Part shown: positions 1 to 64,000 of the stretch, in pieces | Layout: the number at the start of each line of letters is the position of its first letter | How positions within the stretch are numbered: position 1 is the stretch's first letter | Assembly (NCBI RefSeq): GCF_006874465.1 | Contig: NZ_VIRL01000018.1 | Span: 62,001-126,000 of the forward strand | Direction: 5' to 3' | Length of the DNA stretch: 64,000 nucleotides | DNA from: Microbispora bryophytorum | GTDB taxonomy: Bacteria; Actinomycetota; Actinomycetes; Streptosporangiales; Streptosporangiaceae | Notes under the pieces: generated by a model | Seen by the model: only the letters and a program-made list of their open reading frames with translations | Database searches by the model: none | What the model was told of the DNA's origin: nothing | Made by a program: the position numbers and the translations under genes

Positions 1-942
1 GACTGGGACGAGAGCGAGTCCACCGCGGAGCGGGCCCTGGCCGTCGCGTCGTCCCAGGACCAGCTGGTGGGTGAGGCCCCGGCCGGTTTCGCGGCCGTCT
101 GCGTCAAGGCCGGCCGGGGCGAGTGGGACATCGCGCAGCGGCACCTCGACGACCTGGCGCGGATCGCGCAGTCCCTCGACTCGGCAGGCGAGATCGTCTA
201 CTCGGCCCTGGCGGCCGCGACCGTGGCCCAGGCCAGGGGCGACCACAGGGCCATGCTGCGCTCGCTCCGGCCGCTGCTCGACGGGACGGCCGAAGACGGC
301 CGGTTCCGCCTGCGGTACAAGCCCTTCTGGCTGTGGCAGCAGTCGCTGCTCGTCGAGGCGCTGACCGGCACCGGACGGGTGGACGCCGCAGCGGTGGCAC
401 TGCGTGAACTGCGGGCGGCCTACGACGGCGACGGCTATCTCGGGGTCGTCATCGCCGGACTCGGCGGTCGGCTCGCCGAAGCCCAGGGCCGTCCGCACGA
501 CGCCCTCGCGATCTATGAGCAGGCCGTCGCCGCCGACGCGGACGGCGACACCGGGCCCCTTCACCGGGCCATTGTGGAACAGGCCTACGGAAGGCTTCTC
601 CTGGCCACCGGTTCCACGTCGCGCCGGGAGGCGGCAGCGTGGCTCCACAAGGCTCACGGCCGTTTCAGCACGTTGCGCGCCGTGCCGTTCGCCCGGCGGT
701 GCGAGGCCGATCTGTCCGCGAGCGGGCTCACGGCGTTCGAGAAGGATCCCGGCCGGCTGTCGGCGCTGACGGAACGCGAGCTGTCCGTGGCACACCTCAT
801 CGCGAGCGGACGGACGAACCAGGCGGCCGCGGCGGAGCTCTACGTCAGCCAGAAGACCGTCGAATACCACCTGTCCCGCATCTACGCCAAGCTCGGCATT
901 TCCTCCCGCCGCCAGCTCGCCGAGGCCCTTCGCTCCGCGTGA
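1..942 (+). CDS. LuxR-family transcriptional regulator, C-terminal part (5' end outside window)
   Basis: The reading frame is open from the first base of the window, so this is the 3' part (about 313 codons) of a longer gene. The visible part is an alpha-helical, Ala/Leu/Arg-rich region of the kind that forms TPR-like repeats in large ATP-dependent LuxR regulators (LAL/MalT type). It ends in a LuxR HTH of about 60 residues (SALTERELSVAHLIASG, then SQKTVEYHLSRIYAKLGISS). By analogy with the full-length relative at 4183 the missing N-terminus probably carries an AAA/NB-ARC ATPase, which is inference. A role as a DNA-binding activator is secure from the HTH; target genes are unknown. Confidence 0.85.
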   Translation, partial: DWDESESTAERALAVASSQDQLVGEAPAGFAAVCVKAGRGEWDIAQRHLDDLARIAQSLDSAGEIVYSALAAATVAQARGDHRAMLRSLRPLLDGTAEDGRFRLRYKPFWLWQQSLLVEALTGTGRVDAAAVALRELRAAYDGDGYLGVVIAGLGGRLAEAQGRPHDALAIYEQAVAADADGDTGPLHRAIVEQAYGRLLLATGSTSRREAAAWLHKAHGRFSTLRAVPFARRCEADLSASGLTAFEKDPGRLSALTERELSVAHLIASGRTNQAAAAELYVSQKTVEYHLSRIYAKLGISSRRQLAEALRSA

Positions 943-1103
943 GCCTCGCCCGGCCCGACCCTGGGATCGACGACTAGGGGGCGTCCCTAGTGTCCCGGCC
1001 GGGCACTGAGTGCTTCCCTCTTCTAGTGGTGCCCGCTCAGGCGCGGGTTGATCGACGCCTCCGTGAGGGCCTTCGGGGGTCATGGACCCACCGCTGAGAA
1101 GGA

Positions 1104-3374
1104 GTGGTCCCCATCGCCGATCCACTCAGCTTCGCGGAGGTGCTGCGCCGCCATCGGCACGCGGCGCGTCTCACGCTGGAACAGCTCGCCGAGGCCTCAG
1201 GGGTGAGCGCCCGAAGCCTGTCCAACATGGAGCGGGGACGCAGCAGAGGACCTCAGCACCGGACCGTCACCGCTCTCGCGGACGCACTCGCTCTCGATGA
1301 GAGCGCCCGCAGGCAGCTCGTCGAACTGGCGCGGGACGGCCGCCTGCGGGATCACTGGACCCGCCCGACCGGTCTGTGCGCGCTCCCGCGATCCGTCGGC
1401 GACTTCACCGGCCGGGCCCCGGAGCTGGCCTGGACGAACGATCTGGTGCACGCCGACGCCTCGCCGGGGGTGGCCGGCGTCGGGCTGATCACCGGCCCTG
1501 CCGGTCTGGGGAAGACCACGTTCGCCGTTCGCGCCGCCCATGCCCTGCGACCCGATTTTCCGGACGGGGTGTTCTTCCTCGATCTGTTCGGCATGTCCCC
1601 GCACCCCGTCGCCGCCGGAGAGGCTCTGGCGCTGCTGCTTCGTGCGCTCGGCGTCGAGGACCGAGATATGCCCGGTGACGTCCCCGATCGCGCCTCCTTG
1701 TATCGGTCGCTGCTTGAGGGGAAGCGCGTTCTGGTCGTGCTCGACAACGCCGCCTCCGAGGAGCAGATCCGGCCACTGCTGCCGGGCGGCAGCCACGGCC
1801 GGGTCCTGATCACCAGCCGCCGGCTGCTGGCGGGCCTGGAGGGGGTACGCCGGCTCAGCCTGGGACCCCTGCCCCTGGCGGAGGCCACCGAACTGCTGAC
1901 CGGGATCGTGGGCGACCGCTCCGCATCGGACGGCGAGCGGGCGCTGACGCAGCTCGCGCAGGTGTCCGGCGGCCTGCCTCTCGCGCTGCGGATCATCGGG
2001 AACCGGCTGGTCAGCCGTCCCGGCTGGAGCGCCGCCGAGCTCGTCGCCCGGCTGGCGAACGAGGAACGCCGGCTTGAGCAGCTCAGTGCCGGTGACCTCA
2101 AGATCGCCAATGCGTTCGGGATGTCGTACGAGCAGCTCGCGGGGTCCGCGCGGCAGCTCTTCCGCCGGCTCGCCCTGGTGCCGGGCCGGGACTTCGACGC
2201 CGCTCTGGCCGCGGTCGCCGGCGGGATTTCGGCCGAGGACGCCTGGGACGCCCTCGACGAGCTGGTGGACCTCGGCCTGCTGCAGGACGGCGCGTCGGGC
2301 CGGTATCGCTTCCACGACCTGGTCCGGCTGTTCGCCCGCGACAGGCTTCAGGCGGAGGACGCCGCGGCCGAGCGCGACGCTCTGATCGAGACGGTGGCGT
2401 CGTGGCTGTTGCGGATGGCCACCACCACCGCGGGGCGGTGGTTCGAACCTGCCTACAGGTGCCCCGCCGGGCCCGACGCCGATCTCACCGAACTGTCCTC
2501 CCCGGAACAGGCCGACCGCTGGCTGCGGGTGAACGTGGACAACTGGCTGGGCGCGCTGCGCCACGCGGCGAGCAGTGGCCTGCACTCCGCCATCCTCGAC
2601 TGCGCCGAGTCGATGAACTGGTTCTCCGACCGATGGATGCACGCGCCGCACTGGTACGAGGTGTTCACCCTCGGCGCCGAGGCCGCCGCTGTACTGGGGG
2701 ATCCCGCCCGGCAGGCCAAACAGCTGAACATGCTGGCCTGGGTCCATCTGGTGCCGCGGGACGACCTGGAGACCACACTGCGCTACACCGCGCAGGCGAT
2801 CGACCTGGCGACCCGCAGTGGCGCCACGGTGCAGATCGCCCTGGCCCACCACCACGCGGGAGGCGCCCTCCGGCGGCTCGGGCGGCTCGATGAGGCCATC
2901 GCGGCGGAAACCCAGGCGGCGGGGATCCACAAGGCCAACGGGGACATGGATCGGTACTGCCAGTGTCTCGGCGCCCTCGGCACCTGCCTTCGCGACGCCG
3001 GACGCCACACCGAGGCGCTGGAGCAGTACCTCGATCTGCTGGCCCTGCTGAACGACGACCGGTCGGGGGTGACGCCGAGCGTCGCGGTGTTCACCCGGCC
3101 GATCGCGCTTGCCCGCGTCGGCGAGTGTCTGGGACTGCTCGGCCGCCGGGCCGAAGCGATCATCACGCTCACCGAGGCGACCGGTCTCATGGAGCAGGTC
3201 CAGTTGCCCGTTCTGCAGGCCCGCTCCCTGGAGACACTGGCGGCCCTGCTGGCCGAGGAGGGCCGGACCGGGGAGAGCCGCCATGCCTACGCGCGGGCGG
3301 CCGAGGTGTACGAGGACGTCGGCGACACCGCGGAGGGCGACCGCTGCCGCGACCTCGCGGCCGCTTCTCCTTAG
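1104..3374 (+). CDS. XRE HTH - NB-ARC ATPase - TPR (STAND) regulator
   Basis: A 756-residue signal-transduction ATPase. Residues about 8-65 form an XRE-type helix-turn-helix (LTLEQLAEASGVSARSLSNMERG). Residues about 105-400 form an NB-ARC domain with a Walker A (GPAGLGKTTF, near residue 131), a Walker B (RVLVVLDNA) and the GLPLALRIIG motif. The rest is helical with TPR-like repeats (HHHAGGALRRLGRLDEAIAA). Such proteins act as ligand- or partner-gated transcription regulators in actinobacteria. The start is uncertain: the only good Shine-Dalgarno, AAGGAG at 1099-1104, overlaps the GTG used here and sits 8 bases ahead of an in-frame ATC at 1113. It stands alone between a LuxR gene and an alpha/beta hydrolase gene, all on the same strand. 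Confidence 0.85.
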   Translation: MVPIADPLSFAEVLRRHRHAARLTLEQLAEASGVSARSLSNMERGRSRGPQHRTVTALADALALDESARRQLVELARDGRLRDHWTRPTGLCALPRSVGDFTGRAPELAWTNDLVHADASPGVAGVGLITGPAGLGKTTFAVRAAHALRPDFPDGVFFLDLFGMSPHPVAAGEALALLLRALGVEDRDMPGDVPDRASLYRSLLEGKRVLVVLDNAASEEQIRPLLPGGSHGRVLITSRRLLAGLEGVRRLSLGPLPLAEATELLTGIVGDRSASDGERALTQLAQVSGGLPLALRIIGNRLVSRPGWSAAELVARLANEERRLEQLSAGDLKIANAFGMSYEQLAGSARQLFRRLALVPGRDFDAALAAVAGGISAEDAWDALDELVDLGLLQDGASGRYRFHDLVRLFARDRLQAEDAAAERDALIETVASWLLRMATTTAGRWFEPAYRCPAGPDADLTELSSPEQADRWLRVNVDNWLGALRHAASSGLHSAILDCAESMNWFSDRWMHAPHWYEVFTLGAEAAAVLGDPARQAKQLNMLAWVHLVPRDDLETTLRYTAQAIDLATRSGATVQIALAHHHAGGALRRLGRLDEAIAAETQAAGIHKANGDMDRYCQCLGALGTCLRDAGRHTEALEQYLDLLALLNDDRSGVTPSVAVFTRPIALARVGECLGLLGRRAEAIITLTEATGLMEQVQLPVLQARSLETLAALLAEEGRTGESRHAYARAAEVYEDVGDTAEGDRCRDLAAASP

Positions 3375-3458
3375 TCGCGCAAGCCGTTTGAGCGCGGAAC
3401 TTCTTCGTGCTGTTGTGCGTGGTCCGGTTCCTTCCGCGCGACTTGGATTGGACGTACA

Positions 3459-3479
3459 GGACAGGCGTTGAGCCTGTCC
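3459..3479 (+). promoter_or_regulatory. Perfect inverted repeat in the leader of the 3503 hydrolase gene
   Basis: GGACAGGC and GCCTGTCC flank a 5-base spacer, ending 23 bases before the ATG of the hydrolase gene and just ahead of its AGGAG ribosome binding site. It could be a regulator operator or an RNA hairpin controlling the hydrolase-LuxR pair. There is no T-tract, so a classical terminator is less likely. Confidence 0.45.
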
Positions 3480-3502
3480 GTTCATCCAGGTCAGGAGCGA
3501 CC

Positions 3503-4186
3503 ATGACGACAACCGAGAACGTCGTGCTCGTGCACGGCGCCTTCGTGGACGGATCCGGCTGGCACGGCGTCTACGACGACCTCGTGAGAGACGGTTTCCG
3601 CGTCCGGATCGTGCAGAACCCGACGGTGTCGCTGGACGACGACGTCGCCGCGACCCGCCGGGTCCTGGACGCGCTCGACGGTCCGGCCGTCCTGGTCGGC
3701 CACTCCTATGGCGGGGTCGTCATCAGTGAGATCGGTACGCACCCCAACGTGGCGGCACTGGTATATGTCGCCGCTTTCGCCCCCGACAGAGGCGAGTCGG
3801 CCGGCACGCTCATCGCCGACCCGCCGCCCGGGGCGCCGGCGCCGCCGATCCTGCCCGCGCGCGAGGGATTCCTCTGTCTCGACCGTGACAGGTTCCACGC
3901 CGCGTTCGCCGCCGACATGTCCGCGCGGTCGGCCGCGTTCATGGCCGACGCGCAGGTCCCCTGGGGTGTGGGAGCCCTCGCCGGGGCGGTCACCGAGCCG
4001 GCCTGGCGGCACAGGCCCAGCTGGTATCTCGTCGCCACCGAGGACCGGATGATCCCGCCACCGGCCCAGCGCGCCATGGCCGAACGCGCCGGATCGTTCG
4101 TCGTCGAGGCGATCGGCAGCCACGCCGTCCACGTCTCCCAGCCCGCCGCGGTCGCCCAGCTCATCCGCCAGTCCGCCGTCCGATGA
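3503..4186 (+). CDS. alpha/beta-fold hydrolase (EstC/HNL-like)
   Basis: A 227-residue cytoplasmic alpha/beta hydrolase. It has the oxyanion motif HGAF, the nucleophile elbow GHSYGG (Ser), a likely Asp in TEDRMIP and a His in GSHAVHVSQP, so the Ser-Asp-His triad is complete. The family hydrolyses small esters or related carbonyl compounds; the substrate cannot be read from sequence. The ATG at 3503 is chosen because AGGAG lies 5 bases upstream; the frame is open further 5' but without a better site. The stop codon overlaps the start of the next LuxR gene (ATGA), which implies translational coupling. Two paralogues lie within 6 kb (7135 and 8927). Confidence 0.85.
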   Translation: MTTTENVVLVHGAFVDGSGWHGVYDDLVRDGFRVRIVQNPTVSLDDDVAATRRVLDALDGPAVLVGHSYGGVVISEIGTHPNVAALVYVAAFAPDRGESAGTLIADPPPGAPAPPILPAREGFLCLDRDRFHAAFAADMSARSAAFMADAQVPWGVGALAGAVTEPAWRHRPSWYLVATEDRMIPPPAQRAMAERAGSFVVEAIGSHAVHVSQPAAVAQLIRQSAVR

Positions 4187-7011
4187 CGGCAGTCACGCGC
4201 GACGTGCTCGCGCTTCTCCCTGAGGGCCTGGCCGGCCGCGCCGCCGACCGTGCCGCCGACCGTGCCGCCGACCGGCCGCTCATCGGCCGCATCGAGGAAC
4301 AACGCGTCCTGGCCGGTCTTGTGGCCGGCGTCCAGGAAGGGCTGAGCGGCGTGCTGGTGCTGGTCGGCGAGCCCGGGACCGGCAAGACCCGGCTCCTTGA
4401 CGAGGCCGCGACGGGATGCCCGGACGTGCGCGTCGCCAGGATCGTCGGTGTGGAGTCCGAGGCACATCTCGGCTTCGCCGCGCTGCACCGCCTGCTGCGC
4501 CCGTGGTCGTCTCGTATCGAGAGCCTTCCCACCCCGCAGCGCGACGCGTTGCGCTCGGCGTTCGGCCAGGTGGCCGCGGTCGCGGCCGACCGGTACCTCG
4601 TCGGCATGGCGGCTCTCACGCTTCTCGCCGACGCCGCCTCCGTCCAGCCCCTGTTGTGCGTGGTGGAAGACGTGCAATGGCTGGACCGGGAGTCGGCGGA
4701 AGCCCTGGCGTTCGTCGCCCGCCGCCTCCATGCCGAAGCCGTGGGGCTCCTGTTCGCCATCCGCCCGCGCTCTGACGGTTTGGCCCTCTTCGACGGGCTG
4801 CCCGTCATGACGGTGTCCGGGCTGCCCGTACGCGATGCCCGCAGGCTGCTGTCGGCGAGCGCTGCCGGACGTCTCGACGACGCCGTGGCCGCGAAGATCG
4901 TCACCGGCACCGGCGGCAACCCGCTGGCGTTGATCGAGCTCGCCCGCACGCTCACCGCTGAGCAGCTGTCGGGCCGCGCCCCCCTGCCCAGCCCCCTCCC
5001 GGTCGGCCGGCTCCTCGAAACGCACTTCCTGCAGCAGATCCAGGCCCTCCCCGCGGACACCCGGACGCTGCTCCTCGTCGTCGCCGCCGCGCCGCCCGGA
5101 GACCAGTCGCTGCTCTGGCGGGCCGCCGGTCATCTGGGGATCGCCGCGAGCGCGGCGGACACCGCGCTGTCCGCGGGCGTTCTCACCCACCATGGCTCGC
5201 TGGACTTCCGGCATCCGTTGATCCGCTCCGCCGTCTACCGGGGCGCCGACGCGGTGGAGCGGCGCAGCGTCCACGCCGCCCTCGCCGCCGTGAGCGATCC
5301 GGATCGCGACCGGGACCGCCGCGCGTGGCATCGCGCGCATGCCACCATCGGCCTCGACGAAGAGGTTGCGGCGGAGCTCGAAAGAGCCTCGGAGCACGCA
5401 CGTTCCCGCGGCGGCCACGCGGAGCAGGCCGCCTTCCTGTCCCGCGCGGCGGAGCTCACTCCCGACGTCCGCGACGAGGCCGCACGGCTCGTCGCGGCGG
5501 CACAGGCCTACGTCATGGTCGGGGACTCGGCCGCGGCGCGGAAGATGCTCGGACGTGCCGAGCTCGGCCTGGACCGTCCCGTGCTGCGCGCCCGTGCGCG
5601 GCAGATAAGGGCGACGGCCGAGCTGTACCTCGGCCAGGTCGCCGCCACCCCCGCGATTCTCCTGGAGGCCGCTGAGTCGATCGCCGACCAGGATCCCCGC
5701 CTGTCGCGGAAAATGATGTTCGAAGCACTCCAGGTGGCTCTGATCACCTACGACCACTCCGTCGGAGTCACCCCGCAGGGCCTCGCTCGCGCGGTGCTGG
5801 CCTCACCTGCGATGGGGTCGGCGGAATCGACCTTCTCCGACCTGCTGCTCAACGCCTATGCCACACGCATCGCCGTCGGCCACCGGCCCGCCGTGCCGTT
5901 GCTGCGCGGCGCGCTGGAGGCCCTGCACACGGACGGAGGCCTAGCCGAGGACGGTCTGCCGCTGGCGGTCGTCAGCATGTTCGCGTCCGAAGACGTGTGG
6001 GACGACGAGGGAGGATGGCGGGCGTGGAAGCGGCTCGAAGCCTTCGACCGCGAGAACGGAGCGCTGGGCGCGCTGCGGACCACACTCATGGTCGGGTCCA
6101 TGTGGGAGCTGCGCGCGGGCCGGTTCTCGGCGGCGGGTGCGCTCCAGGACGAGCTCGCCGATCTGTCCAGCATGATCGGGCAACCGTCCTCCGGAGACAT
6201 CCCGCGGATCGAGCTCCTGGCATGGAGCGGCAGAGAGGCCGAGACGCGGGCGCTGGCGGCCGCCGCGCGGGCCGGCTCGACCGCCGGTCTCGTCGACTTC
6301 GCCGGGAACAGCCTGGCGGTGCTGGAGCTGAGCCTCGGCCGCTACGCCGAAGCACTGGCCTGCGTCCTTCCGTCGTTTGACGCCGACAGGCCGGGCACGG
6401 GCACCAGATCGTTGCACGAGATCGTCGAGGCGGGACTGCGGAGCGGCGACCATGTGGCCGCGAAGGCGGCCCTCACCCGTCTGGAGGAGCGCGCCCTGGC
6501 CGCCGACACCGCCTGGGGTCTCGGCCTGCTCACCCGCTGCAGGGCGCTGATGGTCGACGGCGAGCACGCCGAGCGGCTCTACCAGGAGTCGATCGAGCTG
6601 CTCGGCCACACGCGGATCACGACCGAAGTCGCGCGAAGCCACCTCCTGTTCGGCGAATGGCTCCTGCGGCACAAGCGCCGCAGCGACGCGCGCTTCGAGC
6701 TCCGAACGGCCTACGAGATGTTCACGGGAATGGGCGCCGCGGGGTTCGCCGAACGAGCCCGAGCCGAACTGTCGGCGACCGGCGAGCACCCCCGCAAGCG
6801 AACCGCCCCCGACGCCGATGCCCTGACCCCCCGCGAAAAGCAGATCGCGACCTTCGCCGCTTCCGGAGCCACCAACAGCGAAATCGCCGCCCGCCTGTTC
6901 CTCAGCACCTCGACCATCGAATACCACCTCAACAAGATCTTCCGGAAGCTCGACATCACCTCCCGCCGCAAACTCGCCCCGCTCCTCCAAGGCGCGTCCA
7001 GACCAGCCTGA
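4183..7011 (+). CDS. LuxR-family ATP-binding regulator (LAL/AAA type)
   Basis: A 942-residue regulator of the large ATP-binding LuxR group. An AAA ATPase domain opens the protein (PLIGRIEEQRVLAGL; Walker A GEPGTGKTRLL near residue 62; Walker B LLCVVEDVQWLD near residue 160). A long helical, TPR-like middle follows, and a C-terminal LuxR HTH spans about 877-942 (LTPREKQIATFAASG, then STSTIEYHLNKIFRKLDITS). It starts inside the stop codon of the hydrolase gene, so the two are probably co-expressed and the regulator may control the hydrolase/SDR genes around it. Near the N-terminus the tripeptide AAD/RAADRAADRAAD is repeated, a short in-frame repeat at DNA level. Confidence 0.9.
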   Translation: MTAVTRDVLALLPEGLAGRAADRAADRAADRPLIGRIEEQRVLAGLVAGVQEGLSGVLVLVGEPGTGKTRLLDEAATGCPDVRVARIVGVESEAHLGFAALHRLLRPWSSRIESLPTPQRDALRSAFGQVAAVAADRYLVGMAALTLLADAASVQPLLCVVEDVQWLDRESAEALAFVARRLHAEAVGLLFAIRPRSDGLALFDGLPVMTVSGLPVRDARRLLSASAAGRLDDAVAAKIVTGTGGNPLALIELARTLTAEQLSGRAPLPSPLPVGRLLETHFLQQIQALPADTRTLLLVVAAAPPGDQSLLWRAAGHLGIAASAADTALSAGVLTHHGSLDFRHPLIRSAVYRGADAVERRSVHAALAAVSDPDRDRDRRAWHRAHATIGLDEEVAAELERASEHARSRGGHAEQAAFLSRAAELTPDVRDEAARLVAAAQAYVMVGDSAAARKMLGRAELGLDRPVLRARARQIRATAELYLGQVAATPAILLEAAESIADQDPRLSRKMMFEALQVALITYDHSVGVTPQGLARAVLASPAMGSAESTFSDLLLNAYATRIAVGHRPAVPLLRGALEALHTDGGLAEDGLPLAVVSMFASEDVWDDEGGWRAWKRLEAFDRENGALGALRTTLMVGSMWELRAGRFSAAGALQDELADLSSMIGQPSSGDIPRIELLAWSGREAETRALAAAARAGSTAGLVDFAGNSLAVLELSLGRYAEALACVLPSFDADRPGTGTRSLHEIVEAGLRSGDHVAAKAALTRLEERALAADTAWGLGLLTRCRALMVDGEHAERLYQESIELLGHTRITTEVARSHLLFGEWLLRHKRRSDARFELRTAYEMFTGMGAAGFAERARAELSATGEHPRKRTAPDADALTPREKQIATFAASGATNSEIAARLFLSTSTIEYHLNKIFRKLDITSRRKLAPLLQGASRPA

Positions 7012-7134
7012 ACCCCCCCGTGGACACACTGGGGTTTTTCCCTGATTCGGCGACCCGCCCCGGCACGGTTCCATGAGGACGACCGGTCAACACGCCACCT
7101 GCTCGGCTTCCTCGACTGAGAGCGGTATTCAACG

Positions 7135-7941
7135 ATGACGAACCGACCCCTCCGCCGGCGCGGTGCGATGATCGCGCTGGCCGCCCTCGCCCTGTTCACA
7201 CTCGCCGCCCCGGCGTCGGCCGCCGGCCGCTCCGACCACCCCAAGCCGACCATCGTTCTCGTGCACGGCGCCTGGGCCGACGCGTCGAGCTGGTCGGACG
7301 TGACCGGCCGGCTGCAACGGCTCGGGTACACCGTGCTCGCCGCGCCCAACCCGCTGCGCGGGCTCGGCGCCGACGCCGCCTACCTGTCGGCGTTCCTCGC
7401 CCAGCGGACCGGCGGCCCGGTCGTCCTGGTCGGCCACTCCTACGGCGGCGCGGTCGTGACCAACGCGGCCGGCACGGACCCCGACGTGAAGGCGCTCGTC
7501 TACGTCGACGCGTTCGCGCCCGACGAGGGCGAGACGGTCCTCGGGCTGCAGGGCGGCGGCGACCCCAGCGCGCTGTTCGACGTCGTGGCCTACCCCGGGG
7601 CGCCGGTCGGAGACGTCGACCTCTACATCAAGCCGGCGGTGTTCCCGCAGGCGTTCGCGGGGGATCTGCCGGCCGCCACGGCCGTCCGGCTGGCCGCCGA
7701 GCAACGCCCGATCGCGCTGAGCGCGCTGCAGGAGCCGTCCGGGCCGCCCGCCTGGAAGAAGCTGCCGAGTTGGTACCTGATAGGCACGAAGGACGGCATC
7801 CTGCCGCCGTCTCTGCAGGCCACCATGGCGAACCGGGCGCACAGCCACGTCACCAAGGTCGCCGCGTCGCACCTGTCGATGCTGTCCCGGCCGCAGGCCG
7901 TGGTGGACGTCATCGTCGCCGCCGCCAAGTCCGTCCGCTGA
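7135..7941 (+). CDS. secreted alpha/beta-fold hydrolase
   Basis: A 268-residue relative of the 3503 hydrolase with an added N-terminal signal peptide (basic MTNRPLRRR, a hydrophobic stretch to about residue 22, then APASAAG), so it is probably exported. It has HGAW for the oxyanion hole, GHSYGG at the nucleophile, Asp in GTKDGILPP and His in AASHLSML. The gene follows the LuxR regulator after about 120 bases and precedes an SDR gene after a GC-rich hairpin. The substrate is unknown. Confidence 0.85.
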   Translation: MTNRPLRRRGAMIALAALALFTLAAPASAAGRSDHPKPTIVLVHGAWADASSWSDVTGRLQRLGYTVLAAPNPLRGLGADAAYLSAFLAQRTGGPVVLVGHSYGGAVVTNAAGTDPDVKALVYVDAFAPDEGETVLGLQGGGDPSALFDVVAYPGAPVGDVDLYIKPAVFPQAFAGDLPAATAVRLAAEQRPIALSALQEPSGPPAWKKLPSWYLIGTKDGILPPSLQATMANRAHSHVTKVAASHLSMLSRPQAVVDVIVAAAKSVR

Positions 7942-7947
7942 ACCCGC

Positions 7948-7975
7948 ACGCGGCCCCCAGGGGGCGGGGCCGCGT
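7948..7975 (+). terminator. GC-rich hairpin between hydrolase and SDR genes
   Basis: ACGCGGCCCC (7948-7957) pairs perfectly with GGGGCCGCGT (7966-7975) around an 8-base loop, right after the hydrolase stop codon. There is no U-tract, so it may be an RNA-stability element or weak terminator inside the operon rather than a full stop. Confidence 0.45.
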
Positions 7976-7993
7976 CCCGCAGAAAGGCCCGTC

Positions 7994-8782
7994 GTGGAGC
8001 TGCATCTGACAGGCAAGACCGCCGTGGTCACCGGCGCGAGCAAGGGCATCGGGCTGGCGATCACCCGGGCGCTCGCCGCGGAGGGCGTCAGCGTCACCGC
8101 CGGAGCGCGGCACATCAGCGCCGAGCTGTCCGCGCTGGCGGCGGAGGGCCGCGTACGCCCGGTCGCGGTGGACCTCGCCACCCCGGACGGCCCGGCCGAA
8201 CTGGTCGAGGCCGCCGGCGCGGCCTTCGGCGGCCTGGACATCCTGGTCAACAACGTCGGCGCGGTACGCCCGCGCACCGGCGGCTTCGCGTCCGTCACCG
8301 ACGCGGACTGGCTCGCCACCCTGACCGTCAACTTCCTGTCCGCGGTGCGCGCCACCCGCGAGGCGCTGCCGCTCATGCTCGGCCGGGGCTCCGGCGCGAT
8401 CGTGTCCGTCAGCTCGGTCAACGCGTCGCTGCCGGACCCGTTGGTGATCGACTACAGCGCCGCGAAGGCGGCCCTGGCGAGTTTCAGCAAGTCTCTGTCG
8501 AAGGAGCTGGGCCCGCACGGGATCCGGGTCAATACCGTCAGCCCCGGGCCGGTCTCCACCGACCTGTGGCTCGGCCCGGACGGCGTCGCCGCCACGCTCG
8601 CCCGCCGCGACGGCGGCGAGTCGCAGGCGGTCGCGAAGCAGGCCGCCGCCGACTCGGTCACCGGCCGGTTCACCCGCCCGGACGAGGTCGCCGACCTCGT
8701 CGTCCTGCTCGCCGGCGAGCGCGCCGGCAACGTCACCGGCGCGGACTTCGTCATCGACGGCGGCCTGATCGGTACCTTGTGA
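7994..8782 (+). CDS. SDR-family oxidoreductase
   Basis: A 262-residue classical short-chain dehydrogenase. It has the cofactor motif TGASKGIG near the N-terminus, NNVG in place of NNAG, the catalytic Ser in VSVSSVN and the YSAAK motif (Tyr and Lys). The C-terminal segment (TGADFVIDGGLIG) is typical of the FabG-like branch. The GTG start has AGAAAGG about 6 bases upstream. It reduces a keto group or oxidises an alcohol with NAD(P)(H); the substrate is not identifiable. It sits between two paralogous hydrolase genes and is probably in their operon. Confidence 0.88.
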   Translation: MELHLTGKTAVVTGASKGIGLAITRALAAEGVSVTAGARHISAELSALAAEGRVRPVAVDLATPDGPAELVEAAGAAFGGLDILVNNVGAVRPRTGGFASVTDADWLATLTVNFLSAVRATREALPLMLGRGSGAIVSVSSVNASLPDPLVIDYSAAKAALASFSKSLSKELGPHGIRVNTVSPGPVSTDLWLGPDGVAATLARRDGGESQAVAKQAAADSVTGRFTRPDEVADLVVLLAGERAGNVTGADFVIDGGLIGTL

Positions 8783-8926
8783 CCTGGGCGGACGGCGGCG
8801 GGAGTGCCCATCGCCGGCGTCCGTCACACCCGCACCCCGCACGACTTCATGATGCTCAACCCCGCCCGCTCGACGGCGGCCGGCGCCGCCGTCACCCAGG
8901 CCGTCGAAGTACGGAAAGGCGAACTC

Positions 8927-9652
8927 ATGACCACCGCAGAACAGCCCGTTGTCGTCCTCGTCCACGGCGCCTTCGCCGAGTCGGCGAGCTGGAACCGCGT
9001 CATTCAGCGTCTGCACGACCGCGGGCTGACCGCCGTCGCGGCGGCCAACCCGCTGCGGAGCGTGGAGGGCGACGCCGCCTACGTGCGCGACGTCATCGCC
9101 GGCATCGGACGGCCGGTCGTCCTGGTCGGCCACTCCTATGGCGGCATGGTGATCACCCAGGCGGCGGCCGGCGACGACGCCGTGCAGGCCCTCGTGTACG
9201 TCGCCGCCTTCGCACCCGAGCCCGGAGAGAGCGCGCTGGCGCTGTCCGGCAAGTTCGAGGGCAGCAGCCTGGGCGGTGCGCTGGTCGCCTACCCGGTCTC
9301 CTCCGGCGGCAACGAGTTCCGGATCGCCGAGGATACCTTCCACCACCAGTTCTGCGCCGACCTCGACGCCGATGAGGCCGCTCTGATGGCGGCGACCCAG
9401 CGCCCGGTCACCGAACAGGCGCTGACCGACGGGCTGACAGTGAGCGAGCCGGGCTGGCGTACCAAGCCGTCCTGGTTCGTCCACGGCGACCGCGACCTCA
9501 GTATTCCGGCTACGGCGCTGAGGTTCATGGCCGAACGCGCCGGATCGCGCGGAACCCGTGAGATCGCGGGCGCCTCCCACGCCGTCGGGGCGTCCCAGCC
9601 CGACGCGGTGGCCGCAGCCGTCTTCGACGCCGTCGGCCACATACAGGGCTGA
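8927..9652 (+). CDS. alpha/beta-fold hydrolase (third paralogue)
   Basis: A 241-residue cytoplasmic alpha/beta hydrolase very similar in layout to the 3503 and 7135 proteins: HGAF oxyanion motif, GHSYGG nucleophile, Asp in HGDRDLSIP and His in GASHAVGASQP. The ATG at 8927 follows GGAAAGG by 7 bases; the frame is open upstream to 8804 but that extension lacks a ribosome binding site and conserved character. It ends the plus-strand hydrolase/regulator block and faces the oppositely oriented dehydrogenase gene. Confidence 0.87.
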   Translation: MTTAEQPVVVLVHGAFAESASWNRVIQRLHDRGLTAVAAANPLRSVEGDAAYVRDVIAGIGRPVVLVGHSYGGMVITQAAAGDDAVQALVYVAAFAPEPGESALALSGKFEGSSLGGALVAYPVSSGGNEFRIAEDTFHHQFCADLDADEAALMAATQRPVTEQALTDGLTVSEPGWRTKPSWFVHGDRDLSIPATALRFMAERAGSRGTREIAGASHAVGASQPDAVAAAVFDAVGHIQG

Positions 9653-9674
9653 ACCAGCGCGGCAGCCGGGTGAG

Positions 9675-10628
9675 TCAGGTCAGCACCCGGATCGGGGCTC
9701 CGTCGAGGTAGGCGCCGATGTCTTCCGCGGCCTCACGGAAGAACGTCGCGTAGTTCAGCTCGCTGACGTAGCCGAGGTGCGGCGTGGCCAGCACGTTCGG
9801 CAGCGTACGGAACTCGTGTCCCGTGGGCAGCGGCTCCTCCTCGAACACGTCGAGACCGGCTCCTGCGATGCGCCCCTCGCGCAGCGCGGACGCCAGGGCG
9901 GTCTGGTCGACGATCGCCGCCCGCGAGGTGTTGATCAGGTAGGCGGTGGGTTTCATCAGCGCCAGTTCCCGCGCGCCGACGAGTCCGCGCGTCCGGTCGC
10001 CGAGCACGAGATGGATGGAGAAGACGTCGGAGTCGGCGAGCAGGGCGTCCAGGCCGGGGGCCGGCCGCGCGCCGCACTCCTCGGCCCGCTCGCGCGTCAG
10101 GTTCTGGCTCCAGGCCAGCACGTCCATGCCGAACGCCCGCCCGATCGCCGCCACCTGCGACCCGATCCGGCCGAGGCCGAGCAGCCCGAGGGTGCGTCGG
10201 TGCAGGTCGGTGCCGATGGTGTGCTGCCAGGGGCCGCCGGCGCGCAGCGCGGTCGCCTCGGGCAGCAGGTGGCGGGCCAGGCCGAGGATCAGGGCCCATG
10301 TCAGCTCGACCGTCGAGGTCGAGCCGCCGCCCGTGCCGCACACGGTGACGCCGTGCGCCCGCGCCGCCTCCAGGTCGATGGCGGCGTTGCGCATGCCGGT
10401 GGTGACGAGTAGCCGCAGGTGGGGCAGGCGGTCGAACACCTCGGCGGGGAACGGCGTGCGCTCCCGCATGGCGACCACGATCTCGCAGTCGTGGATGGCC
10501 GCCACGAGCTCGTCGCTGCTCGTGAAGTGCTCGTGGAAGCTGGTGGCCCGGACCCGCGACCAGTCGGCCAGCCCGAGTGCCACCCTCTGGTAGTCGTCCA
10601 GCACGGCGCAGCGGAAATCAGTTGGCAT
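9675..10628 (-). CDS. D-2-hydroxyacid dehydrogenase (NAD-dependent)
   Basis: A 317-residue enzyme of the D-isomer 2-hydroxyacid dehydrogenase family, which reduces 2-keto acids. The NAD-binding glycine motif GLLGLGRIG is present, as are the catalytic Arg (INTSRAAIVD), Glu (LDVFEEEPL) and His (ATPHLGYVS). The start at 10628 (MPTDFRC) is preceded on the minus strand by GAGG 8 bases upstream; the longer frame has a Pro/Arg-rich N-terminus unlike the family. It is the last gene of a three-gene minus-strand run with the aldo-keto reductase and the MBL-fold hydrolase. Confidence 0.9.
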   Translation of the reverse strand: MPTDFRCAVLDDYQRVALGLADWSRVRATSFHEHFTSSDELVAAIHDCEIVVAMRERTPFPAEVFDRLPHLRLLVTTGMRNAAIDLEAARAHGVTVCGTGGGSTSTVELTWALILGLARHLLPEATALRAGGPWQHTIGTDLHRRTLGLLGLGRIGSQVAAIGRAFGMDVLAWSQNLTRERAEECGARPAPGLDALLADSDVFSIHLVLGDRTRGLVGARELALMKPTAYLINTSRAAIVDQTALASALREGRIAGAGLDVFEEEPLPTGHEFRTLPNVLATPHLGYVSELNYATFFREAAEDIGAYLDGAPIRVLT

Positions 10629-10739
10629 GACGAAATCCTCAGCTCGGGGAGGAACGGTGTCGGTCGGAGTTCGTGGGGGGTGATGCCGTCCGCGCGCGAA
10701 CGGCAAGGGCGCGTTCGTGTGGTCACAACTTGGGCCCGG

Positions 10740-11717
10740 TCAACGCTCCAGCGTACGCATGCCGGCTTCGTCGTGGGTGTCGCCGATGGCCGGGGGAAGG
10801 TCGTCGAGCTTCTTGATCTGTTCGGCGGTCAGTTCCACGGCGTCGGCGGCGGAGTTCTCCTCGACGCGTGCCACGCGCTTGGTGCCGGGGATGGGGGCGA
10901 TGTCGTCGCCCCGGGTCAGCAGCCAGGCCAGGGCGATCTGCGCCGAAGTGGCACCCGCGTCGGCCGCGATGGCCTGGACCTCGTCGGCGATGCGCAGGTT
11001 GTGCTGGAAGTTCTCGCCGGTGAAGCGTGGGTTGTTCTTGCGCAAGTCGGTGTCGTCGAAGTGGACGGTGGAACGGATCTGCCCGGTCAGGAAGCCGCGG
11101 CCCAGCGGCGAGTAGGGCACGAAGCCGATGTTCAGCTCGCGCAGCAGCGGCAGCACCCGTGCCTCCGGTTCCCGAGTCCACAGGGAATACTCCGACTGGA
11201 CGGCAGCGATGGGGTGCACAGCGTGGGCACGGCGGATCGTCTCCGGCCCAGCCTCGGACAGGCCGATGTGGCGGACCTTGCCCTCGGTGACCAGTTCGGC
11301 CAGCGTCCCGACGGTGTCCTCGATGGGCGTGTTCGGGTCGACCCGGTGCTGGTAGTACAGGTCGATGTAGTCGGTGCCCAGCCGCTTGAGCGAGCCCTCG
11401 ACGGCGGTGCGGATGTTGGCCGGGCTGCTGTCGAGATGTCCTGGCCCGCCGTGCGCATGGGAGATCATGCCGAACTTCGTCGCCACCACGGCCTGGTCGC
11501 GGCGGCCCTTGAGCGCCTTGCCGAGAAGTTCCTCGTTGACGTACGGGCCGTAGACCTCGGCGGTGTCGAGGAAGGTGACACCCAGCTCCAGGGCCCGGTG
11601 GATGGTGCGGATCGACTCGGCGTCGTCCGTGCCGGCTCCTGTGTAGGCGTAGGACATCGATACCAAGCCCAGACCGATACGGGAGACGTCCAGGTCCCCC
11701 AGCTTGATGTGCTTCAT
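10740..11717 (-). CDS. aldo/keto reductase
   Basis: A 325-residue NADPH-dependent aldo-keto reductase of the Tas/YajO-like (AKR11/13-type) group. It has the barrel opening IGLGLVSMSYAY, the catalytic Asp and Tyr in FLDTAEVYGPY, Lys in VVATKFG, and a late cofactor-phosphate region (PIPGTKRVARVEEN). It reduces aldehydes or ketones; the physiological substrate is unknown. It lies 72 bases downstream of the MBL-fold hydrolase gene and is likely cotranscribed with it under the divergent MarR regulator. Confidence 0.92.
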   Translation of the reverse strand: MKHIKLGDLDVSRIGLGLVSMSYAYTGAGTDDAESIRTIHRALELGVTFLDTAEVYGPYVNEELLGKALKGRRDQAVVATKFGMISHAHGGPGHLDSSPANIRTAVEGSLKRLGTDYIDLYYQHRVDPNTPIEDTVGTLAELVTEGKVRHIGLSEAGPETIRRAHAVHPIAAVQSEYSLWTREPEARVLPLLRELNIGFVPYSPLGRGFLTGQIRSTVHFDDTDLRKNNPRFTGENFQHNLRIADEVQAIAADAGATSAQIALAWLLTRGDDIAPIPGTKRVARVEENSAADAVELTAEQIKKLDDLPPAIGDTHDEAGMRTLER

Positions 11718-11789
11718 ACCAGTTCTCTGTTTCTCTAGCGCGTGGTGGCGCGGCCCGTTCCAGGGAGCGCACCACTGGATGGCGGACGG

Positions 11790-12683
11790 TCAGGCGACGG
11801 GTACCCAGGTGAACCGGCCGTCGGAGCGGCGCTCGGCGCGTCCGAAGACCACGTCGGCGAAGTGGTTGCCGTAGCCGATGGTGTCGGGGCGGCTCAGCTC
11901 TTCGACCAGGCGGCGGCGCTGCTCGGTGGCTTCGGCGGGGTCGTGATCGAGCACGCAGCCCCATTCGGGGTGGGTGACCTGGATCGGCGCGTGCATCGCG
12001 TCGCCGAACGCGATGAGCCGGCGGTCGCCGCCGGTGATGGTGTACGTGGTGTGGCCGAAGGTGTGTCCGGCAGAGTATGAGACCCGCACGCCTGGGAAGA
12101 TCTCCTCGCCGTCCTCGGCCGTACGGACGCGGGGCGCGAAGGCGGCCAGACGTTCCTCGGTCGCCCCGCCCTCGGCGGCCAGGTCGCGCCGCTCCCACTC
12201 GGGTGCCGCGACGAAGTGGGTGGCGTGCGCGAACGGCGGCGCGTCGGTGCCAGGCTCGGCGCTCCAGGCCCAGCCCAGGTGGTCGAGGTGCAGGTGGGTG
12301 ATGGCGACGGCCTCGATCTGGCGCGGCTCGCGGCCCAGCCGCCGCAGCCCGTCCGGCATCTCACCGCCGTAGATGCTTCCGATGACCGGGTTGGCCGGGT
12401 CGTCGGGGTGGGACTCGGGTCCGAACCCGGTGTCGATGAGCAGGGCCCGGTCGCCCCGCTCGACCAGCAGCCCGCCGATGGCCGCGGGCAGGAAGCCGTC
12501 GTGGTCGAGATGATCGCGGTTGGCCGCCCAGTCCGCGTCGGTGGCGCCGGTCAGCCAGCCGCGCGGTTTGCACAGGCACAGCCCGTCCGGAACATAGGTG
12601 ATCTTCAGTTCGCCCATGTGGAGCGAACGAACCCGCGGTGCGCTGGTCAGCCGTGCGCGGTCGAAATCGGTTGTCGTGGCCAT
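11790..12683 (-). CDS. MBL-fold metallo-hydrolase
   Basis: A 297-residue metallo-beta-lactamase-fold hydrolase. The zinc motif HLHLDHLG is clear, with further ligands in AGHTFGHTTY, FGDAMH and YGNHF, an arrangement shared with lactonases and related hydrolases. No signal peptide. The ATG has AGGTAGGA upstream on the minus strand. It is the first gene of the minus-strand run and is divergent from the MarR gene across a short AT-rich promoter region, so regulation by that MarR protein is a reasonable inference. Lactonase activity (for example on quorum-sensing lactones) is possible but not shown. Confidence 0.88.
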   Translation of the reverse strand: MATTTDFDRARLTSAPRVRSLHMGELKITYVPDGLCLCKPRGWLTGATDADWAANRDHLDHDGFLPAAIGGLLVERGDRALLIDTGFGPESHPDDPANPVIGSIYGGEMPDGLRRLGREPRQIEAVAITHLHLDHLGWAWSAEPGTDAPPFAHATHFVAAPEWERRDLAAEGGATEERLAAFAPRVRTAEDGEEIFPGVRVSYSAGHTFGHTTYTITGGDRRLIAFGDAMHAPIQVTHPEWGCVLDHDPAEATEQRRRLVEELSRPDTIGYGNHFADVVFGRAERRSDGRFTWVPVA

Positions 12684-12737
12684 GTGGTCCTACCTCGTGC
12701 GTGAAGAGGTGTCGCCGGAGCGGCGCTACGAGCCAGA

Positions 12738-12787
12738 AGTTACAACTAGAATAGCTCTAACTGCAACTATTCGAACTGTAGTAGACT
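12738..12787. promoter_or_regulatory. Divergent promoter/operator between MBL hydrolase and MarR genes
   Basis: An AT-rich island in otherwise GC-rich DNA. It contains AGTTACAACT (arms AGTT/AACT) and two direct copies of CAACTA (12743-12748 and 12764-12769) spaced by two helical turns, a layout expected for a MarR dimer pair. TAGACT at 12782-12787 is placed 6 bases before the MarR GTG, as expected for a -10 element giving a leaderless mRNA. Confidence 0.55.
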
Positions 12788-12793
12788 CGTGCG

Positions 12794-13219
12794 GTGGCCA
12801 CCGAGCGCGAGACCCAAGCCCCGACCGACCGCGAGCTGTGCGGGCTGGTCAAGGTCCTGTCCAATCAGATCGAAGCCAACATCCGGGGCCGGGCGGCCAC
12901 TCTCGGTCTGACCGCCTCACAGGGCACCGCGCTGTGCGAGCTGACCCGCCCCATGACCCTGCGCGAACTCGCCGAACGGATGGGCTGCGAGCCCTCCAAC
13001 GTCACCTTCGTCGCCGATCGCCTCGAAGAGCAGGGCTACCTCGAACGGCATCCGCACCCCGACGACCGTCGCGCCAAGCAGCTCGTCCTGACCCCCAAGG
13101 GCACCGAGCTCCGCCGACGCCTCCTCGAGTTGCTCTCCGAAAACTCCCCCCTGGCCCCTCTGGCCCCCGAGGAGCAGGACGTCCTGCAGCAGCTCCTCAC
13201 CCGCGCCCTCATCCGCTGA
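12794..13219 (+). CDS. MarR-family transcriptional regulator
   Basis: A 141-residue winged-helix regulator. The recognition region (MTLRELAERMGCEPSNVTFVADRLEEQGYLER) and the wing (HPDDRRAKQLVLTPKG) are typical MarR. The GTG start has no Shine-Dalgarno but a -10-like TAGACT ends 6 bases ahead, suggesting a leaderless transcript. It is divergent from the MBL-fold/AKR/dehydrogenase run and probably represses it and itself, releasing on a small phenolic or oxidising ligand as usual in the family (inference). Confidence 0.9.
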   Translation: MATERETQAPTDRELCGLVKVLSNQIEANIRGRAATLGLTASQGTALCELTRPMTLRELAERMGCEPSNVTFVADRLEEQGYLERHPHPDDRRAKQLVLTPKGTELRRRLLELLSENSPLAPLAPEEQDVLQQLLTRALIR

Positions 13220-13299
13220 CCCGCTCCGCCGGGCCTTGAAGGGGCGAGGCGTCAGTGGAGGTCTGCCGCCCCGAACGACCGGCGCAACCCGCATGACAA

Positions 13300-13329
13300 A
13301 GCCCCGGACTCCGTGAGGAGCCCGGGGCT
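13300..13329 (-). terminator. Hairpin terminator between MarR and cold-shock genes
   Basis: GCCCCGG (13301-13307) and CCCGGGGC (13321-13328) form a stem with an inner CTCC/GGAG extension. On the minus strand it is followed by TTTGTC, so it most likely ends the cold-shock transcript; it may also serve the MarR gene from the other side. Confidence 0.7.
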
Positions 13330-13384
13330 GGATGTCGTCGGATGACGGGCCACTATGTGCCCGGCATCGGCGGTGAAGCGTCGC

Positions 13385-13588
13385 TTAGAGCGGACGGACC
13401 TGCTCGGCCTGCGGGCCCTTGGCGCCCTGGCCCGCGGTGTACTCGACCCGCTGGTTCTCCTCCAGCGAGCGGTAGCCGCCGGCGTCGATGGCCGAGAAGT
13501 GGACGAAGACGTCCGGAGTGCCGTCGTCGGGAGCGATGAAGCCGAAGCCCTTTTCGGCGTTGAACCACTTGACGGTTCCCTGAGCCAT
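13385..13588 (-). CDS. cold-shock protein (CspA family)
   Basis: A 67-residue single cold-shock domain. RNP1 (KGFGFIAP) and RNP2 (VFVHFSAI) are both intact, and the protein ends at the usual length. It is an RNA/ssDNA chaperone in the cytoplasm. The ATG has GGAGAAAG 5 bases upstream on the minus strand, and a leader of about 100 bases runs to a likely promoter at 13696-13724. A hairpin follows the stop codon, so this is a monocistronic unit. Confidence 0.97.
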
Positions 13589-13695
13589 GTTGCTTTCTCC
13601 TTGATAAGACGATCTCGAGGACCACGGGTGTGATCCCCGGGCTGCTGCGACCGACCGCCTTGGGAAAGCCTCGGCTCCGTACGGTAACGCCCGCT

Positions 13696-13724
13696 GTCAT
13701 AGCTCCGCAGGCGCTGTTACGCAA
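13696..13724 (-). promoter_or_regulatory. Likely housekeeping promoter of the cold-shock gene
   Basis: On the minus strand TTGCGT and TATGAC are separated by exactly 17 bases, which would start a transcript with a leader of about 100 bases before the csp ATG, as is common for this family. Assigned by pattern only. The rest of 13589-13932 shows no gene I can support. Confidence 0.45.
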
Positions 13725-13932
13725 ACTGGGACTTCGACACAACCTGTTTCTCCGAACACTACACGGCGCGACGTCGTTCCCGCGCCACTGTCTCGCAAAA
13801 CCCCGCCCGCGCCCCCGAAGAGCCCTGCCCGCCGACCGCACGAGAAGCCGGCCGGCGACTCCTCCCCACGGGCGGTCCTGTGTAGTTGCGGAGTCGGATG
13901 AACCAAGGTGAGAGTGCTTACGTGGTGGAGGC

Positions 13933-14709
13933 ATGAGACTACGAATGATCCTGCTCGTGGCGGTGACGGCGCTGACCGCGGCCTGTGGAGGAGTGGAATC
14001 GGACACATCGGCGGCCGCGGTCGCCGACGTGCCGGCGGAGCCGGTCGCCTTGTGGGGCGCGGAAGGCGGGTTCGTGACCGCGACCACGAACGTGCTGCGT
14101 CCGCCCAGGGTGGTGCTGTACGGCGACGGACTGGTGATCGTCGATGCGAGCAAGCAGATGACGCTCACCGATGCCGAGGCCGGCGAGGTGGTCGCGCGGA
14201 TGGAGAAATACCTGACCGGGCAGCCGCCGACCGCGGCGCCGAAGCCGGGTGCACCGTCGGTGACGGACCTGCCCGACACCGTCCTCGGCGTACGAGGCAA
14301 GGACGGGAAGTCGCTGGAGGTGCGGGTCCCGGCCCTGGAACAGCTTGCGGACTTCTATCCGAAGCAGCTGGTGGACGCCAAGAAGCTGATGGAGGGCCTG
14401 GCGACCCGGGCCGCCGCGGAGGGCGCCGACTATGTCGCCACCCGTGTCCGGATGGTCGCCGAAGGGGCCGAGTCGGCGGAGGGCAAGCCGTCGCCGTGGC
14501 CCGAGGGCGTTCCTGAGCCTTCTGGCGTGGTGGACCCGGTCTGGCAGGAGGACGTCGAGGGGGCGGCGGCGAGTGCGCTCACCAAGGCGGTTCCCGCCGG
14601 GCAGCAGTCCGACCGGCCGCTCTTCAGGACCGGCTCGGGGACGACCTATGTGCTCTCCTGGCGGTTCCTGCTGCCCCACGAGCAGTCACCGGCCTCCCCG
14701 GCGTCATGA
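13933..14709 (+). CDS. putative lipoprotein of unknown function
   Basis: A 258-residue protein with a lipoprotein signal: basic MRLRM, a hydrophobic core and the lipobox LTAAC, so Cys18 is the predicted lipidated residue. The mature part contains a beta-rich stretch (RPPRVVLYGDGLVIVDASKQMTLTDAEAGEVVARMEKYL) but no family I recognise. The ATG lies about 12 bases after a GTGGAGG-type site. It is followed by the EF-hand gene on the same strand. Function not assigned. Confidence 0.75.
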   Translation: MRLRMILLVAVTALTAACGGVESDTSAAAVADVPAEPVALWGAEGGFVTATTNVLRPPRVVLYGDGLVIVDASKQMTLTDAEAGEVVARMEKYLTGQPPTAAPKPGAPSVTDLPDTVLGVRGKDGKSLEVRVPALEQLADFYPKQLVDAKKLMEGLATRAAAEGADYVATRVRMVAEGAESAEGKPSPWPEGVPEPSGVVDPVWQEDVEGAAASALTKAVPAGQQSDRPLFRTGSGTTYVLSWRFLLPHEQSPASPAS

Positions 14710-14795
14710 CCGTAACGGATTAGTCACCTACTGTATATGATCACCCAAAGTGACTCATTGGCAACATGGAGTCTTCCCGAAGAGTGGAGGCAGAT

Positions 14796-15323
14796 GTGGC
14801 CAGTGAGTTCCAGCGGAAGAAGGTCGGCGGAGTTTTCCGGGCGATGGATGTGGACGGAGACGGCCGGCTGACCGAGGCCGACTTCCAGGCGCTCGCCCGC
14901 CGATGGACGGCCGTCGCCGGATCCGTCGACCCGGAGCGACTCGCAGCCGTCATGACCGGCTGGTGGCCGGTGCTCCAGACCGCCTCCGGCCCCGACGGCG
15001 ACGACGCCGTCACCCTCGACGAGGTGCTCCTCGTCGTGGAAGGACTCGGCGACAGGGCGGACGCCGTCTCCGCCACCGCCGACGCGATGTTCGAGGCCGT
15101 CGACCTCGACGGGGACGGCTTCATCTCCCGCTCCGAGTACGGCGTGCTCGTCGAGACGTGGAACGGGACGCCGGCGGCGACCGACGAGATCTTCCCGCGC
15201 CTGGACCTGGACGGCGACGGCCACCTCACCCGCGACGAGTTCCGCACCCACTGGACGGAGTTCTGGGCGGGCGACAACCCGAGCGCTCCCGGGAGCTACG
15301 TGTTCGGCGCGCTGGTGGAATGA
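14796..15323 (+). CDS. EF-hand calcium-binding protein (calerythrin-like)
   Basis: A 175-residue protein with a four-EF-hand layout. Loops one, three and four are canonical (DVDGDGRLTEAD, DLDGDGFISRSE, DLDGDGHLTRDE); the second (GPDGDDAVTLDE) is degenerate. This matches calerythrin/sarcoplasmic calcium-binding-like proteins that buffer or sense calcium in the actinobacterial cytoplasm. The GTG at 14796 is chosen because GGAGG ends 5 bases upstream; an in-frame ATG at 14766 would add 10 residues but has no ribosome binding site. It converges on the OleB gene with a gap of 13 bases. Confidence 0.93.
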   Translation: MASEFQRKKVGGVFRAMDVDGDGRLTEADFQALARRWTAVAGSVDPERLAAVMTGWWPVLQTASGPDGDDAVTLDEVLLVVEGLGDRADAVSATADAMFEAVDLDGDGFISRSEYGVLVETWNGTPAATDEIFPRLDLDGDGHLTRDEFRTHWTEFWAGDNPSAPGSYVFGALVE

Positions 15324-15336
15324 CCCAGAGGCGGCG

Positions 15337-16263
15337 TCACGCGCCAGGCGGGGTGCGCAGGAACGAGCGGATGACCGGGACGAGATCGGCGTGAGCGTCT
15401 TCCAGCAGGTAGTGGCCCGCGCCGTGATAAAGGCGAGTCCGGGCGGCGGGAAAGCGCCGCTGCCATTCACCCAGCACGGCGCGGTCGAAGACCGGGTCGC
15501 CCAGTCCCCAGGCGATCAGCATGGGCCGGTCGGCGAACTGCGCCAGCGACGTGCCGGTGCCGTGCAGCACCGGCCATGAAGGGTCGCCGGGGCGCAACGG
15601 GATGTCCTGGACGAAGCGCTGGATGGCCACGCGGTGCTCGGGCCGGTCGTAGGGGGCCAGGAACGCCGAGCGCACCGCGGCAGGCATCCGGCGCCGGACG
15701 CCCAGCGGCCGCCAGGTGGCGCCGCGGGCGAAGAGGTTGTGGCGCAGGAACAGGCGCGTTCCCAGCCGGGTGTCGCGCAACACCCGGAACGGCAGCCGCA
15801 GCAGGGGACGCACGCGTTCGCCGTGCGGGTTGGGGAAGGCCGCGGTGTTGAGCAGGACCAGGCGGGCGACCCGGCCGGGGTGGCGGCAGGCCCAGGTCAT
15901 GCCGATCGGCCCGCCCCAGTCGTGCAGCACGAGTGTCCACCCGTGCTCGGGGGCGCCTCCGGCGGTGACGAGGTGTTCGATCAAGGCGTCCAGGTCGTCC
16001 ACGCGGGCGGCCAGGTCGTAGGGGTAACGGTCGGCTCCGGGCTTGTCCGACAGTCCCATGCCGATGTGGTCGGGGGCGATGCAGCGGAACTCCTCGCGCA
16101 GGGCGAGTATCGGCCGCCGCCACAGGTAACTCCAGGAAGGGTTGCCGTGCAGGAACAGCACCGGCTGTCCCGCCCCTTCGTCCAGGTATTGCTGGCGCAG
16201 GCCGTCACGGCGCGGGTGGGCGAACCACCGGGAGGCGAACGGGTAGTCCGGGAACCCGGTCAC
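15337..16263 (-). CDS. oleB: OleB-like alpha/beta hydrolase (beta-lactone decarboxylase)
   Basis: A 308-residue haloalkane-dehalogenase-like alpha/beta hydrolase. It has HGNPSWSYLWR (oxyanion/halide-stabilising region), the Asp nucleophile in VLHDWGGPIG and His in GAGHYLLED. In the long-chain olefin pathway OleB removes CO2 from a cis-beta-lactone to give an alkene (known for the family). The assignment rests on this motif set plus its position directly after OleD, with which it shares a GTGA start/stop overlap. The frame is open far upstream but that stretch is the wrong frame of oleD. In many actinobacteria OleB is fused to OleC; here it is separate. Confidence 0.88.
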   Translation of the reverse strand: MTGFPDYPFASRWFAHPRRDGLRQQYLDEGAGQPVLFLHGNPSWSYLWRRPILALREEFRCIAPDHIGMGLSDKPGADRYPYDLAARVDDLDALIEHLVTAGGAPEHGWTLVLHDWGGPIGMTWACRHPGRVARLVLLNTAAFPNPHGERVRPLLRLPFRVLRDTRLGTRLFLRHNLFARGATWRPLGVRRRMPAAVRSAFLAPYDRPEHRVAIQRFVQDIPLRPGDPSWPVLHGTGTSLAQFADRPMLIAWGLGDPVFDRAVLGEWQRRFPAARTRLYHGAGHYLLEDAHADLVPVIRSFLRTPPGA

Positions 16264-17252
16264 CGGGTGTTCCCCGCGGACAGGTGGGCGGTGAGCCGGG
16301 CCAGTCCTTCCGCCATGCTCACCCGGGGCCGGTAGCCGAGATCGCGGCGGGCCGCGGAGATGTCGAACCAGTGCGCCGTCGATGCCTGCTCCACCAGGAA
16401 CAACAGCGGTGGCAGGTGCGGCGTCCACGGGAGCCGGCGAGCCCGCTCCAGCAGCCGGGCCGCCCGCAGGACCGGTCCGAGCGGTGCCCGGCGGGTCACT
16501 GGGGGCAACCCGGCGGCGCGCAGCAGCAGGTTGAGCCACTCCCCGAAGCCGCAGGGCTCGCCCTGCGTGACGAAGTAGGCCCGGCCCGCCTGCGGTGATC
16601 CGGGACGTAACCGTTCGAGCGCGAGCAGGTGGGCGTCGGCGGCGTTGTCGATGTAGACGGTGTCGATGCTCTTGTCGGTCGTGCCCGGCAGCCACAGCAG
16701 GCGGTGGTGCGCCACCAGCCTGGGCAGGAAGTGCGGATCTCCCGGCCCCCAGATGAGATGCGGACGCAACGCGACCGCCGTGACCTGTCCGGCGGCGGCA
16801 GCGGCGAGGACGAGCCGCTCGGCCTCGGCCTTGGTCCGCGGATAGGCGGCGGGAAAACGGCGGGCGTAGGGCACGGACTCGTCCACTCCCTCCAGGTCCC
16901 GCCCGTCGTGGACGACGCTCGGCGAGGACGTGTGGACCAGGCGTGCCCCGTGGCGCGCGCAGGCGTCCAGCACGTTCCGCGTCCCCGACACGTTGATCTC
17001 CTCGTAGTCCCGGTCCCGACCGTGTACGCCGGCCTTCGCGGCGCAGTGCACGACCGCCTCGCATGCCTCGACGGCGGCCAGCACCGCCGCGCGGTCGCGG
17101 ACGTCGGCCAGGTGCTGGGTGACCCCGAGAGCCGCCAGCGCGGGGCTGCGGTGACGCTGGAGAGCGTGAACGGTGTCACCGCGGGCGGCCAGCCGCCGGC
17201 AGACGGCCTCTCCCAGGAAGCCGCCGCCCCCGGTCACCAGGACTGTCGTCAT
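16260..17252 (-). CDS. oleD: OleD-like NAD(P)H-dependent beta-keto acid reductase
   Basis: A 330-residue extended SDR of the 3-beta-HSD/epimerase type. It has the cofactor motif TGGGGFLG, HCAAKAG, the Ser region HTSSPSVV and the YPRTK catalytic pair. Motifs typical of OleD are visible (LRPHLIWGPGDPHFLPRL, STAHWFDISAARRDLGY). OleD reduces the 2-alkyl-3-keto acid made by OleA to the 3-hydroxy acid. The ATG overlaps the OleC stop (ATGA), and the gene overlaps OleB at its own end, so translation of the three is coupled. An upstream in-frame Met lies within oleC and is disfavoured. Confidence 0.92.
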   Translation of the reverse strand: MTTVLVTGGGGFLGEAVCRRLAARGDTVHALQRHRSPALAALGVTQHLADVRDRAAVLAAVEACEAVVHCAAKAGVHGRDRDYEEINVSGTRNVLDACARHGARLVHTSSPSVVHDGRDLEGVDESVPYARRFPAAYPRTKAEAERLVLAAAAAGQVTAVALRPHLIWGPGDPHFLPRLVAHHRLLWLPGTTDKSIDTVYIDNAADAHLLALERLRPGSPQAGRAYFVTQGEPCGFGEWLNLLLRAAGLPPVTRRAPLGPVLRAARLLERARRLPWTPHLPPLLFLVEQASTAHWFDISAARRDLGYRPRVSMAEGLARLTAHLSAGNTR

Positions 17253-18901
17253 CGGCCCGCCCGGACGCGTCGCGAGGCCCACCGGGCGAGCTCGTGCCGG
17301 CGGATCTTGCTGTTGTGCCGGGCGTCGACCGGGAATCCGGGGTGGAACAGCACCTCCCGAAGCTCCGCGGTGTGCGGATGACGGGCCGCCATATCGAGGA
17401 TGTCCTCCTTCATCCGGCCGTTGTCCCGGGACCCCGGTTCGCGCTCCACGATCAGGACCGCTCGCTGCGCGCCGGCGGGACCGACGCCGACCAGTGCGGT
17501 GCGGCGGACCCCCGGCACGGCGGCGAAGACGGGTTCGACCTGGTCAGTGTGCAGGTCGCCGCCGACCGTGCGGACCCGCTCCGACTTGCGTCCGGCGAAC
17601 CAGAGCCGTCCGTGCCCGTCGAACCGGCCGACGTCGCCCATCCGGTGCCAGACGCGGTCTCCATCGCGGATCCGGGCCAGCGCGGTGGCCCCCGGATCGT
17701 CCAGGTAGGGATCGCTGACGGTGGGGGCGGCCACGGTGATCTCCCCGACCGTGCCGGACGGCACGACCAGATCCTCACTCCACCGTTCGATGGGGTCGTC
17801 GGTGACGGCGATGACGCGCACCTCGGCGCCCGGAAGCGGAGGACCCAGGCAGGTGCCCGCCCCGGCGGCGGTGGCCGCGGCGTGCTCGGCGAGCAGCCGG
17901 CTCTCGATCGCGGCCACCGGCATGCACTCGGTGGCGCCGTACACCGACAGCACCCGCGCCTCGTCACGCAGGCAGCCGCGCAGGCGCTCCATCACCGGCA
18001 TCGGCAGCGGCGCCCCGGCGGACACCACGTCGCCGAGCGTGTCCAGCACCAGGCCGCGGGCGGCGCAGTGCCGTGCGAGCCGGTCCAGCAGCGCGGGAGG
18101 GGCGAACATCCCGGCCACGCGATACCGCTGGATGTCGGCGACCAGAGCGGCCGGGTCGGCCCGCACCGGATGCCGCGGGTCCATGTCCGGGATCACCACG
18201 GTCGCCCCGAACGCCGCCGCTCCCAAAGCGAACGGCGCGAACGTCGACAACACCGGCGTGCCCGGTCGCACCGTGCCCAGCGCGCCCAGCAGGTCGAGTT
18301 GCGCGGTCAGGTGCCGGTGACGCAGCGGTACGCCCTTGGGCGGGCCGGTGGATCCGGAGGTATAGGCGATCAGCGCCAGGTCGTCGGGGCCGGCGGGGGG
18401 CCACCGTACCGGTCCGCGTGACGTCCATGCCGAGCCGCGCCGCCGCCGCGTGGGGACCGTGATGGAAACGCGGACGTCGGGGGTCCAGCCCAGCAGCCTC
18501 CTGGCCAGCTGAACGGCGGGAATCGCGATGAACGCCTCGGGCGCCGCCTGACGCAGACAGCGCCTGATCGCGTCGAGCGGCAGCCCGGGATCGACCAGCA
18601 CCGGCACCGCGCGGAGCCGTACCAGGGCGACGACCAGCGCGCCCAGCTCTGGGCCCGGCGGCACCAGCAGGCCGGTACGCATGCCCGGGCGGATCCCGGC
18701 CTCGGCGAGGGCGGCGAGGGCATGGTCCACCGACCGCGACAGCTGCCCGTAGGTGGTGGCCGCCGGGGTGCGGCCACCGAGTTGGCAGGCGATGACGTCG
18801 GGCTGCTCGCGGAACCAGCGCTCGGCGCGGACGATCAGCTCACTGATCGGCGCGGGCGGCTCGGCGGGGCCGGAGCCGGGAGGGGTCGCCTGTGTGGTCA
18901 C
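17249..18901 (-). CDS. oleC: OleC-like AMP-dependent beta-lactone synthetase
   Basis: A 550-residue ANL-superfamily adenylating enzyme. It has the phosphate loop YTSGSTGPPKG, the YGATE motif (VYGATECMPVAAIES, OleC style) and GDVGRFDGHGRLWFAGR. The C-terminal signature FHPGFPVDARHNSKIRR is characteristic of OleC and its beta-lactone synthetase relatives (NltC, LstC). The family adenylates a 2-alkyl-3-hydroxy acid and closes it to a beta-lactone. The GTG start lies 4 bases after the OleA stop; an in-frame GTG at 18934 would overlap oleA. Products could be a stable lactone, or an alkene if the adjacent OleB acts. Confidence 0.92.
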   Translation of the reverse strand: MTTQATPPGSGPAEPPAPISELIVRAERWFREQPDVIACQLGGRTPAATTYGQLSRSVDHALAALAEAGIRPGMRTGLLVPPGPELGALVVALVRLRAVPVLVDPGLPLDAIRRCLRQAAPEAFIAIPAVQLARRLLGWTPDVRVSITVPTRRRRGSAWTSRGPVRWPPAGPDDLALIAYTSGSTGPPKGVPLRHRHLTAQLDLLGALGTVRPGTPVLSTFAPFALGAAAFGATVVIPDMDPRHPVRADPAALVADIQRYRVAGMFAPPALLDRLARHCAARGLVLDTLGDVVSAGAPLPMPVMERLRGCLRDEARVLSVYGATECMPVAAIESRLLAEHAAATAAGAGTCLGPPLPGAEVRVIAVTDDPIERWSEDLVVPSGTVGEITVAAPTVSDPYLDDPGATALARIRDGDRVWHRMGDVGRFDGHGRLWFAGRKSERVRTVGGDLHTDQVEPVFAAVPGVRRTALVGVGPAGAQRAVLIVEREPGSRDNGRMKEDILDMAARHPHTAELREVLFHPGFPVDARHNSKIRRHELARWASRRVRAGR

Positions 18902-18905
18902 GGGA

Positions 18906-19922
18906 TCACCACCGCACGACGACGATTCCGGCACTGGCCCCGCTGGCCAGGCCGACCAGGGCGACCAGGTCGCCGCGCCGCACCCGTCCCGAGCCGACCA
19001 CCCGTGCCAGTTGCACGAGCAGGGTCGACGCCACGAGGTTGCCGTGCTGGGCGATGGTGACGACGACCTTGCCCTGCGGAATACGCACCTGGTCGCAGAA
19101 CCACCACAGCGTCGCCAGCGACGCCTGGTGCACGCAGATGGCCGCGAAGTCGTCCCAGGTCAGCCCGAGATCGGCGAGGGGTTTGTGGAAGACGGCGTAG
19201 TCGATCTCCTCGAAGCCGCGCGCCAGCCGGGCCGCGTCGACGATGAGCGGCCCGATGGTGGGCCGGTCCGCCCACGGGTCGCTGGTGAGGTTGTCCACGG
19301 CGGAGACCGCCGCCGGCCACCCGGCGGAGTACGCGGAGAACCGGTGGGCGAGCACTCCCGGTTCGGCGCCGGCCTCCAGCAGCACCGCGGCGCCGGCGTC
19401 GGAGACGGTGTAGGACGCGGCGACGGTGACGTACTCCTCGGCGCTGGACAGGGTCCACGGTGTGCCGGCGGTGGGCAGCTCTCCGCAGCAGATGAGGACC
19501 CGCCGATGACGGCCGCCGGAGATCAGCGCGTCGGCCACCTGGATGGCGTTCAGCACGCTGTTGCAGGCGTTGCGTACGTCGAAGACCGGGCAGCAGGCCC
19601 CGATCTTGGCGGCGACCATGTGCCCGGTGGCCGGCTCGACGGCGTCGGACGACACCCCCGCGTAGATGAGCAGGTCGAGGTCGGCGGCCTGAAGGTCGCA
19701 CTCCTCCAGGACCCGGCGGGCGGCGTGCGCCGCCAGGTCGGACGGCTTCTCGTGGGGAGGGGCGATGTGCCGGCGCCGGACGCCGCTGTGGTCGTGGATC
19801 AGCCCCCGGGGCAGGTCCAGTGCCGGATTGCGGTCGGCGAGCCGGTCTTCCAGCTCGGCTGTGCTCAGTGTGGTCTCGGGCAGGTGGGCGGCCACCCCGG
19901 CCAGCCGGGTGTGCAGGGTCAA
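18906..19922 (-). CDS. oleA: OleA-like thiolase-fold Claisen condensing enzyme
   Basis: A 338-residue KAS III-like protein. The catalytic triad is Cys120 (DVRNACNS), His265 (ICVHQAS) and Asn295 (AQHGNLVAS). Residues DAVEPAT (Glu96) match the position of the glutamate base that OleA uses for non-decarboxylative Claisen condensation, which separates it from FabH. The start is a TTG overlapping the PKS stop codon (TTGA), with AGAGAGG 6 bases upstream inside the PKS gene. Its place immediately after a PKS that lacks a thioesterase suggests that it unloads the polyketide chain from the carrier protein; that is inference. The second acyl partner is unknown. Confidence 0.88.
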   Translation of the reverse strand: MTLHTRLAGVAAHLPETTLSTAELEDRLADRNPALDLPRGLIHDHSGVRRRHIAPPHEKPSDLAAHAARRVLEECDLQAADLDLLIYAGVSSDAVEPATGHMVAAKIGACCPVFDVRNACNSVLNAIQVADALISGGRHRRVLICCGELPTAGTPWTLSSAEEYVTVAASYTVSDAGAAVLLEAGAEPGVLAHRFSAYSAGWPAAVSAVDNLTSDPWADRPTIGPLIVDAARLARGFEEIDYAVFHKPLADLGLTWDDFAAICVHQASLATLWWFCDQVRIPQGKVVVTIAQHGNLVASTLLVQLARVVGSGRVRRGDLVALVGLASGASAGIVVVRW

Positions 19923-22900
19923 CGCAGGCCTCTCTTCTGTGCCGTGCCGGCGGGCTGCCGGTCGTCGCGCAGCCCGAGACGGATGAGCAGGCTCCGGGCG
20001 ATGTCGGCGACGGTCCCGCCGCTGCGCATCAGCTCCATGGGCGGGATGTCGATGCCGAACCGGTTCCGGATCGAGGTCAGCAGTTCGGCGGCCATGAGGG
20101 AGTCCAGTCCGTACTCGTCCAGCCGCCGGTCGTCGGCGATCTGGTCGGCGGGGACGAGCAGGACGGCGGACAGCAAGCCGGTGATCTGCTCGGTGAGGTA
20201 CGCGTACGCCTGCTCGTAGGTCGCCCCGGCCAGCAGCGCCTGCAGGTCGGGCGCCTGCTGTTCCGCACCGGGCGGCAGCACCAGGGACAGCCACGGACGC
20301 TGCAGGCTGGGCAGGACCTGCCGCAACCGGCCCCAGTCGCAGCGGCCCACCACGGCCACGTCGGCCTGCTCGCCGAGCATGTGCTCCACGGCGTCCAGCG
20401 CCCGGCCGGCAGGCATCGGCGGGATCCCGGCCTTGGCCAGCACCTCGCCTTGTGTGCCCCGGGTCAGCACCCCGGTGTCCGCGAGCGCGCCCAGGCAGGC
20501 CGCGAGTGCCGGCAGGCCCTGCCGGCGCCGCCGCCGGGCCAGCGCCTCCAGGAACAGGTTCGCGGCGACGTACGACGTCTGACCGATGTTGCCGACGGTG
20601 GTGAGGGAGGAGTACATGACGAACAGGTCGAGGGGCCGATCCCGGGTCAGCTCGTCCAGCACCACCGCGCCGGCGACCTTGGGGTGGAGCACGGCCCGGA
20701 TCCGGTCATCGCCGAGGTCGGTGAGCGGCCCGTCGTCAAGGTGCATGGCCGCGTGCACGACGCCACGCAGCGGGCGGCCCCCGGCGTCCAGGTCCTGCAG
20801 GATCCGCCACATGGCGTCGCGGTCGGCCACGTCGGCCGCGTACGCGCGGACCTCCACCCCCGAGCTCTGCAGTTCCGCAAGCAGGTCGGGGGCTTCGGGC
20901 GACTCGGCGCCCCGGCGGCCGACCAGGGCCAGGTGGCGGGCGCCCCGCCGGGCGAGGCGGCGAGCGGTCGCCGCACCGAACCCGCCCAGGCCGCCGGTGA
21001 CCAGGTAGGCCCCCTCGGGATCCAGGCGTGGCGCCGTCGGCCGGGGCCGGACGGCGACGGGTTCGTCGCGTGGATCGAAGGACACCACGACCTTTCCGAT
21101 GTGCCGGGAATGGCGCATCATGGCGAAGGCGTCCGCGACGCGTGCGGCCGGATACACCGTGTGCGGCAGCGGCCGGAACTCCCCGGACCGGTAGAGGGGC
21201 GCCGCCTCCGCCGTGCTGTCCGCCATCAGCTCGGGCGCCTTCCACATGAGGGTGCCGACGTCCACGCCGTAGAACGCGATGTTGTCGGAGAACGGCCGCA
21301 GCAGCAGGGACCCGTTCTGGTAGATGTCCCGCTTGCCGAGCTCGATGAACCGGCCGCCGTGCCGCAGACATTCCACGCCCCGGGTGATGGCCTCCCCGGC
21401 CAGCGAGTTGAGCACGATGTCCACGCCCCGGCCCCCGGTCAGTTCCTTGACCTGATCGGCGAAGTGCAGGCTGCGCGAGTCCAAGGCGTGGTCGGCGCCC
21501 ATGGCGAGCAGCAGGTCGCGTTTGGCGGCGGTGCCGGCGGTCGCGATCACGCGGGCTCCGTGGAACCGGGCGTACTGCAGCGCGGCCAGGCCGACCCCAC
21601 CGGCGCCACCGTGGACCAGGATCGTCTCACCGGCTTTGATCCGTGCGCAGTGCCCCAGCGAATGGTGCACGGTGGAGAACGCCATCGGCATGGTGGCGGC
21701 CTCGGTGAAGGTCATCCCCTCGGGGACGGCGACGGCCGCCCACGCCTTGACCCTGGCGTGACTGGCGAATCCGACGGGTCCCGCGGCCATGACCCGGTCA
21801 CCGGGCTTCGTCCCGGTGACGGCGGCGCCGACGGCGGTGACGATCCCGGCGCATTCCAGGCCCAGCTCGTGCCCGCCGAAGACCGCTTCGACGGCCTCGG
21901 CGGGCAGCAGGTTCACCGCGCGCATGACGTCGCGGTAGTTCAGCCCGATCGCCCGCACCTCGACCACGATCTCGTCAGGATCGGGCTGCGGCATCGGGAT
22001 CTCCTCCCACGCCAGCGTGTACGACAGCCCGGGATCGCACACCCTGAGCCGGTAGGCGTCGCCCGAACCGACGGGCAGGTCGCGGGTGTGCTCGCCCGGC
22101 TCGATCAGCCGCGGCACGAAACGTCCCCCACGGGTGAGCAGGATCTCGTCCTCCTCGCCCGGGTCGAGCAGTTCCGCCGCCAGGCGGCCGGCGTCCTGCG
22201 CGGTGTCACCGGTGGGGTGCAGGCAGAGCCTGCGTATCACCGGCCGTGGCTGCTCGTTGCCCAGCGAACGCGTCGTCCCCCAGGTCGCCGCGTCCTCGGG
22301 GTGGAGCCGGACGTCGGCGACGTGGGGTTCCGGCAGCGCGGCGCAGGGGCGGGCCACCAGCCACAACGTGGTCGCGACGTGCTCGGGCAGTTGCTCGCAG
22401 GCCAGCGCGACGGCCCGCAGCGCCGCGGCCCGCCGGGTGATCCGCTCGACGGCCGCCTCCGGATCCGTGTCGTCCGCTCCGCCCAGGACGATCGCGATGG
22501 TGATCGTCTGGGCGGTGGGCGGGAAGTGATCGATCCAGTGGTCGGGATCGTCGCTGAGCGGCGAGTGGAGCACGTCGCCGCCGCGGGTTCCCAGCAGAGC
22601 CCCCAGCTCGGTGGTCAGCGCGTCGGTGCCGTCCTCACCGGCGAGGATCCACGTGCCGTCGGCGTCCGGCAAGGGGTGCGCGGGGGCCGGAGCCGGAGCG
22701 GTGGCGGGAGCGGCGGCCAGCAGCACCGAGAAGTCGCCGGCTGCGAGTGCGTCGTCGTCGCCGACCTGGACGACCTCCGTGTAGCCGGCCTCCGCCAGCA
22801 CCTCCGGCCATTGCTCCCGCGACAGCAGCGGCGAGGCCGGGCGCAGGTGCCGGTCGGTGAAGTTCCAGAACTCCTCCTGCATGCCGAGGAACGGCAGCAG

Positions 22901-25900
22901 GGTCCCCACCCGGTGAGGCTCGGCGATGAGCAGGTGGCCGCCGGGAACCAGAAGGGTGGACAGATGGCGCAGCGCAGCGGGCAGGTCACGGGCCAGGTGC
23001 AGGCTGTTCGCCGCGATCACGAGATCGAATCCGCCCGCGGTCAGTCCCTGCCCGACCGGATTCGCGTCCAGGTCGAGGACGGCGTAGTCGACGAAGTCGA
23101 AGCCGGCGAAGCGCTGCCGCAGCCGGGTCAGCGCCGCCTCGGCGAGGTCGGTGACCAGGTATCGGGTGCGGTCGGCGGGCAGGACGGGCAGCAGCATGGC
23201 GGTGGTGCCGCCCGTCCCCGCACCGGCTTCCAGGACACGCAGCGGCCGGTCGGCCGGCCATCTCCTCACGATCTGCTCGACGAGTGCCCGGGCGATCCGG
23301 TTGGTGAACAGGTTGACCGGCCCGACGTCGTGGAACTGCTCCATCAGCTCATGACCGCCGCCGGAATCCAGGACGTCGGAGCCGGCCCGCCGGCCTGAGA
23401 GCAGTTCGGGCAGGCACCGGCCGACCCGTACGGACAGGGCGCTCTGCGCGGCGAAGGCGGCTCCCCGGGCGAGGAGGTCCCGGTGGGGATCACGGTGGGG
23501 ATCACTGTGTAGCTCGCGCGAGTCTGGACTTGGCGGCTTCAGGCGCTCCAGCAGCCCGTGCTGTTCCAGCAGGGGCAGGGCCGCGCGGAGCATCCGCCGG
23601 TGGTGCGCCCCCGGGCACGCTTCGATCAGTTCCTCGATGTCGCTTGGCCGCTCGGCGGTCAGCTCGCCGAGCGCGCCGGCCAGCGTGTGAGCGAAGACCT
23701 CTTCGAGCCGTGCCGCGTACCGCGGGTAGTCCAGCTCGTGCCACGTCGAACGCAGTCGGTCGATCCGCTCGGCCGCGCCGGACAGGATCTGCCCGGGGCG
23801 GGGGGCCGGCCACGGCGCGGCGGGCGCGCCGGCCCGGGGTGCGGCCCGCAGCGCCACCTCGTAACGGGTGACCGGGGTGATGTGGACGCCGGGCATCCGG
23901 CGTAGCCGGCAGCCCTCCACTTCGGCGGCGATCCGGCCGTCGTGGCCGGCGACCACGATGTCCCAGCAGACCTCCTCGGCACTGCTGGAACGTTCCCGCA
24001 CGTGCACCAGCCCCTGCGCCGGGGGCGTTCCCCACAGGCGGACGGAGCCGATGGCGGCGGGCATGTAGCCGCGGCCCGATCGCAGCGACTCCACCAGCCA
24101 CAGCACGCCGGCCTGCAGCGCGCTGTCCAGCACCACCGGATGCATCTGGTAGCGCCCCTGCCCCTGCTCCGGGCACGAGTAGGCGCCCAGCACCTCTCCC
24201 TCGCCCGCCCACAGCTCGGTCAGGACCTGGAACTCCGGCCCCCACACCATGTGCCCTTCGGCGGCCCGCGCGTAGTAGCCGGGCACGTCCACAGGCGTGC
24301 GGATGCGAGCGCGCAGCGCGGCCACGTCCAGCGGCGGCGGGATCCGGCGCAGCAGGGGCCGCACCCGGGCCCGGAAGTGCTCGCGGGGCTGCTCCGCCTG
24401 CCGGTCGGCGCTGGCCACGGTGACCACCCCGGTCTCGGCGTGGAGCGACGTCTGCGCGTACACCGGAGCGGCGGCGGCCTGTGAGGGCACCACCATGGCC
24501 CGGCTGATGTCGACCCTGTCCACCTCCACCGCCTCGGCGGCGTCCGGCATGGTCAGCCGGGCGGCGGCGATGGCCATCTCCACGTATCCGGTGGCCGGCA
24601 TGACGGCGGCGCCGCCGGCCCGGTGGTCGGCCACCCAGGGCACCCGCACCCGGTCGATCTCCCCCTGCCAGGTGGGGTCCAGCACCGGCATCCGCTGTCC
24701 CAGCAGCGGGTGCCGGATCGTCGTGTCGATGTTGGTCTGCACCCAGGTGTGCGGGCCGCCGATCCAGTGCCGCTCGCGCTGCCAGGGATAGGCCGGCAGC
24801 GACCGCACCGCGCCGGGGCGGGGAAAGTACCGGTCCCAGTCGAGCCGCGCACCGGCCGCGACGAGTTCGGCGACCGCGCGGCGGACGAGCGCCGGGCCCG
24901 GCTCGTCGCGGCGCAGGGTGGTCACGACGGCCGTGCGTACCCGCGCCGTGCCGCTGATGCGACGCAGGTACGAGCGCAGCACCGGATGCGGGCCGATCTC
25001 CAGCAGCACGTCGAAGCCGTCGCCGAGCACCCGCTCGACCGCCGCCGCGAACCGGACCGGTTCCCGGACGTTCCGCCACCAGTACGCCGCGTCCAGCTCC
25101 GAACCCCGGATCAGGTCGCCTGTCACCGTGGACACCAGAGGGATGTGCGCCGGGCAGGGCCGCAGCCCGGCGAGTCCCTCCGCCAGGGGCTGCCGCACCG
25201 GATCCATGGCGCCGCTGTGGAAGGCGTAGTCCAGGTCCAGCTCCCGGAAGAAGGTCTCGCGCGAGGAGAGGTCCTCGCACAGTGACTTCAGCGATCCGTC
25301 CGGTCCGGCGATCGTGACGTCGCGGTCGGAGTTGACCGCCGCGATCTCCAGTTGCGGATAGCCGGCCAGGATCTGCCTGGCCGCGGCCTCGGGCAGCCCG
25401 AGCGCGGCCATCCGGCCCTGCCCCCGGGTGGCCGACTGCGCCATGCCGCGCTCGGCGATCACCCGCGCCGCCTGGGCCAGTGACAGGGCGCCGGCGGTGT
25501 AGGCGGCGGCGACCTCGCCCACGCTGTGGCCGAGCACCACTCCCGGCCGTACGCCCGCGGCCTTGAGCATCTCGACCAGGCCGACCTGGACGGCGAACAG
25601 CAACGGCTGCGCCACTTCGGTCGCCGACAGCCGTGACTGGTCGGCGGGCAGGGACAGCTCCTCGAGCACCGACCAGCCGAGCCGAGCGGACAATTCGGCG
25701 TCGACCGCTTCCACGGCCGAGCGGAAGGTCTGGTCGGACAGCAGGTCGGCGCCCATCCCGGCCCACTGCGAACCGTTGCCGGAGAACACGAACGCCATCC
25801 GTCCGTGCTCCACCGCCTCCGCCTCCGCCACTGTTTCCGCCACCGTCGCGTCCGCCGGGTTCGTCAGCGCCCGAGCCGCCGCGGCGGCGGAATCGGCGAG

Positions 25901-27427
25901 GACCACGGCGCGGTGCCGGTGGACGCCACGCCGGCGGGCCGCGGTGTAGGCCACGTCGTAGAAATCCCGTTCGTCGAGGGACGCCAGGTGCGCGGCCGTT
26001 CGTTCCACGGCCTGCTGGAGCGCGGTCCGGCTGCGCGCGGACACGACGACGGGCACTGTCCGGGCGGGCGGGGGCGTCATCGCCTGGGGGAGGGGTGGTG
26101 CGGCCAACGCCACGTGAGCGTTGGCGCCGCCGAAGCCGAAGGAGTTGACTCCGGCCACGGGCCGCTCGCCTGCCTCGTCCAGCGGTCGCGGCTCGACGGT
26201 GACGCTCAGCCCCAGGGCGTCGAAGTCGATGCGAGGGTTGAGCGTGGCGGCGTGCAACGAGGGCGGGATCATCCGGTGCCGGAGCACCAGCAGGGCCTTG
26301 AACAGTCCCGGCATGCCGGAGGCGGGCTCCAGGTGCCCCAGGTTGGACTTCACCGAGCCGATGGGCAGGACTCCGCGTGTACGCCGGCTGCCCAGCGCCC
26401 GCCCCAGCGCCTGGCATTCGGCCGGATCCCCAGCCTGGGTGCCGGTGCCGTGCGCCTCCACGTACACGATCTCGTCGGGGCTGATGCCCGCCGTGGCGTA
26501 CACCTGCCGTAACAGGGCTTCCTGCGCTTCGGCGTTCGGCAACGCCAGCCCCATGGTGTGGCCGTCGTTGTTGGTGGCGGCGCCGACGATGACGCCGTGA
26601 ACACGGTCGCCGTCCGCGATCGCGTCGGCCAGGCGCTTGAGCACCACCACACCGCCGCCCTCCGCGCGTACGAACCCGTCGGCGTCGGCGGAGAACGCCC
26701 GGCACCGGCCGGTCGGCGACAGCATCGACGCCTGGCTGAAACCGATGAAGGGGCCGGGGCTGAGCAGCAGGTTGACGCCGCCGGCCAGCGCCACCCGGCT
26801 GGATCCCTCCGCGAGGGACCGCCAGGCCCGCTCCACGGCCGTCAACGCGGAGGAGCACGCCGTGTCGATGCTCATGCTCGGCCCGCGCAGGTCGAAGAAG
26901 TGCGACAGCCGGTTGGCCGCGATGGACAGGGTTCCCCCCGACATCGAGTACGGCCCCAGGGCCCCAGGCTCCAACGCCTGCATCGTGCCGTAGGCCGGAT
27001 CGGAGATGCCGATGAACACCCCGGTGTCCGTGCCCGCCAGCACCGCCGGATCGATGCCCGCGTCGTCCAGGGCCTCGACCGCCATCTCCAGGAGCAACCG
27101 CTGCTGCGGGTCCATCGAGGCGGCCTCTTTGGGGGAGATGCCGAAGTAGGCGGCGTCGAACGCGGTGACGTCCTCGTCGAGGAAGCCTCCGGCCCGGGTG
27201 TAGCTCCTGTTCGGCCTCGGCATGGTGTCGTCGACGAACCGATCGGCGTCGAACCTGCTCGGCGGGATCCGGCCGACCAGATCGGCGCCCTGCCGCAACG
27301 CCTGCCACAGCCCGTCCAGATTCACGATCCCACCAGGCAGTCGGCATCCCACGCCCACCACCGCCGCCGCGTGCTCCGGCCATGCCTGTTCCGCTGTCGG
27401 GTCCGCTGTCGGGTCGTCCGCGCTCAT
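19919..27427 (-). CDS. single-module type I PKS, KS-AT-DH-MT-ER-KR-ACP, no thioesterase
   Basis: A 2502-residue synthase with all domains apparently active. KS about 18-445: DTACSS with Cys191, EAHGTGT, KSNLGH. AT about 540-850: GHSVGE with Ser635, and YAFHS, where the Phe favours malonyl-CoA. DH about 900-1180: HRAGGAAVMP with His935, VLDSALQ with Asp1101. C-methyltransferase about 1340-1560: LEAGAGTGG. ER about 1790-2110: HGGAGGVGLAALQ. KR about 2135-2310: TGGLGGFG, Ser/Tyr in YSSLTTVGNIGQTSY, and LDD, a B-type mark. ACP about 2405-2485: GLDSL, Ser2443. The domain order is that of fungal highly reducing PKS, so iterative use giving a saturated, methyl-branched chain is inferred. ATG 27427 has GGAAGG upstream. 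OleA follows by overlap and would serve for release. Confidence 0.95.
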   Translation of the reverse strand: MSADDPTADPTAEQAWPEHAAAVVGVGCRLPGGIVNLDGLWQALRQGADLVGRIPPSRFDADRFVDDTMPRPNRSYTRAGGFLDEDVTAFDAAYFGISPKEAASMDPQQRLLLEMAVEALDDAGIDPAVLAGTDTGVFIGISDPAYGTMQALEPGALGPYSMSGGTLSIAANRLSHFFDLRGPSMSIDTACSSALTAVERAWRSLAEGSSRVALAGGVNLLLSPGPFIGFSQASMLSPTGRCRAFSADADGFVRAEGGGVVVLKRLADAIADGDRVHGVIVGAATNNDGHTMGLALPNAEAQEALLRQVYATAGISPDEIVYVEAHGTGTQAGDPAECQALGRALGSRRTRGVLPIGSVKSNLGHLEPASGMPGLFKALLVLRHRMIPPSLHAATLNPRIDFDALGLSVTVEPRPLDEAGERPVAGVNSFGFGGANAHVALAAPPLPQAMTPPPARTVPVVVSARSRTALQQAVERTAAHLASLDERDFYDVAYTAARRRGVHRHRAVVLADSAAAAARALTNPADATVAETVAEAEAVEHGRMAFVFSGNGSQWAGMGADLLSDQTFRSAVEAVDAELSARLGWSVLEELSLPADQSRLSATEVAQPLLFAVQVGLVEMLKAAGVRPGVVLGHSVGEVAAAYTAGALSLAQAARVIAERGMAQSATRGQGRMAALGLPEAAARQILAGYPQLEIAAVNSDRDVTIAGPDGSLKSLCEDLSSRETFFRELDLDYAFHSGAMDPVRQPLAEGLAGLRPCPAHIPLVSTVTGDLIRGSELDAAYWWRNVREPVRFAAAVERVLGDGFDVLLEIGPHPVLRSYLRRISGTARVRTAVVTTLRRDEPGPALVRRAVAELVAAGARLDWDRYFPRPGAVRSLPAYPWQRERHWIGGPHTWVQTNIDTTIRHPLLGQRMPVLDPTWQGEIDRVRVPWVADHRAGGAAVMPATGYVEMAIAAARLTMPDAAEAVEVDRVDISRAMVVPSQAAAAPVYAQTSLHAETGVVTVASADRQAEQPREHFRARVRPLLRRIPPPLDVAALRARIRTPVDVPGYYARAAEGHMVWGPEFQVLTELWAGEGEVLGAYSCPEQGQGRYQMHPVVLDSALQAGVLWLVESLRSGRGYMPAAIGSVRLWGTPPAQGLVHVRERSSSAEEVCWDIVVAGHDGRIAAEVEGCRLRRMPGVHITPVTRYEVALRAAPRAGAPAAPWPAPRPGQILSGAAERIDRLRSTWHELDYPRYAARLEEVFAHTLAGALGELTAERPSDIEELIEACPGAHHRRMLRAALPLLEQHGLLERLKPPSPDSRELHSDPHRDPHRDLLARGAAFAAQSALSVRVGRCLPELLSGRRAGSDVLDSGGGHELMEQFHDVGPVNLFTNRIARALVEQIVRRWPADRPLRVLEAGAGTGGTTAMLLPVLPADRTRYLVTDLAEAALTRLRQRFAGFDFVDYAVLDLDANPVGQGLTAGGFDLVIAANSLHLARDLPAALRHLSTLLVPGGHLLIAEPHRVGTLLPFLGMQEEFWNFTDRHLRPASPLLSREQWPEVLAEAGYTEVVQVGDDDALAAGDFSVLLAAAPATAPAPAPAHPLPDADGTWILAGEDGTDALTTELGALLGTRGGDVLHSPLSDDPDHWIDHFPPTAQTITIAIVLGGADDTDPEAAVERITRRAAALRAVALACEQLPEHVATTLWLVARPCAALPEPHVADVRLHPEDAATWGTTRSLGNEQPRPVIRRLCLHPTGDTAQDAGRLAAELLDPGEEDEILLTRGGRFVPRLIEPGEHTRDLPVGSGDAYRLRVCDPGLSYTLAWEEIPMPQPDPDEIVVEVRAIGLNYRDVMRAVNLLPAEAVEAVFGGHELGLECAGIVTAVGAAVTGTKPGDRVMAAGPVGFASHARVKAWAAVAVPEGMTFTEAATMPMAFSTVHHSLGHCARIKAGETILVHGGAGGVGLAALQYARFHGARVIATAGTAAKRDLLLAMGADHALDSRSLHFADQVKELTGGRGVDIVLNSLAGEAITRGVECLRHGGRFIELGKRDIYQNGSLLLRPFSDNIAFYGVDVGTLMWKAPELMADSTAEAAPLYRSGEFRPLPHTVYPAARVADAFAMMRHSRHIGKVVVSFDPRDEPVAVRPRPTAPRLDPEGAYLVTGGLGGFGAATARRLARRGARHLALVGRRGAESPEAPDLLAELQSSGVEVRAYAADVADRDAMWRILQDLDAGGRPLRGVVHAAMHLDDGPLTDLGDDRIRAVLHPKVAGAVVLDELTRDRPLDLFVMYSSLTTVGNIGQTSYVAANLFLEALARRRRRQGLPALAACLGALADTGVLTRGTQGEVLAKAGIPPMPAGRALDAVEHMLGEQADVAVVGRCDWGRLRQVLPSLQRPWLSLVLPPGAEQQAPDLQALLAGATYEQAYAYLTEQITGLLSAVLLVPADQIADDRRLDEYGLDSLMAAELLTSIRNRFGIDIPPMELMRSGGTVADIARSLLIRLGLRDDRQPAGTAQKRGLR

Positions 27428-27552
27428 GTCGCCCTTCCTGCTCAGGTCCACTACGTCTCGGCATTTCGCCGTCGGCTTGCTGTCCCGGCCGGGGTCCACC
27501 TGGCGCGCCCGGCGCAGGGCCGGGCGGTCGGCCACCATGTCATCACAACTCT

Positions 27553-27585
27553 GGGTAAATGCCTAGATACTGTCTGTATTTGCCC
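27553..27585. promoter_or_regulatory. Operator-like inverted repeats upstream of the PKS gene
   Basis: GGGTAAAT and ATTTGCCC form an outer imperfect repeat (7 of 8 pairs) around an inner ATAC-TGTCT-GTAT palindrome, in an AT-rich patch about 125 bases before the PKS ATG. On the minus strand TATCTA within it could be a -10 element. It is the only likely control site for the PKS-Ole operon between the two divergent genes; no pathway-specific regulator lies beside it. Confidence 0.45.
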
Positions 27586-27699
27586 AAGAGGGTGATGTTA
27601 TGCGAAGTATGGGAAAGCGGTGCCTGGTGCGACGGCAGTGAAAGCGGGCGGCAACCGGAGCGCTCCGTGACCTCCAGTCGATGATCGGCGGCCCGTGCG

Positions 27700-27730
27700 T
27701 GTCACAGACGGGGACCCTGTCCTGTCTTGT
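27700..27730 (+). promoter_or_regulatory. Putative ECF41 sigma-factor promoter of the SDR gene
   Basis: TGTCACA (27700-27706) is an exact match to the -35 element known for ECF41 sigma factors. Sixteen bases later lies TGTC, close to the expected CGTC -10 element. The SDR GTG follows about 40 bases downstream, and the ECF41 gene is the next gene beyond the SDR. Confidence 0.55.
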
Positions 27731-27768
27731 CGGCAGACCGAAACTCTCTGTTGACCAGGAGGTTTGCT

Positions 27769-28698
27769 GTGGATGCCGAAAACGTGCCCGATCTGACCGG
27801 CAAGCTGGCCGTGGTGACGGGCGGCAGTGACGGGCTCGGTCTCGGCTTGGCGATCCGCCTGGCCGGGGCCGGGGCCGAGGTCGTGCTGCCGGTCCGCAAT
27901 CCCGCCAAGGGAGCCGCCGCCGTCCAGAAGATCCTTGCGGCGGTGCCGGAGGCCGCCGTCTCCACCCGTGAGCTCGACCTGGCCTCGCTGGAATCGATCG
28001 CGGCGCTCGCCGCCACCCTTCGACACGAGGCCCGCCCGATCGACATCCTGATCAACAACGCGGGCGTGATGGCCCCCGCCACCCGGCAGACCACCACGGA
28101 CGGCCTGGAGCTGCAGTTCGGCACCAACCACATCGGCCACGTGGCGCTGGTGGCACGACTCCTGCCGCTGCTGCGCCTCAGAGGGGCGCGAGTCACCACG
28201 ATGTCCAGCAGCGCCGCCCGCTCCGCCGCGATCGACTGGGACGACCTGCAGAGCGAACGGAAGTATTCGCCGGTCCGCTCGTACGGTCAGTCGAAGCTGG
28301 CCAACCTGCTCTTCGGGCTCGAACTGGACCGGCGCAGCAAGGCCGGCGGATGGGGCGTCGTCAGCACCGTCGCACATCCCGGCACGACCCTGACCAATCT
28401 CTACGCGTCCGGCCCGAACATGGGGCGCACCCGCTCCGCACCCTACGAGCGGATCATGAAGCTGCTCCTCCGGTGGGGTCTGTTCGTGCAGACGGTCGAC
28501 GCCGGGCTGCGGCCGGCCCTGTACGCGGCCACCAGCCCACAGGCGCAGGGCGGCCGTTTCTACGGCCCCGACGGCATCGGCCAGTTCACCGGTGGGCCGA
28601 CGGAGTTGTCCCTCTACAAATCCGTCCGGCCCGAGCGCGACGCGGCCCGGCTGTGGACCGTCTCCGAGCGGCTCGCCCAGGTCGAGTTCCCCGTCTGA
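27769..28698 (+). CDS. SDR-family oxidoreductase, likely ECF41 target
   Basis: A 309-residue SDR of the retinol-dehydrogenase/protochlorophyllide-reductase-like group. It has [12 protein letters not shown] at the cofactor site, NNAGVMAP, the Ser in MSSSAA and YGQSK for catalysis. The GTG start has a perfect AGGAGG 6 bases upstream; the open frame before it is not supported. It is divergent from the PKS gene and tail-to-tail with the ECF41 sigma gene, and an ECF41-type promoter precedes it. ECF41 factors are usually linked to oxidoreductase, epimerase or carboxymuconolactone-decarboxylase genes, which fits. The substrate is unknown. Confidence 0.9.
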
Positions 28699-28749
28699 GG
28701 GAGGGAGCCGGCTTCATGCGGGCCGGCCGCCACCCGGCGCGCGACGGCG

Positions 28750-29658
28750 TCAGCCCGCGGCGGACAGTGCGGCGATCTTGGCGGGGTTCATCATCCACAG
28801 CACCTGGTCGATGCCGTCGTCGGAGGCGTTGACGGTGAGGACCGCGAACAGCTCGCCGTCGTGGCGCAGCAGAGCGGCCGCCTGCCCGTTCACGTCGGCC
28901 CAGTCCACCTCGACCCCGGCCCAGAACCGGTCCGCGAACGCTCTGACGTATTTCGCGACCCGGAACGCGCCGAACACGGGGATGCGCGAGGCTCGTACGG
29001 CGCCGCCGCCGTCGGAGTAACTGATGACGTCCGCGGCGAGGAGCTCTTCCAGCGCGGCAAGGTCGCCCGAGCGGGCGGCGGCGACGAAGGCGGTGAGCAG
29101 TCTGCGCTGGTGGGCCCGGTTCACCGGTGCCCGGCGCTCGGAGGCGATGTGCCTGCGTGCCCTGCTGACGAGCTGCCGCACCGCGACCTCGCTCGCCTCG
29201 ATGATCTCGGCGATCTCCCGGTAGGGATAGTCGAACGCTTCCCGCAGCACGTAGGCCGCGCGTTCGGTGGGCGAGAGCTTCTCCAGCAGGAGCAGGACCG
29301 CGAAGCTGAGGGCCTCGCCTCGCTCGGCGCCGAGGTGAGGGTCGTTACCGGTGTCGACGGGTTCGGGAAGCCACGGGCCGACGTACGTCTCGCGGCGGAC
29401 CCGCGCGGACTGGAGGGCGTTGATGGCCAGGCGCGTGGTCACCGTCGCCAGGAACGCCCCCGGGTCGGCCACGATGCCGCGGTCGTATGCCTGCCAGCGC
29501 AGCCAGACGTCCTGTAACAGGTCTTCCGCTTCGGTGGAACTGCTCAGGATCCGGTACGCGATTCCGAACAGGCGCGGCCGCACGCTCTCGAACGTGGCAG
29601 CCGCCTGGTCGAGGTCCTCGGTCCCGCTGTGCTGGCTCCTCGCGCCGATGTCCCCCAT
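28750..29658 (-). CDS. ECF41-type RNA polymerase sigma factor with SnoaL-like C-terminal domain
   Basis: A 302-residue SigJ/ECF41 factor. Sigma-70 region 2 (YRILSSSTEAEDLLQDVWLRW) and region 4 (LSPTERAAYVLREAFDYPYREIAEI) are followed by a fused SnoaL-2-like domain. The two motifs that define ECF41 are present: WLPEP in the linker between regions 2 and 4, and YSDGGG at the start of the C-terminal domain. In this group the fused C-terminal domain replaces an anti-sigma factor and controls activity. It converges on the SDR gene, its likely target. Confidence 0.95.
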   Translation of the reverse strand: MGDIGARSQHSGTEDLDQAAATFESVRPRLFGIAYRILSSSTEAEDLLQDVWLRWQAYDRGIVADPGAFLATVTTRLAINALQSARVRRETYVGPWLPEPVDTGNDPHLGAERGEALSFAVLLLLEKLSPTERAAYVLREAFDYPYREIAEIIEASEVAVRQLVSRARRHIASERRAPVNRAHQRRLLTAFVAAARSGDLAALEELLAADVISYSDGGGAVRASRIPVFGAFRVAKYVRAFADRFWAGVEVDWADVNGQAAALLRHDGELFAVLTVNASDDGIDQVLWMMNPAKIAALSAAG

Positions 29659-29983
29659 GGTGATGGCCCCGTTCCGCCGGCGATGGACCCGTCCAGCCTT
29701 TCACCCGCCCGCCCGGGGCTCCGGCCGGGGACCGCGGTTCGCGGCGCCGGTGCTGCCGATCCGGCCGCGTCCCACGCCCGTCAGCCCGGGATCTACCGCG
29801 GAAGACTCCGAACTGCCGTCGTAGGAGATTGATCTCCAGTGGCATTCCCGTACGCCGTCGTTTCTTTCGGTGAATTTAACGGGAGTGTGATTGACGGCTT
29901 TTCGCCGCACGGTCGGTCGAGGAGCCGGAGGCGGCGCCCGAGTTTATCGATCCCGGGCGCGGGGACGGTTCGCCTCGTAATCG

Positions 29984-29994
29984 CCCATAATGGG
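29984..29994 (+). promoter_or_regulatory. Palindrome overlapping a -10-like element before the small peptide ORF
   Basis: CCCATAATGGG is a perfect 11-base palindrome that includes CATAAT, a good -10 hexamer, 27 bases before the ATG of the 31-codon ORF. The overlap suggests a repressible promoter. The remaining 29659-29983 stretch shows no supportable gene. Confidence 0.45.
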
Positions 29995-30021
29995 TGAGCC
30001 GAACGGATCCAGGAGGCTGAT

Positions 30022-30117
30022 ATGACTGGATACCTGCCGTATCGCGATTCCACTCCCGCTGCCCGCGTCGGCGGCGTACGCGGCTGGCAGGCGGACATTC
30101 TCCGCGGCGAGTCGTAG
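30022..30117 (+). CDS. 31-residue peptide ORF upstream of prolyl oligopeptidase
   Basis: A short ORF preceded by a perfect AGGAGG with a 5-base spacer, a stronger site than most genes in the window have. The peptide (MTGYLPYRDSTPAARV, then GGVRGWQADILRGES) has two prolines and no Cys, no signal peptide and no similarity that I recognise. Its third-position GC is lower than its neighbours. A -10-like palindrome lies upstream and a strong hairpin lies between it and the prolyl oligopeptidase gene. It could be a leader peptide, a signalling peptide or a precursor peptide processed by the neighbouring peptidase, which cleaves after Pro in short peptides. No tailoring enzyme for a known ribosomal peptide class is nearby. 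Confidence 0.5.
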   Translation: MTGYLPYRDSTPAARVGGVRGWQADILRGES

Positions 30118-30126
30118 CCGAGTGAA

Positions 30127-30164
30127 TCGAGGTGCTGCGGCGCATGCGGGCCGCAGTGCCTCGA
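30127..30164 (+). terminator. Hairpin between the peptide ORF and prolyl oligopeptidase gene
   Basis: TCGAGG-TG-CTGCGGC (30127-30141) pairs with GCCGCAG-TG-CCTCGA (30150-30164), a 13-pair stem with one internal 2x2 mismatch and an 8-base loop. There is no U-tract. It could attenuate transcription so that the peptide is made in excess of the peptidase, or stabilise the upstream mRNA. Confidence 0.5.
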
Positions 30165-30201
30165 CCCGTTACGGCGCACCTATCGGAGGCGGGGGACCTT
30201 C

Positions 30202-32310
30202 ATGCCGCGATTGTTCTACCCTGCCGCCTGGCGCGGCGATGTGGTGGAGGATCTGTTCGGATTCCCGGTTTCCGATCCTTATCGATGGTTGGAAGACAGC
30301 GATGACGCGCGCGTGCGGGACTGGGCCGCGGCCCAGGATCGCCTCTTCCTCGCCTGCCGCGAACAATGGCGTGAGAAGGAATTCTGGGCGTCTTCGGTCG
30401 ACCAGGTGTCCTCCTTCGGTGTGCCGGAGCCGCCGACGGTGCGGGGCTCGCTCATGTTCCTCGCCGAGCAACTCCGCGGGGACGAGCAGCGGCGCCTGAT
30501 CGTCGTCAACGCCGAGGGCGACAGGCGGGTGCTGGTCGATCCGATGGAGATCGATCCGTCCGGGCACACGGGGCTCTACGCCTGGTGGCCGTCGCGCGAG
30601 GGCGGACGCGTGGCCGTCCAGATGGAGGTCGCCGAGCAGCCCGGCAGCGACATCGTGGTGCTCGACGCGCGTACCGGCGAGGTGGTGGACGGGCCGCTGC
30701 CGCGCGCCCGCAACACCTCGGTCGCCTGGCTGCCCGGAGGAGACGCGTTCTACTACGTCAGCCGGGTCCCCGGCGAGGAACTGGCCCCGGACGACATGCG
30801 GCTGCACCGGCGGGTGCGGTTGCACCGGATCGGCACGCCCTGGCAGGACGACACCGTGGTGTTCGGCGGCGAGGACGCCCCGGACCACTACTACGGGCTC
30901 ACCGTCGGCGCGGACGGCCGTCGTCTCGCCGTCACCGCCGTGGCCGGGCCCACCGCGCAGAACGACGTGTACGTGGCAGAGCTCGTCGATCCGGAAGCCC
31001 CGCGCTTCGTCAAGGTCGTGGACGGGGCGGCAGTCGGCGCCCGCGTCCTGCCGCGCTTCCTCGCGGACGGCGCCCTGCTGCTCGTCACCGACCACGAGGC
31101 CCCGTGCGGCCGCGTCTGCGTGGCGGACCGGCACGATGCCGGCCCGGCCGCCTGGCGCACGCTGATCGCCGAAGATCCTCAGGCTCCTCTGGACGAGTGC
31201 CTGGTCCTGGACGGCCCGGCGCTTGCGCGGCCCCTCCTGCTGGTGGCACGCGCCCGCCACGGCACCTCCGCCCTGACGCTGCACGACCTGGCCGACGGCC
31301 GCCTGCTCACCGCGCTGCCCCTTCCCGGCGCGGGCGTCGTGTCCTGCCTGCGCGCGAGCGTCCCGCACGGGCACCAGGCCTGGTTCAGCTACTGCGACGC
31401 GACCACCCCTCCCACCGTCTACCGCTACGACGCGGCGCTCGGCACGATGGAGCGGGAAGCCGGCGCCGCCACAGCGGGGCACGCTCCGCGGATCCGCAGC
31501 CGCGCCGTCCGCTGTCGCGCCGGTGACGGCACCGAGATCACGCTGTTCCTGTTCACTCCGGACGAGGAGCACCGGGGGCCGCGCCCCACCCTCCTGTACG
31601 GCTACGGCAGTTTCGGCATGCCGATGCGCCCCTGGTTCTTCCCCCTGGCGGCCGCGTGGGTCGGCGCCGGCGGCACCTACGCGGTCGCCTGCGTACGCGG
31701 AGGCGGCGAGGAAGGGCAGCACTGGCACGACGCCGGCCGCGGGCCGAACAAACACCGCGCGATCAGCGACTTCAACGACGCCGCGGCCTGGCTCGTCGAG
31801 ACCGGCACGACCACCCGCGACCAACTCGCGATTTACGGCCAGTCAGCCGGCGGGCTCCTGGTCGTCGCCGCCGCCGTACGGCGACCGGACCTGTACGCCG
31901 CGGTCGTCGCCGAAGGCCCGCTGTGCGACATGGTGCGTTACGAACGATTCGGCCTGGGATGCACGTGGACCGACGAATTCGGCAGCGCCTGCCGGCCCGA
32001 ACAACTCCGGTGGCTGCTGACGTACTCCCCGTACCACAACGTCACGCCCGGGACCCCCTATCCCGCCTTCCTGTTCACCGGCGCGGTGACCGACCTGCAG
32101 ACCGGACAGGCCCATGTCACCAAGATGTGCGCGGCACTCCAGCACGCCACCGCCGGTGACCGTCCGATCCTCATGCGCCGGGAACCCGGCACCGCCCACG
32201 CCGCCTCGCCCGCGAGCAAGGAACGGGCCCTGACCGCGGACATCCTGGCCTTCGCCGCCGAACACACCGGCCTGGCGTCGAAGACGACGTGCGGTTCCGG
32301 GAGCGCGTGA
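30202..32310 (+). CDS. prolyl oligopeptidase family protein (S9A)
   Basis: A 702-residue S9A peptidase of normal length: N-terminal beta-propeller (DLFGFPVSDPYRWLED opening) and C-terminal alpha/beta-hydrolase domain (GRGPNKHRAISDFNDAAAWLVE). The likely triad is Ser548 (YGQSAGG), Asp631 (VTDLQTG) and His666 (GTAHAAS). All three motifs deviate from the canonical GGSNGG, DDRVVP and GHGAGKPT, so substrate choice may be unusual. No signal peptide, hence cytoplasmic. Such enzymes cut after Pro in peptides of about 30 residues or fewer, and the 31-residue ORF just upstream has two prolines. Start supported by GGGGGA 5 bases upstream. Confidence 0.9.
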   Translation: MPRLFYPAAWRGDVVEDLFGFPVSDPYRWLEDSDDARVRDWAAAQDRLFLACREQWREKEFWASSVDQVSSFGVPEPPTVRGSLMFLAEQLRGDEQRRLIVVNAEGDRRVLVDPMEIDPSGHTGLYAWWPSREGGRVAVQMEVAEQPGSDIVVLDARTGEVVDGPLPRARNTSVAWLPGGDAFYYVSRVPGEELAPDDMRLHRRVRLHRIGTPWQDDTVVFGGEDAPDHYYGLTVGADGRRLAVTAVAGPTAQNDVYVAELVDPEAPRFVKVVDGAAVGARVLPRFLADGALLLVTDHEAPCGRVCVADRHDAGPAAWRTLIAEDPQAPLDECLVLDGPALARPLLLVARARHGTSALTLHDLADGRLLTALPLPGAGVVSCLRASVPHGHQAWFSYCDATTPPTVYRYDAALGTMEREAGAATAGHAPRIRSRAVRCRAGDGTEITLFLFTPDEEHRGPRPTLLYGYGSFGMPMRPWFFPLAAAWVGAGGTYAVACVRGGGEEGQHWHDAGRGPNKHRAISDFNDAAAWLVETGTTTRDQLAIYGQSAGGLLVVAAAVRRPDLYAAVVAEGPLCDMVRYERFGLGCTWTDEFGSACRPEQLRWLLTYSPYHNVTPGTPYPAFLFTGAVTDLQTGQAHVTKMCAALQHATAGDRPILMRREPGTAHAASPASKERALTADILAFAAEHTGLASKTTCGSGSA

Positions 32311-32312
32311 CA

Positions 32313-33305
32313 TCACCGGCGGCGCCGGGAGGCCAGAGCCGCGACGAGGAGCCCGCAGAGGACGACGAGGACAAGCAGCGGCGCCCAGGGGAGGATCCAC
32401 GCGTGCGCAGTGCCGTCGACGGCGGCGAGCGGGGCGACCGAGCCCGCCGCGTCGGTGAGCAGCGGGACGAGCGTGACCGTTCCCGTCAGTCTCAGCGCGG
32501 GAGTCACTCCGCGCACCGGTACGGAGACCTTCCAGGTGTCGCCCGGCAGCAGCGGGGGCGAGTCGTCGATGTGTCCCGCGCGGGCGTCCCAGTGTCCGAA
32601 CGGTCCGGACAGGGCCACAGCCTGACGAGCGCTGAGAATGCTGTCGCCGTCGTTGCGGACCGTGTAGGTGACGGTGGCCTCGCCCGTTCCGAGAGGATTG
32701 GGCGTGCCGGAATAGCGCACCCGCAGGTCCTCCACCGACAGGCTCGGCTTCAGCTCTCCGCCCACGCGCAGGCGGATCCGGATGCCGAGACGCCGTCCGT
32801 CGTCCGGCGCGCCGGACGGGGCCGGCGAGGTGACGATGCCGCCCATGTACTCGCCGGGCGCGGCGTCGCCGGGAAGCGCGACCGTGAACGGCACCTCGGC
32901 CGACTCGCCGGGCTGGACCGTCACGTCGGACCGGTCCGGGTGGACCCAGGCGCCCACCGCGGCCGGCTTCGCCTCCTGGCCGCGCAGGTCGAGCCGGCCC
33001 TGCTCGGTGGTGAACGCGTCCGCGGCGTAGACGCTCAGGCGGAGCGGCGTCGTGCCGTGGTTGGCGACCACGAGACCGTCCTCGATCCGCCCGCCCGGGT
33101 CCAGCGTGTAGCTGTAGTTCGGCCGGTCGGACCCGAAGTCGCCGGGCGCCGTCGCGACCGTCCAGGAGACCTCGCCGTCCGCCGCGGCGGCGGGGGCCGT
33201 CGCCGCTCCGCACAGGCCGAACGCGGCGAGCAGCGCCACGACGACGGCGCGGGTGAGGGAGCCGGCTGCGGCTGCCGTACGGGGTCTCGGCGGGTGCATC
33301 TGCAT
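32313..33305 (-). CDS. secreted DUF916-like surface protein with C-terminal membrane anchor
   Basis: About 330 residues. A signal peptide (LTRAVVVALLAAFGLCGAATAPAAAA) is followed by a DUF916-like immunoglobulin-fold region (YSYTLDPGGRIEDGLVVANHG, PGEYMGGIVTS), a second beta domain, and a C-terminal transmembrane helix (LPWAPLLVLVVLCGLLVAALA) ending in RRRR. It is probably displayed outside the membrane. ATG codons at 33305 and 33299 are both in frame; the second has better spacing to GAGG. It lies just downstream of the phosphatase gene and may be cotranscribed. DUF916 occurs in WxL-type surface proteins of other Gram-positives; its role here is unknown. Confidence 0.8.
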   Translation of the reverse strand: MQMHPPRPRTAAAAGSLTRAVVVALLAAFGLCGAATAPAAAADGEVSWTVATAPGDFGSDRPNYSYTLDPGGRIEDGLVVANHGTTPLRLSVYAADAFTTEQGRLDLRGQEAKPAAVGAWVHPDRSDVTVQPGESAEVPFTVALPGDAAPGEYMGGIVTSPAPSGAPDDGRRLGIRIRLRVGGELKPSLSVEDLRVRYSGTPNPLGTGEATVTYTVRNDGDSILSARQAVALSGPFGHWDARAGHIDDSPPLLPGDTWKVSVPVRGVTPALRLTGTVTLVPLLTDAAGSVAPLAAVDGTAHAWILPWAPLLVLVVLCGLLVAALASRRRR

Positions 33306-33378
33306 GATCCTCGGGTGGTTTCGGGGGAGAGTGGGGCCGGATCGGCTGATCGCGACGGCCCCACTCGCCCTCGGTCGT

Positions 33379-34974
33379 CTACTGGAGCCAGTCGGACTCG
33401 GGCTTGCCGGGTCCGCCGGGCTTGCCGGGCTCGCCAGGCTTGCCAGGTCCGCCGGGCTTACCGGGTCCACCGGGCTCGCCGGGCTTGCCGGGCCCGCCTT
33501 CGTTCGTGTGGATCACGACCTGGTCGACGAGGGAGCCGACCGGCTGAGCGGCGCTCGCCCCGCTGTCCGGGCCGCACCAGTCCTCCTGGCCCAGCTCCAC
33601 CGCGGCGTTGGGGGCGGCGCAGGTGCCGCTGCGGATGTTCTGGACGACGAGCTTGTCGCCGCGCACCTGGACGCGCACGTACGTGCGGACGTGCTCCTGG
33701 TTCTCGACCGAGTTGGCCCAGTGGTTCTTGGGGTTCAGCGGGTCGGGACCGTAGTTCGGGTCCTTGGTCGTGTTGGGAGCGGTGAGGTTGTAGTACTTCG
33801 AACCCGACGCGGAGTTGGCCGTCACGTAGATGACGCCGCCCGGGCCCTTGAACACCTCGGTGGCGCCGGGCTGCTCGTCCTTGTTCGCCTTCTGGCCGTT
33901 CTTGATCACGTAGCTGCGGGAGTAGCTGTGGTCGTGACCCTGAAGGACCAGGTCGACGCCGAGATTCGAGAAGGCCGTCGGGAAGTCCTGGCGGCGCACC
34001 TGGTTGTCGCCGTCGTTCGCGTGGCTGGCCGGCGAGTAGATCGAGTGGTGGTAGATCAGCACGGTGTGCTTGGCGTCGCGGCCGTGCTTGTTGACGACGT
34101 CGGTGACGTAGTTGATGTGCGCGGCGTCGGACCCGTTGGCGTACGCGTTGCTGTTGAGGTCGATGAACAGGATGTTCTTGTACGTGAACCAGTAGTCGCC
34201 GCCCGACCGGGTGGCCGCGTCGCCGTTGTAGTACGGCGTGGAGCGGTCGGTGTTCGGCGTCCAGAAGTGCTGCTCGTACGCCTTGCCGCCGACGTCGTGG
34301 TTGCCGATGGTGGCGGCCCACGGGTACTGGCGCAGCTTGTCGGACGCGAGGAACGCGTTCCACTGCGTCTCGTTGTTGGCGCTCTCGATCTGGTCGCCGC
34401 CGGACACCAGCAGCTCGGCCTTCGGGTTGGCGGCGAGGGCGACGTTCAGGGTGTCCGCCCACCCGGCGCCGTCCTTCGCCACGTCGCCGGACGAGCCGAT
34501 CTGCGGGTCGCCGAAGAACAGGAAGTCGAGGTCGTTGCCCTTGAAGTTCTGGGTCGTGAAGGAGTACGTCGGGGACCAGTCGCCCTCGGCGCCGACGCGG
34601 TAGGAGTACTCGGTGTTCTGCTTCAGGCCGTCGATCGTGGCGTGCGCGTTGTAGCCGCCGTTGACGGTGTTCGCCGTCACGGTGGCGGGGAAGGTGACGG
34701 AGTCCTTCGGGAAGTCGCCGTGCACGAGCTTCTTGGCCGGCGCGACCTGCACCACCTGCGCGGTGCCCGCCGAGGAGTACCACGACAGGACACGCTGCGT
34801 CTCGTCGGCGCCCACACCGAGGACGACGCCGGTGAGCGTCGCGCTGTCGGCGTGGGCCGCGGTCGCCAGGCCGCCGCCGAACACGGCGCCGGCGCTGAGG
34901 GCCGCCGCGGTGGCGCTCATGGCCACCCGGCGCAGGACGAGCCCGGGGCCCTGAGTCCCCTTGTCGAGCTTCAT
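33379..34974 (-). CDS. secreted purple-acid-phosphatase-like metallophosphoesterase with collagen-like tail
   Basis: A 531-residue exported protein. A signal peptide with RR near its start ends about AHA (residue 42). An N-terminal fibronectin/PAP-N-like beta domain follows, then a calcineurin-like phosphoesterase domain. Metal ligands are visible in FGDPQIG (Asp156), GGDQ (Asp194), GNHD (Asn225, His226), YHHS and GHDHSYSR. It should hydrolyse phosphate esters outside the cell. The last 40 residues are a Gly-Pro-Gly-Lys/Glu collagen-like repeat ([17 protein letters not shown]), an unusual spacer. It precedes the DUF916-like gene in a likely two-gene unit. Confidence 0.92.
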
Positions 34975-35090
34975 GGCTTTCCATCCATTTGGGGGTTATT
35001 GGAGCGTTCTGCACGCTTTCGGCATTCGGTGTCAGGGAGATGAACGCGAGGCAGGCGGACCGTTGCGCTTGCCGGAAGTGTGAGGTGATC

Positions 35091-36323
35091 TCAGAGCCCG
35101 AGCACTCTCTGCACGAACCACACCAGGCCCATCGCGGACACACCCGCCGCGATCGCCCCGGTCGTCCACAGCCCCGCGATCGACCGGCGGTGACGCAGCA
35201 GGGCGAGCAGCGGGAAGACCGCGACGATGATCGTCAACTGGACGACCTCGATGCCCACGTTGAAGACGAGCAGCGACCACAGGAGCGTCCACGACCAGGC
35301 CTGGTCGATCCCCAGCGCCGAGGCGAAGCCGAGTCCGTGCACGAGGCCGAAGCAGAAGACCACCGCGAGCCGCGTCCAGCCGGCGCGGTCCAGGCTCAGG
35401 TGACCGTGACCGGCCGTTTCGAGATCTGTGGCGTGCGAGCGACGTCGCCAGATGCGCCACAGATGCCAGCCCGCGACGACCGCGATCGACAGGGCGATGA
35501 CGGGCTCGACGAACGACGCGGGCACCTCGACGAGGCCGAGGGCGGCGAGGACGAACGTCACCGAGTGGGCCAGCGTGAAGGTCGACGCCGCCAGCACGAT
35601 CTCACGCAGGCGGCGCGACCCCGCGATGAGCGCCAGCAGGAACAGGATGTGGTCGAGCCCGCCGAGCAGGTGCTCGGCTCCGAGCCGGAAGAACTCCCAG
35701 AACCGCTCGAACCAGGACTGGTGCGTGGAGAACGACCGATGCTGAGCGTCGAGGGCGGTGCTTCCGGTCTTCAGGTCGAGGTCGTAGGTGACGATCGTCT
35801 TGCTGTCGCGCACGTACCCCTCGGAGCCGGCGAACAGCGCGCTGCGCACCTCGTGGGCTTCGGCAGCCCCCGGGCACCGGTAGTCGAGGGTCAGCCGCGC
35901 GTACGGGACGCCCTCGCGTGGCCCGATCGTGAAGCCGCCGTCCCTGACCGGGGTGCACGCCTGGCCCCCGGCGGTGACGCGGAAGCGTTCGGTGACGTAC
36001 GCGACGACCGAGTCGGCGTGGGCGTCCAGCGCGGCGGCCTGCTGTGCCGCGTCACCGGCCTCGAACGCCGCGGTGCCCGCTTTGAAGAGCGGGTCGTCCT
36101 TCTCGTAGTCGGCCGCGGAGACGACGAGCAGGTCGTACTCCAGCTGGAGCTCGGTGCGGACGTGCCCGGCCTGCGGCGAGACGAGGCTGGCGTAGACCGT
36201 CGAGGTGAACCCGTGAGCGAGGGCGGGCAGGGCCCCCAGGAGGGTGGACAGGGCGCTGAACAGGACGGCCACGGCTGCGGCGGCGATGACAGCACGGATA
36301 CGACGCCGAGCGGCGGGGGACAT
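35091..36323 (-). CDS. HupE/UreJ-like membrane protein with extracytoplasmic N-terminal domain
   Basis: A 410-residue protein. A signal or anchor helix (AVIAAAAVAVLFSALSTLLG) is followed by a soluble domain of about 180 residues, then six or so transmembrane helices with HupE/UreJ_2 signatures (LLGGLDHILFLLALIAG, TLAHSVTFVLA, FGLVHGLGFASAL). The conserved His/Asp residues suggest metal (nickel or copper/cobalt) transport or handling, as proposed for the family; the ion is not known. The ATG has a perfect AAGGAG 5 bases upstream. Divergent from the lipoprotein gene at 36498. Confidence 0.85.
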   Translation of the reverse strand: MSPAARRRIRAVIAAAAVAVLFSALSTLLGALPALAHGFTSTVYASLVSPQAGHVRTELQLEYDLLVVSAADYEKDDPLFKAGTAAFEAGDAAQQAAALDAHADSVVAYVTERFRVTAGGQACTPVRDGGFTIGPREGVPYARLTLDYRCPGAAEAHEVRSALFAGSEGYVRDSKTIVTYDLDLKTGSTALDAQHRSFSTHQSWFERFWEFFRLGAEHLLGGLDHILFLLALIAGSRRLREIVLAASTFTLAHSVTFVLAALGLVEVPASFVEPVIALSIAVVAGWHLWRIWRRRSHATDLETAGHGHLSLDRAGWTRLAVVFCFGLVHGLGFASALGIDQAWSWTLLWSLLVFNVGIEVVQLTIIVAVFPLLALLRHRRSIAGLWTTGAIAAGVSAMGLVWFVQRVLGL

Positions 36324-36497
36324 ATGACTCCTTTTGGCTATGGCGTACGAAATCTGCTCGACTGGGATGAACGAGCGGTGTCTCGTACGAGAACCGTCGA
36401 GGAACCACGTCCGGCGGCGACGGCCTGGGGCGCCGGAGGCCGCAGATCATGCGGTAGGAAGTAGGCGCACTTCCCGGCACCTCGAAGGACGATCCCC

Positions 36498-37169
36498 ATG
36501 CGCTCTCGGCTTCTGCCTGCCTGCACACTGGCCGGGGCAGTCGCGACCGCCCTGCTGGCCGGCGGATGCGGCTCCGGCGACGACTGGTCCCGGCCGCACG
36601 CGAAGCCCACCGCCGTCGGCACCCTCGGTCCGGGATTCTTCCCGGCCGTGTCACCGGCCCCGGAGGCGACGATCACGCCCCGGTCCGGCTCCTGGAACGG
36701 GGTCCGCCCGCCGGAGGGCTACCGCGTGGTGCTGCTCACCGCGGGGGACGACCCCCAGACGACGACGCTGGTGAGCGCGGTGACGGCGTGGGCCGAGGAG
36801 GAGCGCGTCAGCCTCAGGACCCTCACGGCCACGCGGTCCGACCAGTTCGTGCCGACCATCGGCAGGGCGCTCGGCATGAGGCCCGACCTCATCGTCAGCG
36901 CCGGCGACGCCCTCGTCGACCCCCTGGCCCTGGTCACCCCCAACCACCTGGACCAGCAGTTCCTCGTGGTCGGTGCGGAGCTGGCCGAGCCCACGGAGAA
37001 CGTCACCGCCGCCGACTGGACCGGTGCGTCGTTTCGCGGCGAGGGCCTCGGCATGTCCTCGGCGTACGATCCCGGCAGCTTCACCCCCGAGCGCGCCGCC
37101 CGTGCGGTCCGGGCGGGTGCCGCGGCCGTGCTCAACGGCATGACCGGCATCGTGCTCTGGCTCGATTAG
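36498..37169 (+). CDS. putative BMP-type substrate-binding lipoprotein
   Basis: A 223-residue lipoprotein: basic MRSR, hydrophobic core and lipobox LLAGGC with Cys26. The mature part has Rossmann-like segments (YRVVLLTAGDD, PDLIVSAGDALVD, QQFLVVGAELAEP, ENVTAADW) resembling the sugar/nucleoside-binding BMP fold, but shorter than a full BMP protein. It probably sits on the outer face of the membrane as a binding or sensing protein; no permease genes adjoin. The last 10 codons and stop belong to a 57-bp unit repeated three times downstream. Confidence 0.65.
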   Translation: MRSRLLPACTLAGAVATALLAGGCGSGDDWSRPHAKPTAVGTLGPGFFPAVSPAPEATITPRSGSWNGVRPPEGYRVVLLTAGDDPQTTTLVSAVTAWAEEERVSLRTLTATRSDQFVPTIGRALGMRPDLIVSAGDALVDPLALVTPNHLDQQFLVVGAELAEPTENVTAADWTGASFRGEGLGMSSAYDPGSFTPERAARAVRAGAAAVLNGMTGIVLWLD

Positions 37170-37310
37170 TGTCCTGAGACCGCCGATCTTCGCCCCATGA
37201 CCGGCATCATGCTCGGGCTCGGCTAGTGTCCTGAGACCGCCGATCTTTGCCCCATGTCCGGCATCATGCTCGGGCTCGGCTAGTGTCCTGAGATCGCGGA
37301 TCTTTGCCCC
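37140..37310 (+). repeat. Three tandem 57-bp repeats covering the 3' end of the lipoprotein gene
   Basis: Units at 37140-37196, 37197-37253 and 37254-37310 are nearly identical. Each starts with ATG(A/T)CCGGCATC and runs through a stop codon (TAG) into TAGTGTCCTGAGA and CGATCTTTGCCCC. The first unit contains the lipoprotein's last codons; the next two encode short dead copies (MTGIMLGLG, stop). The unit length is a multiple of three. This looks like tandem duplication of a gene end plus its downstream sequence. Confidence 0.9.
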
Positions 37311-37953
37311 GTCGCGTCGCCCAGAAGCGGACTTCGCTTCGGTGTCGCTCCCCCCGCCCGCGGATTCCTCGCAAGCTCGGAAAGCCGCGGGGCCCGGAGT
37401 CGCCGTCGCTCGTAGCTCCGCTACGAGTTCCTCCTCCGCCTTCGATGCGCCACTCTCACCACTCTGGACACCGCTCCGTCCAGGCAACCGCGGCGGTCAC
37501 GGCACTAGATGCCGCGTCAGGCCACGTTCGCCCTCTTGACGACGCGTCGTAGGCGGGGGTGTCGGTGTTGCGGGTTGCGCCAGGCGTTGGCGGGGGTGTC
37601 GGTGCTGTGTGTGCCCGGCGGTCAGCTGGTCTGTGTCCTTCCCGTGGCGAGCGACCCGGATGTCTTCGCCGTAGCCGCCAGGACCTTGGTCCTTACCTCA
37701 CCCTCGCCCTCGCCTCCGCTCCTTTCCTGCGAGCTCGCCCGTCCAGCTCGGTATCTGCGCCCGTAACCCGGAGACCGTTGAACGCGGCTGCGAGAGGAGC
37801 ACCCCGGACAGCCGACCCCTTCCGGGCCTCAAGCACACGAGAACAACCGGCGACTCAACCTGATGCTCCAACTATTCGCTTCTGTCGGTTGCTCAGAGTG
37901 ACGAGCAGATGAAAGAATTCACACAAGAGTTCGAATCGAGCGAGGAGGGTGCA
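37311..37953. other. Non-coding stretch with hairpins and a direct repeat
   Basis: About 640 bases without a supportable gene. It holds two perfect small hairpins: GAAGCG/CGCTTC (37324-37340), and CTCGTAGC/GCTACGAG with a 3-base loop (37409-37427). It also holds a 16-base direct repeat, GGCGGGGGTGTCGGTG, at 37552-37567 and 37589-37604. Base composition is more uneven than in coding DNA. It may be the decayed remains of repeats tied to the neighbouring DUF222/HNH element. Confidence 0.5.
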
Positions 37954-40737
37954 GTGGATCTGTTAGATCTGGATTCCGGCCGTCATCGTCGTTCGAACGA
38001 TGCCGACAGGGACTGGTGGGATCGGCTGACCGCCGATTCCCCTCTGTGGTCGTCGGAAGGTTCGCTCGCTCGTGAGCACTTTCCGATCGCCGACCCCCAG
38101 TCGGCGCGGCACGCGAGCCACACCAAGGCTGACAGCAGCACCGGCAGCAGCACCGGCAGCGGGCTCACCGACGGTGAGCACGCCGGCGACGACGCGCCCG
38201 GTGCCGCGACCAGTGCCGCGAGCGGCGACAGCGCCGACAGCGCTGGTGGTGCCCGTGCCGGTGCCGGGAGCGCCCGTGGTGCGGGCGGTGGCGGGAGTGC
38301 TGGTGGTGCCGGTGCCGATGCCGGGAGCGCCGGTGGTGGTCAGGCCGGTCCCGGTCAGGGCAAGGGCCGGTCGTCGTGGGTGCTCGTGGGTTCGTTGCGT
38401 GAGTCGGCGCAGGCGTTGGCGTTGGCGGCGTTGCCGGGCGATGCGGGCATCTGTGTGGCTGAGGCTGAGGATTTGCTGTTCGCGCGGGATCGGATCACGT
38501 GCGCGTTGGCGGATCGGGTGGGGCGGGTGCATGGGGCGGGGCAGGCCAAGCAGCATGGGCATGCCTCCACCCGCAGTTGGTTGCGCACCGCCGCGGGAAT
38601 GAGCGTGGCCGGGGCGGGCCGTCTGCTGACCTTGGCGGTGGAGTTGGCGCGTCTGCCGAGGGTGCGGGAGAAGTTCGCCGCCGGGGTGTTGTCGGCGGGG
38701 GTGGTGGAGGCGATCTGCACGGCCACCGCGCGGTTGAGTGATGAGCACGCGGGGCTGGCCGAGCCGATCCTGCTGGAGTTGGCGGGTAAGGCGGGGCCGG
38801 CGGAGGTGGCCAAGGCCGGGCGGTATCTGCGGGCGGTGTTGGACCCTGATGGTGAGGAGCGGGACGAGCGGGCCGATTACGGGCGGCGGTTTTTGCGGGT
38901 CCGCCCCACTGCGGGTGGGGGCTTGGAGGGGGAGTTCTATCTGCCGCGTGAGGCGGCGGCGCGGTTGCGGGCGCTGTTGGATGCTTATGCCAAGCCGCGT
39001 GCGGAGGGCGATGATCGGCCGCTGCGGGTCCGCCAGGCGGATGCGTTCATCGCGTTGATGGAGCAGAAGATCGTCGCTGAGCTTCTGGTACTGGTCAACG
39101 CCGAATCCCTCCCCACCGACCCCGAACCCGACCACCCCGAAGACCCCGCCCCCGGCCCCGACCACCCCGAAGACGCCCAGGACGCCCAGAGCGCCGAGGA
39201 CGCCGGGGACGCCGGGGACGCTGAGGACCAGCAGGGTGCCGAGGACACCGAGGACGGCCGGAACGCCCAGGGCGCGGACGGCCAGGACGGCGAGAACGCC
39301 GAGAACGGTGAGGGCATCGAGGGCGCGCAGGGTGGCGAGGGTGCCGGCGACGGCCAGGACGCTCAGGATGCCGAGGGTGCGGACAGTGCCGAGGATGGCG
39401 ACAGTGAGGACACCGGCGCGTTCGGCGGCACCAGAAGCGCTGACGGGCCTTGCCCTGTGGAAGACGACGGTGACGTCGAAGACGCCATCCCCACCGACGA
39501 GGCCCCCGGCAACCTCGGCGACGATGAGGCCGACAGCCTCGGCGACGCGGACCCCGGCGACGTGGGCATAACCGACGCTGCCGCACCTGCTCAGGGTGAG
39601 GGCCCCCACCGGCCAGATGACCCGGGCACCGCCGAAGCCGAGGCGGCAGCCGCTCCGGCAGCCGATGCCGAGGCGGCAGCCGGTCCGGCAGCCGATGCCG
39701 ATGCCGGGGCAGCCGCGGACGCCGCCGCCGGGAGCACCAACCTTGACCTTGCGTCTGCCGAGGGCGATGACACCGCACCGCCCAGGGGCGCAGACCGCGA
39801 CCATGCCGCGGCCCAAGCTGAAACAGACCCCGAGTGTGCACCAGCATGGCCTGCCTATGGCGGTAGTGCGCCTCCACACGTGGTGCCTCCCAGCGGAGCG
39901 CATTCCTGCGCGGCGCAATGGCCGGATCCTCCTCCTGAGGACGCCGTTGCGGATCACACTCACGCCGGGCATCAGCCTGCGGGGGACTGCCGGCATGCGC
40001 AGGGCGCGCCCGAAGGCCACGGCGACGTGCATCATGAGCAGTCGGGAGCAGGGACGGCGCGAGGCGCGGCACCGGGAGCGCCGAGACCGGGGTTGGGGAG
40101 GCCATCGGAGCCAGAGCCTGGGACACCGTCGAGCGAGCCGGGGCCGAGAACTCCGCCGGGCAAGCCACTGGGAGCAGCGCCGGGGAGGCCAGCGGGGAGG
40201 CCATCGGGAACAGCGTCAGGCGAGCCGGGGCTGCCGGCGGTGCCGGGAGCGGTGCCGGGAGCTTTGCTGGGAACCGCGCCGGGGTTGTTGCTGGCGACCG
40301 GGCAGATGCTGCCGGTTTCCAGTGTGCATCGCCTGGCCCGCACAAGCGCGCTGGTGCGGTTGGTGATGGACGCCGAAGGGCAGGTGCTGGACATGGGCCG
40401 CAAGGTCCGCCTGGCCACCCCCGCCCAGCGACGAGCCGTCTACGCCCGCTACGCCACCTGCTGGATCGACGGCTGTCCGCTGCCCGCCACCATGTGCCAG
40501 ATCGACCACGCCGACAACTGGAGCACCGGCGGCCTGACCAACCTGAAACTCCTCGGCCCGGCCTGCCAGTTCCACAACCGCGACCGCTACCAGCACCCCG
40601 ACCGCTACACCCGCCACAAGACCGGCACCGACCGCTGGACCTTCACCTACCAGCCGACCCGTCCGGGCAAATCTCGGCGGACGCGGCACCAGGCAGAGCA
40701 AGGCCCCCCACAGCGGCAGGATCCGGGCGCGGACTGA
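37954..40737 (+). CDS. DUF222 / HNH endonuclease-domain protein (13E12-type) with large low-complexity insert
   Basis: A 927-residue protein. N-terminal DUF222 region at about 150-380 (SAGVVEAICTATARLSDEHAG, AKAGRYLRAVLDPDGEERD), C-terminal HNH nuclease: Cys pairs in YATCWIDGC and PACQFHN, and IDHADNWSTGG followed by TNLKLL and FHNRDR. Between them lie about 450 residues of acidic and Gly/Ala/Pro-rich low complexity (repeats of the DAQDAEDAG type, then PGxP stretches). Most family members are 400-500 residues, so the insert doubles the size. The GTG at 37954 has a perfect AGGAGG 5 bases upstream; an in-frame ATG at 37909 has a weaker site. The family is multicopy in actinobacteria and of unknown role. 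Confidence 0.85.
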   Translation: MDLLDLDSGRHRRSNDADRDWWDRLTADSPLWSSEGSLAREHFPIADPQSARHASHTKADSSTGSSTGSGLTDGEHAGDDAPGAATSAASGDSADSAGGARAGAGSARGAGGGGSAGGAGADAGSAGGGQAGPGQGKGRSSWVLVGSLRESAQALALAALPGDAGICVAEAEDLLFARDRITCALADRVGRVHGAGQAKQHGHASTRSWLRTAAGMSVAGAGRLLTLAVELARLPRVREKFAAGVLSAGVVEAICTATARLSDEHAGLAEPILLELAGKAGPAEVAKAGRYLRAVLDPDGEERDERADYGRRFLRVRPTAGGGLEGEFYLPREAAARLRALLDAYAKPRAEGDDRPLRVRQADAFIALMEQKIVAELLVLVNAESLPTDPEPDHPEDPAPGPDHPEDAQDAQSAEDAGDAGDAEDQQGAEDTEDGRNAQGADGQDGENAENGEGIEGAQGGEGAGDGQDAQDAEGADSAEDGDSEDTGAFGGTRSADGPCPVEDDGDVEDAIPTDEAPGNLGDDEADSLGDADPGDVGITDAAAPAQGEGPHRPDDPGTAEAEAAAAPAADAEAAAGPAADADAGAAADAAAGSTNLDLASAEGDDTAPPRGADRDHAAAQAETDPECAPAWPAYGGSAPPHVVPPSGAHSCAAQWPDPPPEDAVADHTHAGHQPAGDCRHAQGAPEGHGDVHHEQSGAGTARGAAPGAPRPGLGRPSEPEPGTPSSEPGPRTPPGKPLGAAPGRPAGRPSGTASGEPGLPAVPGAVPGALLGTAPGLLLATGQMLPVSSVHRLARTSALVRLVMDAEGQVLDMGRKVRLATPAQRRAVYARYATCWIDGCPLPATMCQIDHADNWSTGGLTNLKLLGPACQFHNRDRYQHPDRYTRHKTGTDRWTFTYQPTRPGKSRRTRHQAEQGPPQRQDPGAD

Positions 40738-40785
40738 CGACGGCCACGGCGGTGACGGCCACGGCGGTTTCGTGGGCCGGTTGGG

Positions 40786-41412
40786 TCAGGGCCGGACGGC
40801 CAGCACCCGGAAGCTGATCCCGCGGGTCGTCCGCGTCACCGACTCGATCGCGAAACCGGCCTGCTCCAGGTAGGGCCGGGGATCGCGGGTGAGGTAGTCG
40901 GCTTCGAACCGCACCGACAGCGGTTCGAGCAGCCGCATTCCGGCCCGGATGACCGGGTTGCTCGACGGCCCGTGCTCGGCCAGCACGAACCGCCCGCCCG
41001 GCTTGAGCACGCGGTAGGCCTCGCGTGCCGCGGCCAGCGGATCCGGGATGGTGCACATCGTGAACGTGGACAGCACCGTGTCGGCGACGCCGTCGGGAAC
41101 GTCCAGGCGCTGCACGTCGCCCTGCCGCAAGTCGACCCGCTCGCCGAGGCCGGCCTGCGCCACCCGCCGCCGCGCCAGTTCCAGCATGGGCTCGGACAGC
41201 TCGATCCCGACGACCGTGGTGCCGGCGTCGTACAGCGGGAGGTTGAGCCCCGTGCCGACCGCCAGCTCCACCACGTGGCCGCGCGCCTGCTCGACGGCCC
41301 ACTCCCGGCTGCCGGGGAACAGGCGGCGCTCCCAGGCCAGCATCTGGCTGTCGTACCGGTCCGCCAGCCGGTCGAAAACCCGGCGTACGTCGGCATTCGT
41401 GATAGCCCGCAT
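40786..41412 (-). CDS. class I SAM-dependent methyltransferase
   Basis: A 208-residue methyltransferase with the SAM motif VVELAVGTGLNLPLY, the acidic loop VGIELSEPML and motif IV/post-I segments (ADTVLSTFTMCTIPDP, RVLKPGGRFVLAEHG). It resembles the UbiE/phosphatidylethanolamine methyltransferase-like group. The ATG at 41412 follows AAGGGG; the longer frame lacks a site. It is transcribed alone on the minus strand next to a NAD(P)-binding protein gene. The acceptor is unknown. Confidence 0.88.
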   Translation of the reverse strand: MRAITNADVRRVFDRLADRYDSQMLAWERRLFPGSREWAVEQARGHVVELAVGTGLNLPLYDAGTTVVGIELSEPMLELARRRVAQAGLGERVDLRQGDVQRLDVPDGVADTVLSTFTMCTIPDPLAAAREAYRVLKPGGRFVLAEHGPSSNPVIRAGMRLLEPLSVRFEADYLTRDPRPYLEQAGFAIESVTRTTRGISFRVLAVRP

Positions 41413-41503
41413 CGAACGCCCCTTCGGAACGGAAGACTCCGCACATGGTGTCACGTGACGAGGCTCCGGGGCCATGGTCGCCCGGTGCCAGACTCCGGAG
41501 AGG

Positions 41504-42136
41504 TCAGTAGGCGACGGTGAAACGGGTCCGGTGGTGGCGCGGCCGTTCGGCCTCGTCCAGCAACGCCACCGCGAGGTCCTCCATCGAGATCCGGGACTCG
41601 CCCTCGGCGTCTACCACCAGCTCGTCACCGCCCACCCGGTAGCGGCCGGTCCGCTCGCCGGGGACGAGCAGGTCGGCCGGGCTCAGGTAGGCCCAGTCCA
41701 CGATGGTGTTGGCCCGGCAGGCCGCCAGCTGCTCGACGCACGCCGTCGCGATCGGCTGCAGGAAGGACGGGTAGCCCGCCCGGTCCATCAGGCGGCCGCC
41801 GTCCTCGACGGTCAGGCTGCCCGCGCCGCCGACGAGCAGCAGACGTGTGCCGGTCTTGGCGCACGCGGCGAGCAGTGTGGTGGCGACCGTGACCAGCTGG
41901 CTCTCGTCGCCGGGCGCCGGGCAGGTCGCGGTGATCACCAAGTCCTGTCCGGCGGACAGCGCGATGACGTCGTTCACGTCGGTCGCGTCGCCGACCCGGG
42001 CACGTGCTTCGCCGGGCAGTCCGGCGAGCCGCACCGGATTGCGGGCCACGCCGGTCACCTCGTGTCCGCGGGACACGGCCTCGGCGACGACGCGTCTGCC
42101 CACGTTCCCGGTCGCCCCGAACACTGCGATGCGCAT
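41504..42136 (-). CDS. NAD(P)-binding protein, NmrA/YhfK-like SDR
   Basis: A 210-residue atypical SDR with the N-terminal cofactor motif FGATGNVGRRV and the segment RLLLVGGAGSLTVEDG found in NAD(P)H-binding NmrA/BLVRB-like proteins. It lacks a classical YxxxK active site, as usual in this group, so it may be a redox sensor or a quinone/flavin-type reductase. Divergent from the MarR gene 51 bases away; MarR control is likely. RBS GAGGAAG precedes the ATG. Confidence 0.85.
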   Translation of the reverse strand: MRIAVFGATGNVGRRVVAEAVSRGHEVTGVARNPVRLAGLPGEARARVGDATDVNDVIALSAGQDLVITATCPAPGDESQLVTVATTLLAACAKTGTRLLLVGGAGSLTVEDGGRLMDRAGYPSFLQPIATACVEQLAACRANTIVDWAYLSPADLLVPGERTGRYRVGGDELVVDAEGESRISMEDLAVALLDEAERPRHHRTRFTVAY

Positions 42137-42175
42137 GCTGCTACTTCCTCTCGATTTGGGGGGTGCCGCGGGCGG

Positions 42176-42181
42176 TACCCT
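42176..42181 (+). promoter_or_regulatory. -10 element of a leaderless MarR transcript
   Basis: TACCCT ends 6 bases before the MarR GTG at 42188, the same spacing seen for the other MarR gene at 12794. No Shine-Dalgarno lies between, so translation from a leaderless mRNA is likely. Confidence 0.45.
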
Positions 42182-42187
42182 TGCCGT

Positions 42188-42667
42188 GTGCCGGATCATG
42201 TGGACCGTGTCCTGCAGCAGTGGGCCGACGCCCGCCCTGACCTGGACGTGACTCCGATGGCGGTCTTCGGCCGGCTGTCGAGGCTGACGCAGCTCGTCAA
42301 CAACGAGCTGCGCCGCACGTTCGCCGAACACGACCTGGACCCCTCGTCGTTCGACGTCCTGGCCACCCTCCGCCGCGGCGGCCGGCAGGCCCCGGCCGAG
42401 CTGATGCGCTCCGCGATGATCACCTCGGGGGCGGTCACCCAGCGCCTCGACCGGCTGGAGGCGCGGGGCCTGGTGACGCGGACGCCCAGCGACATCGACG
42501 GCCGTGGTGTCCACGTCGATCTGACCGGCGCCGGTCGCGAGCTCATCGACCGGGCGCTGCCTGACCACGTGGACACCGAACGGCGCCTGCTCGCCGGGCT
42601 CACCCCCGACCAGCGGGAGATCCTGGCCGAGACCCTCAGGCAACTGCTGATGTCGCTGGACGACTAG
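42188..42667 (+). CDS. MarR-family transcriptional regulator
   Basis: A 159-residue winged-helix protein (NNELRRTFAEHDLDPSSFDVLATLRRGG; recognition helix MRSAMITSGAVTQRLDRLEARGL; wing SDIDGRGVHVDLT). The GTG start appears leaderless. It is divergent from the NAD(P)-binding protein gene and converges on the MFS transporter gene with a 7-base gap. It is a good candidate for binding the paired CTTAG-type palindromes upstream of that transporter, by proximity only. Confidence 0.9.
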   Translation: MPDHVDRVLQQWADARPDLDVTPMAVFGRLSRLTQLVNNELRRTFAEHDLDPSSFDVLATLRRGGRQAPAELMRSAMITSGAVTQRLDRLEARGLVTRTPSDIDGRGVHVDLTGAGRELIDRALPDHVDTERRLLAGLTPDQREILAETLRQLLMSLDD

Positions 42668-42674
42668 CCGGACC

Positions 42675-43865
42675 CTAGACCCGCTTGACGCCCGACACCA
42701 CCAGCGACGTCAGGACCACGAGCCCCGCCGCGACCCACAGCACACCGGTCACCGCGACCGCCCCGACGATGAGGCTGGCGAACAGCGCTCCCAGCGCGAT
42801 CGCCAGGTTGAACATGCAGGTGTTGAGCCCGGTGGCGGCCTCGATGCCCTGCGGCGCCGCCTTGATGATCCAGGTCTGCACGCTCACCGGCAGGCCGCCG
42901 AACGCGAAACCCCACGCGATCAACAGGATCGACCCGGTGACCGCGTTGCCGCCGAGGAACGGGAACGCCGCAAGGATGATCGCGAGCGCGACGCTCACCA
43001 CGACGATCGTGCCGCGGACGTTGCGGCCCGCCCACGAGCCGGCGATGAGGTTGCCGGCCATCCCCGCCACGCCGTACGCCAGCAGCAGCGGGCCGATGAA
43101 GGCCGCGCCGATCCCGGAGACGTCCTGCAGGATCGGGCTGACGAAGGTGAAGGCGCCGTAGTGCCCGGACACCAGCAGGAAGGTGGCGACGACACCGACC
43201 CGGACGGCGGGCGTGCGCAGCTGCTCGCCCAGTGTGCGCAGCCGGACGGGTTCGGTCGCCGGCATCTTCGGCAGCAGTACGGACAGCGCGATCACCAGCA
43301 GGAGCGCGACCGCGGCGACGGCGCCGAACGCGATGCGCCAGCCGGTGAGCTCGCCGACGAGCGTGCCGGCGGGGACGCCGAGGACGTTGGCGGCCATGGC
43401 GCCGAAGAAGATCAACGAGGTGGCCCTGGCGACGTGCGTCTCGGGGACCAGCCGGACGCCGAGACCCGCGGCGAGCGACCAAAACCCGCCGATGCTGACG
43501 CCCACGAACAGCCGGGCCACCATCAGCACGGCGTACGTGGGGGTCAGCGCGGACACGACGTTGGCCACCAGGGCCAGCAGGATCAGGCCGAGCAGGACCA
43601 CCCGCCGGTCCAGCCCGCGGATCGCCACGGGGAGCAGCGGCGCGGTGACGGCGGCGACCAGGCCGGACACGGTCACCATCAGGCCGACCTCGCCGTCGGA
43701 GACGTGCAGGCCGTCGCCGATGGCCGTGAGCAGGCCCATGGGCAGGTTCTCGACGGTCACCACCAGGAAGGTCCCCAGCGCGACGGCGATCACCGCGATC
43801 CAGTTCTTCAGGGGGACGCGATCTGGCCTGTCGGTTCCGGCGGAGACGGACTCGATGACTGTCAT
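42675..43865 (-). CDS. MFS transporter (DHA1-type drug/metabolite efflux)
   Basis: A 396-residue, 12-helix major facilitator of the AraJ/YdhP-like DHA1 group. The loop-2/3 motif (RGLDRRVVLLGLILLALVANVVSALTP) and helix-5 motif (GVPAGTLVGELTGWR) are present. Proton-driven export of a small hydrophobic compound is the family norm; the substrate is unknown. The strong inverted repeat 123-155 bases upstream suggests ligand-controlled repression, plausibly by the adjacent MarR protein. Confidence 0.9.
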   Translation of the reverse strand: MTVIESVSAGTDRPDRVPLKNWIAVIAVALGTFLVVTVENLPMGLLTAIGDGLHVSDGEVGLMVTVSGLVAAVTAPLLPVAIRGLDRRVVLLGLILLALVANVVSALTPTYAVLMVARLFVGVSIGGFWSLAAGLGVRLVPETHVARATSLIFFGAMAANVLGVPAGTLVGELTGWRIAFGAVAAVALLLVIALSVLLPKMPATEPVRLRTLGEQLRTPAVRVGVVATFLLVSGHYGAFTFVSPILQDVSGIGAAFIGPLLLAYGVAGMAGNLIAGSWAGRNVRGTIVVVSVALAIILAAFPFLGGNAVTGSILLIAWGFAFGGLPVSVQTWIIKAAPQGIEAATGLNTCMFNLAIALGALFASLIVGAVAVTGVLWVAAGLVVLTSLVVSGVKRV

Positions 43866-43987
43866 CTGGTTCCTCCTGTGCGCGTGGGCCCGGTCCGGGC
43901 AGGCGAGATCGAGCGTCGTGCGTCGGTTGGGTCGAGCTGTCGTGCCGATCGGCCCCGGCGGCCGTGGATCAGCGGCAGGCGAGTTCG

Positions 43988-44020
43988 CTTAGCACTAAGA
44001 GACATTACCTTAGTGCTAAG
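43988..44020 (-). promoter_or_regulatory. Double-palindrome operator upstream of the MFS transporter gene
   Basis: CTTAGCACTAAG (43988-43999) and CTTAGTGCTAAG (44009-44020) are exact reverse complements, separated by 9 bases, and each is itself a CTTAG-NN-CTAAG palindrome. Their centres are 21 bases apart, two helical turns. This is what two bound dimers of a MarR- or TetR-type repressor need, in AT-rich DNA where the transporter promoter should lie. Confidence 0.75.
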
Positions 44021-44542
44021 AGATTGGCCAGACGGGTGGCCGTCCGGGTTCGAGGTGCGCGGGCCGATGGCGGCGCCCGGTGCCCGGGAGCCGCGCCGGC
44101 GAATGATCCGGGGAAAGCGCTTGCCTGTGGTGCATTCTCACCACCGCCGTTTCTCGCGCATGCTCGTCGGGGCACTCCGAAACGGAGGCTAGTTCCGCGT
44201 TTCCCGCCGGGTCAACGAGAACCGGACGCTACTCGGGACGGGCCGTTTCTCGATAGGGGTCGTAAGGGGTTGCCGGCCGTCTCTTCCGCGTCCCGCCCAG
44301 GGCCACCCGAAAAGTCCAAAGGTGTCACGGATCGTCCCGACATGCTGTGGGGCCGCTAGGGGTTGTGGGAGAAGCCCGCCGCCGCGAATTCTGAATGAGC
44401 CGCGCAGGCCGAAGTATTCGCGCCGTTGCGAATTCCATCTCTAAAGGCCGCACTGTCGCAGGCTGCTCAATGCCATGTTCGTGGCCGATTGCAATTCGTT
44501 TCCGACCGAGGCCGCTCAGGCCGGTTCGAAAGGCGGGTCAAC
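44021..44542. other. Intergenic stretch before the TrpF-like gene
   Basis: About 520 bases with no gene I can support. The right half is less GC-rich and has GCGAATTC twice (44384-44391 and 44426-44433). Promoter elements for the downstream four-gene cluster must lie here but I see no convincing -35/-10 pair. GAAAGGCGGG shortly before 44543 serves as the ribosome binding site. Confidence 0.35.
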
Positions 44543-45235
44543 ATGCAGGGACTGATTCAGGTGGCAGGGGTCATCGACCAGGCCGAGGCGGATCTGATCC
44601 GCGAGGAGGGCGCTGACTGGCTGGGCTTCGCCCTGCGGTTGCCGGCGAAGAACGAGGACCTGTCCGAGGCGGACGCCGCGGCGATCGTCAAGGAGATCCA
44701 GCCGGAGCACAGGGGCGTCGTGATCACCTACCTGACCGACGCCGAGGAGATCAAGACCTTCTGCGAGGAGCTGGGCGTCACCGCGATCCAGCTGCACGGC
44801 GACGTGACGGGCGAGGAGCTGCGGAAGCTGCGGCGGATCGCCCCCGACCTGTACGTGCTCAAGAGCCTCGTGGTCAAGCAGGACAACCTCGACGAGCTGA
44901 CCACGATCGTGGACGAGGCGGCCGAGTGGGTCGACATGTTCATCACCGACACCTTCAACCCGGCCACCGGTGCCAAGGGCGCCACCGGACTGCTGCACGA
45001 CTGGTCGATCAGCGCGGAGCTGGTCCGGATCTCGCCCAAGCCGCTGATGCTCGCCGGCGGGCTGAACCCGGACAACGTCGCCGCCGCCATCACCGAGGTC
45101 CGTCCGGCCGCGGTCGACGCGCACACCGGCCTTGAGGACCCCGTCACCCGCCGCAAGGACCGGACGAAGGTGCGCAAGTTCGTCCAGGAGGCCCGAAGGG
45201 CCTTCGCCGAGCTGGAGCGGGGTGCGAAGGCATGA
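44543..45235 (+). CDS. TrpF-like (phosphoribosylanthranilate isomerase family) protein lacking the catalytic Cys
   Basis: A 230-residue TIM barrel clearly related to TrpF: QLHGD, the phosphate-binding PLMLAGGLNPDNVAAAI and the closing RRKDRTKVRKFVQEAR. The acid residue of the family is kept (ITDT, Asp136), but the N-terminal KICG motif that carries the catalytic Cys is replaced by QVAG (Ala8), and the usual VSSGVE is VDAHTGLED. So it is unlikely to act as an ordinary tryptophan enzyme. It overlaps the next gene (ATGA) and leads an NRPS/PsuG cluster, so an isomerase or condensation step on a ribosyl-phosphate intermediate is inferred. Confidence 0.85.
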   Translation: MQGLIQVAGVIDQAEADLIREEGADWLGFALRLPAKNEDLSEADAAAIVKEIQPEHRGVVITYLTDAEEIKTFCEELGVTAIQLHGDVTGEELRKLRRIAPDLYVLKSLVVKQDNLDELTTIVDEAAEWVDMFITDTFNPATGAKGATGLLHDWSISAELVRISPKPLMLAGGLNPDNVAAAITEVRPAAVDAHTGLEDPVTRRKDRTKVRKFVQEARRAFAELERGAKA

Positions 45236-45939
45236 CCATCATGGCGACGGAGGCAGCCGGCATCACGAACGACACCAGGAACGACACCAGGAACGACACC
45301 GTGCATCTGCTGCCGCAGACCCGGCAGCTGCGGGCGCTGCACACGATCATCCGCGATCGGAACTGCGACCTGGAGCGCTTCGTCACCACGTCGGGCCGGA
45401 TCATCCGCCAGCTCGTCGAAACGGCCCTGGACCTCCTGCCCTTCGAGCCGTCCGGCGTGCAGACCCCGGTGGGGCAGACCTACCACGGCCTGCGGCCGGC
45501 CAAGCCGATCTGCGGGGTGCCCGTCGTGCGCGCCGGAGAGAGCATGGAGCACGAGCTGCGGGCGATGTCGCCGGGAGTGCGGATCGGCAAGATCCTCATC
45601 CAGCGGGACAAGGTCACGAAACTGCCGCGGCTGTACTACTCCGCGCTGCCCGCGGACATCGACCGGCACAGCGTGCTGCTGCTGGACCCGATGCTGGCCA
45701 CCGGCGGGACCGCGCTGGCCGCCATCGAGGTGCTGCTCGCCCACGGGGTCGCGGAGGACGACATCGTCTTCGTCACCCTGCTGTCGGCGCCGGAGGGCAT
45801 CGACGCGGTCCACGCGCGTCACCCGAACCTGCGGATCGTGACCTCGGCAATCGAGGAACGGCTGAACGAGAACGCCTACATGATCCCCGGAATCGGCGAC
45901 TTCGGCGACCGCTACTTCGGCACGGACGTCCCGCGTTGA
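45232..45939 (+). CDS. uracil phosphoribosyltransferase-like protein
   Basis: A 235-residue UPRT homologue. The PRPP-binding loop LLLDPMLATGGTALAA, the flap region LRPAKPICGVPVVRAGESMEHEL and the base-binding C-terminus (YMIPGIGDFGDRYFG) are present. UPRT couples a pyrimidine-like base to PRPP. The start codon overlaps the TrpF-like stop; a second in-frame ATG lies 9 bases on. The N-terminus has NDTR/NDTR/NDT, a 12-base in-frame repeat. A salvage role is possible, but its place inside a C-nucleoside-like cluster suggests a dedicated or resistance-type role on a pyrimidine-like product. Confidence 0.88.
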   Translation: MTIMATEAAGITNDTRNDTRNDTVHLLPQTRQLRALHTIIRDRNCDLERFVTTSGRIIRQLVETALDLLPFEPSGVQTPVGQTYHGLRPAKPICGVPVVRAGESMEHELRAMSPGVRIGKILIQRDKVTKLPRLYYSALPADIDRHSVLLLDPMLATGGTALAAIEVLLAHGVAEDDIVFVTLLSAPEGIDAVHARHPNLRIVTSAIEERLNENAYMIPGIGDFGDRYFGTDVPR

Positions 45940-45943
45940 CGCC

Positions 45944-45965
45944 TCCCCTCCCTGCGGGGAGGGGA
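45944..45965 (+). terminator. Hairpin after the UPRT-like gene
   Basis: TCCCCTCCC (45944-45952) and GGGAGGGGA (45957-45965) form a perfect 9-pair stem with a 4-base loop directly after the stop codon. No U-tract. Possible partial terminator setting the ratio between the TrpF/UPRT pair and the NRPS gene; the 238-base gap that follows could hold a second promoter. Confidence 0.5.
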
Positions 45966-46176
45966 CTCCAACCGTCGCCGGCCAGATCTCTCTTTCCTGT
46001 TCCACCGGCGACAGCCCCGGGACGACAGGCTTCACGTCCCGTCGGCCCGGCGGGCCCGACCGGCCTGCGGCTCAGCCCAGGCCGGTCACCCCGCGGGTGA
46101 GCGCGGGAAACGGATGACGGCGTCCGAGAGCCGTGGCTTCCCAGTAACCCTTGTCCGTCCATCGCAGGGGGAGGAA

Positions 46177-49100
46177 ATGATCACCACTCCAGTCGCTGAA
46201 GCGAGGCGGGAATCACCCGAGGACACCTGTCTTCCCGATCTGCTCGACGCACAGGCCCGGTCGCGCCCCGACGACACGGCGGTCGTCTGCGGAGAGCGGC
46301 GGCTGACCTTCCGCGAGCTCGCGGAGGGCGGCGCGGCCCTCGGCGGGCACCTGCGGGAGCTCGGCGTGGACCTCGACGAATGTGTGGGGCTCTTCGTGGA
46401 GCCGTCGATCGACCTCATGGTCGGCGTGTGGGGAATCCTGCGGGCCGGCGGCGCCTACCTGCCGCTGTCCCCCGAATACCCGGAAGAGCGCCTCCGCTAC
46501 ATGATCGAGGACGCCGGCGTGCGCGTCGTCGTCACCCAGGACGAGCTCGTGGACAGGCTGACCGGGCTGGCGCCCGCCGGGACGCGGATCGTCACCCTGA
46601 AGGACGCGGAAGGGTTCGCGGGGTCACCCGGAGGCGACCGCCACTCCGATCGCCACCCGGGCCTGCGCCCCGGCAACCTCGCGTACGTCATCTACACCTC
46701 CGGCAGCACCGGCAAGCCGAAGGGAGTGATGATCGAGCACCGCAGCATCGTCAGCCAGATGCGGTGGCTGCACGCCGGCTACGGGATCGACCAGGACAAG
46801 GTCATCGTGCAGAAGACGCCGATGAGCTTCGACGCGGCGCAGTGGGAGATCCTCGCGCCGGTCTGCGGCTCCGTGGTCGTCGTGGGCCCGCCCGGGGTCT
46901 ACCGGGACGCCGAGCGGCTGATCGACGTCATCAGGACCCACGGGGTCACCACGCTGCAGTGCGTTCCGACGCTGCTGACGGCGCTGCTGGACACCGAGGA
47001 ACTGCAGAGCTGCGCCTCGCTCACGCAGGTCTTCACCGGCGGCGAGGTCCTGTCCAAGGTGCTGGCGACGAGCTTCTTCGACAGCATGCCCGGGTGCGCG
47101 CTGATCAACCTGTACGGCCCCACCGAGTGCACGATCAACTCGTCGGCGTACACCGTGGACCCGGCGACCGTCGACGAGGGCCCGAACGCGATCTCGATCG
47201 GGGCGCCGGTCGACCACACCGACTACCACATCCTCGACCTGGCCGGGACGCCGGTTGCCGTCGGCGAGATCGGCGAGCTGTTCATCGGAGGCGTCCAGGT
47301 CGCCCGCGGCTACCTGCACAGGCCCGAGCTGACCGCCGAGCGGTTCGTCGGCAGTCCGCTCGGCGAGGGCAGGCTGTTCAAGACCGGCGACCTCGCGTAC
47401 TGGAACGCCGACGGCACCGTCCAGTTCGTGGGCCGCGCGGACAACCAGGTCAAGCTGCGGGGGTTCCGGGTCGAGCTGGACGAGATCAAGCTGGCCATCG
47501 AGACCCACGAGTGGGTCAAGCACGCGGCGGTCATCGTCAAGGACGACCCGCGCACAGGGTTCCAGAACCTGATCGCCTGCGTGGAGCTGAATCCCAAGGA
47601 AGCGGCGCTGATGGACCAGGGCAACCACGGCGCCCACCACCAGTCCAAGACGAGCCGGCTCCAGGTCAGGGCGCAGCTGTCCAACGCCGGGGTCCGCGAC
47701 GCCGCGGAGCTCGACGGCAGGCCGGTGATCGACCTGCCCGGCACGCAGGCGACCGCGCGGCAGCGCGGGCTGGCGTTCGCCCGCAAGACCTACCGGTTCT
47801 ACGAGGGCGGGGAGGTCGGCCGGGGCGACATCCTGAAGCTGCTGGCCAGGAAGGCCGAGGGCGCGCACTCCCGCGGTCTCGACGCCGTCGGCCTGGAGGA
47901 TCTCGGCGAGATCCTGCGCTACCTCGGTCCGCACCTCAGCGAGGAACGCCTGCTGCCGAAGTACGCCTACGCCTCGCCGGGGGCGCTGTACGCGACGCAG
48001 CTCTACCTGGAGATCGACGGGATCGGCGACCTCCGGCCGGGTTTCTACTACCACCACCCCGTGCATCACCGGCTCGTGCTGGTCGGGCCGGCCGCCGGGG
48101 GAGCGGAGCCTCGGGTGAGGCTGCACTTCGTCGGCAAGAAGCGGGCGATCGAACCGGTCTACAAGAACAACATCCGCGAGGTCCTGGAAATCGAGACCGG
48201 TCACATGGTCGGCCTGTTCGAGGAGGTGCTGCCCGACTACGGCCTGGACATCAGGCCGGTGGAGTACGCGCCGGCCACGAAGGACCACCTGGACTGCGCC
48301 GCCGAGGACTACTACCTCGGCACCTTCGAGCTGATCCCGTACGCGGGGCCGCGCCAGGACGAGGTCGACCTCTACGTCCAGTCGCATCCCGGAAAGATCG
48401 CCGACCTGCGGGCCGGCCAGTACGCCTACGAGAACGGGCGCCTGCGGCTGATCTCCGACGAGCTCATCCTCAAGAAACATGTCATCGCGATCAACCAGCA
48501 GGTCTACGACCGGTCAAGCCTCGGGATCTCGGTGGTCAGCAGGAACACCGAGGACTGGCTGCACTACATCGACCTGGGCCGCACGCTGCAGCACCTGTCG
48601 ATGAACGACGTCAACATCGGGTTCATGTCGTCCGGATACAGCTCCAAGTCCGGCGACGACCTGCCCTCGGCCCGCCGGATCGACGGCATCCTCCGCTCCA
48701 ACGGCCGGCCCACCGGCCCGTCCTACTTCTTCATCGGCGGCCGCGTGAGCGACGAGCAGCGGCTGAGCGAGGGGATGAAGGAGGACTCGGTCCACATGAA
48801 GGGACCGGCGGAGATGATCAGGGACGACCTGATCAACTTCCTGCCGGACTACATGATCCCGAACAAGGTCGTCGTGCTGGACCGGCTCCCGTTCACGGCG
48901 AACGGGAAGATCGACGTCAGAGGGCTGGCCGAGTCCGACGCGACGAACGTGGACAACGCCGACCGGCCGTACATCGCGCCGCGGACGACGACCGAGCGCC
49001 GGATCGCCGAGCTGTGGAAGAAGGCGATGAAGCGGGAGACCGTCTCGGTGGAGGACGACTTCTTCGCCTCCGGCGGCAACTCGCTCATCGCCGTCGGGCT

Positions 49101-50274
49101 GATCAACAAGATCAACCGGGAGTTCTGCGCCTCGCTGCCCCTCCAGGTGCTGTTCGAATGCCCCACGATCGACAAGCTCGCCCGGCGGGTCGACGGAACC
49201 GAGTCCGAGGCGTGCTCCCGGCTCGTGCCGCTGCAGCGGGAGGGCGCGGGCCGGCCCGTCTACTGCTGGCCCGGCCTCGGCGGCTACACGATGAACCTGC
49301 GCACGCTGGCCGCCAGGATGGGCACCACCCAGCCCTTCTACGGGGTCCAGGCGTACGGGATCAACCCCGAGGAGGTGCCGTACGCGACCATCGGCGAGAT
49401 GGCGGCCGAGGACGTGAAGGCGATCCGGCGGCTGCAGCCGTCCGGCCCCTACACGCTGTGGGGATACTCGTTCGGCGCGCGCGTCGCGTTCGAAGCCGCC
49501 TACCAGCTGGAGCGGGCCGGTGAGCGGGTGGAGCACCTCTTCCTGATCGCACCGGGCTCGCCGAAGGTCCATCAGGAGGGCACGTCCGAGCACGAGCGCG
49601 AGGCCGGTTTCGGCAACAGGGCGTACGTGACGATCCTCTTCTCGGTCTTCGCCGGCACGATCACCGGGCCGCTGCTCGAACGGTGCCTGGCCGAGGCCGT
49701 GGACGAGGAGAGCTTCGCCGCCTTCATCCACCGCAACTTCCCCGACCTGGACATCGACCTCGTACGCCGGATCATGCGGGTGGTGGGGGAGACCTTCGAG
49801 TTCAGCTACACCTTCCGCGAGCTGGCCCGGCGGCGGATCCAGGCGCCGATCACCATCTTCAAGGCCAGGGGCGACGACTACTCGTTCCTGGAGAACAGCG
49901 GCGGCTACTCGGCGACGGCCCCCGTCGTCGCCGACCTGGAAGCCGATCACTACGGCCTGCTCAGGGAACCGGAGATCGACGAGCTGGTCGCAGCCATCAG
50001 GGATCGTCTCGGGACGCACAGTAAGGAGATCATCATGCCGCACGTCAGCATCAAGCACTTCCCGGTCCCCCTCACCGAGCAGCAGCACTCCGACCTGGTC
50101 GCCGCGGTGACCAAGGCGATGACGAGCGCCTTCGGCTGCGAGGAGGGCTCGGTGTCGATCATCCTGGAGCCGGTCGCGAAGGAGCAGTGGGACGAGAAGG
50201 TCTACATCCCGGAGATCCTCAACCAGAAGCACAAGCTGAACAAGCTGCCGAACTACGGCCCGGCTGCGAACTGA
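46177..50274 (+). CDS. indC: indigoidine-synthetase-type NRPS (A-Ox-T-TE) fused to a PptA-type tautomerase
   Basis: A 1365-residue single-module NRPS. The adenylation domain (YTSGSTGKPKGVM, YGPTECT, KTGDL) is interrupted after core A8 (VKLRGFRVELDEI, about residue 430) by a nitroreductase-like FMN oxidase domain (about 520-830: YASPGALYATQLYL, FYYHHPVHHRL). It resumes at A10 (FTANGKID, about 905). The carrier domain has GGNSL (Ser969); the thioesterase has GYSFG (Ser1098). This is the IndC/BpsA layout that converts L-Gln to a cyclised, oxidised product (indigoidine precursor). After the TE the frame runs into a 79-residue tautomerase. Start ATG has a purine-rich GGGGGAGG just ahead. Confidence 0.93.
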   Translation: MITTPVAEARRESPEDTCLPDLLDAQARSRPDDTAVVCGERRLTFRELAEGGAALGGHLRELGVDLDECVGLFVEPSIDLMVGVWGILRAGGAYLPLSPEYPEERLRYMIEDAGVRVVVTQDELVDRLTGLAPAGTRIVTLKDAEGFAGSPGGDRHSDRHPGLRPGNLAYVIYTSGSTGKPKGVMIEHRSIVSQMRWLHAGYGIDQDKVIVQKTPMSFDAAQWEILAPVCGSVVVVGPPGVYRDAERLIDVIRTHGVTTLQCVPTLLTALLDTEELQSCASLTQVFTGGEVLSKVLATSFFDSMPGCALINLYGPTECTINSSAYTVDPATVDEGPNAISIGAPVDHTDYHILDLAGTPVAVGEIGELFIGGVQVARGYLHRPELTAERFVGSPLGEGRLFKTGDLAYWNADGTVQFVGRADNQVKLRGFRVELDEIKLAIETHEWVKHAAVIVKDDPRTGFQNLIACVELNPKEAALMDQGNHGAHHQSKTSRLQVRAQLSNAGVRDAAELDGRPVIDLPGTQATARQRGLAFARKTYRFYEGGEVGRGDILKLLARKAEGAHSRGLDAVGLEDLGEILRYLGPHLSEERLLPKYAYASPGALYATQLYLEIDGIGDLRPGFYYHHPVHHRLVLVGPAAGGAEPRVRLHFVGKKRAIEPVYKNNIREVLEIETGHMVGLFEEVLPDYGLDIRPVEYAPATKDHLDCAAEDYYLGTFELIPYAGPRQDEVDLYVQSHPGKIADLRAGQYAYENGRLRLISDELILKKHVIAINQQVYDRSSLGISVVSRNTEDWLHYIDLGRTLQHLSMNDVNIGFMSSGYSSKSGDDLPSARRIDGILRSNGRPTGPSYFFIGGRVSDEQRLSEGMKEDSVHMKGPAEMIRDDLINFLPDYMIPNKVVVLDRLPFTANGKIDVRGLAESDATNVDNADRPYIAPRTTTERRIAELWKKAMKRETVSVEDDFFASGGNSLIAVGLINKINREFCASLPLQVLFECPTIDKLARRVDGTESEACSRLVPLQREGAGRPVYCWPGLGGYTMNLRTLAARMGTTQPFYGVQAYGINPEEVPYATIGEMAAEDVKAIRRLQPSGPYTLWGYSFGARVAFEAAYQLERAGERVEHLFLIAPGSPKVHQEGTSEHEREAGFGNRAYVTILFSVFAGTITGPLLERCLAEAVDEESFAAFIHRNFPDLDIDLVRRIMRVVGETFEFSYTFRELARRRIQAPITIFKARGDDYSFLENSGGYSATAPVVADLEADHYGLLREPEIDELVAAIRDRLGTHSKEIIMPHVSIKHFPVPLTEQQHSDLVAAVTKAMTSAFGCEEGSVSIILEPVAKEQWDEKVYIPEILNQKHKLNKLPNYGPAAN
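50023..50037 (+). promoter_or_regulatory. Internal ribosome binding site and start for a free tautomerase
   Basis: Inside the NRPS gene AAGGAG (50023-50028) stands 6 bases before an in-frame ATG (50035) whose second codon is Pro. That is an ideal initiation site located exactly at the domain border. It also includes an out-of-frame TAA, as if a separate gene had been joined to the NRPS by loss of a stop or a frame change. Confidence 0.6.
50035..50274 (+). CDS. 4-oxalocrotonate tautomerase-family (PptA-like) domain, possibly also made as a free protein
   Basis: Read from the internal ATG, this is a complete 79-residue tautomerase: MPHVSIKHFPVPLTEQQ, then CEEGSVSIILEPV and EKVYIPEIL, similar to PptA/YdcE in length and ending (KLPNYGPAAN versus a Gly-Tyr tail). 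The enzyme family uses a free N-terminal proline exposed by Met removal as catalytic base. In the NRPS fusion this Pro (residue 1288) would be internal and inactive as a base, so separate translation from this start would be needed for classical activity. It might tautomerise the keto/enol or imine form of the NRPS product. Overlaps the NRPS reading frame by design. Confidence 0.6.
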   Translation: MPHVSIKHFPVPLTEQQHSDLVAAVTKAMTSAFGCEEGSVSIILEPVAKEQWDEKVYIPEILNQKHKLNKLPNYGPAAN

Positions 50275-50283
50275 GGGGCGACG

Positions 50284-51225
50284 ATGACCCGGGAGCATGG
50301 GCGCGTCCCGCTGGTTTACAGCGAGGAGGTCGCGGACGCACTCGCCGAGGGGCGGCCGGTGGTGGCGCTGGAGTCGAACGTCATCACCCACGGCCTGCCC
50401 TATCCGGACAACGCCGCGACCGCGCGGAAGGTCGAGGACGCGGTCCGGGCGGGCGGCGCGATCCCGGCCACGATCTGCGTCGAGGGCGGTCAGATCAAGG
50501 TCGGGATGACGGACGAGGACGTCGAGCGGTTCGCCTCGACGTCCGGCATCCCCAAGGTGAGCAGCCGGGACCTGCCGGTGGTCCTGGCCCAGGGCGGGCT
50601 CGGCGCGCTGACGGTGGCCAGCTCGGTGGTGGCGGCCGAGCTGGCCGGCATCCCGTTCTTCTCGTCGGCCGGCATCGGCGGCGTCCACCGGGGCGCGGAG
50701 AAGACGATGGACGTCTCCTCCGACCTGATCCAGTTCACCCGGTCGAAGGTGGCCGTCGTCTGCGCCGGGGCCAAGAGCATCCTCGACCTGAACCTGACGA
50801 TGGAGTACCTGGAGACCCACTGCGTGCCGGTGGTGTCGTACCGGTCGGACGACTTCCCCGCGTTCTACTGCGTCTCCAGCGGCATCCGCAGCCCGCAGCG
50901 GCTGGACGACGAGCAGGTGATCGCGCGGGCGGTGGACAACCACTGGGCGCTCGGCAACAACAGCTCGTTCCTGATCACCACGCCGGTGCGGGAGGAGGAC
51001 GCGATCGACGCGTCCGAGGTGGACGCGGCCATCACCGGCGCGATGGCCGCCGCCGAGCGGGACGGCGTTCGCGGCAACGCGATCACCAAGTATCTGATGC
51101 GCGCCGTGGACGCGGCCACCGAGGGCCGCTCGTCCAGGGCGAACATGTCCGTGCTCGTCAGCACGGCGGAGGTCGGGGGGCGTCTGGCCGCCGCCTATGC
51201 GCGGTATGTCAGGGAGACCGCCTGA
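50284..51225 (+). CDS. indA: pseudouridine-5'-phosphate glycosidase family protein (PsuG/IndA)
   Basis: A 313-residue PsuG-type protein: [69 protein letters not shown] and [14 protein letters not shown] are the family's conserved blocks. PsuG makes or breaks the C-C glycosidic bond between ribose 5-phosphate and a pyrimidine. IndA/MinB homologues occur beside IndC in indigoidine and minimycin clusters. Here it starts 10 bases after the NRPS stop, so it is in the same operon, and a C-ribosylation of the NRPS product is the natural inference. A strong terminator follows. Confidence 0.93.
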
Positions 51226-51237
51226 TCCGAGCGCTGC

Positions 51238-51272
51238 ACCGCCCCGGAGCCCGTCCGCTCCGGGGCGGTTCG
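51238..51272 (+). terminator. Terminator after the psuG/indA-type gene
   Basis: ACCGCCCCGGAGC (51238-51250) pairs perfectly over 13 bases with GCTCCGGGGCGGT (51257-51269) around a 6-base loop, followed by TTCGGCGTT. It marks the end of the TrpF-UPRT-NRPS-PsuG cluster. Confidence 0.8.
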
Positions 51273-51360
51273 GCGTTCCGGGGAAGCCTTATCCCAGAAT
51301 CCCGAAAAATCAAGGGATAGCGCCGGCGCGGGTTCGCGCGGTACAAACAAGCCACCGCGT

Positions 51361-51372
51361 GAGAGCGCTCTC
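51361..51372 (+). promoter_or_regulatory. LacI-type operator upstream of the secreted beta-helix gene
   Basis: GAGAGCGCTCTC is a perfect 12-base palindrome with the central GCGC typical of LacI-family sites in actinobacteria (compare the CebR box TGGGAGCGCTCCCA). It ends 33 bases before the ATG of the next gene, suggesting carbohydrate-controlled expression. Confidence 0.6.
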
Positions 51373-51405
51373 TCGGCCGGGTACGCAGCGGAAAGGACGA
51401 ACCGT

Positions 51406-53340
51406 ATGACGATCCAGGCTCCTGGCTCTGGGAGTCCCCCGAGGCGGCGCTCCGGCCGCCGGTTGATCGGCCGGGCGTTCACGTTCGGTCTCGTGCTGAC
51501 GACCGCCGTCATGACGGCGGGAACGACAGCCGCCACGGCCGCACCGCCCCCCGCCCATGGGAACCCCGGAAATCCCGGGAACCCCGGAAATCCCGGAAAC
51601 CCCGACCTCGGGCCCGGCGTCACCGTCTTCGACCCCGGCATGCCGGTCGACCAGATCCAGGCCACCCTCGACGCGGCGCACACGGCGCAGGTCGACAACG
51701 AGATGGGCGCCGAGCGGCACTCCTACCTCTTCAAGCCCGGCACGTACGGCACCGCCGAGCACCCGCTGCAGATCAAGGTCGGCTACTACACCGAGATCGC
51801 CGGTCTCGGCGCCTCGCCCACCGACGTCGTCATCAACGGCAAGGTCGAGGTCTACAACCGCTGCCTGGAGAACGACGGCACCGGCAACTGCCTGGCGCTC
51901 GTCAACTTCTGGCGCACGCTGTCGAACCTGTCGATCGACATCGACGCCGCGGGCCAGGACGGCTGCCGCCAGACGGCGAACTTCTGGGCCGTCTCCCAGG
52001 CGGTCTCCATGCGCCGCCTCAACGTCACCGGCGGCACCCTGTCGCTGATGGACTACTGCACCGCCGGCCCGCAGTACGCGAGCGGGGGCTTCATCGCCGA
52101 CTCCCGCCTGCCGTCCGTCACCAACGGTTCGCAGCAGCAGTGGCTGACCCGCAACACCGAGGTCGCCGGGTGGTCCAACGCCGTGTGGAACCAGGTCTTC
52201 TCGGGCGTCGTCGGCGCGCCGGACGAGTCCGGGTTCCCGAACCCGCCCTACACCACGGTGGAGAACACCCCCGTCAGCCGGGAGAAGCCCTACCTGTACG
52301 CCGACGCGCAGGGCAGGCTCAACGTCCGCGTGCCCGCCGCGAGGAAGAACACGCGCGGCGTCTCCTGGGCGGACGGCATGACGCCGGGCCGCACGGTGCC
52401 GCTGTCGGACTTCTACGTCGCGAAGCCGTCCGACTCGGTGCAGGCCATCAACAGCCAGCTCGCGCGGGGCAGGAATCTGCTGCTCACGCCCGGCGTGTAC
52501 GACATCGCGCGGAGCATCGAGGTCAAGCGGCCGGACACGGTGGTGCTCGGTCTCGGGCACGCCACGCTCACCGCCGTAGGCGGCGCGATCCCGCTCGACG
52601 TCGCCGACGTCCCCGGCGTGGTCGTCGCGGGGGTCAGCGTGGACGCGGGTCTCCAGACGTCCCCCGTCCTGCTGCGGGTGGGCAAGGAGCACGGCGAGCA
52701 CGGTCACCGGACCCCGGCGGACAACCCGACGACCCTGTCCGACGTGTACTTCCGGGTCGGCGGCCCGCACGTCGGCAAGACCGAGACCGCTCTCGAGGTC
52801 AACAGCGACAACGTGCTCATCGACCACACCTGGGTGTGGCGCGCCGACCACGGCGTCGAGGGCTTCACCGACACGCAGCGCTGGAACACCAACGTCGGTC
52901 GCTACGGCGTCATCGTCAACGGCGACCACGTGACGGCGACCGGCCTGTTCGTCGAGCACTTCCAGCGCTACAACACGGTCTGGAACGGCGAGGACGGCAC
53001 GACGATCCTCTACCAGAACGAGCTGCCGTACGACCCGCCGACGCAGGCCGACTGGATGAACGGATCCGTGGAGGGCTACGCCGGCTACAAGGTCGGCGAC
53101 CGCGTGAAGAGGCACAACCTCTACGGCGCGGGCGTCTACGTCTTCAACCGGAACAACCCGCAGATCCACACCGAGAACGGCTTCGAGGTGCCGCAGGCCC
53201 CGGGCGTGCGGCTGCACCACATCATGACGGTCAACCTCGACGCCGGGACGATCGACCACGTCGTCAACGGCGTCGGCGACGCGGCCGACACGACCAAGGT
53301 CGGCGCGCCGCAGTTCGTCACGGACTACCCGGCCGAGTAG
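51406..53340 (+). CDS. secreted right-handed beta-helix protein (glycosidase/lyase-like), function unassigned
   Basis: A 644-residue exported protein: a basic N-terminus (RRRSGRR), a hydrophobic signal helix ending near TAATAAP, then a spacer of five GNP repeats (GNPGNPGNPGNPGNP). The body has pectate-lyase/GH55-like parallel beta-helix features: YLFKPGTYGTAEHPLQIKVGYYTEIAGLG in the first half and LLLTPGVYDIARSIEVKRPDTVVLGLGHATL in the second, a two-helix layout. Catalytic residues cannot be named. Related actinobacterial proteins are often labelled adenylyl cyclase or coagulation factor 5/8-like without proof. A LacI-type palindrome upstream supports polysaccharide use. RBS GGAAAGGA. The 3' end overlaps the convergent MFS gene by 16 bases. 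Confidence 0.75.
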   Translation: MTIQAPGSGSPPRRRSGRRLIGRAFTFGLVLTTAVMTAGTTAATAAPPPAHGNPGNPGNPGNPGNPDLGPGVTVFDPGMPVDQIQATLDAAHTAQVDNEMGAERHSYLFKPGTYGTAEHPLQIKVGYYTEIAGLGASPTDVVINGKVEVYNRCLENDGTGNCLALVNFWRTLSNLSIDIDAAGQDGCRQTANFWAVSQAVSMRRLNVTGGTLSLMDYCTAGPQYASGGFIADSRLPSVTNGSQQQWLTRNTEVAGWSNAVWNQVFSGVVGAPDESGFPNPPYTTVENTPVSREKPYLYADAQGRLNVRVPAARKNTRGVSWADGMTPGRTVPLSDFYVAKPSDSVQAINSQLARGRNLLLTPGVYDIARSIEVKRPDTVVLGLGHATLTAVGGAIPLDVADVPGVVVAGVSVDAGLQTSPVLLRVGKEHGEHGHRTPADNPTTLSDVYFRVGGPHVGKTETALEVNSDNVLIDHTWVWRADHGVEGFTDTQRWNTNVGRYGVIVNGDHVTATGLFVEHFQRYNTVWNGEDGTTILYQNELPYDPPTQADWMNGSVEGYAGYKVGDRVKRHNLYGAGVYVFNRNNPQIHTENGFEVPQAPGVRLHHIMTVNLDAGTIDHVVNGVGDAADTTKVGAPQFVTDYPAE

Positions 53341-54662
53341 TCACCCGCGTGCGCCGGGATCCCCGGATTCCGGCGCACGGCGGCGGTCGCCGCCGCGACG
53401 GCGGGCACCAGGATGACCGCCGCCGCGACGTTGACCGCGTGGAAGCCGCCGGCGGCGAGGATCGGCCCGGCCAGCGCGGCCGCGGCGGCGCCCGCGTAGT
53501 TCATGCCGGCATCGGTGGCGCCCTGCAGCGGCACCCGGACATGGTCGGCGGCGGTGCCCGCGAGCAGCGCGGACGCGGAGATCACCGACGCCGACCAGCC
53601 CAGGCCGAGGACGGTCAGCGCGAGCGCGGTGAGGGCGCTGCCCTCCGCGGCGGAGGCGGCCACGAACCCGAGCGCGACGGCCGTCGCGAGCATCAGCATC
53701 CCGGCACACGCCATGCGGACCGCGCCGAGCCGGTCGGTCAGCCAGCCGAAGACCGGGCTGAGGGCGTACATGCCGAGCACGTGCACGCTGATCACCACGC
53801 CCACCAGCTGCAGTGACATGCCGTGGTGCTGCATGTGCAGCGGCGTCATCACCATGACCATGACCATCATCGCGTGCGCCACCGCGACGAGCACGACCGC
53901 GAACCGCGCCGCCGGGTCGGCCGCCGCCCAGCGCAGCGCCGCCACCGCTCCCACCGTCCTGGTGGTCTTGTCCGCCTCGCCGGTGTCCGCCTGGTTGGCG
54001 ACCGGCGCGGACGACCGTGCGCCGGGCCGGAGGAACACCGCCACCACCACACCCGCCAGGGCGAAGGACACGACCGACAGCACGTAGGGACCGGTGAGGC
54101 CGGGCAGCCCGAGCCACCGGCCGAACCGGTCGGCCACCTCGCTGAGGTTGGGCCCGGCCACGGACCCGATCGTGGTGGCCCAGATGACGATGGACATCGC
54201 CCTGGCCCGGGCGCCGGGAGCCGCGCCGTCCGCGGCGGCGTACCGTGACTGCAGGTTCACCGCCTGCCCGACGCCGAACAAGGCCAGCCCGGCCAGCAGC
54301 ACGACGAGCTGTGCGACGACGGCGGCCCCGACGATCAACGCGCCGCCGAGCACGGCGATCGCGTACCCGAGGGCGAGTGAACGGCGCCGTCCGTGCCGGG
54401 CCGCGACGCCGGCCAGCGGCACCGCGGCGACCGCCGCGCCGAGCACGCTCGCGGCCTGTCCGAGCCCCGCGAGGGACGTGCCGCCGAACCGCTCCAGGAG
54501 CAGCCCGCCCACCGCGATGCCGGAGGCGACCGCGACGCCGCCGAGCAGGTTGCTGACGACGAGGGCGCCGACGATCCCACCGCGCTTCGCACTCCGCTCG
54601 GACAGCACAGCCGCAACCACCTTCGCGTCACGCCCGGTCCGGAGTGATCCGGAAAACGACAC
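53325..54662 (-). CDS. MFS transporter
   Basis: A 445-residue, 12-helix major facilitator (motif A region [23 protein letters not shown]; a Met/His-rich helix [19 protein letters not shown] opening the second half; [13 protein letters not shown]). It resembles multidrug or metabolite exporters of the Bcr/YfkF type. The GTG start has little Shine-Dalgarno signal; TATCAT lies just upstream, so the transcript may be nearly leaderless. Divergent from the oxoprolinase gene. The substrate is unknown. Confidence 0.88.
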
Positions 54663-54760
54663 CTGATGATATGTCCGGCGTCAGGTGCTGCGTCTCCCTA
54701 TTTGAAGCCGGGGCGTGCGGCCCTGATACAAGGGAGATACGGGCGCGCGGAGGGGGTCCG

Positions 54761-57700
54761 ATGCCTGGTGACCGGTGGCAGTTCTGGGTGGACCGCGGCG
54801 GGACGTTCACCGACGTCGTCGCCCGGCGCCCGGACGGGCGGCTGGTGACGCGCAAGCTCCTGTCGGAGAACCCGGCCCGCTACCCCGACGCGGCGGTGGC
54901 GGGCATCCGCGCCCTGCTGGAGGTCCCCGCGGGCGAGCCGATCCCGGTCGAGCGGATCGAGTCGGTGCGGATGGGCACCACGGTCGCCACCAACGCACTG
55001 CTGGAGCGCCGGGGCGAGCGCACAGCGCTGGTGATCACCAAGGGGTTCGGCGACGCGCTGCGCATCGGCTACCAGAACCGCCCGCGCATCTTCGACCGGC
55101 GGATCGTGCTGCCGGAGATGCTGTACGAGCGTGTGGCCGAGGTGGACGAGCGGATCGCCGCCGACGGCACGGTGCTCCGGCCGCCCGACCTCGAAGGGCT
55201 CGCGCCGCGGCTGCGGCGGCTGCGCGAGGACGGCGTCCGGGCGGTCGCGGTGGTCTGCCTGCACAGCCACCTGCACCCGGCGCACGAACGGGCGATCGGG
55301 AGCCTGGCCAGGCGCACGGGCTTCACGCAGGTGTCCTGCTCCAGCGAGGTCAGCCCGCTGATGAAGCTGGTGCCGCGCGCGGACACCACCGTGGCCGACG
55401 CCTACCTCTCTCCCGTCCTGCGCCGGTACGTCGAGGCGGTGGCCGGGCAACTGCCCGGCGTACGGCTGATGTTCATGCAGTCGAACGGCGGGCTGGCGGA
55501 GGCCGGGCGCTTCCGCGGCAAGGACGCGGTCCTGTCCGGCCCGGCCGGCGGCATCGTCGGCATGGCGCGCATGTCCCGGCTGGCCGGTCTCGACAAGGTG
55601 ATCGGCTTCGACATGGGCGGCACCTCGACCGACGTGTCCCACTACGCGGGCGCGTACGAGCGGGTGGTCCAGACCCAGGTGGCCGGCGTACGGCTGTCCG
55701 CGCCGATGATCGCCGTCCACACGGTGGCGGCGGGCGGCGGGTCCGTCCTGCGTTTCGACGGCGGGCGATACCGGGTCGGCCCGGACTCCGCGGGCGCCGA
55801 CCCCGGCCCGGCCTGTTACCGCAACGGCGGCCCGCTGTGCCTCACGGACGCCAACGTGATGCTCGGCCGCATCCAGCCCGGCCACTTTCCCGAGGTCTTC
55901 GGCCCGGACGGCGACCTGCCGCTGGACGCGGACGAGGTGCGGCGGCGGTTCGCGGAGACGGCCGCGGACATCCGCGGGCGCACCGGCGACCAGCGCGGTC
56001 CCGAGCAGGTCGCCGAGGGCTACCTGCGGGTCGCGGTCGAGAACATCGCGAACGCGATCAAGCAGATCTCCGTGCGGAAGGGCCGTGACGTCACCGAATA
56101 CGCCCTCACCACGTTCGGCGGGGCCGGAGGGCAGCACGCCTGCGCGGTGGCCGACGCGCTCGGCGTCCGCACCGTGCTGGTGCCGCCGATGGCGGGCGTG
56201 CTGTCCGCGCTGGGCATCGGGCTGGCCGACACGACCGTGCTGCGGGAGCAGTCGGTCGAGGCCCGGCTGGAGCCCGCCACGACGCGGCGCCTGACCGGCC
56301 TCGCCGACTCCCTGGAGGCGGCGGCCCGCCGCGCCCTGCTGGACGAGGGGGTAGCAGACAGGCGAATCCGGGTGACCCGGCGGGTGCGGCTGCGTTACGA
56401 CGGCACCGACACGTCGCTGCAGGTGGACCTGGCCGCGACGGACGCGATGGTGACGGCGTTCGAGGCCGCCCACCTGCGGACGTACTCCTTCCTCATGGAC
56501 CGGCCGCTGGTCGCGGAGGCGGTCTCCGTCGAGGCGGTGGGCCTGACCGAGCAGCCCGACCTCTCCGGCCTCGCCTCCGGATCCGCCGGCGAGGCGCGGA
56601 CGGCGACCGGCGTGCGGATGCACACCGTGCAAATGAACACCGTGCGGATGTACACCGGCGGCGCGTGGCGCGAGGTGCCGCTCTACCGGCGGGAACGGCT
56701 GCGTCCCGGCGACACGCTCGGCGGCCCGGCGATCGTGGCCGAGGCCGACGCGACCACCGTCGTCGACGACGGCTGGCGGGCCGGGGTGACCGCGTACGGG
56801 CACCTGCTCCTGGAACGGGTGCGGGAACGTCCCCGGGCCGCCGGCGTGATCACCGAGGCCGATCCCGTGCTGCTGGAGGTCTTCAACAACCTCTTCATGT
56901 CCGTCGCCGAACAGATGGGCGCCCGGCTGGAGGCCACCGCGCAGTCGGTGAACATCCGGGAGCGGCTCGACTTCTCCTGCGCGCTGTTCGACTCCGGCGG
57001 CGATCTCGTCGCCAACGCGCCGCACATCCCGGTGCACCTCGGGTCGATGGGCGCGAGCGTCAAGGAGGTGATCCGCCGCCGGGGCGACGGGATGCGGCCC
57101 GGCGACGTGTACGCGATCAACGACCCCTACCACGGCGGCACCCACCTGCCGGACATCACGGTCGTCACGCCCGTCTTCGACGGCACGGGCCGGGAGATCC
57201 TGTTCTTCGTGGCCTCGCGCGGGCACCACGCGGAGATCGGCGGGCTGACGCCCGGTTCGATGCCCGCGGGGAGCCGGAGCGTACGGGAGGAGGGCGTGCT
57301 GTTCGACTGCCGGCTGCTGGCGGACCGTGACGGCCTGCGCGAGAAGGAGACGCTGCGGCTGCTCACCGAGGGGCCGTACCCGTCCAGGGACCCCGCGACC
57401 AACCTGGCCGACCTGCGCGCGCAGATCGCCGCGAACGTCAAGGGCGTCGAGGAGGCCGGCGCGATGATCGGTCACTTCGGCCTCGACGTCGTGCGGGCCT
57501 ACATGCGGCACGTGCAGGACAACGCCGAGAGCGCGGTCCGCGCGGTGATCGACACACTCGGCGAGGGCCGCTACCGCTACGAGATGGACTCCGGCGCCGT
57601 GATCTCGGTGGGCGTCTCGGCGGACCGCGCCCGCCGCACCGCGACGATCGACTTCACCGGCACCTCGCCCCAGCTCGGCACCAACCTCAACGCGCCGTCC

Positions 57701-58402
57701 GCCGTGGTCACCGCCGCCGTGCTGTACGTCTTCCGCACGCTGGTGGCCGACGAGATCCCGCTTAACGACGGCTGCCTGCGGCCCCTGCGCATCGTCGTGC
57801 CGGAGGGGTCGATGCTGGCCCCGGCGTACCCCGCGGCCGTGGTGGCCGGCAACGTCGAGACCTCGCAGGCGATCACCGGCGCGATCTACGCCGCGCTGGG
57901 CGTGCAGGCCGAGGGGTCGGGGACGATGAACAACGTCAGCTTCGGCGACGAACGGCGGCAGTACTACGAGACCGTCGCCTCGGGGTCCGGCGCGGGAGAC
58001 GGCTTCGACGGGGCGGCGGCGGTGCAGACCCACATGACGAACTCCCGGCTGACCGACCCCGAGGTGCTGGAATGGCGGTTCCCCGTGCTGCTTGAGGAGT
58101 TCGCCGTCCGGCGCGGCAGCGGAGGAGCCGGACGATGGCGCGGCGGGGACGGGGCCGTGCGCCGCATCCGGTTCCGTGCGCCGATGACGGTCAGCGTGCT
58201 GTCCGGCCACCGCCGGGTGCCGCCGTACGGCATGGCCGGCGGCGCCCCCGGCGCGCTGGGCGTCAACCGGGTGCGGCGCGCGGACGGAAGCGTCGTCCAC
58301 CTGGCGGGATGCGACTCGGTCGAGGTCGAGCCGGGCGACGTGCTGGAGATCGAGACGCCCGGCGGCGGGGGATACGGGCCCCCGGAGGGCGGCCACTCCT
58401 GA
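54761..58402 (+). CDS. 5-oxoprolinase / N-methylhydantoinase (HyuA-HyuB fusion)
   Basis: A 1213-residue enzyme. The N-terminal HyuA half has [10 protein letters not shown] and the ATPase-like [12 protein letters not shown]. The HyuB half starts near residue 700 ([15 protein letters not shown]) and contains [15 protein letters not shown] and GNVETSQAI. The length and the fused A-B order match eukaryote-type ATP-dependent 5-oxoprolinase, which opens 5-oxoproline to glutamate; hydantoin hydrolysis is the main alternative. The ATG at 54761 follows GGAGGGGG; the frame is open upstream but that part lies in the promoter region shared with the MFS gene. A GC hairpin follows. Confidence 0.93.
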
Positions 58403-58423
58403 CGCGCTCCCTCGATGTGGGCT

Positions 58424-58457
58424 CCGCCCTCCTCGGCCTTCGCGGCGAGGAGGGCGG
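58424..58457 (+). terminator. Hairpin terminator after the oxoprolinase gene
   Basis: CCGCCCTCCTCG (58424-58435) and CGAGGAGGGCGG (58446-58457) form a perfect 12-pair stem with a 10-base loop, 22 bases after the stop codon. No U-tract, as common in high-GC genomes. The 58458-58746 stretch that follows shows no supportable gene. Confidence 0.7.
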
Positions 58458-58746
58458 GCTTCCAGCGGATTCGCCGTTACCACACCGGGCGGCTTTTTCT
58501 GGCGATGAGCCGCGGGGTTCGCGCCTGACGCGGCAGGCGCTTGCTCAGGAGTCTTTCATCCGGCCCGCACGGCCGGGTGCAAGGCGGTTCCATGACCGCT
58601 CCAAGAATCGCCGGTCACAGCGTCAGCCGACCGTGCCGTTCAGGCGGAACACGGTGGGAGAGGGGTGGCCCGACCGCCGAGGGTCGAATGAAAGGCGTCT
58701 GCAATTGCGCAAACAGACAGAAGCCGATACCAACTCGGCGAGCGCC

Positions 58747-58775
58747 CTGACAGCGTGCGGTCCGAGTTCTATCCT
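58747..58775 (+). promoter_or_regulatory. Promoter of the GNAT/papain-fold gene
   Basis: CTGACA and TATCCT are separated by 17 bases, a good housekeeping promoter; transcription would begin about 37 bases before the GTG start. Confidence 0.55.
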
Positions 58776-58818
58776 TGACGGCGTCACTGACAAGATTCTC
58801 GCGATTGCGGGAGAAGAA

Positions 58819-60324
58819 GTGCCCAAGACCACGCGTACGCCGCTAAGGGAGAAAGCGCGAAGCGAGGGCGCGCGAGTGGACGGGCTTCGTGATCCGGATG
58901 TCGAGACCTTCGTCGGCGCGATGGGGACGCGCATGCGCGCGGACGCCGAGACGGTCGGAGTCGGCCTCCGGACCCTGGAGATCCAGGTAAGACTGCACCT
59001 GCCCCGGTTGAGCAGGCCGGCCGTCGCCGGCTGGTCTCCGGACAAGGTGTACGAGGAGATACGGCTGCAGGCCGTCGTCCGGGCGGCCCAGGTGCGCCAG
59101 TCCGCGGAGGACGCCGCCCACCAAGCCCACGCCTCCGTCCTCCTCAACGTGAACAAGGCGCACCGGGATCTGAGCCTGTCGTTCGGCGACGGCTACCGCA
59201 CCCGCCTGCGCTTCGCCGAGGTCAGGCCGAGCATCGGCCATCTGGTCCAGTCGAGGCTGCACTACCTGCACAGTGAGAGGGCCGACACCGTCCTCCAGTT
59301 CGGGCTCTTCCTGCCGGGCGCGACGATGCCGATCACGTACGCCGCCTTCTCCCGATGCGACCGTCAGTACGTCATGGACGCGCTCACCGGGCACGGGCTG
59401 GATGTGAATCCGGACCGGATAATGGTCCTGACAAGAATGCACGGGCTGGCGGGAATTCCGGCGAATCTCATGAGCCTGACGATCGCCCGTGCGGTCCGGG
59501 AGATCAGGGCGGTAAACGCCGGGGATTATGTCATCACGGCATACAATCCCATGCTCGGTTTCGGCGGCACCTCGTTTCTCGCGTCGGGATTCCGGCCGAT
59601 CGCCCTGTCACCCGTGGCGTACCGCTACGACGACAAAGGCCTTTTCCAGACCCGCCGGATAGCCGGGGCGTCGGTGCCGCAACTCCTGGACACGCCGGAC
59701 AACGTGCTCATGGTCCTCGGGGCCACCTCGGCCGCGAAGCGGAGCGTCGCCGGGATCGAGAGCCTGATCAGGGTGCCGCGCCGCACCCACTCGGGCGGCG
59801 GCCACGTGAGGCCCGTCCCGGCCGACTTCACCTCGCCGCAGTGGACCGAGCGCCTGCTCGGCTACCGCCGCCTGCTGGAGTCCTGTTGGTCGGACCGCAC
59901 GGTCCATCCGCGCTATCAGGAGCCGCCGGTCGCCGCGGGCGACCCCCGGGGCCAGTGCGGGGTCACCTCCGTCTGGCTCGCCCGCAGGCTCCGCGCCGAC
60001 CTGCTGCTCGAACCCGTCTACTGCTACGGGCGGCTGCGGGTCGGCCGCGACGACGCCGAGGACGTGAGCCACCACTGCTGGGTCGAGATCGGCCCGGCCG
60101 ACGATCCGCGGCGGTTCGTCATCGACCTGACCGGCGACCAGTCGGACGCCGTCCGCGAGCCGATCATCCTGGGCGAGCACCGGGCGCTGGCGGACCGGGG
60201 GCTGCGATACGAGACCGCGGCCAGCCTGCGCCTCGACGAACTGCCGAAGGACCGGGTGTGGCCGCGCTTCCTCGCGCTCGACGACCGCCTGCGCGACCTG
60301 GAAGAGCCCCGGAGGCAGCCATGA
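58819..60324 (+). CDS. GNAT-like / YunG-like papain-fold fusion protein, function unknown
   Basis: A 501-residue protein with three visible parts. Residues 1-130 are charged and helical (DLRDPDVETFVGAMGTRMRADAETV). Residues about 135-300 look like a GNAT-type acyltransferase of the phage Mom-like kind (LFLPGATMPITYAAFS, GDYVITAYNPMLGFGGTSFLASGF, where the GFGGT stretch may bind the acyl donor). Residues about 370-450 resemble a YunG-like papain-fold domain with Cys380 (GQCGVTS), His419 (SHHCWVEIG) and Asp436/440 (VIDLTGDQ). The GTG start follows GGGAGAA. It overlaps the next gene (ATGA). It may modify DNA, peptide or a small molecule; nothing decides. Confidence 0.7.
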   Translation: MPKTTRTPLREKARSEGARVDGLRDPDVETFVGAMGTRMRADAETVGVGLRTLEIQVRLHLPRLSRPAVAGWSPDKVYEEIRLQAVVRAAQVRQSAEDAAHQAHASVLLNVNKAHRDLSLSFGDGYRTRLRFAEVRPSIGHLVQSRLHYLHSERADTVLQFGLFLPGATMPITYAAFSRCDRQYVMDALTGHGLDVNPDRIMVLTRMHGLAGIPANLMSLTIARAVREIRAVNAGDYVITAYNPMLGFGGTSFLASGFRPIALSPVAYRYDDKGLFQTRRIAGASVPQLLDTPDNVLMVLGATSAAKRSVAGIESLIRVPRRTHSGGGHVRPVPADFTSPQWTERLLGYRRLLESCWSDRTVHPRYQEPPVAAGDPRGQCGVTSVWLARRLRADLLLEPVYCYGRLRVGRDDAEDVSHHCWVEIGPADDPRRFVIDLTGDQSDAVREPIILGEHRALADRGLRYETAASLRLDELPKDRVWPRFLALDDRLRDLEEPRRQP

Positions 60325-61442
60325 GCACGGGCATGAGCGCGGGCATGAGCACGGGCATGAGCACGGGTATGACCGGGGTCCGGCCCTCGGTGCTGCTGCT
60401 GTCGTCCGACAGCAGGCGGCGGTACGCGGAGGACGTCCTGAGGGCGCTGGCCCTGCCCAGAGGGGCGATCATCCAGTTCCGGTACGAGACCGACTACGTG
60501 GCGGGCGCCCTGCAACAGGCGATCGCGAACGGCTCCGCCGTCGGCAGGCGGTGCCTCGTGGCCTTCCTCGCGGACCGGGAGTCGCCCGAGACCGAGCCGT
60601 TCGTCGTGCCCGTGCGCTTCGCCACGGTGGTGGCGACCGCCTGCGTGGCCGACATGGCCGTGTTCCGGCTCAGGGTGGACGACTACGCGAACCTGGAGGA
60701 CTTCCCGCTGGCCGAGGCGGACATCAGGGCCAGGGGCGGCTGGTTCGTGGACAGGCTCGCGGAGGCCAACGGCGGGCGGTGGTATCCGGCCACCACCCGC
60801 TTCCCCGACCTCCACCTGCACGAGCGGCCGGGTGACGACCCCGTCGCGTGGCTCGGGGTGGCCCGCCGGCTCGCCCGGCATCCCACCTACAGGTCCTCCT
60901 ACTTCGTCCGCACCGAGGAACCGCTGCTGGGCGGGGACAGGACGGGCGGGCTCGACGACGAGGGCCGGCTGCACCTGAGCGACGGCGACTCGGTGAGGAT
61001 GCGGGTCAGCTTCTACTCCGACGGTTACACGCCCACCGCGAAGCGGCTCGTCTGCACGACCGACGGCACCTTCCTCAAGATCGCGTCCGACGACTCCTAC
61101 GACGTGGCGTCGCGATATGACACCGTGGAGTTCTGGCTGCGGCCCGAGATGCTGGGCTTCGACGCGCTCGCGCGGGTCGGGATCACGCTGGCGGCCGACA
61201 CCCGGGCGGACCCGCTGCCGGGAGGCGACTCACTGACGACGAGCGCCGGGTTTCCCGTGGTCGTGCGCCGCTCGCGGTCGCGCCTGTTCACGCGGGTGTC
61301 GGCCGGCGCGGCCGGAGCCGTCCTCGTCGCCCTGCCCGCCGTGCTCGGGCCGGGAGCCGACCTGCCCGTGAGGGTGCTGTGCGCCGTCTGCGGGGCGACC
61401 CTGCTCGCCGTCGCGAACATCGTCATCTCCCACGCCAGGTGA
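60321..61442 (+). CDS. membrane-anchored protein of unknown function coupled to the GNAT/papain-fold gene
   Basis: A 373-residue protein. The N-terminus is a repeat (MSTGMSAGMSTGMSTGMTG, 12-base units ATGAGC(A/G)CGGGC), giving several in-frame start codons after one GGAGG site. A soluble domain of about 290 residues follows (VLLLSSDSRRRYAEDVLRALALPRG; VGRRCLVAFLADRESP), which I do not recognise. Two transmembrane helices close it (AGAAGAVLVALPAVLG and LLAVANIVI), so it is C-terminally anchored with the domain in the cytoplasm. Coupled translation suggests it works with the upstream fusion protein. Its 3' end is overlapped antisense by 213 bases of the HD-domain gene. Confidence 0.7.
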   Translation: MSTGMSAGMSTGMSTGMTGVRPSVLLLSSDSRRRYAEDVLRALALPRGAIIQFRYETDYVAGALQQAIANGSAVGRRCLVAFLADRESPETEPFVVPVRFATVVATACVADMAVFRLRVDDYANLEDFPLAEADIRARGGWFVDRLAEANGGRWYPATTRFPDLHLHERPGDDPVAWLGVARRLARHPTYRSSYFVRTEEPLLGGDRTGGLDDEGRLHLSDGDSVRMRVSFYSDGYTPTAKRLVCTTDGTFLKIASDDSYDVASRYDTVEFWLRPEMLGFDALARVGITLAADTRADPLPGGDSLTTSAGFPVVVRRSRSRLFTRVSAGAAGAVLVALPAVLGPGADLPVRVLCAVCGATLLAVANIVISHAR

Positions 61443-62075
61443 CACCCCACCGGAGAACAGGTGCGGGCGCCGCGCGAACTCCCGGCACAGCTCGTCGAAC
61501 AACGGCAGCAGTGCCGGGCAGCTCAGGCGTATCTTCCGCCTGGCCGTGATCTCGGTGTGCTTGTACGCCGCCCAGGTCGGCCGCAGCGGGTGATGGCCGG
61601 CCAGCAGCACGTTGACGTGGGGGAGCAGCTTGTCCAGGGCGTAGACGAACCTGCTCTCCGCGTCGTGCTGCGCCTTGTAGCCGTACAGGTCCTCCACCAG
61701 CCAGGGGAACGTCCCGCCGAAGTCACGGGTGATGATCTCCCGTGCCTCCTCCTCACGTACGGCCTTCTTCTCCCGTTCCGCCGGGTCGGCGTAGACCGAG
61801 ACGTCCCCCGCGTGGACCTCCGGCAGGTCGTGGACCAGCGCGTACCTGGCGATCCTGCCCGGGTCCAGGGCCGGGTCGATCAGCGGGGCGAGGCATACCG
61901 CGACCAGGCCCAGGGCGAAGGAGTGCTCCGCGTCGTTCTCGCGCCGGGTGACGTCCTGCGGCACCACCGAGGACCGTTCGATCGCGCACGGCGGGAAGAC
62001 CAGTTCGCGCATGAGGGTCAGCAAAGTGTTCGCGCCGACCGGGGAGCCGGTGTTTTCCGCGTCGTCCCTCGCCAT
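61230..62075 (-). CDS. HD-domain phosphohydrolase (YfbR-like) with antisense-overlapping C-terminal tail
   Basis: A 281-residue protein. Residues 1-205 are an HD phosphohydrolase of the YfbR/5'-deoxynucleotidase type: H in RRENDAEHS, the HD pair ALVHDLPEVHAGD and the late Asp in YALDKLLP. Such enzymes hydrolyse nucleoside monophosphates. The domain ends near FARRPHLFSG, but no stop codon follows, and a 70-residue Gly/Arg/His-rich tail runs antisense into the 3' end of the neighbouring membrane-protein gene. The tail looks like a chance translation rather than a domain. The ATG follows GAGGG by 6 bases. Confidence 0.8.
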   Translation of the reverse strand: MARDDAENTGSPVGANTLLTLMRELVFPPCAIERSSVVPQDVTRRENDAEHSFALGLVAVCLAPLIDPALDPGRIARYALVHDLPEVHAGDVSVYADPAEREKKAVREEEAREIITRDFGGTFPWLVEDLYGYKAQHDAESRFVYALDKLLPHVNVLLAGHHPLRPTWAAYKHTEITARRKIRLSCPALLPLFDELCREFARRPHLFSGGVSPGVGDDDVRDGEQGRPADGAQHPHGQVGSRPEHGGQGDEDGSGRAGRHPREQARPRAAHDHGKPGARRQ

Positions 62076-62232
62076 CGGGCCGCCCTCGCATTTCGCCCGT
62101 ACGCGGCCACGGCGTTTCGCGCACGGCCTGATTCCCAGCGTAGCCGACCATTCATCGGCGCCGTGAGAAGTGTTTCCCGTGTGAATGGCGGCGGAAGGCG
62201 AATACCTGTTCGGTAATCGGCATTTCCGCATT

Positions 62233-63414
62233 TCAGGCCGCATAGTCCCTGAGTGTTATCGAGGTGGCCGCCTTGGTGCTCAGCTTGTCGAGCACGCGCA
62301 TCAGCGGCCCGGCCGTGAGCACCCGGTAAGTCAGATCGCGCCGCCGGATCGCGCCCCGCGTCACCGGGGCGAGGAAGGAGCCCGCGTTGCCCGCGACCCG
62401 CTGGCACGCCTTGGCGAACCCTTTGATCAGTCGCTCGTACTCGGCGAACGCGACGCGGTGGTCGCCCCGGGCGGCGGCGAGCTCGCCCGCCAGCACGTAC
62501 GCGGCCACGACGGCCATGCCGGCCCCCATGCCGCCGCAGGTGGCGCCATAGCCGGCGTCGCCGAGCAGCGCGATCCGCCCGGTCGTGTAGTGGTCCATGC
62601 GGACGATGCTGATCGAGTCGAAGTAGAAGTCGGACGCGTCCGGGACGGCCTCGATCAGCCGGGGGACCTCCCAGCCCGCCCCCGCGTACGCATCCATGAC
62701 GATCCTCTTCTGCCGCGCCACGTCGCGGTGGTCGAACTCCAGCCCTGGGGCGTGGAAGACGCACATCACCCCGGCGGTCGCCCCGTCCCTGGCGCCCGAG
62801 ACCCCCACCCCGCGGCCGGGCTCGTTGTAGAGCACCGTGTCGCGGCCGAGCCCCAGGTGGTCGGGGGCGCTGTAGATCGCGACGTGGTGGCCGGACGGCC
62901 GCACGAACCGCGACTCGGGGCCGAAGGCCAGCCGCCGCACGTTCGAGTGCAGGCCGTCCGCGCCGACCACGAGGTCGAACGTCCGGGGCGCTCCGCGCTC
63001 GAAGGTCACCTCCACGCCATCCGGGGTCTCGGTCATGGACGCGATGGAGTCGCCGAAGACGTACTCCACGTCGTCCCTGGTCCGGTCGTACAGCACCCGG
63101 GCGAGGTCGCCGCGCAGGATCTCCACCTCGCCGCCGGCGAACTCCACGGGCAGCCCGACGACCTGGTCGCCGCGCGCGTCGACCACCCGCCACGGGCCGG
63201 GGTCGGTGCGCAGGCGGCGGATCTCGTCCAGGACGCCCATCTGCCGCAGCACGCTCATGTGCACCGCCCCCCGGAAGTCGACCGCCTGGCCGCCCTCGCG
63301 CAGGGCGGGGGCCCGCTCGACCACGGTGGGGGCGAAGCCGTGCCGGCGCAGCCAGTAGGCGAGGGCGGGGCCGGCGATGCTCGCGCCGGAGATCAGAACC
63401 GATCGGGTCGTCAT
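62233..63414 (-). CDS. FAD-dependent monooxygenase (PHBH/TetX-like)
   Basis: A 393-residue class A flavoprotein monooxygenase. It has the N-terminal dinucleotide motif SGASIAGPALAYWL, the DG motif VVGADGLHSNVR and the GD motif RIALLGDAGYGATCGGMG. It hydroxylates aromatic or polyketide-like substrates with NAD(P)H and O2. The ATG at 63414 follows CAGGAG by 6 bases; the longer frame is unsupported. It stands alone between the HD gene and lpd. Antibiotic-inactivating or tailoring roles both occur in the family. Confidence 0.9.
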   Translation of the reverse strand: MTTRSVLISGASIAGPALAYWLRRHGFAPTVVERAPALREGGQAVDFRGAVHMSVLRQMGVLDEIRRLRTDPGPWRVVDARGDQVVGLPVEFAGGEVEILRGDLARVLYDRTRDDVEYVFGDSIASMTETPDGVEVTFERGAPRTFDLVVGADGLHSNVRRLAFGPESRFVRPSGHHVAIYSAPDHLGLGRDTVLYNEPGRGVGVSGARDGATAGVMCVFHAPGLEFDHRDVARQKRIVMDAYAGAGWEVPRLIEAVPDASDFYFDSISIVRMDHYTTGRIALLGDAGYGATCGGMGAGMAVVAAYVLAGELAAARGDHRVAFAEYERLIKGFAKACQRVAGNAGSFLAPVTRGAIRRRDLTYRVLTAGPLMRVLDKLSTKAATSITLRDYAA

Positions 63415-63530
63415 GTCGCGCTCCTGTGATCCGAGGCCGCGCTGGTGCGCGGCCATGGGAGGAGCGTCACCCCCGGCGCTGACGGGCCGCCCACCGGCGG
63501 CTGACCGGACCTTACGACCCCCTGACCTGA

Positions 63531-64000
63531 TCACATGTTGATCATGTGTCCGGCCAGGCCGTGGATCGCCTCCTTCACCGCCTCGCCCAGGGTCGGGTGG
63601 GCGTGGACGTTGCGCGCCACCTCGTGCACGGTGAGGTCCCACTGCTGGGCCAGGGTCAGCTCGGGCAGCAACTCGGTCACCTCGGGCCCGATGAGGTGGG
63701 CGCCGAGGATCTCGCCGTGCTTCGCGTCGCTGAGGACCTTGACGAACCCGTTCGGGTCGCCCAGGCCGTGCGCCTTGCCGTTGGCCGTGAAGGGGAACTT
63801 GACCACCTTCACGTCGAAGCCCTGCTCACGCGCCTGGGCCTCGGTGTAGCCGAAGCTCGCGATCTGCGGCTGGCAGTAGGTGGCCCGGGGGATCATCACG
63901 TAGTCGAGCTCCATCGTCTCCGCGTCCGCGATCGTCTCGGCGGCGATGATGCCCATCGACTCGGCGGCGTGCGCCAGCATGAGCTTCGCGGTGACGTCCC
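63531..64000 (-). CDS. lpdA: dihydrolipoamide dehydrogenase, C-terminal part (5' end outside window)
   Basis: The last about 156 residues of E3, reading in from the right window edge ([17 protein letters not shown]). The dimerisation domain is intact: [32 protein letters not shown] and the catalytic pair [17 protein letters not shown] (His and Glu). E3 regenerates oxidised lipoamide in 2-oxoacid dehydrogenase complexes. The FAD- and disulfide-containing N-terminal part lies beyond the window. Confidence 0.95.

Follow-up and report, generated by a model that had tools for sequence, protein, structure and literature searches.

Organization of the five-gene operon

The window, a 64,000-nucleotide stretch of a Microbispora bryophytorum contig, carries on its minus strand, from 27427 to 15337, a single operon of five genes, which code successively for a type I polyketide synthase (PKS) and homologs of OleA, OleC, OleD and OleB (Table 1). 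The successive spacings are -4, +4, -4 and -4 bases, with the TTG start codon of the OleA gene overlapping the stop codon of the PKS gene; the latter gene could also begin at 27538. A preliminary description of this DNA had proposed a minus-strand operon for a KS-AT-DH-MT-ER-KR-ACP synthase devoid of a thioesterase (TE), followed by the four Ole proteins, and our Pfam scan, which covered 23 of the proteins of the window, agrees with it, as do coordinates, strand and gene order. At the thresholds used, the host genome has no further OleA- or OleC-like genes besides FabH. Two genes for alpha/beta-hydrolases (7135-7941 and 8804-9652) lie about 6 and 7 kb past the end of the OleB gene.

Table 1. 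Genes of the operon and domains of its PKS, in window coordinates
Feature	Coordinates	Strand	Length or residues	Supporting features
Type I PKS, KS-AT-DH-MT-ER-KR-ACP, no TE	19919..27427	-	2502 aa	Pfam domains; closest solved structure mycocerosic acid synthase; active-site motifs
KS domain	26249..27364	-	22-393	PF00109/PF02801; DTACSS, EAHGTGT, KSNLGH
AT domain	24857..25792	-	546-857	PF00698; GHSVGE, YAFHS
DH domain	23891..24712	-	906-1179	PF21089/PF14765; His and Asp motifs
C-methyltransferase (MT) domain	22778..23293	-	about 1379-1550	PF13489/PF08242; best structure match CurJ C-MT
ER domain	21080..22039	-	about 1797-2116	PF08240/PF00107/PF13602 (Pfam extent about 1817-2116); TIGR02824 (1797-2116) below cut-off; HGGAGGVG
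KR domain	20480..21013	-	2139-2316	PF08659; Rossmann, Ser and Tyr motifs
ACP domain, last in PKS	19994..20191	-	2413-2478	PF00550; GLDSL serine
OleA-like thiolase, NACN-type	18906..19922	-	338 aa	Glu96/Cys120/His265/Asn295; tree; AlphaFold model, pLDDT 92.5
OleC-like beta-lactone synthetase	17249..18901	-		NF045786 best of 97 families, 554 bits (under cut-off 900); PRK09274 531 bits (over cut-off 478); tree with canonical OleC
OleD-like 2-alkyl-3-oxoalkanoate reductase	16260..17252	-		NF042422 best of 31 families, 357 bits (under cut-off 580); group mean identity to canonical OleD 45.5%
OleB-like beta-lactone decarboxylase	15337..16263	-		HDWGG nucleophile motif; motifs common to canonical OleB

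A mycocerosic acid synthase-like PKS with a methyltransferase

By Pfam, neither a TE nor any other domain lies C-terminal to the ACP of the PKS. The His and Asp motifs of the DH domain are present in all 24 aligned PKSs. The MT domain retains its SAM motif and has a His and a Glu that align with those of CurJ, which we take to be the catalytic pair; this Glu is conserved in just 13 of the 24. The AT domain is predicted, by the motif rule for such domains, to be specific for malonyl units.

The order KS-AT-DH-MT-ER-KR-ACP is that of the fungal highly reducing PKSs, and to this extent the earlier label ‘fungal-style’ is apt, but the sequence points elsewhere: among solved structures, to which the ranking is confined, mycocerosic acid synthase (MAS) scores 989 bits, followed by other bacterial PKSs (747 and 722), animal fatty acid synthase (648) and LovB (641), and the MT domain is nearest to that of bacterial CurJ in structure matches. 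On the scores of MAS and LovB among these structures, we reject a fungal origin. Among NCBIfam models, Pks2 ranks second, and the PfaA model TIGR02813 yields 301 bits against a cut-off of 1010. MAS, the nearest relative by sequence among solved structures, and Pks2, both mycobacterial, are likewise fully reducing single-protein synthases of branched chains, which are released without an integrated TE. MAS, however, lacks an MT and draws on methylmalonyl-CoA for its methyl branches, whereas here a CurJ-like C-MT follows the DH domain.

The Ole components

The catalytic residues claimed for OleA in the preliminary description, namely Glu96, Cys120, His265 and Asn295, occur at exactly these positions, and all four are conserved in 22 of 22 loci with the same five genes (see below). 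Two FabHs aligned with OleA have Phe at the position of Glu96. PMC4578411 attributes the same catalytic Glu to the pyrone synthase PpyS; hence, this residue, though present as claimed, is by itself no proof of an OleA. The best of 17 NCBIfam families is PRK09258, which we take to be the OleA-type model, at 144 bits and under its cut-off of 285. With a mean identity of 25.6% to canonical OleA, the protein belongs to a separate branch that has the motif NACN after the catalytic Cys in place of the canonical NACL. A published OleA survey used the pattern EPxx[AS]x(14,18)DxxNACL (PMC7158056). As a search pattern, which gives no functional definition, it matches 15/15 canonical sequences and 0/51 from the NACN branch; none of the 79 named loci matches it, and all 79 have Asn at position 121. 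A published search based on NACL is therefore blind to this branch.

Comparison of folds fails to discriminate between FabH and OleA: the three top structure matches of the AlphaFold model are chains of FabH 4dfe, with OleA chains next, and the TM-score is 0.86 against both FabH 4dfe and OleA 4ku3_B. Stand-alone KASIII enzymes prime certain other PKSs, and it could be asked if the OleA homolog is such an enzyme, which supplies the PKS with an unusual starter and has no part in off-loading. FabH structures match its model no worse than OleA does and the KASIII of the daunorubicin PKS is a weak match; yet Glu96 is the residue of OleA and PpyS, not the Phe of the aligned FabHs, and priming would leave OleC, OleD and OleB without explanation. 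We regard this as very unlikely, and retain the assignment as an OleA-type enzyme.

For the remaining three proteins, the family signatures reported earlier are confirmed: OleC and OleD have the respective Ole families as their best matches (Table 1), with the SDR motif YxxxK of OleD present as YPRTK, and OleB, which scores as haloalkane-dehalogenase-like at 152 bits (below the cut-off of 241), has HDWGG, DPVF and GH.LE motifs that align with the nucleophile, acid and His of canonical OleB. Compared with 15 or 16 canonical actinobacterial clusters, the group mean identities are 37.0% (OleC), 45.5% (OleD) and 39.8% (OleB).

Conservation of the linkage across genomes

A genome search for the five-gene order, proposed as a check in the preliminary description, located OleA of the window type at 34 places in 31 of the 297 Streptosporangiaceae genomes sampled, with the order unchanged at 22 of the 34, implying that the linkage is more than chance. 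Across these 22 loci, OleC and OleD overlap by 4 bases in 20 and by 1 base in two, and OleD and OleB by 4 bases in 21. For these spacings, each gene was taken to begin at the start codon closest to the stop of the gene before it; the PKS-OleA value of one locus (L043) is an artefact. The PKS-OleA gap exceeds 100 bases in five of the 22 and the OleA-OleC gap is 93 and 121 bases at two. In a genome of a different family (G235), the same kinds of genes recur with the PKS divergent from OleA-OleB-OleC-OleD-KS; that PKS has the same domain layout and is 48% identical to the one in the window. Further arrangements in which a PKS adjoins OleA are found in L169, L173, L023, L110 and L187/L201. PKS and ole genes stay linked in several genera, and the linkage reappears with the genes in a different order.

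OleA can also occur without the PKS: at 7 of the 34 places OleA accompanies ACP-KS-OleC-OleD-OleB, with no PKS of the window kind in the stretch read, and in G500 OleA-OleC-OleD-OleB has none within the 48 kb read. Such places are the sole support for viewing the PKS and ole genes as unrelated neighbours. That view is strongly disfavoured, indeed exceedingly improbable, given the order conserved at 22 of 34 places and the PKS-OleA adjacency kept in the further arrangements listed above.

Of the 12 places outside the five-gene order, 8 have a relative of OleA next to a discrete ACP and KS, and such a pair also lies beside relatives in L056, L064, L186 and L211. A motif scan for discrete ACPs found them in 9 of 19 other loci and in 0 of 56 loci with the layout OleA-glycosyltransferase-P450-OleC-OleD (GT/P450), but as the scan missed the Pfam-confirmed ACPs of L056 and L186, the latter figure is no proof of their absence. 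Loci L051-L109 were classed as largely of the GT/P450 type from OleC/OleD matches and the ORFs read in five of them; Pfam confirmed the glycosyltransferase for three loci and the P450 for a single one.

Possible mosaic affinities and the predicted product

The GT/P450 clusters, which we liken by description to the Actinoplanes atraurantiacus type of PMC7064751, contain the OleA branch nearest by identity (45.5% mean over 8 loci) among those without a PKS or ACP. Trees and mean identities took in 8 to 10 such loci. In the OleA tree, built without the FabH of the genome itself and without any PpyS sequence, the window OleA groups with these clusters against canonical OleA (support 96/96). Their OleC and OleD, in contrast, are distant from those of the window (31.3 and 35.5%), and no OleB match was seen in them. 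The window OleC joins the canonical proteins (support 100/99) in a tree whose outgroup fails to form a single clade and in which L057 stands apart, and OleD is nearer to the olefin type by identity. In a test chosen after the trees were seen, the OleC-like grouping forced on OleA is rejected, but no more strongly than p-AU 0.033; another forced grouping is not rejected (p 0.23), and long branches were flagged. These affinities suggest a mosaic operon, in which OleA leans toward the lactone-side branch while OleC and OleD lean toward the olefin side.

The grouping of OleA bears on what the pathway makes. It might end at, or chiefly secrete, a methyl-branched polyketide beta-lactone, with OleB being weak, late-acting or a self-protection hydrolase: actinobacterial OleACD clusters yield beta-lactones, according to PMC7064751, and in the tree OleA groups with that of the GT/P450 clusters, which showed no OleB match. 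However, lipstatin-type OleACD clusters are marked by the absence of OleB, whereas all 22 five-gene loci have it, and the nucleophile, acid and His motifs of the window OleB align with canonical OleB; moreover, OleC is in the olefin-type clade of its tree and OleD is closer by identity to the olefin type. We therefore consider a beta-lactone end product doubtful. The earlier prediction of a methyl-branched beta-lactone or alkene thus narrows: the alkene is the better supported of the two because the OleB motifs are intact.

Proposed pathway

Judging from sequence and gene order, the five genes probably constitute one pathway, in which the PKS chain would be handed from its ACP to OleA, off-loaded by a Claisen condensation and taken to a predicted alkene by OleD, OleC and OleB. 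The PKS would work iteratively, using malonyl-CoA and SAM to assemble on its own ACP an acyl chain that is saturated and methyl-branched. OleA would transfer this chain to Cys120, upon which Glu96 of the partner subunit would deprotonate the alpha carbon of the bound chain, allowing head-to-head joining with a second acyl thioester, which could be a further chain from the PKS or one of the fatty acyl type. Since OleA would join the chain to this second thioester, the condensation would itself be the off-loading step. OleD, OleC and OleB would then convert the condensation product into the alkene. The earlier interpretation finds support in one part, that the fully reducing, TE-less PKS feeds OleABCD within a single pathway; the linkage across genera and the other gene order in G235 speak for this.

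Alternatively, the PKS chain could be hydrolysed and then activated as an acyl-CoA, with OleA accepting only acyl-CoA like the Xanthomonas enzyme in vitro. The characterised OleA enzymes use acyl-CoA, as stated in PMC7064751, and the two alpha/beta-hydrolase genes are 6 to 7 kb off. This route appears unlikely: the PKS lacks a TE, no gene intervenes among the abutting five, relatives of OleA adjoin dedicated ACPs, and in vivo evidence has been taken to mean that OleA draws its acyl chains straight from the Pfa ACPs (PMC6463001). Direct hand-off from the ACP remains our preferred reading. It is also highly improbable that OleA is a PpyS-like head-to-head ketosynthase forming a pyrone or ketone, with the substrate of OleC, OleD and OleB coming from elsewhere: PpyS has the same Glu (PMC4578411), and in L169 and L110 OleA adjoins a PKS while the stretch read contains no OleCDB, but in all 22 five-gene loci the processors of the OleA product lie downstream in the operon.

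More broadly, the chances seem about even that this is a mode of release in which an OleA-type Claisen condensation, in place of a TE, reductase or acyltransferase, frees the chain from a type I PKS, that part of the NACN branch has specialised on carrier proteins, and that rare actinomycetes thereby make a family of undescribed methyl-branched polyketide olefins or beta-lactones. If so, the five-gene set would turn PKS-programmed branched chains into such products with head-to-head condensation as chain release; these might serve as methyl-branched fuels or lubricants, or as hydrolase inhibitors.

Relationship to known systems

The closest precedent in kind is the Pfa synthase with OleABCD of Shewanella and Photobacterium, where a carrier-protein-bound synthase feeds OleA and OleBCD complete the hydrocarbon; in Photobacterium profundum SS9 the pfa and ole operons adjoin (PMC6463001). 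Linkage between ole genes and a synthase resembling a PKS is hence not new in kind. In the window, by contrast, a single-protein MAS-like PKS with MT, ER and KR domains is part of one tight operon, a saturated, branched chain is predicted where the Pfa product is polyunsaturated, and OleA belongs to a different branch from that of Xanthomonas (Shewanella OleA is outside our tree). Our literature search, which covered few subscription journals and so does not establish unpublished status, turned up no cluster that pairs such a PKS with OleABCD, and the preliminary description likewise knew of no characterised one combining a fungal-style highly reducing PKS with all four Ole proteins, though the Pfa linkage qualifies its novelty; the five-gene PKS-OleACDB operon looks uncharacterised. 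The nudibranch beta-lactone synthase (PMC10262491) has no bearing on it. If the proposed pathway is right, the operon makes the acyl source of OleA, ACP or CoA, directly testable, a matter that for Pfa and OleA was argued from in vivo evidence.

The canonical OleABCD systems of Xanthomonas campestris and the Micrococcales have homologous OleC, OleD and OleB and the same OleA triad and Glu, but differ in that here a PKS is co-encoded and OleA is of the divergent NACN type. In the myxopyronin and corallopyronin systems, MxnB and CorB join PKS chains. These too are stand-alone KASIII-type ketosynthases that couple two substrates (PMC5724707); unlike OleA and PpyS, which carry the Glu, they have Val at this position (PMC4578411), and their products are alpha-pyrones. 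The window OleA, with Glu96, lacks this Val.

Organization of the operon and its synthase

The genome containing the window is a 7.85-Mb actinomycete genome, in which no second ole set was recovered at the thresholds used. The five reading frames of the minus-strand operon, in the order PKS, OleA, OleC, OleD and OleB, lie where the preliminary description placed them (see table) and have successive spacings of -4, +4, -4 and -4 bases. The domain composition proposed for the PKS likewise holds: it possesses KS, AT, DH, C-methyltransferase (MT), ER, KR and ACP domains and no thioesterase. The OleA residues Glu96, Cys120, His265 and Asn295 are exact as described, and occupy the same alignment columns as their counterparts in canonical OleAs; the corresponding stretches in the Xanthomonas OleA are LEPST and NACL.

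Among solved structures, the best match of the PKS is mycocerosic acid synthase (MAS; 989 bits), with other bacterial PKSs, animal FAS and LovB (641 bits) ranking below it; the nearest relative of its MT domain is CurJ. We aligned the window PKS with those of 23 loci (n=24), omitting that of locus L041 since it is cut by a contig end. The KS Cys and second His, AT Ser, DH His and Asp, KR Tyr and ACP Ser are kept in all 24. The MT His is kept in 23/24 and the MT Glu in 13/24, the window having both. The Glu is replaced or missing in the remaining 11 (L042, L043, L044, L164, L166, L167, L169, L170, L172, L182 and L201), six of which are from Nonomuraea, while the other domain motifs checked persist in them. 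Hence, some relatives may no longer methylate their chains, and these 11 PKSs offer a natural series for probing such a loss. The AT carries the motif YAFHS, which suggests malonyl-CoA as the predicted extender.

Conservation of the gene order and alternative arrangements

In a sample of 60 related genomes, a close OleA orthologue is found in 6 of the 15 from the same genus (its own included), and all six have the order PKS-OleA-OleC-OleD-OleB. Seven OleA queries run against named genomes yielded 79 loci (the best 80 of 89 relatives), of which 14 have this order; these are from Microbispora, Microtetraspora, Sphaerimonospora, Nonomuraea, Sphaerisporangium, Thermocatellispora and Planotetraspora. 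Across the family, the window-type OleA (E <= 1e-90) occurs in 31 of 297 Streptosporangiaceae genomes at 34 places, with two copies each in genomes G451, G477 and G505. All 34 places were read, and 29 place/locus pairs were confirmed as identical DNA. The search for the five-gene order proposed in the preliminary description found it at 22 of these places.

The 12 other places feature several arrangements: OleA with ACP-KS-OleC-OleD-OleB (seven); OleA with only ACP-KS within 15 kb (one); OleA followed by a PKS (three, including genome G017); and OleA-OleC-OleD-OleB with no PKS within 48 kb (one). On a separate contig of G017 (locus L180), the C-terminus of a PKS lies near OleB-OleD-OleC-KS-ACP. 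In genome G235, from another family, a PKS of the same domain layout (48% identical), with a degenerate MT motif I, is divergent from OleA, OleB, OleC, OleD and a KS. In Streptomyces sp. CB03234 (L110), a 52% identical PKS is divergent from an OleA, with OleC, OleD and OleB absent within the 21 kb read. In Streptomyces sp. NBC_01294, consecutive genes of a linear plasmid encode a phosphopantetheine-binding protein (ACP), a KS, an SDR and an OleA homologue, and Pfam identifies an ACP and a KS close to OleA in two further Streptomyces loci (L056, L064). Thus, the pairing of the window-type OleA with a PKS or ACP is independent of any single gene order.

The Streptosporangiaceae loci L168, L171, L174-L178 and L180 display a second architecture of OleA, discrete ACP, FabF-like KS, OleC, OleD and OleB; L177 is from Nonomuraea wenchangensis, and the ACP and KS of L174 are confirmed by Pfam. 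A PKS of the window kind is absent from the stretches read, except for the C-terminus in L180, whose OleA is on another contig. Nonomuraea gerenzanensis (L210, NZ_LT559118.1) has a 53.5% identical OleA homologue on an 11.85-Mb record labelled a plasmid, with only 10 annotated features.

Affinities of the Ole enzymes

Against 15 or 16 canonical actinobacterial clusters, picked by OleD similarity, the five-gene group has mean identities of 25.6% (OleA), 37.0% (OleC), 45.5% (OleD) and 39.8% (OleB); against six to eight loci of the OleA-glycosyltransferase-P450-OleC-OleD type these are 45.5% (OleA), 31.3% (OleC) and 35.5% (OleD). These opposite trends suggest that OleA and its partner enzymes have different relatives. 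The OleA and OleC trees are consistent with the split, though their branches are long and the AU test favours it only moderately (p 0.033).

The catalytic Cys is followed by Asn in 79/79 named loci (the best 80 of 89 relatives) and 51/51 tree members of the branch, versus Leu in 15/15 canonical OleAs. The OleA search pattern used in one survey (PMC7158056) matches 0/79 of these best-ranked loci, 0/51 branch members and 15/15 canonical OleAs; it would therefore miss the Asn-type branch. A separate profile-based survey included the OleA of Actinoplanes atraurantiacus and found it active (PMC7064751). From the gene content given there, OleA-glycosyltransferase-OleC-P450-OleD, we infer that this OleA belongs to the Asn-type branch.

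A proposed pathway and its precedents

At the sequence level, the parts, motifs, operon structure and conservation of the PKS-Ole set are established. We propose that the chain would pass from the PKS ACP to OleA, which would catalyze a head-to-head condensation ultimately giving an alkene. Three lines of evidence point this way: the five abutting genes lack any thioesterase; the window-type OleA recurs next to an ACP, be it part of a PKS or discrete; and there is a published case of OleA with a PUFA (Pfa) synthase, in which E. coli with OleA and pfaA-E produced the expected ketone, the authors concluding that the in vivo OleA substrate is acyl-ACP (PMC6463001). The presence of OleB argues for the alkene as the likely end product. 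The second condensed chain could likewise come from the PKS, or from fatty acid synthesis. Counter to a PKS-fed pathway, however, the window-type OleA also occurs without a PKS, and there are two α/β-hydrolase genes at a distance of 6 to 7 kb.

The preliminary description knew of no characterised cluster combining a fungal-style highly reducing PKS with OleABCD. Searches of an open-licence literature library found no MAS-like, methylating, fully reducing PKS in a single operon with OleACDB. The linkage of synthase and ole genes is itself not new: of the 80 genomes examined in PMC3098273, 44 contain secondary-lipid synthases together with ole genes, often linked, and the principle was therefore already known.

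Neighbouring genes

Coordinates of the operon, its neighbours and a related plasmid locus
Feature	Location	Strand	Remark
PKS-OleA-OleC-OleD-OleB operon	window 15337-27427	-	
SDR gene	window 27727-28698	+	upstream flank of operon
sigma-70-family (ECF-like) factor gene	window 28750-29658	-	upstream flank of operon
EF-hand protein gene	window 14766-15323	+	downstream flank of operon
NRPS-like protein, 1386 aa	window 46114-50274	+	Pfam
ACP-KS-SDR-OleA homologue row	L211 (NZ_CP108424.1) 8994-12990		Streptomyces linear plasmid; 5 to 9 kb from one record end

In Microbispora rosea ATCC 12950 (L032), the genes flanking the operon likewise include one for a sigma factor and one for an EF-hand protein. 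The NRPS-like protein combines an adenylation domain, a PCP, a thioesterase and a C-terminal tautomerase-like domain; the ~500 residues between the adenylation domain and the PCP have no Pfam match.
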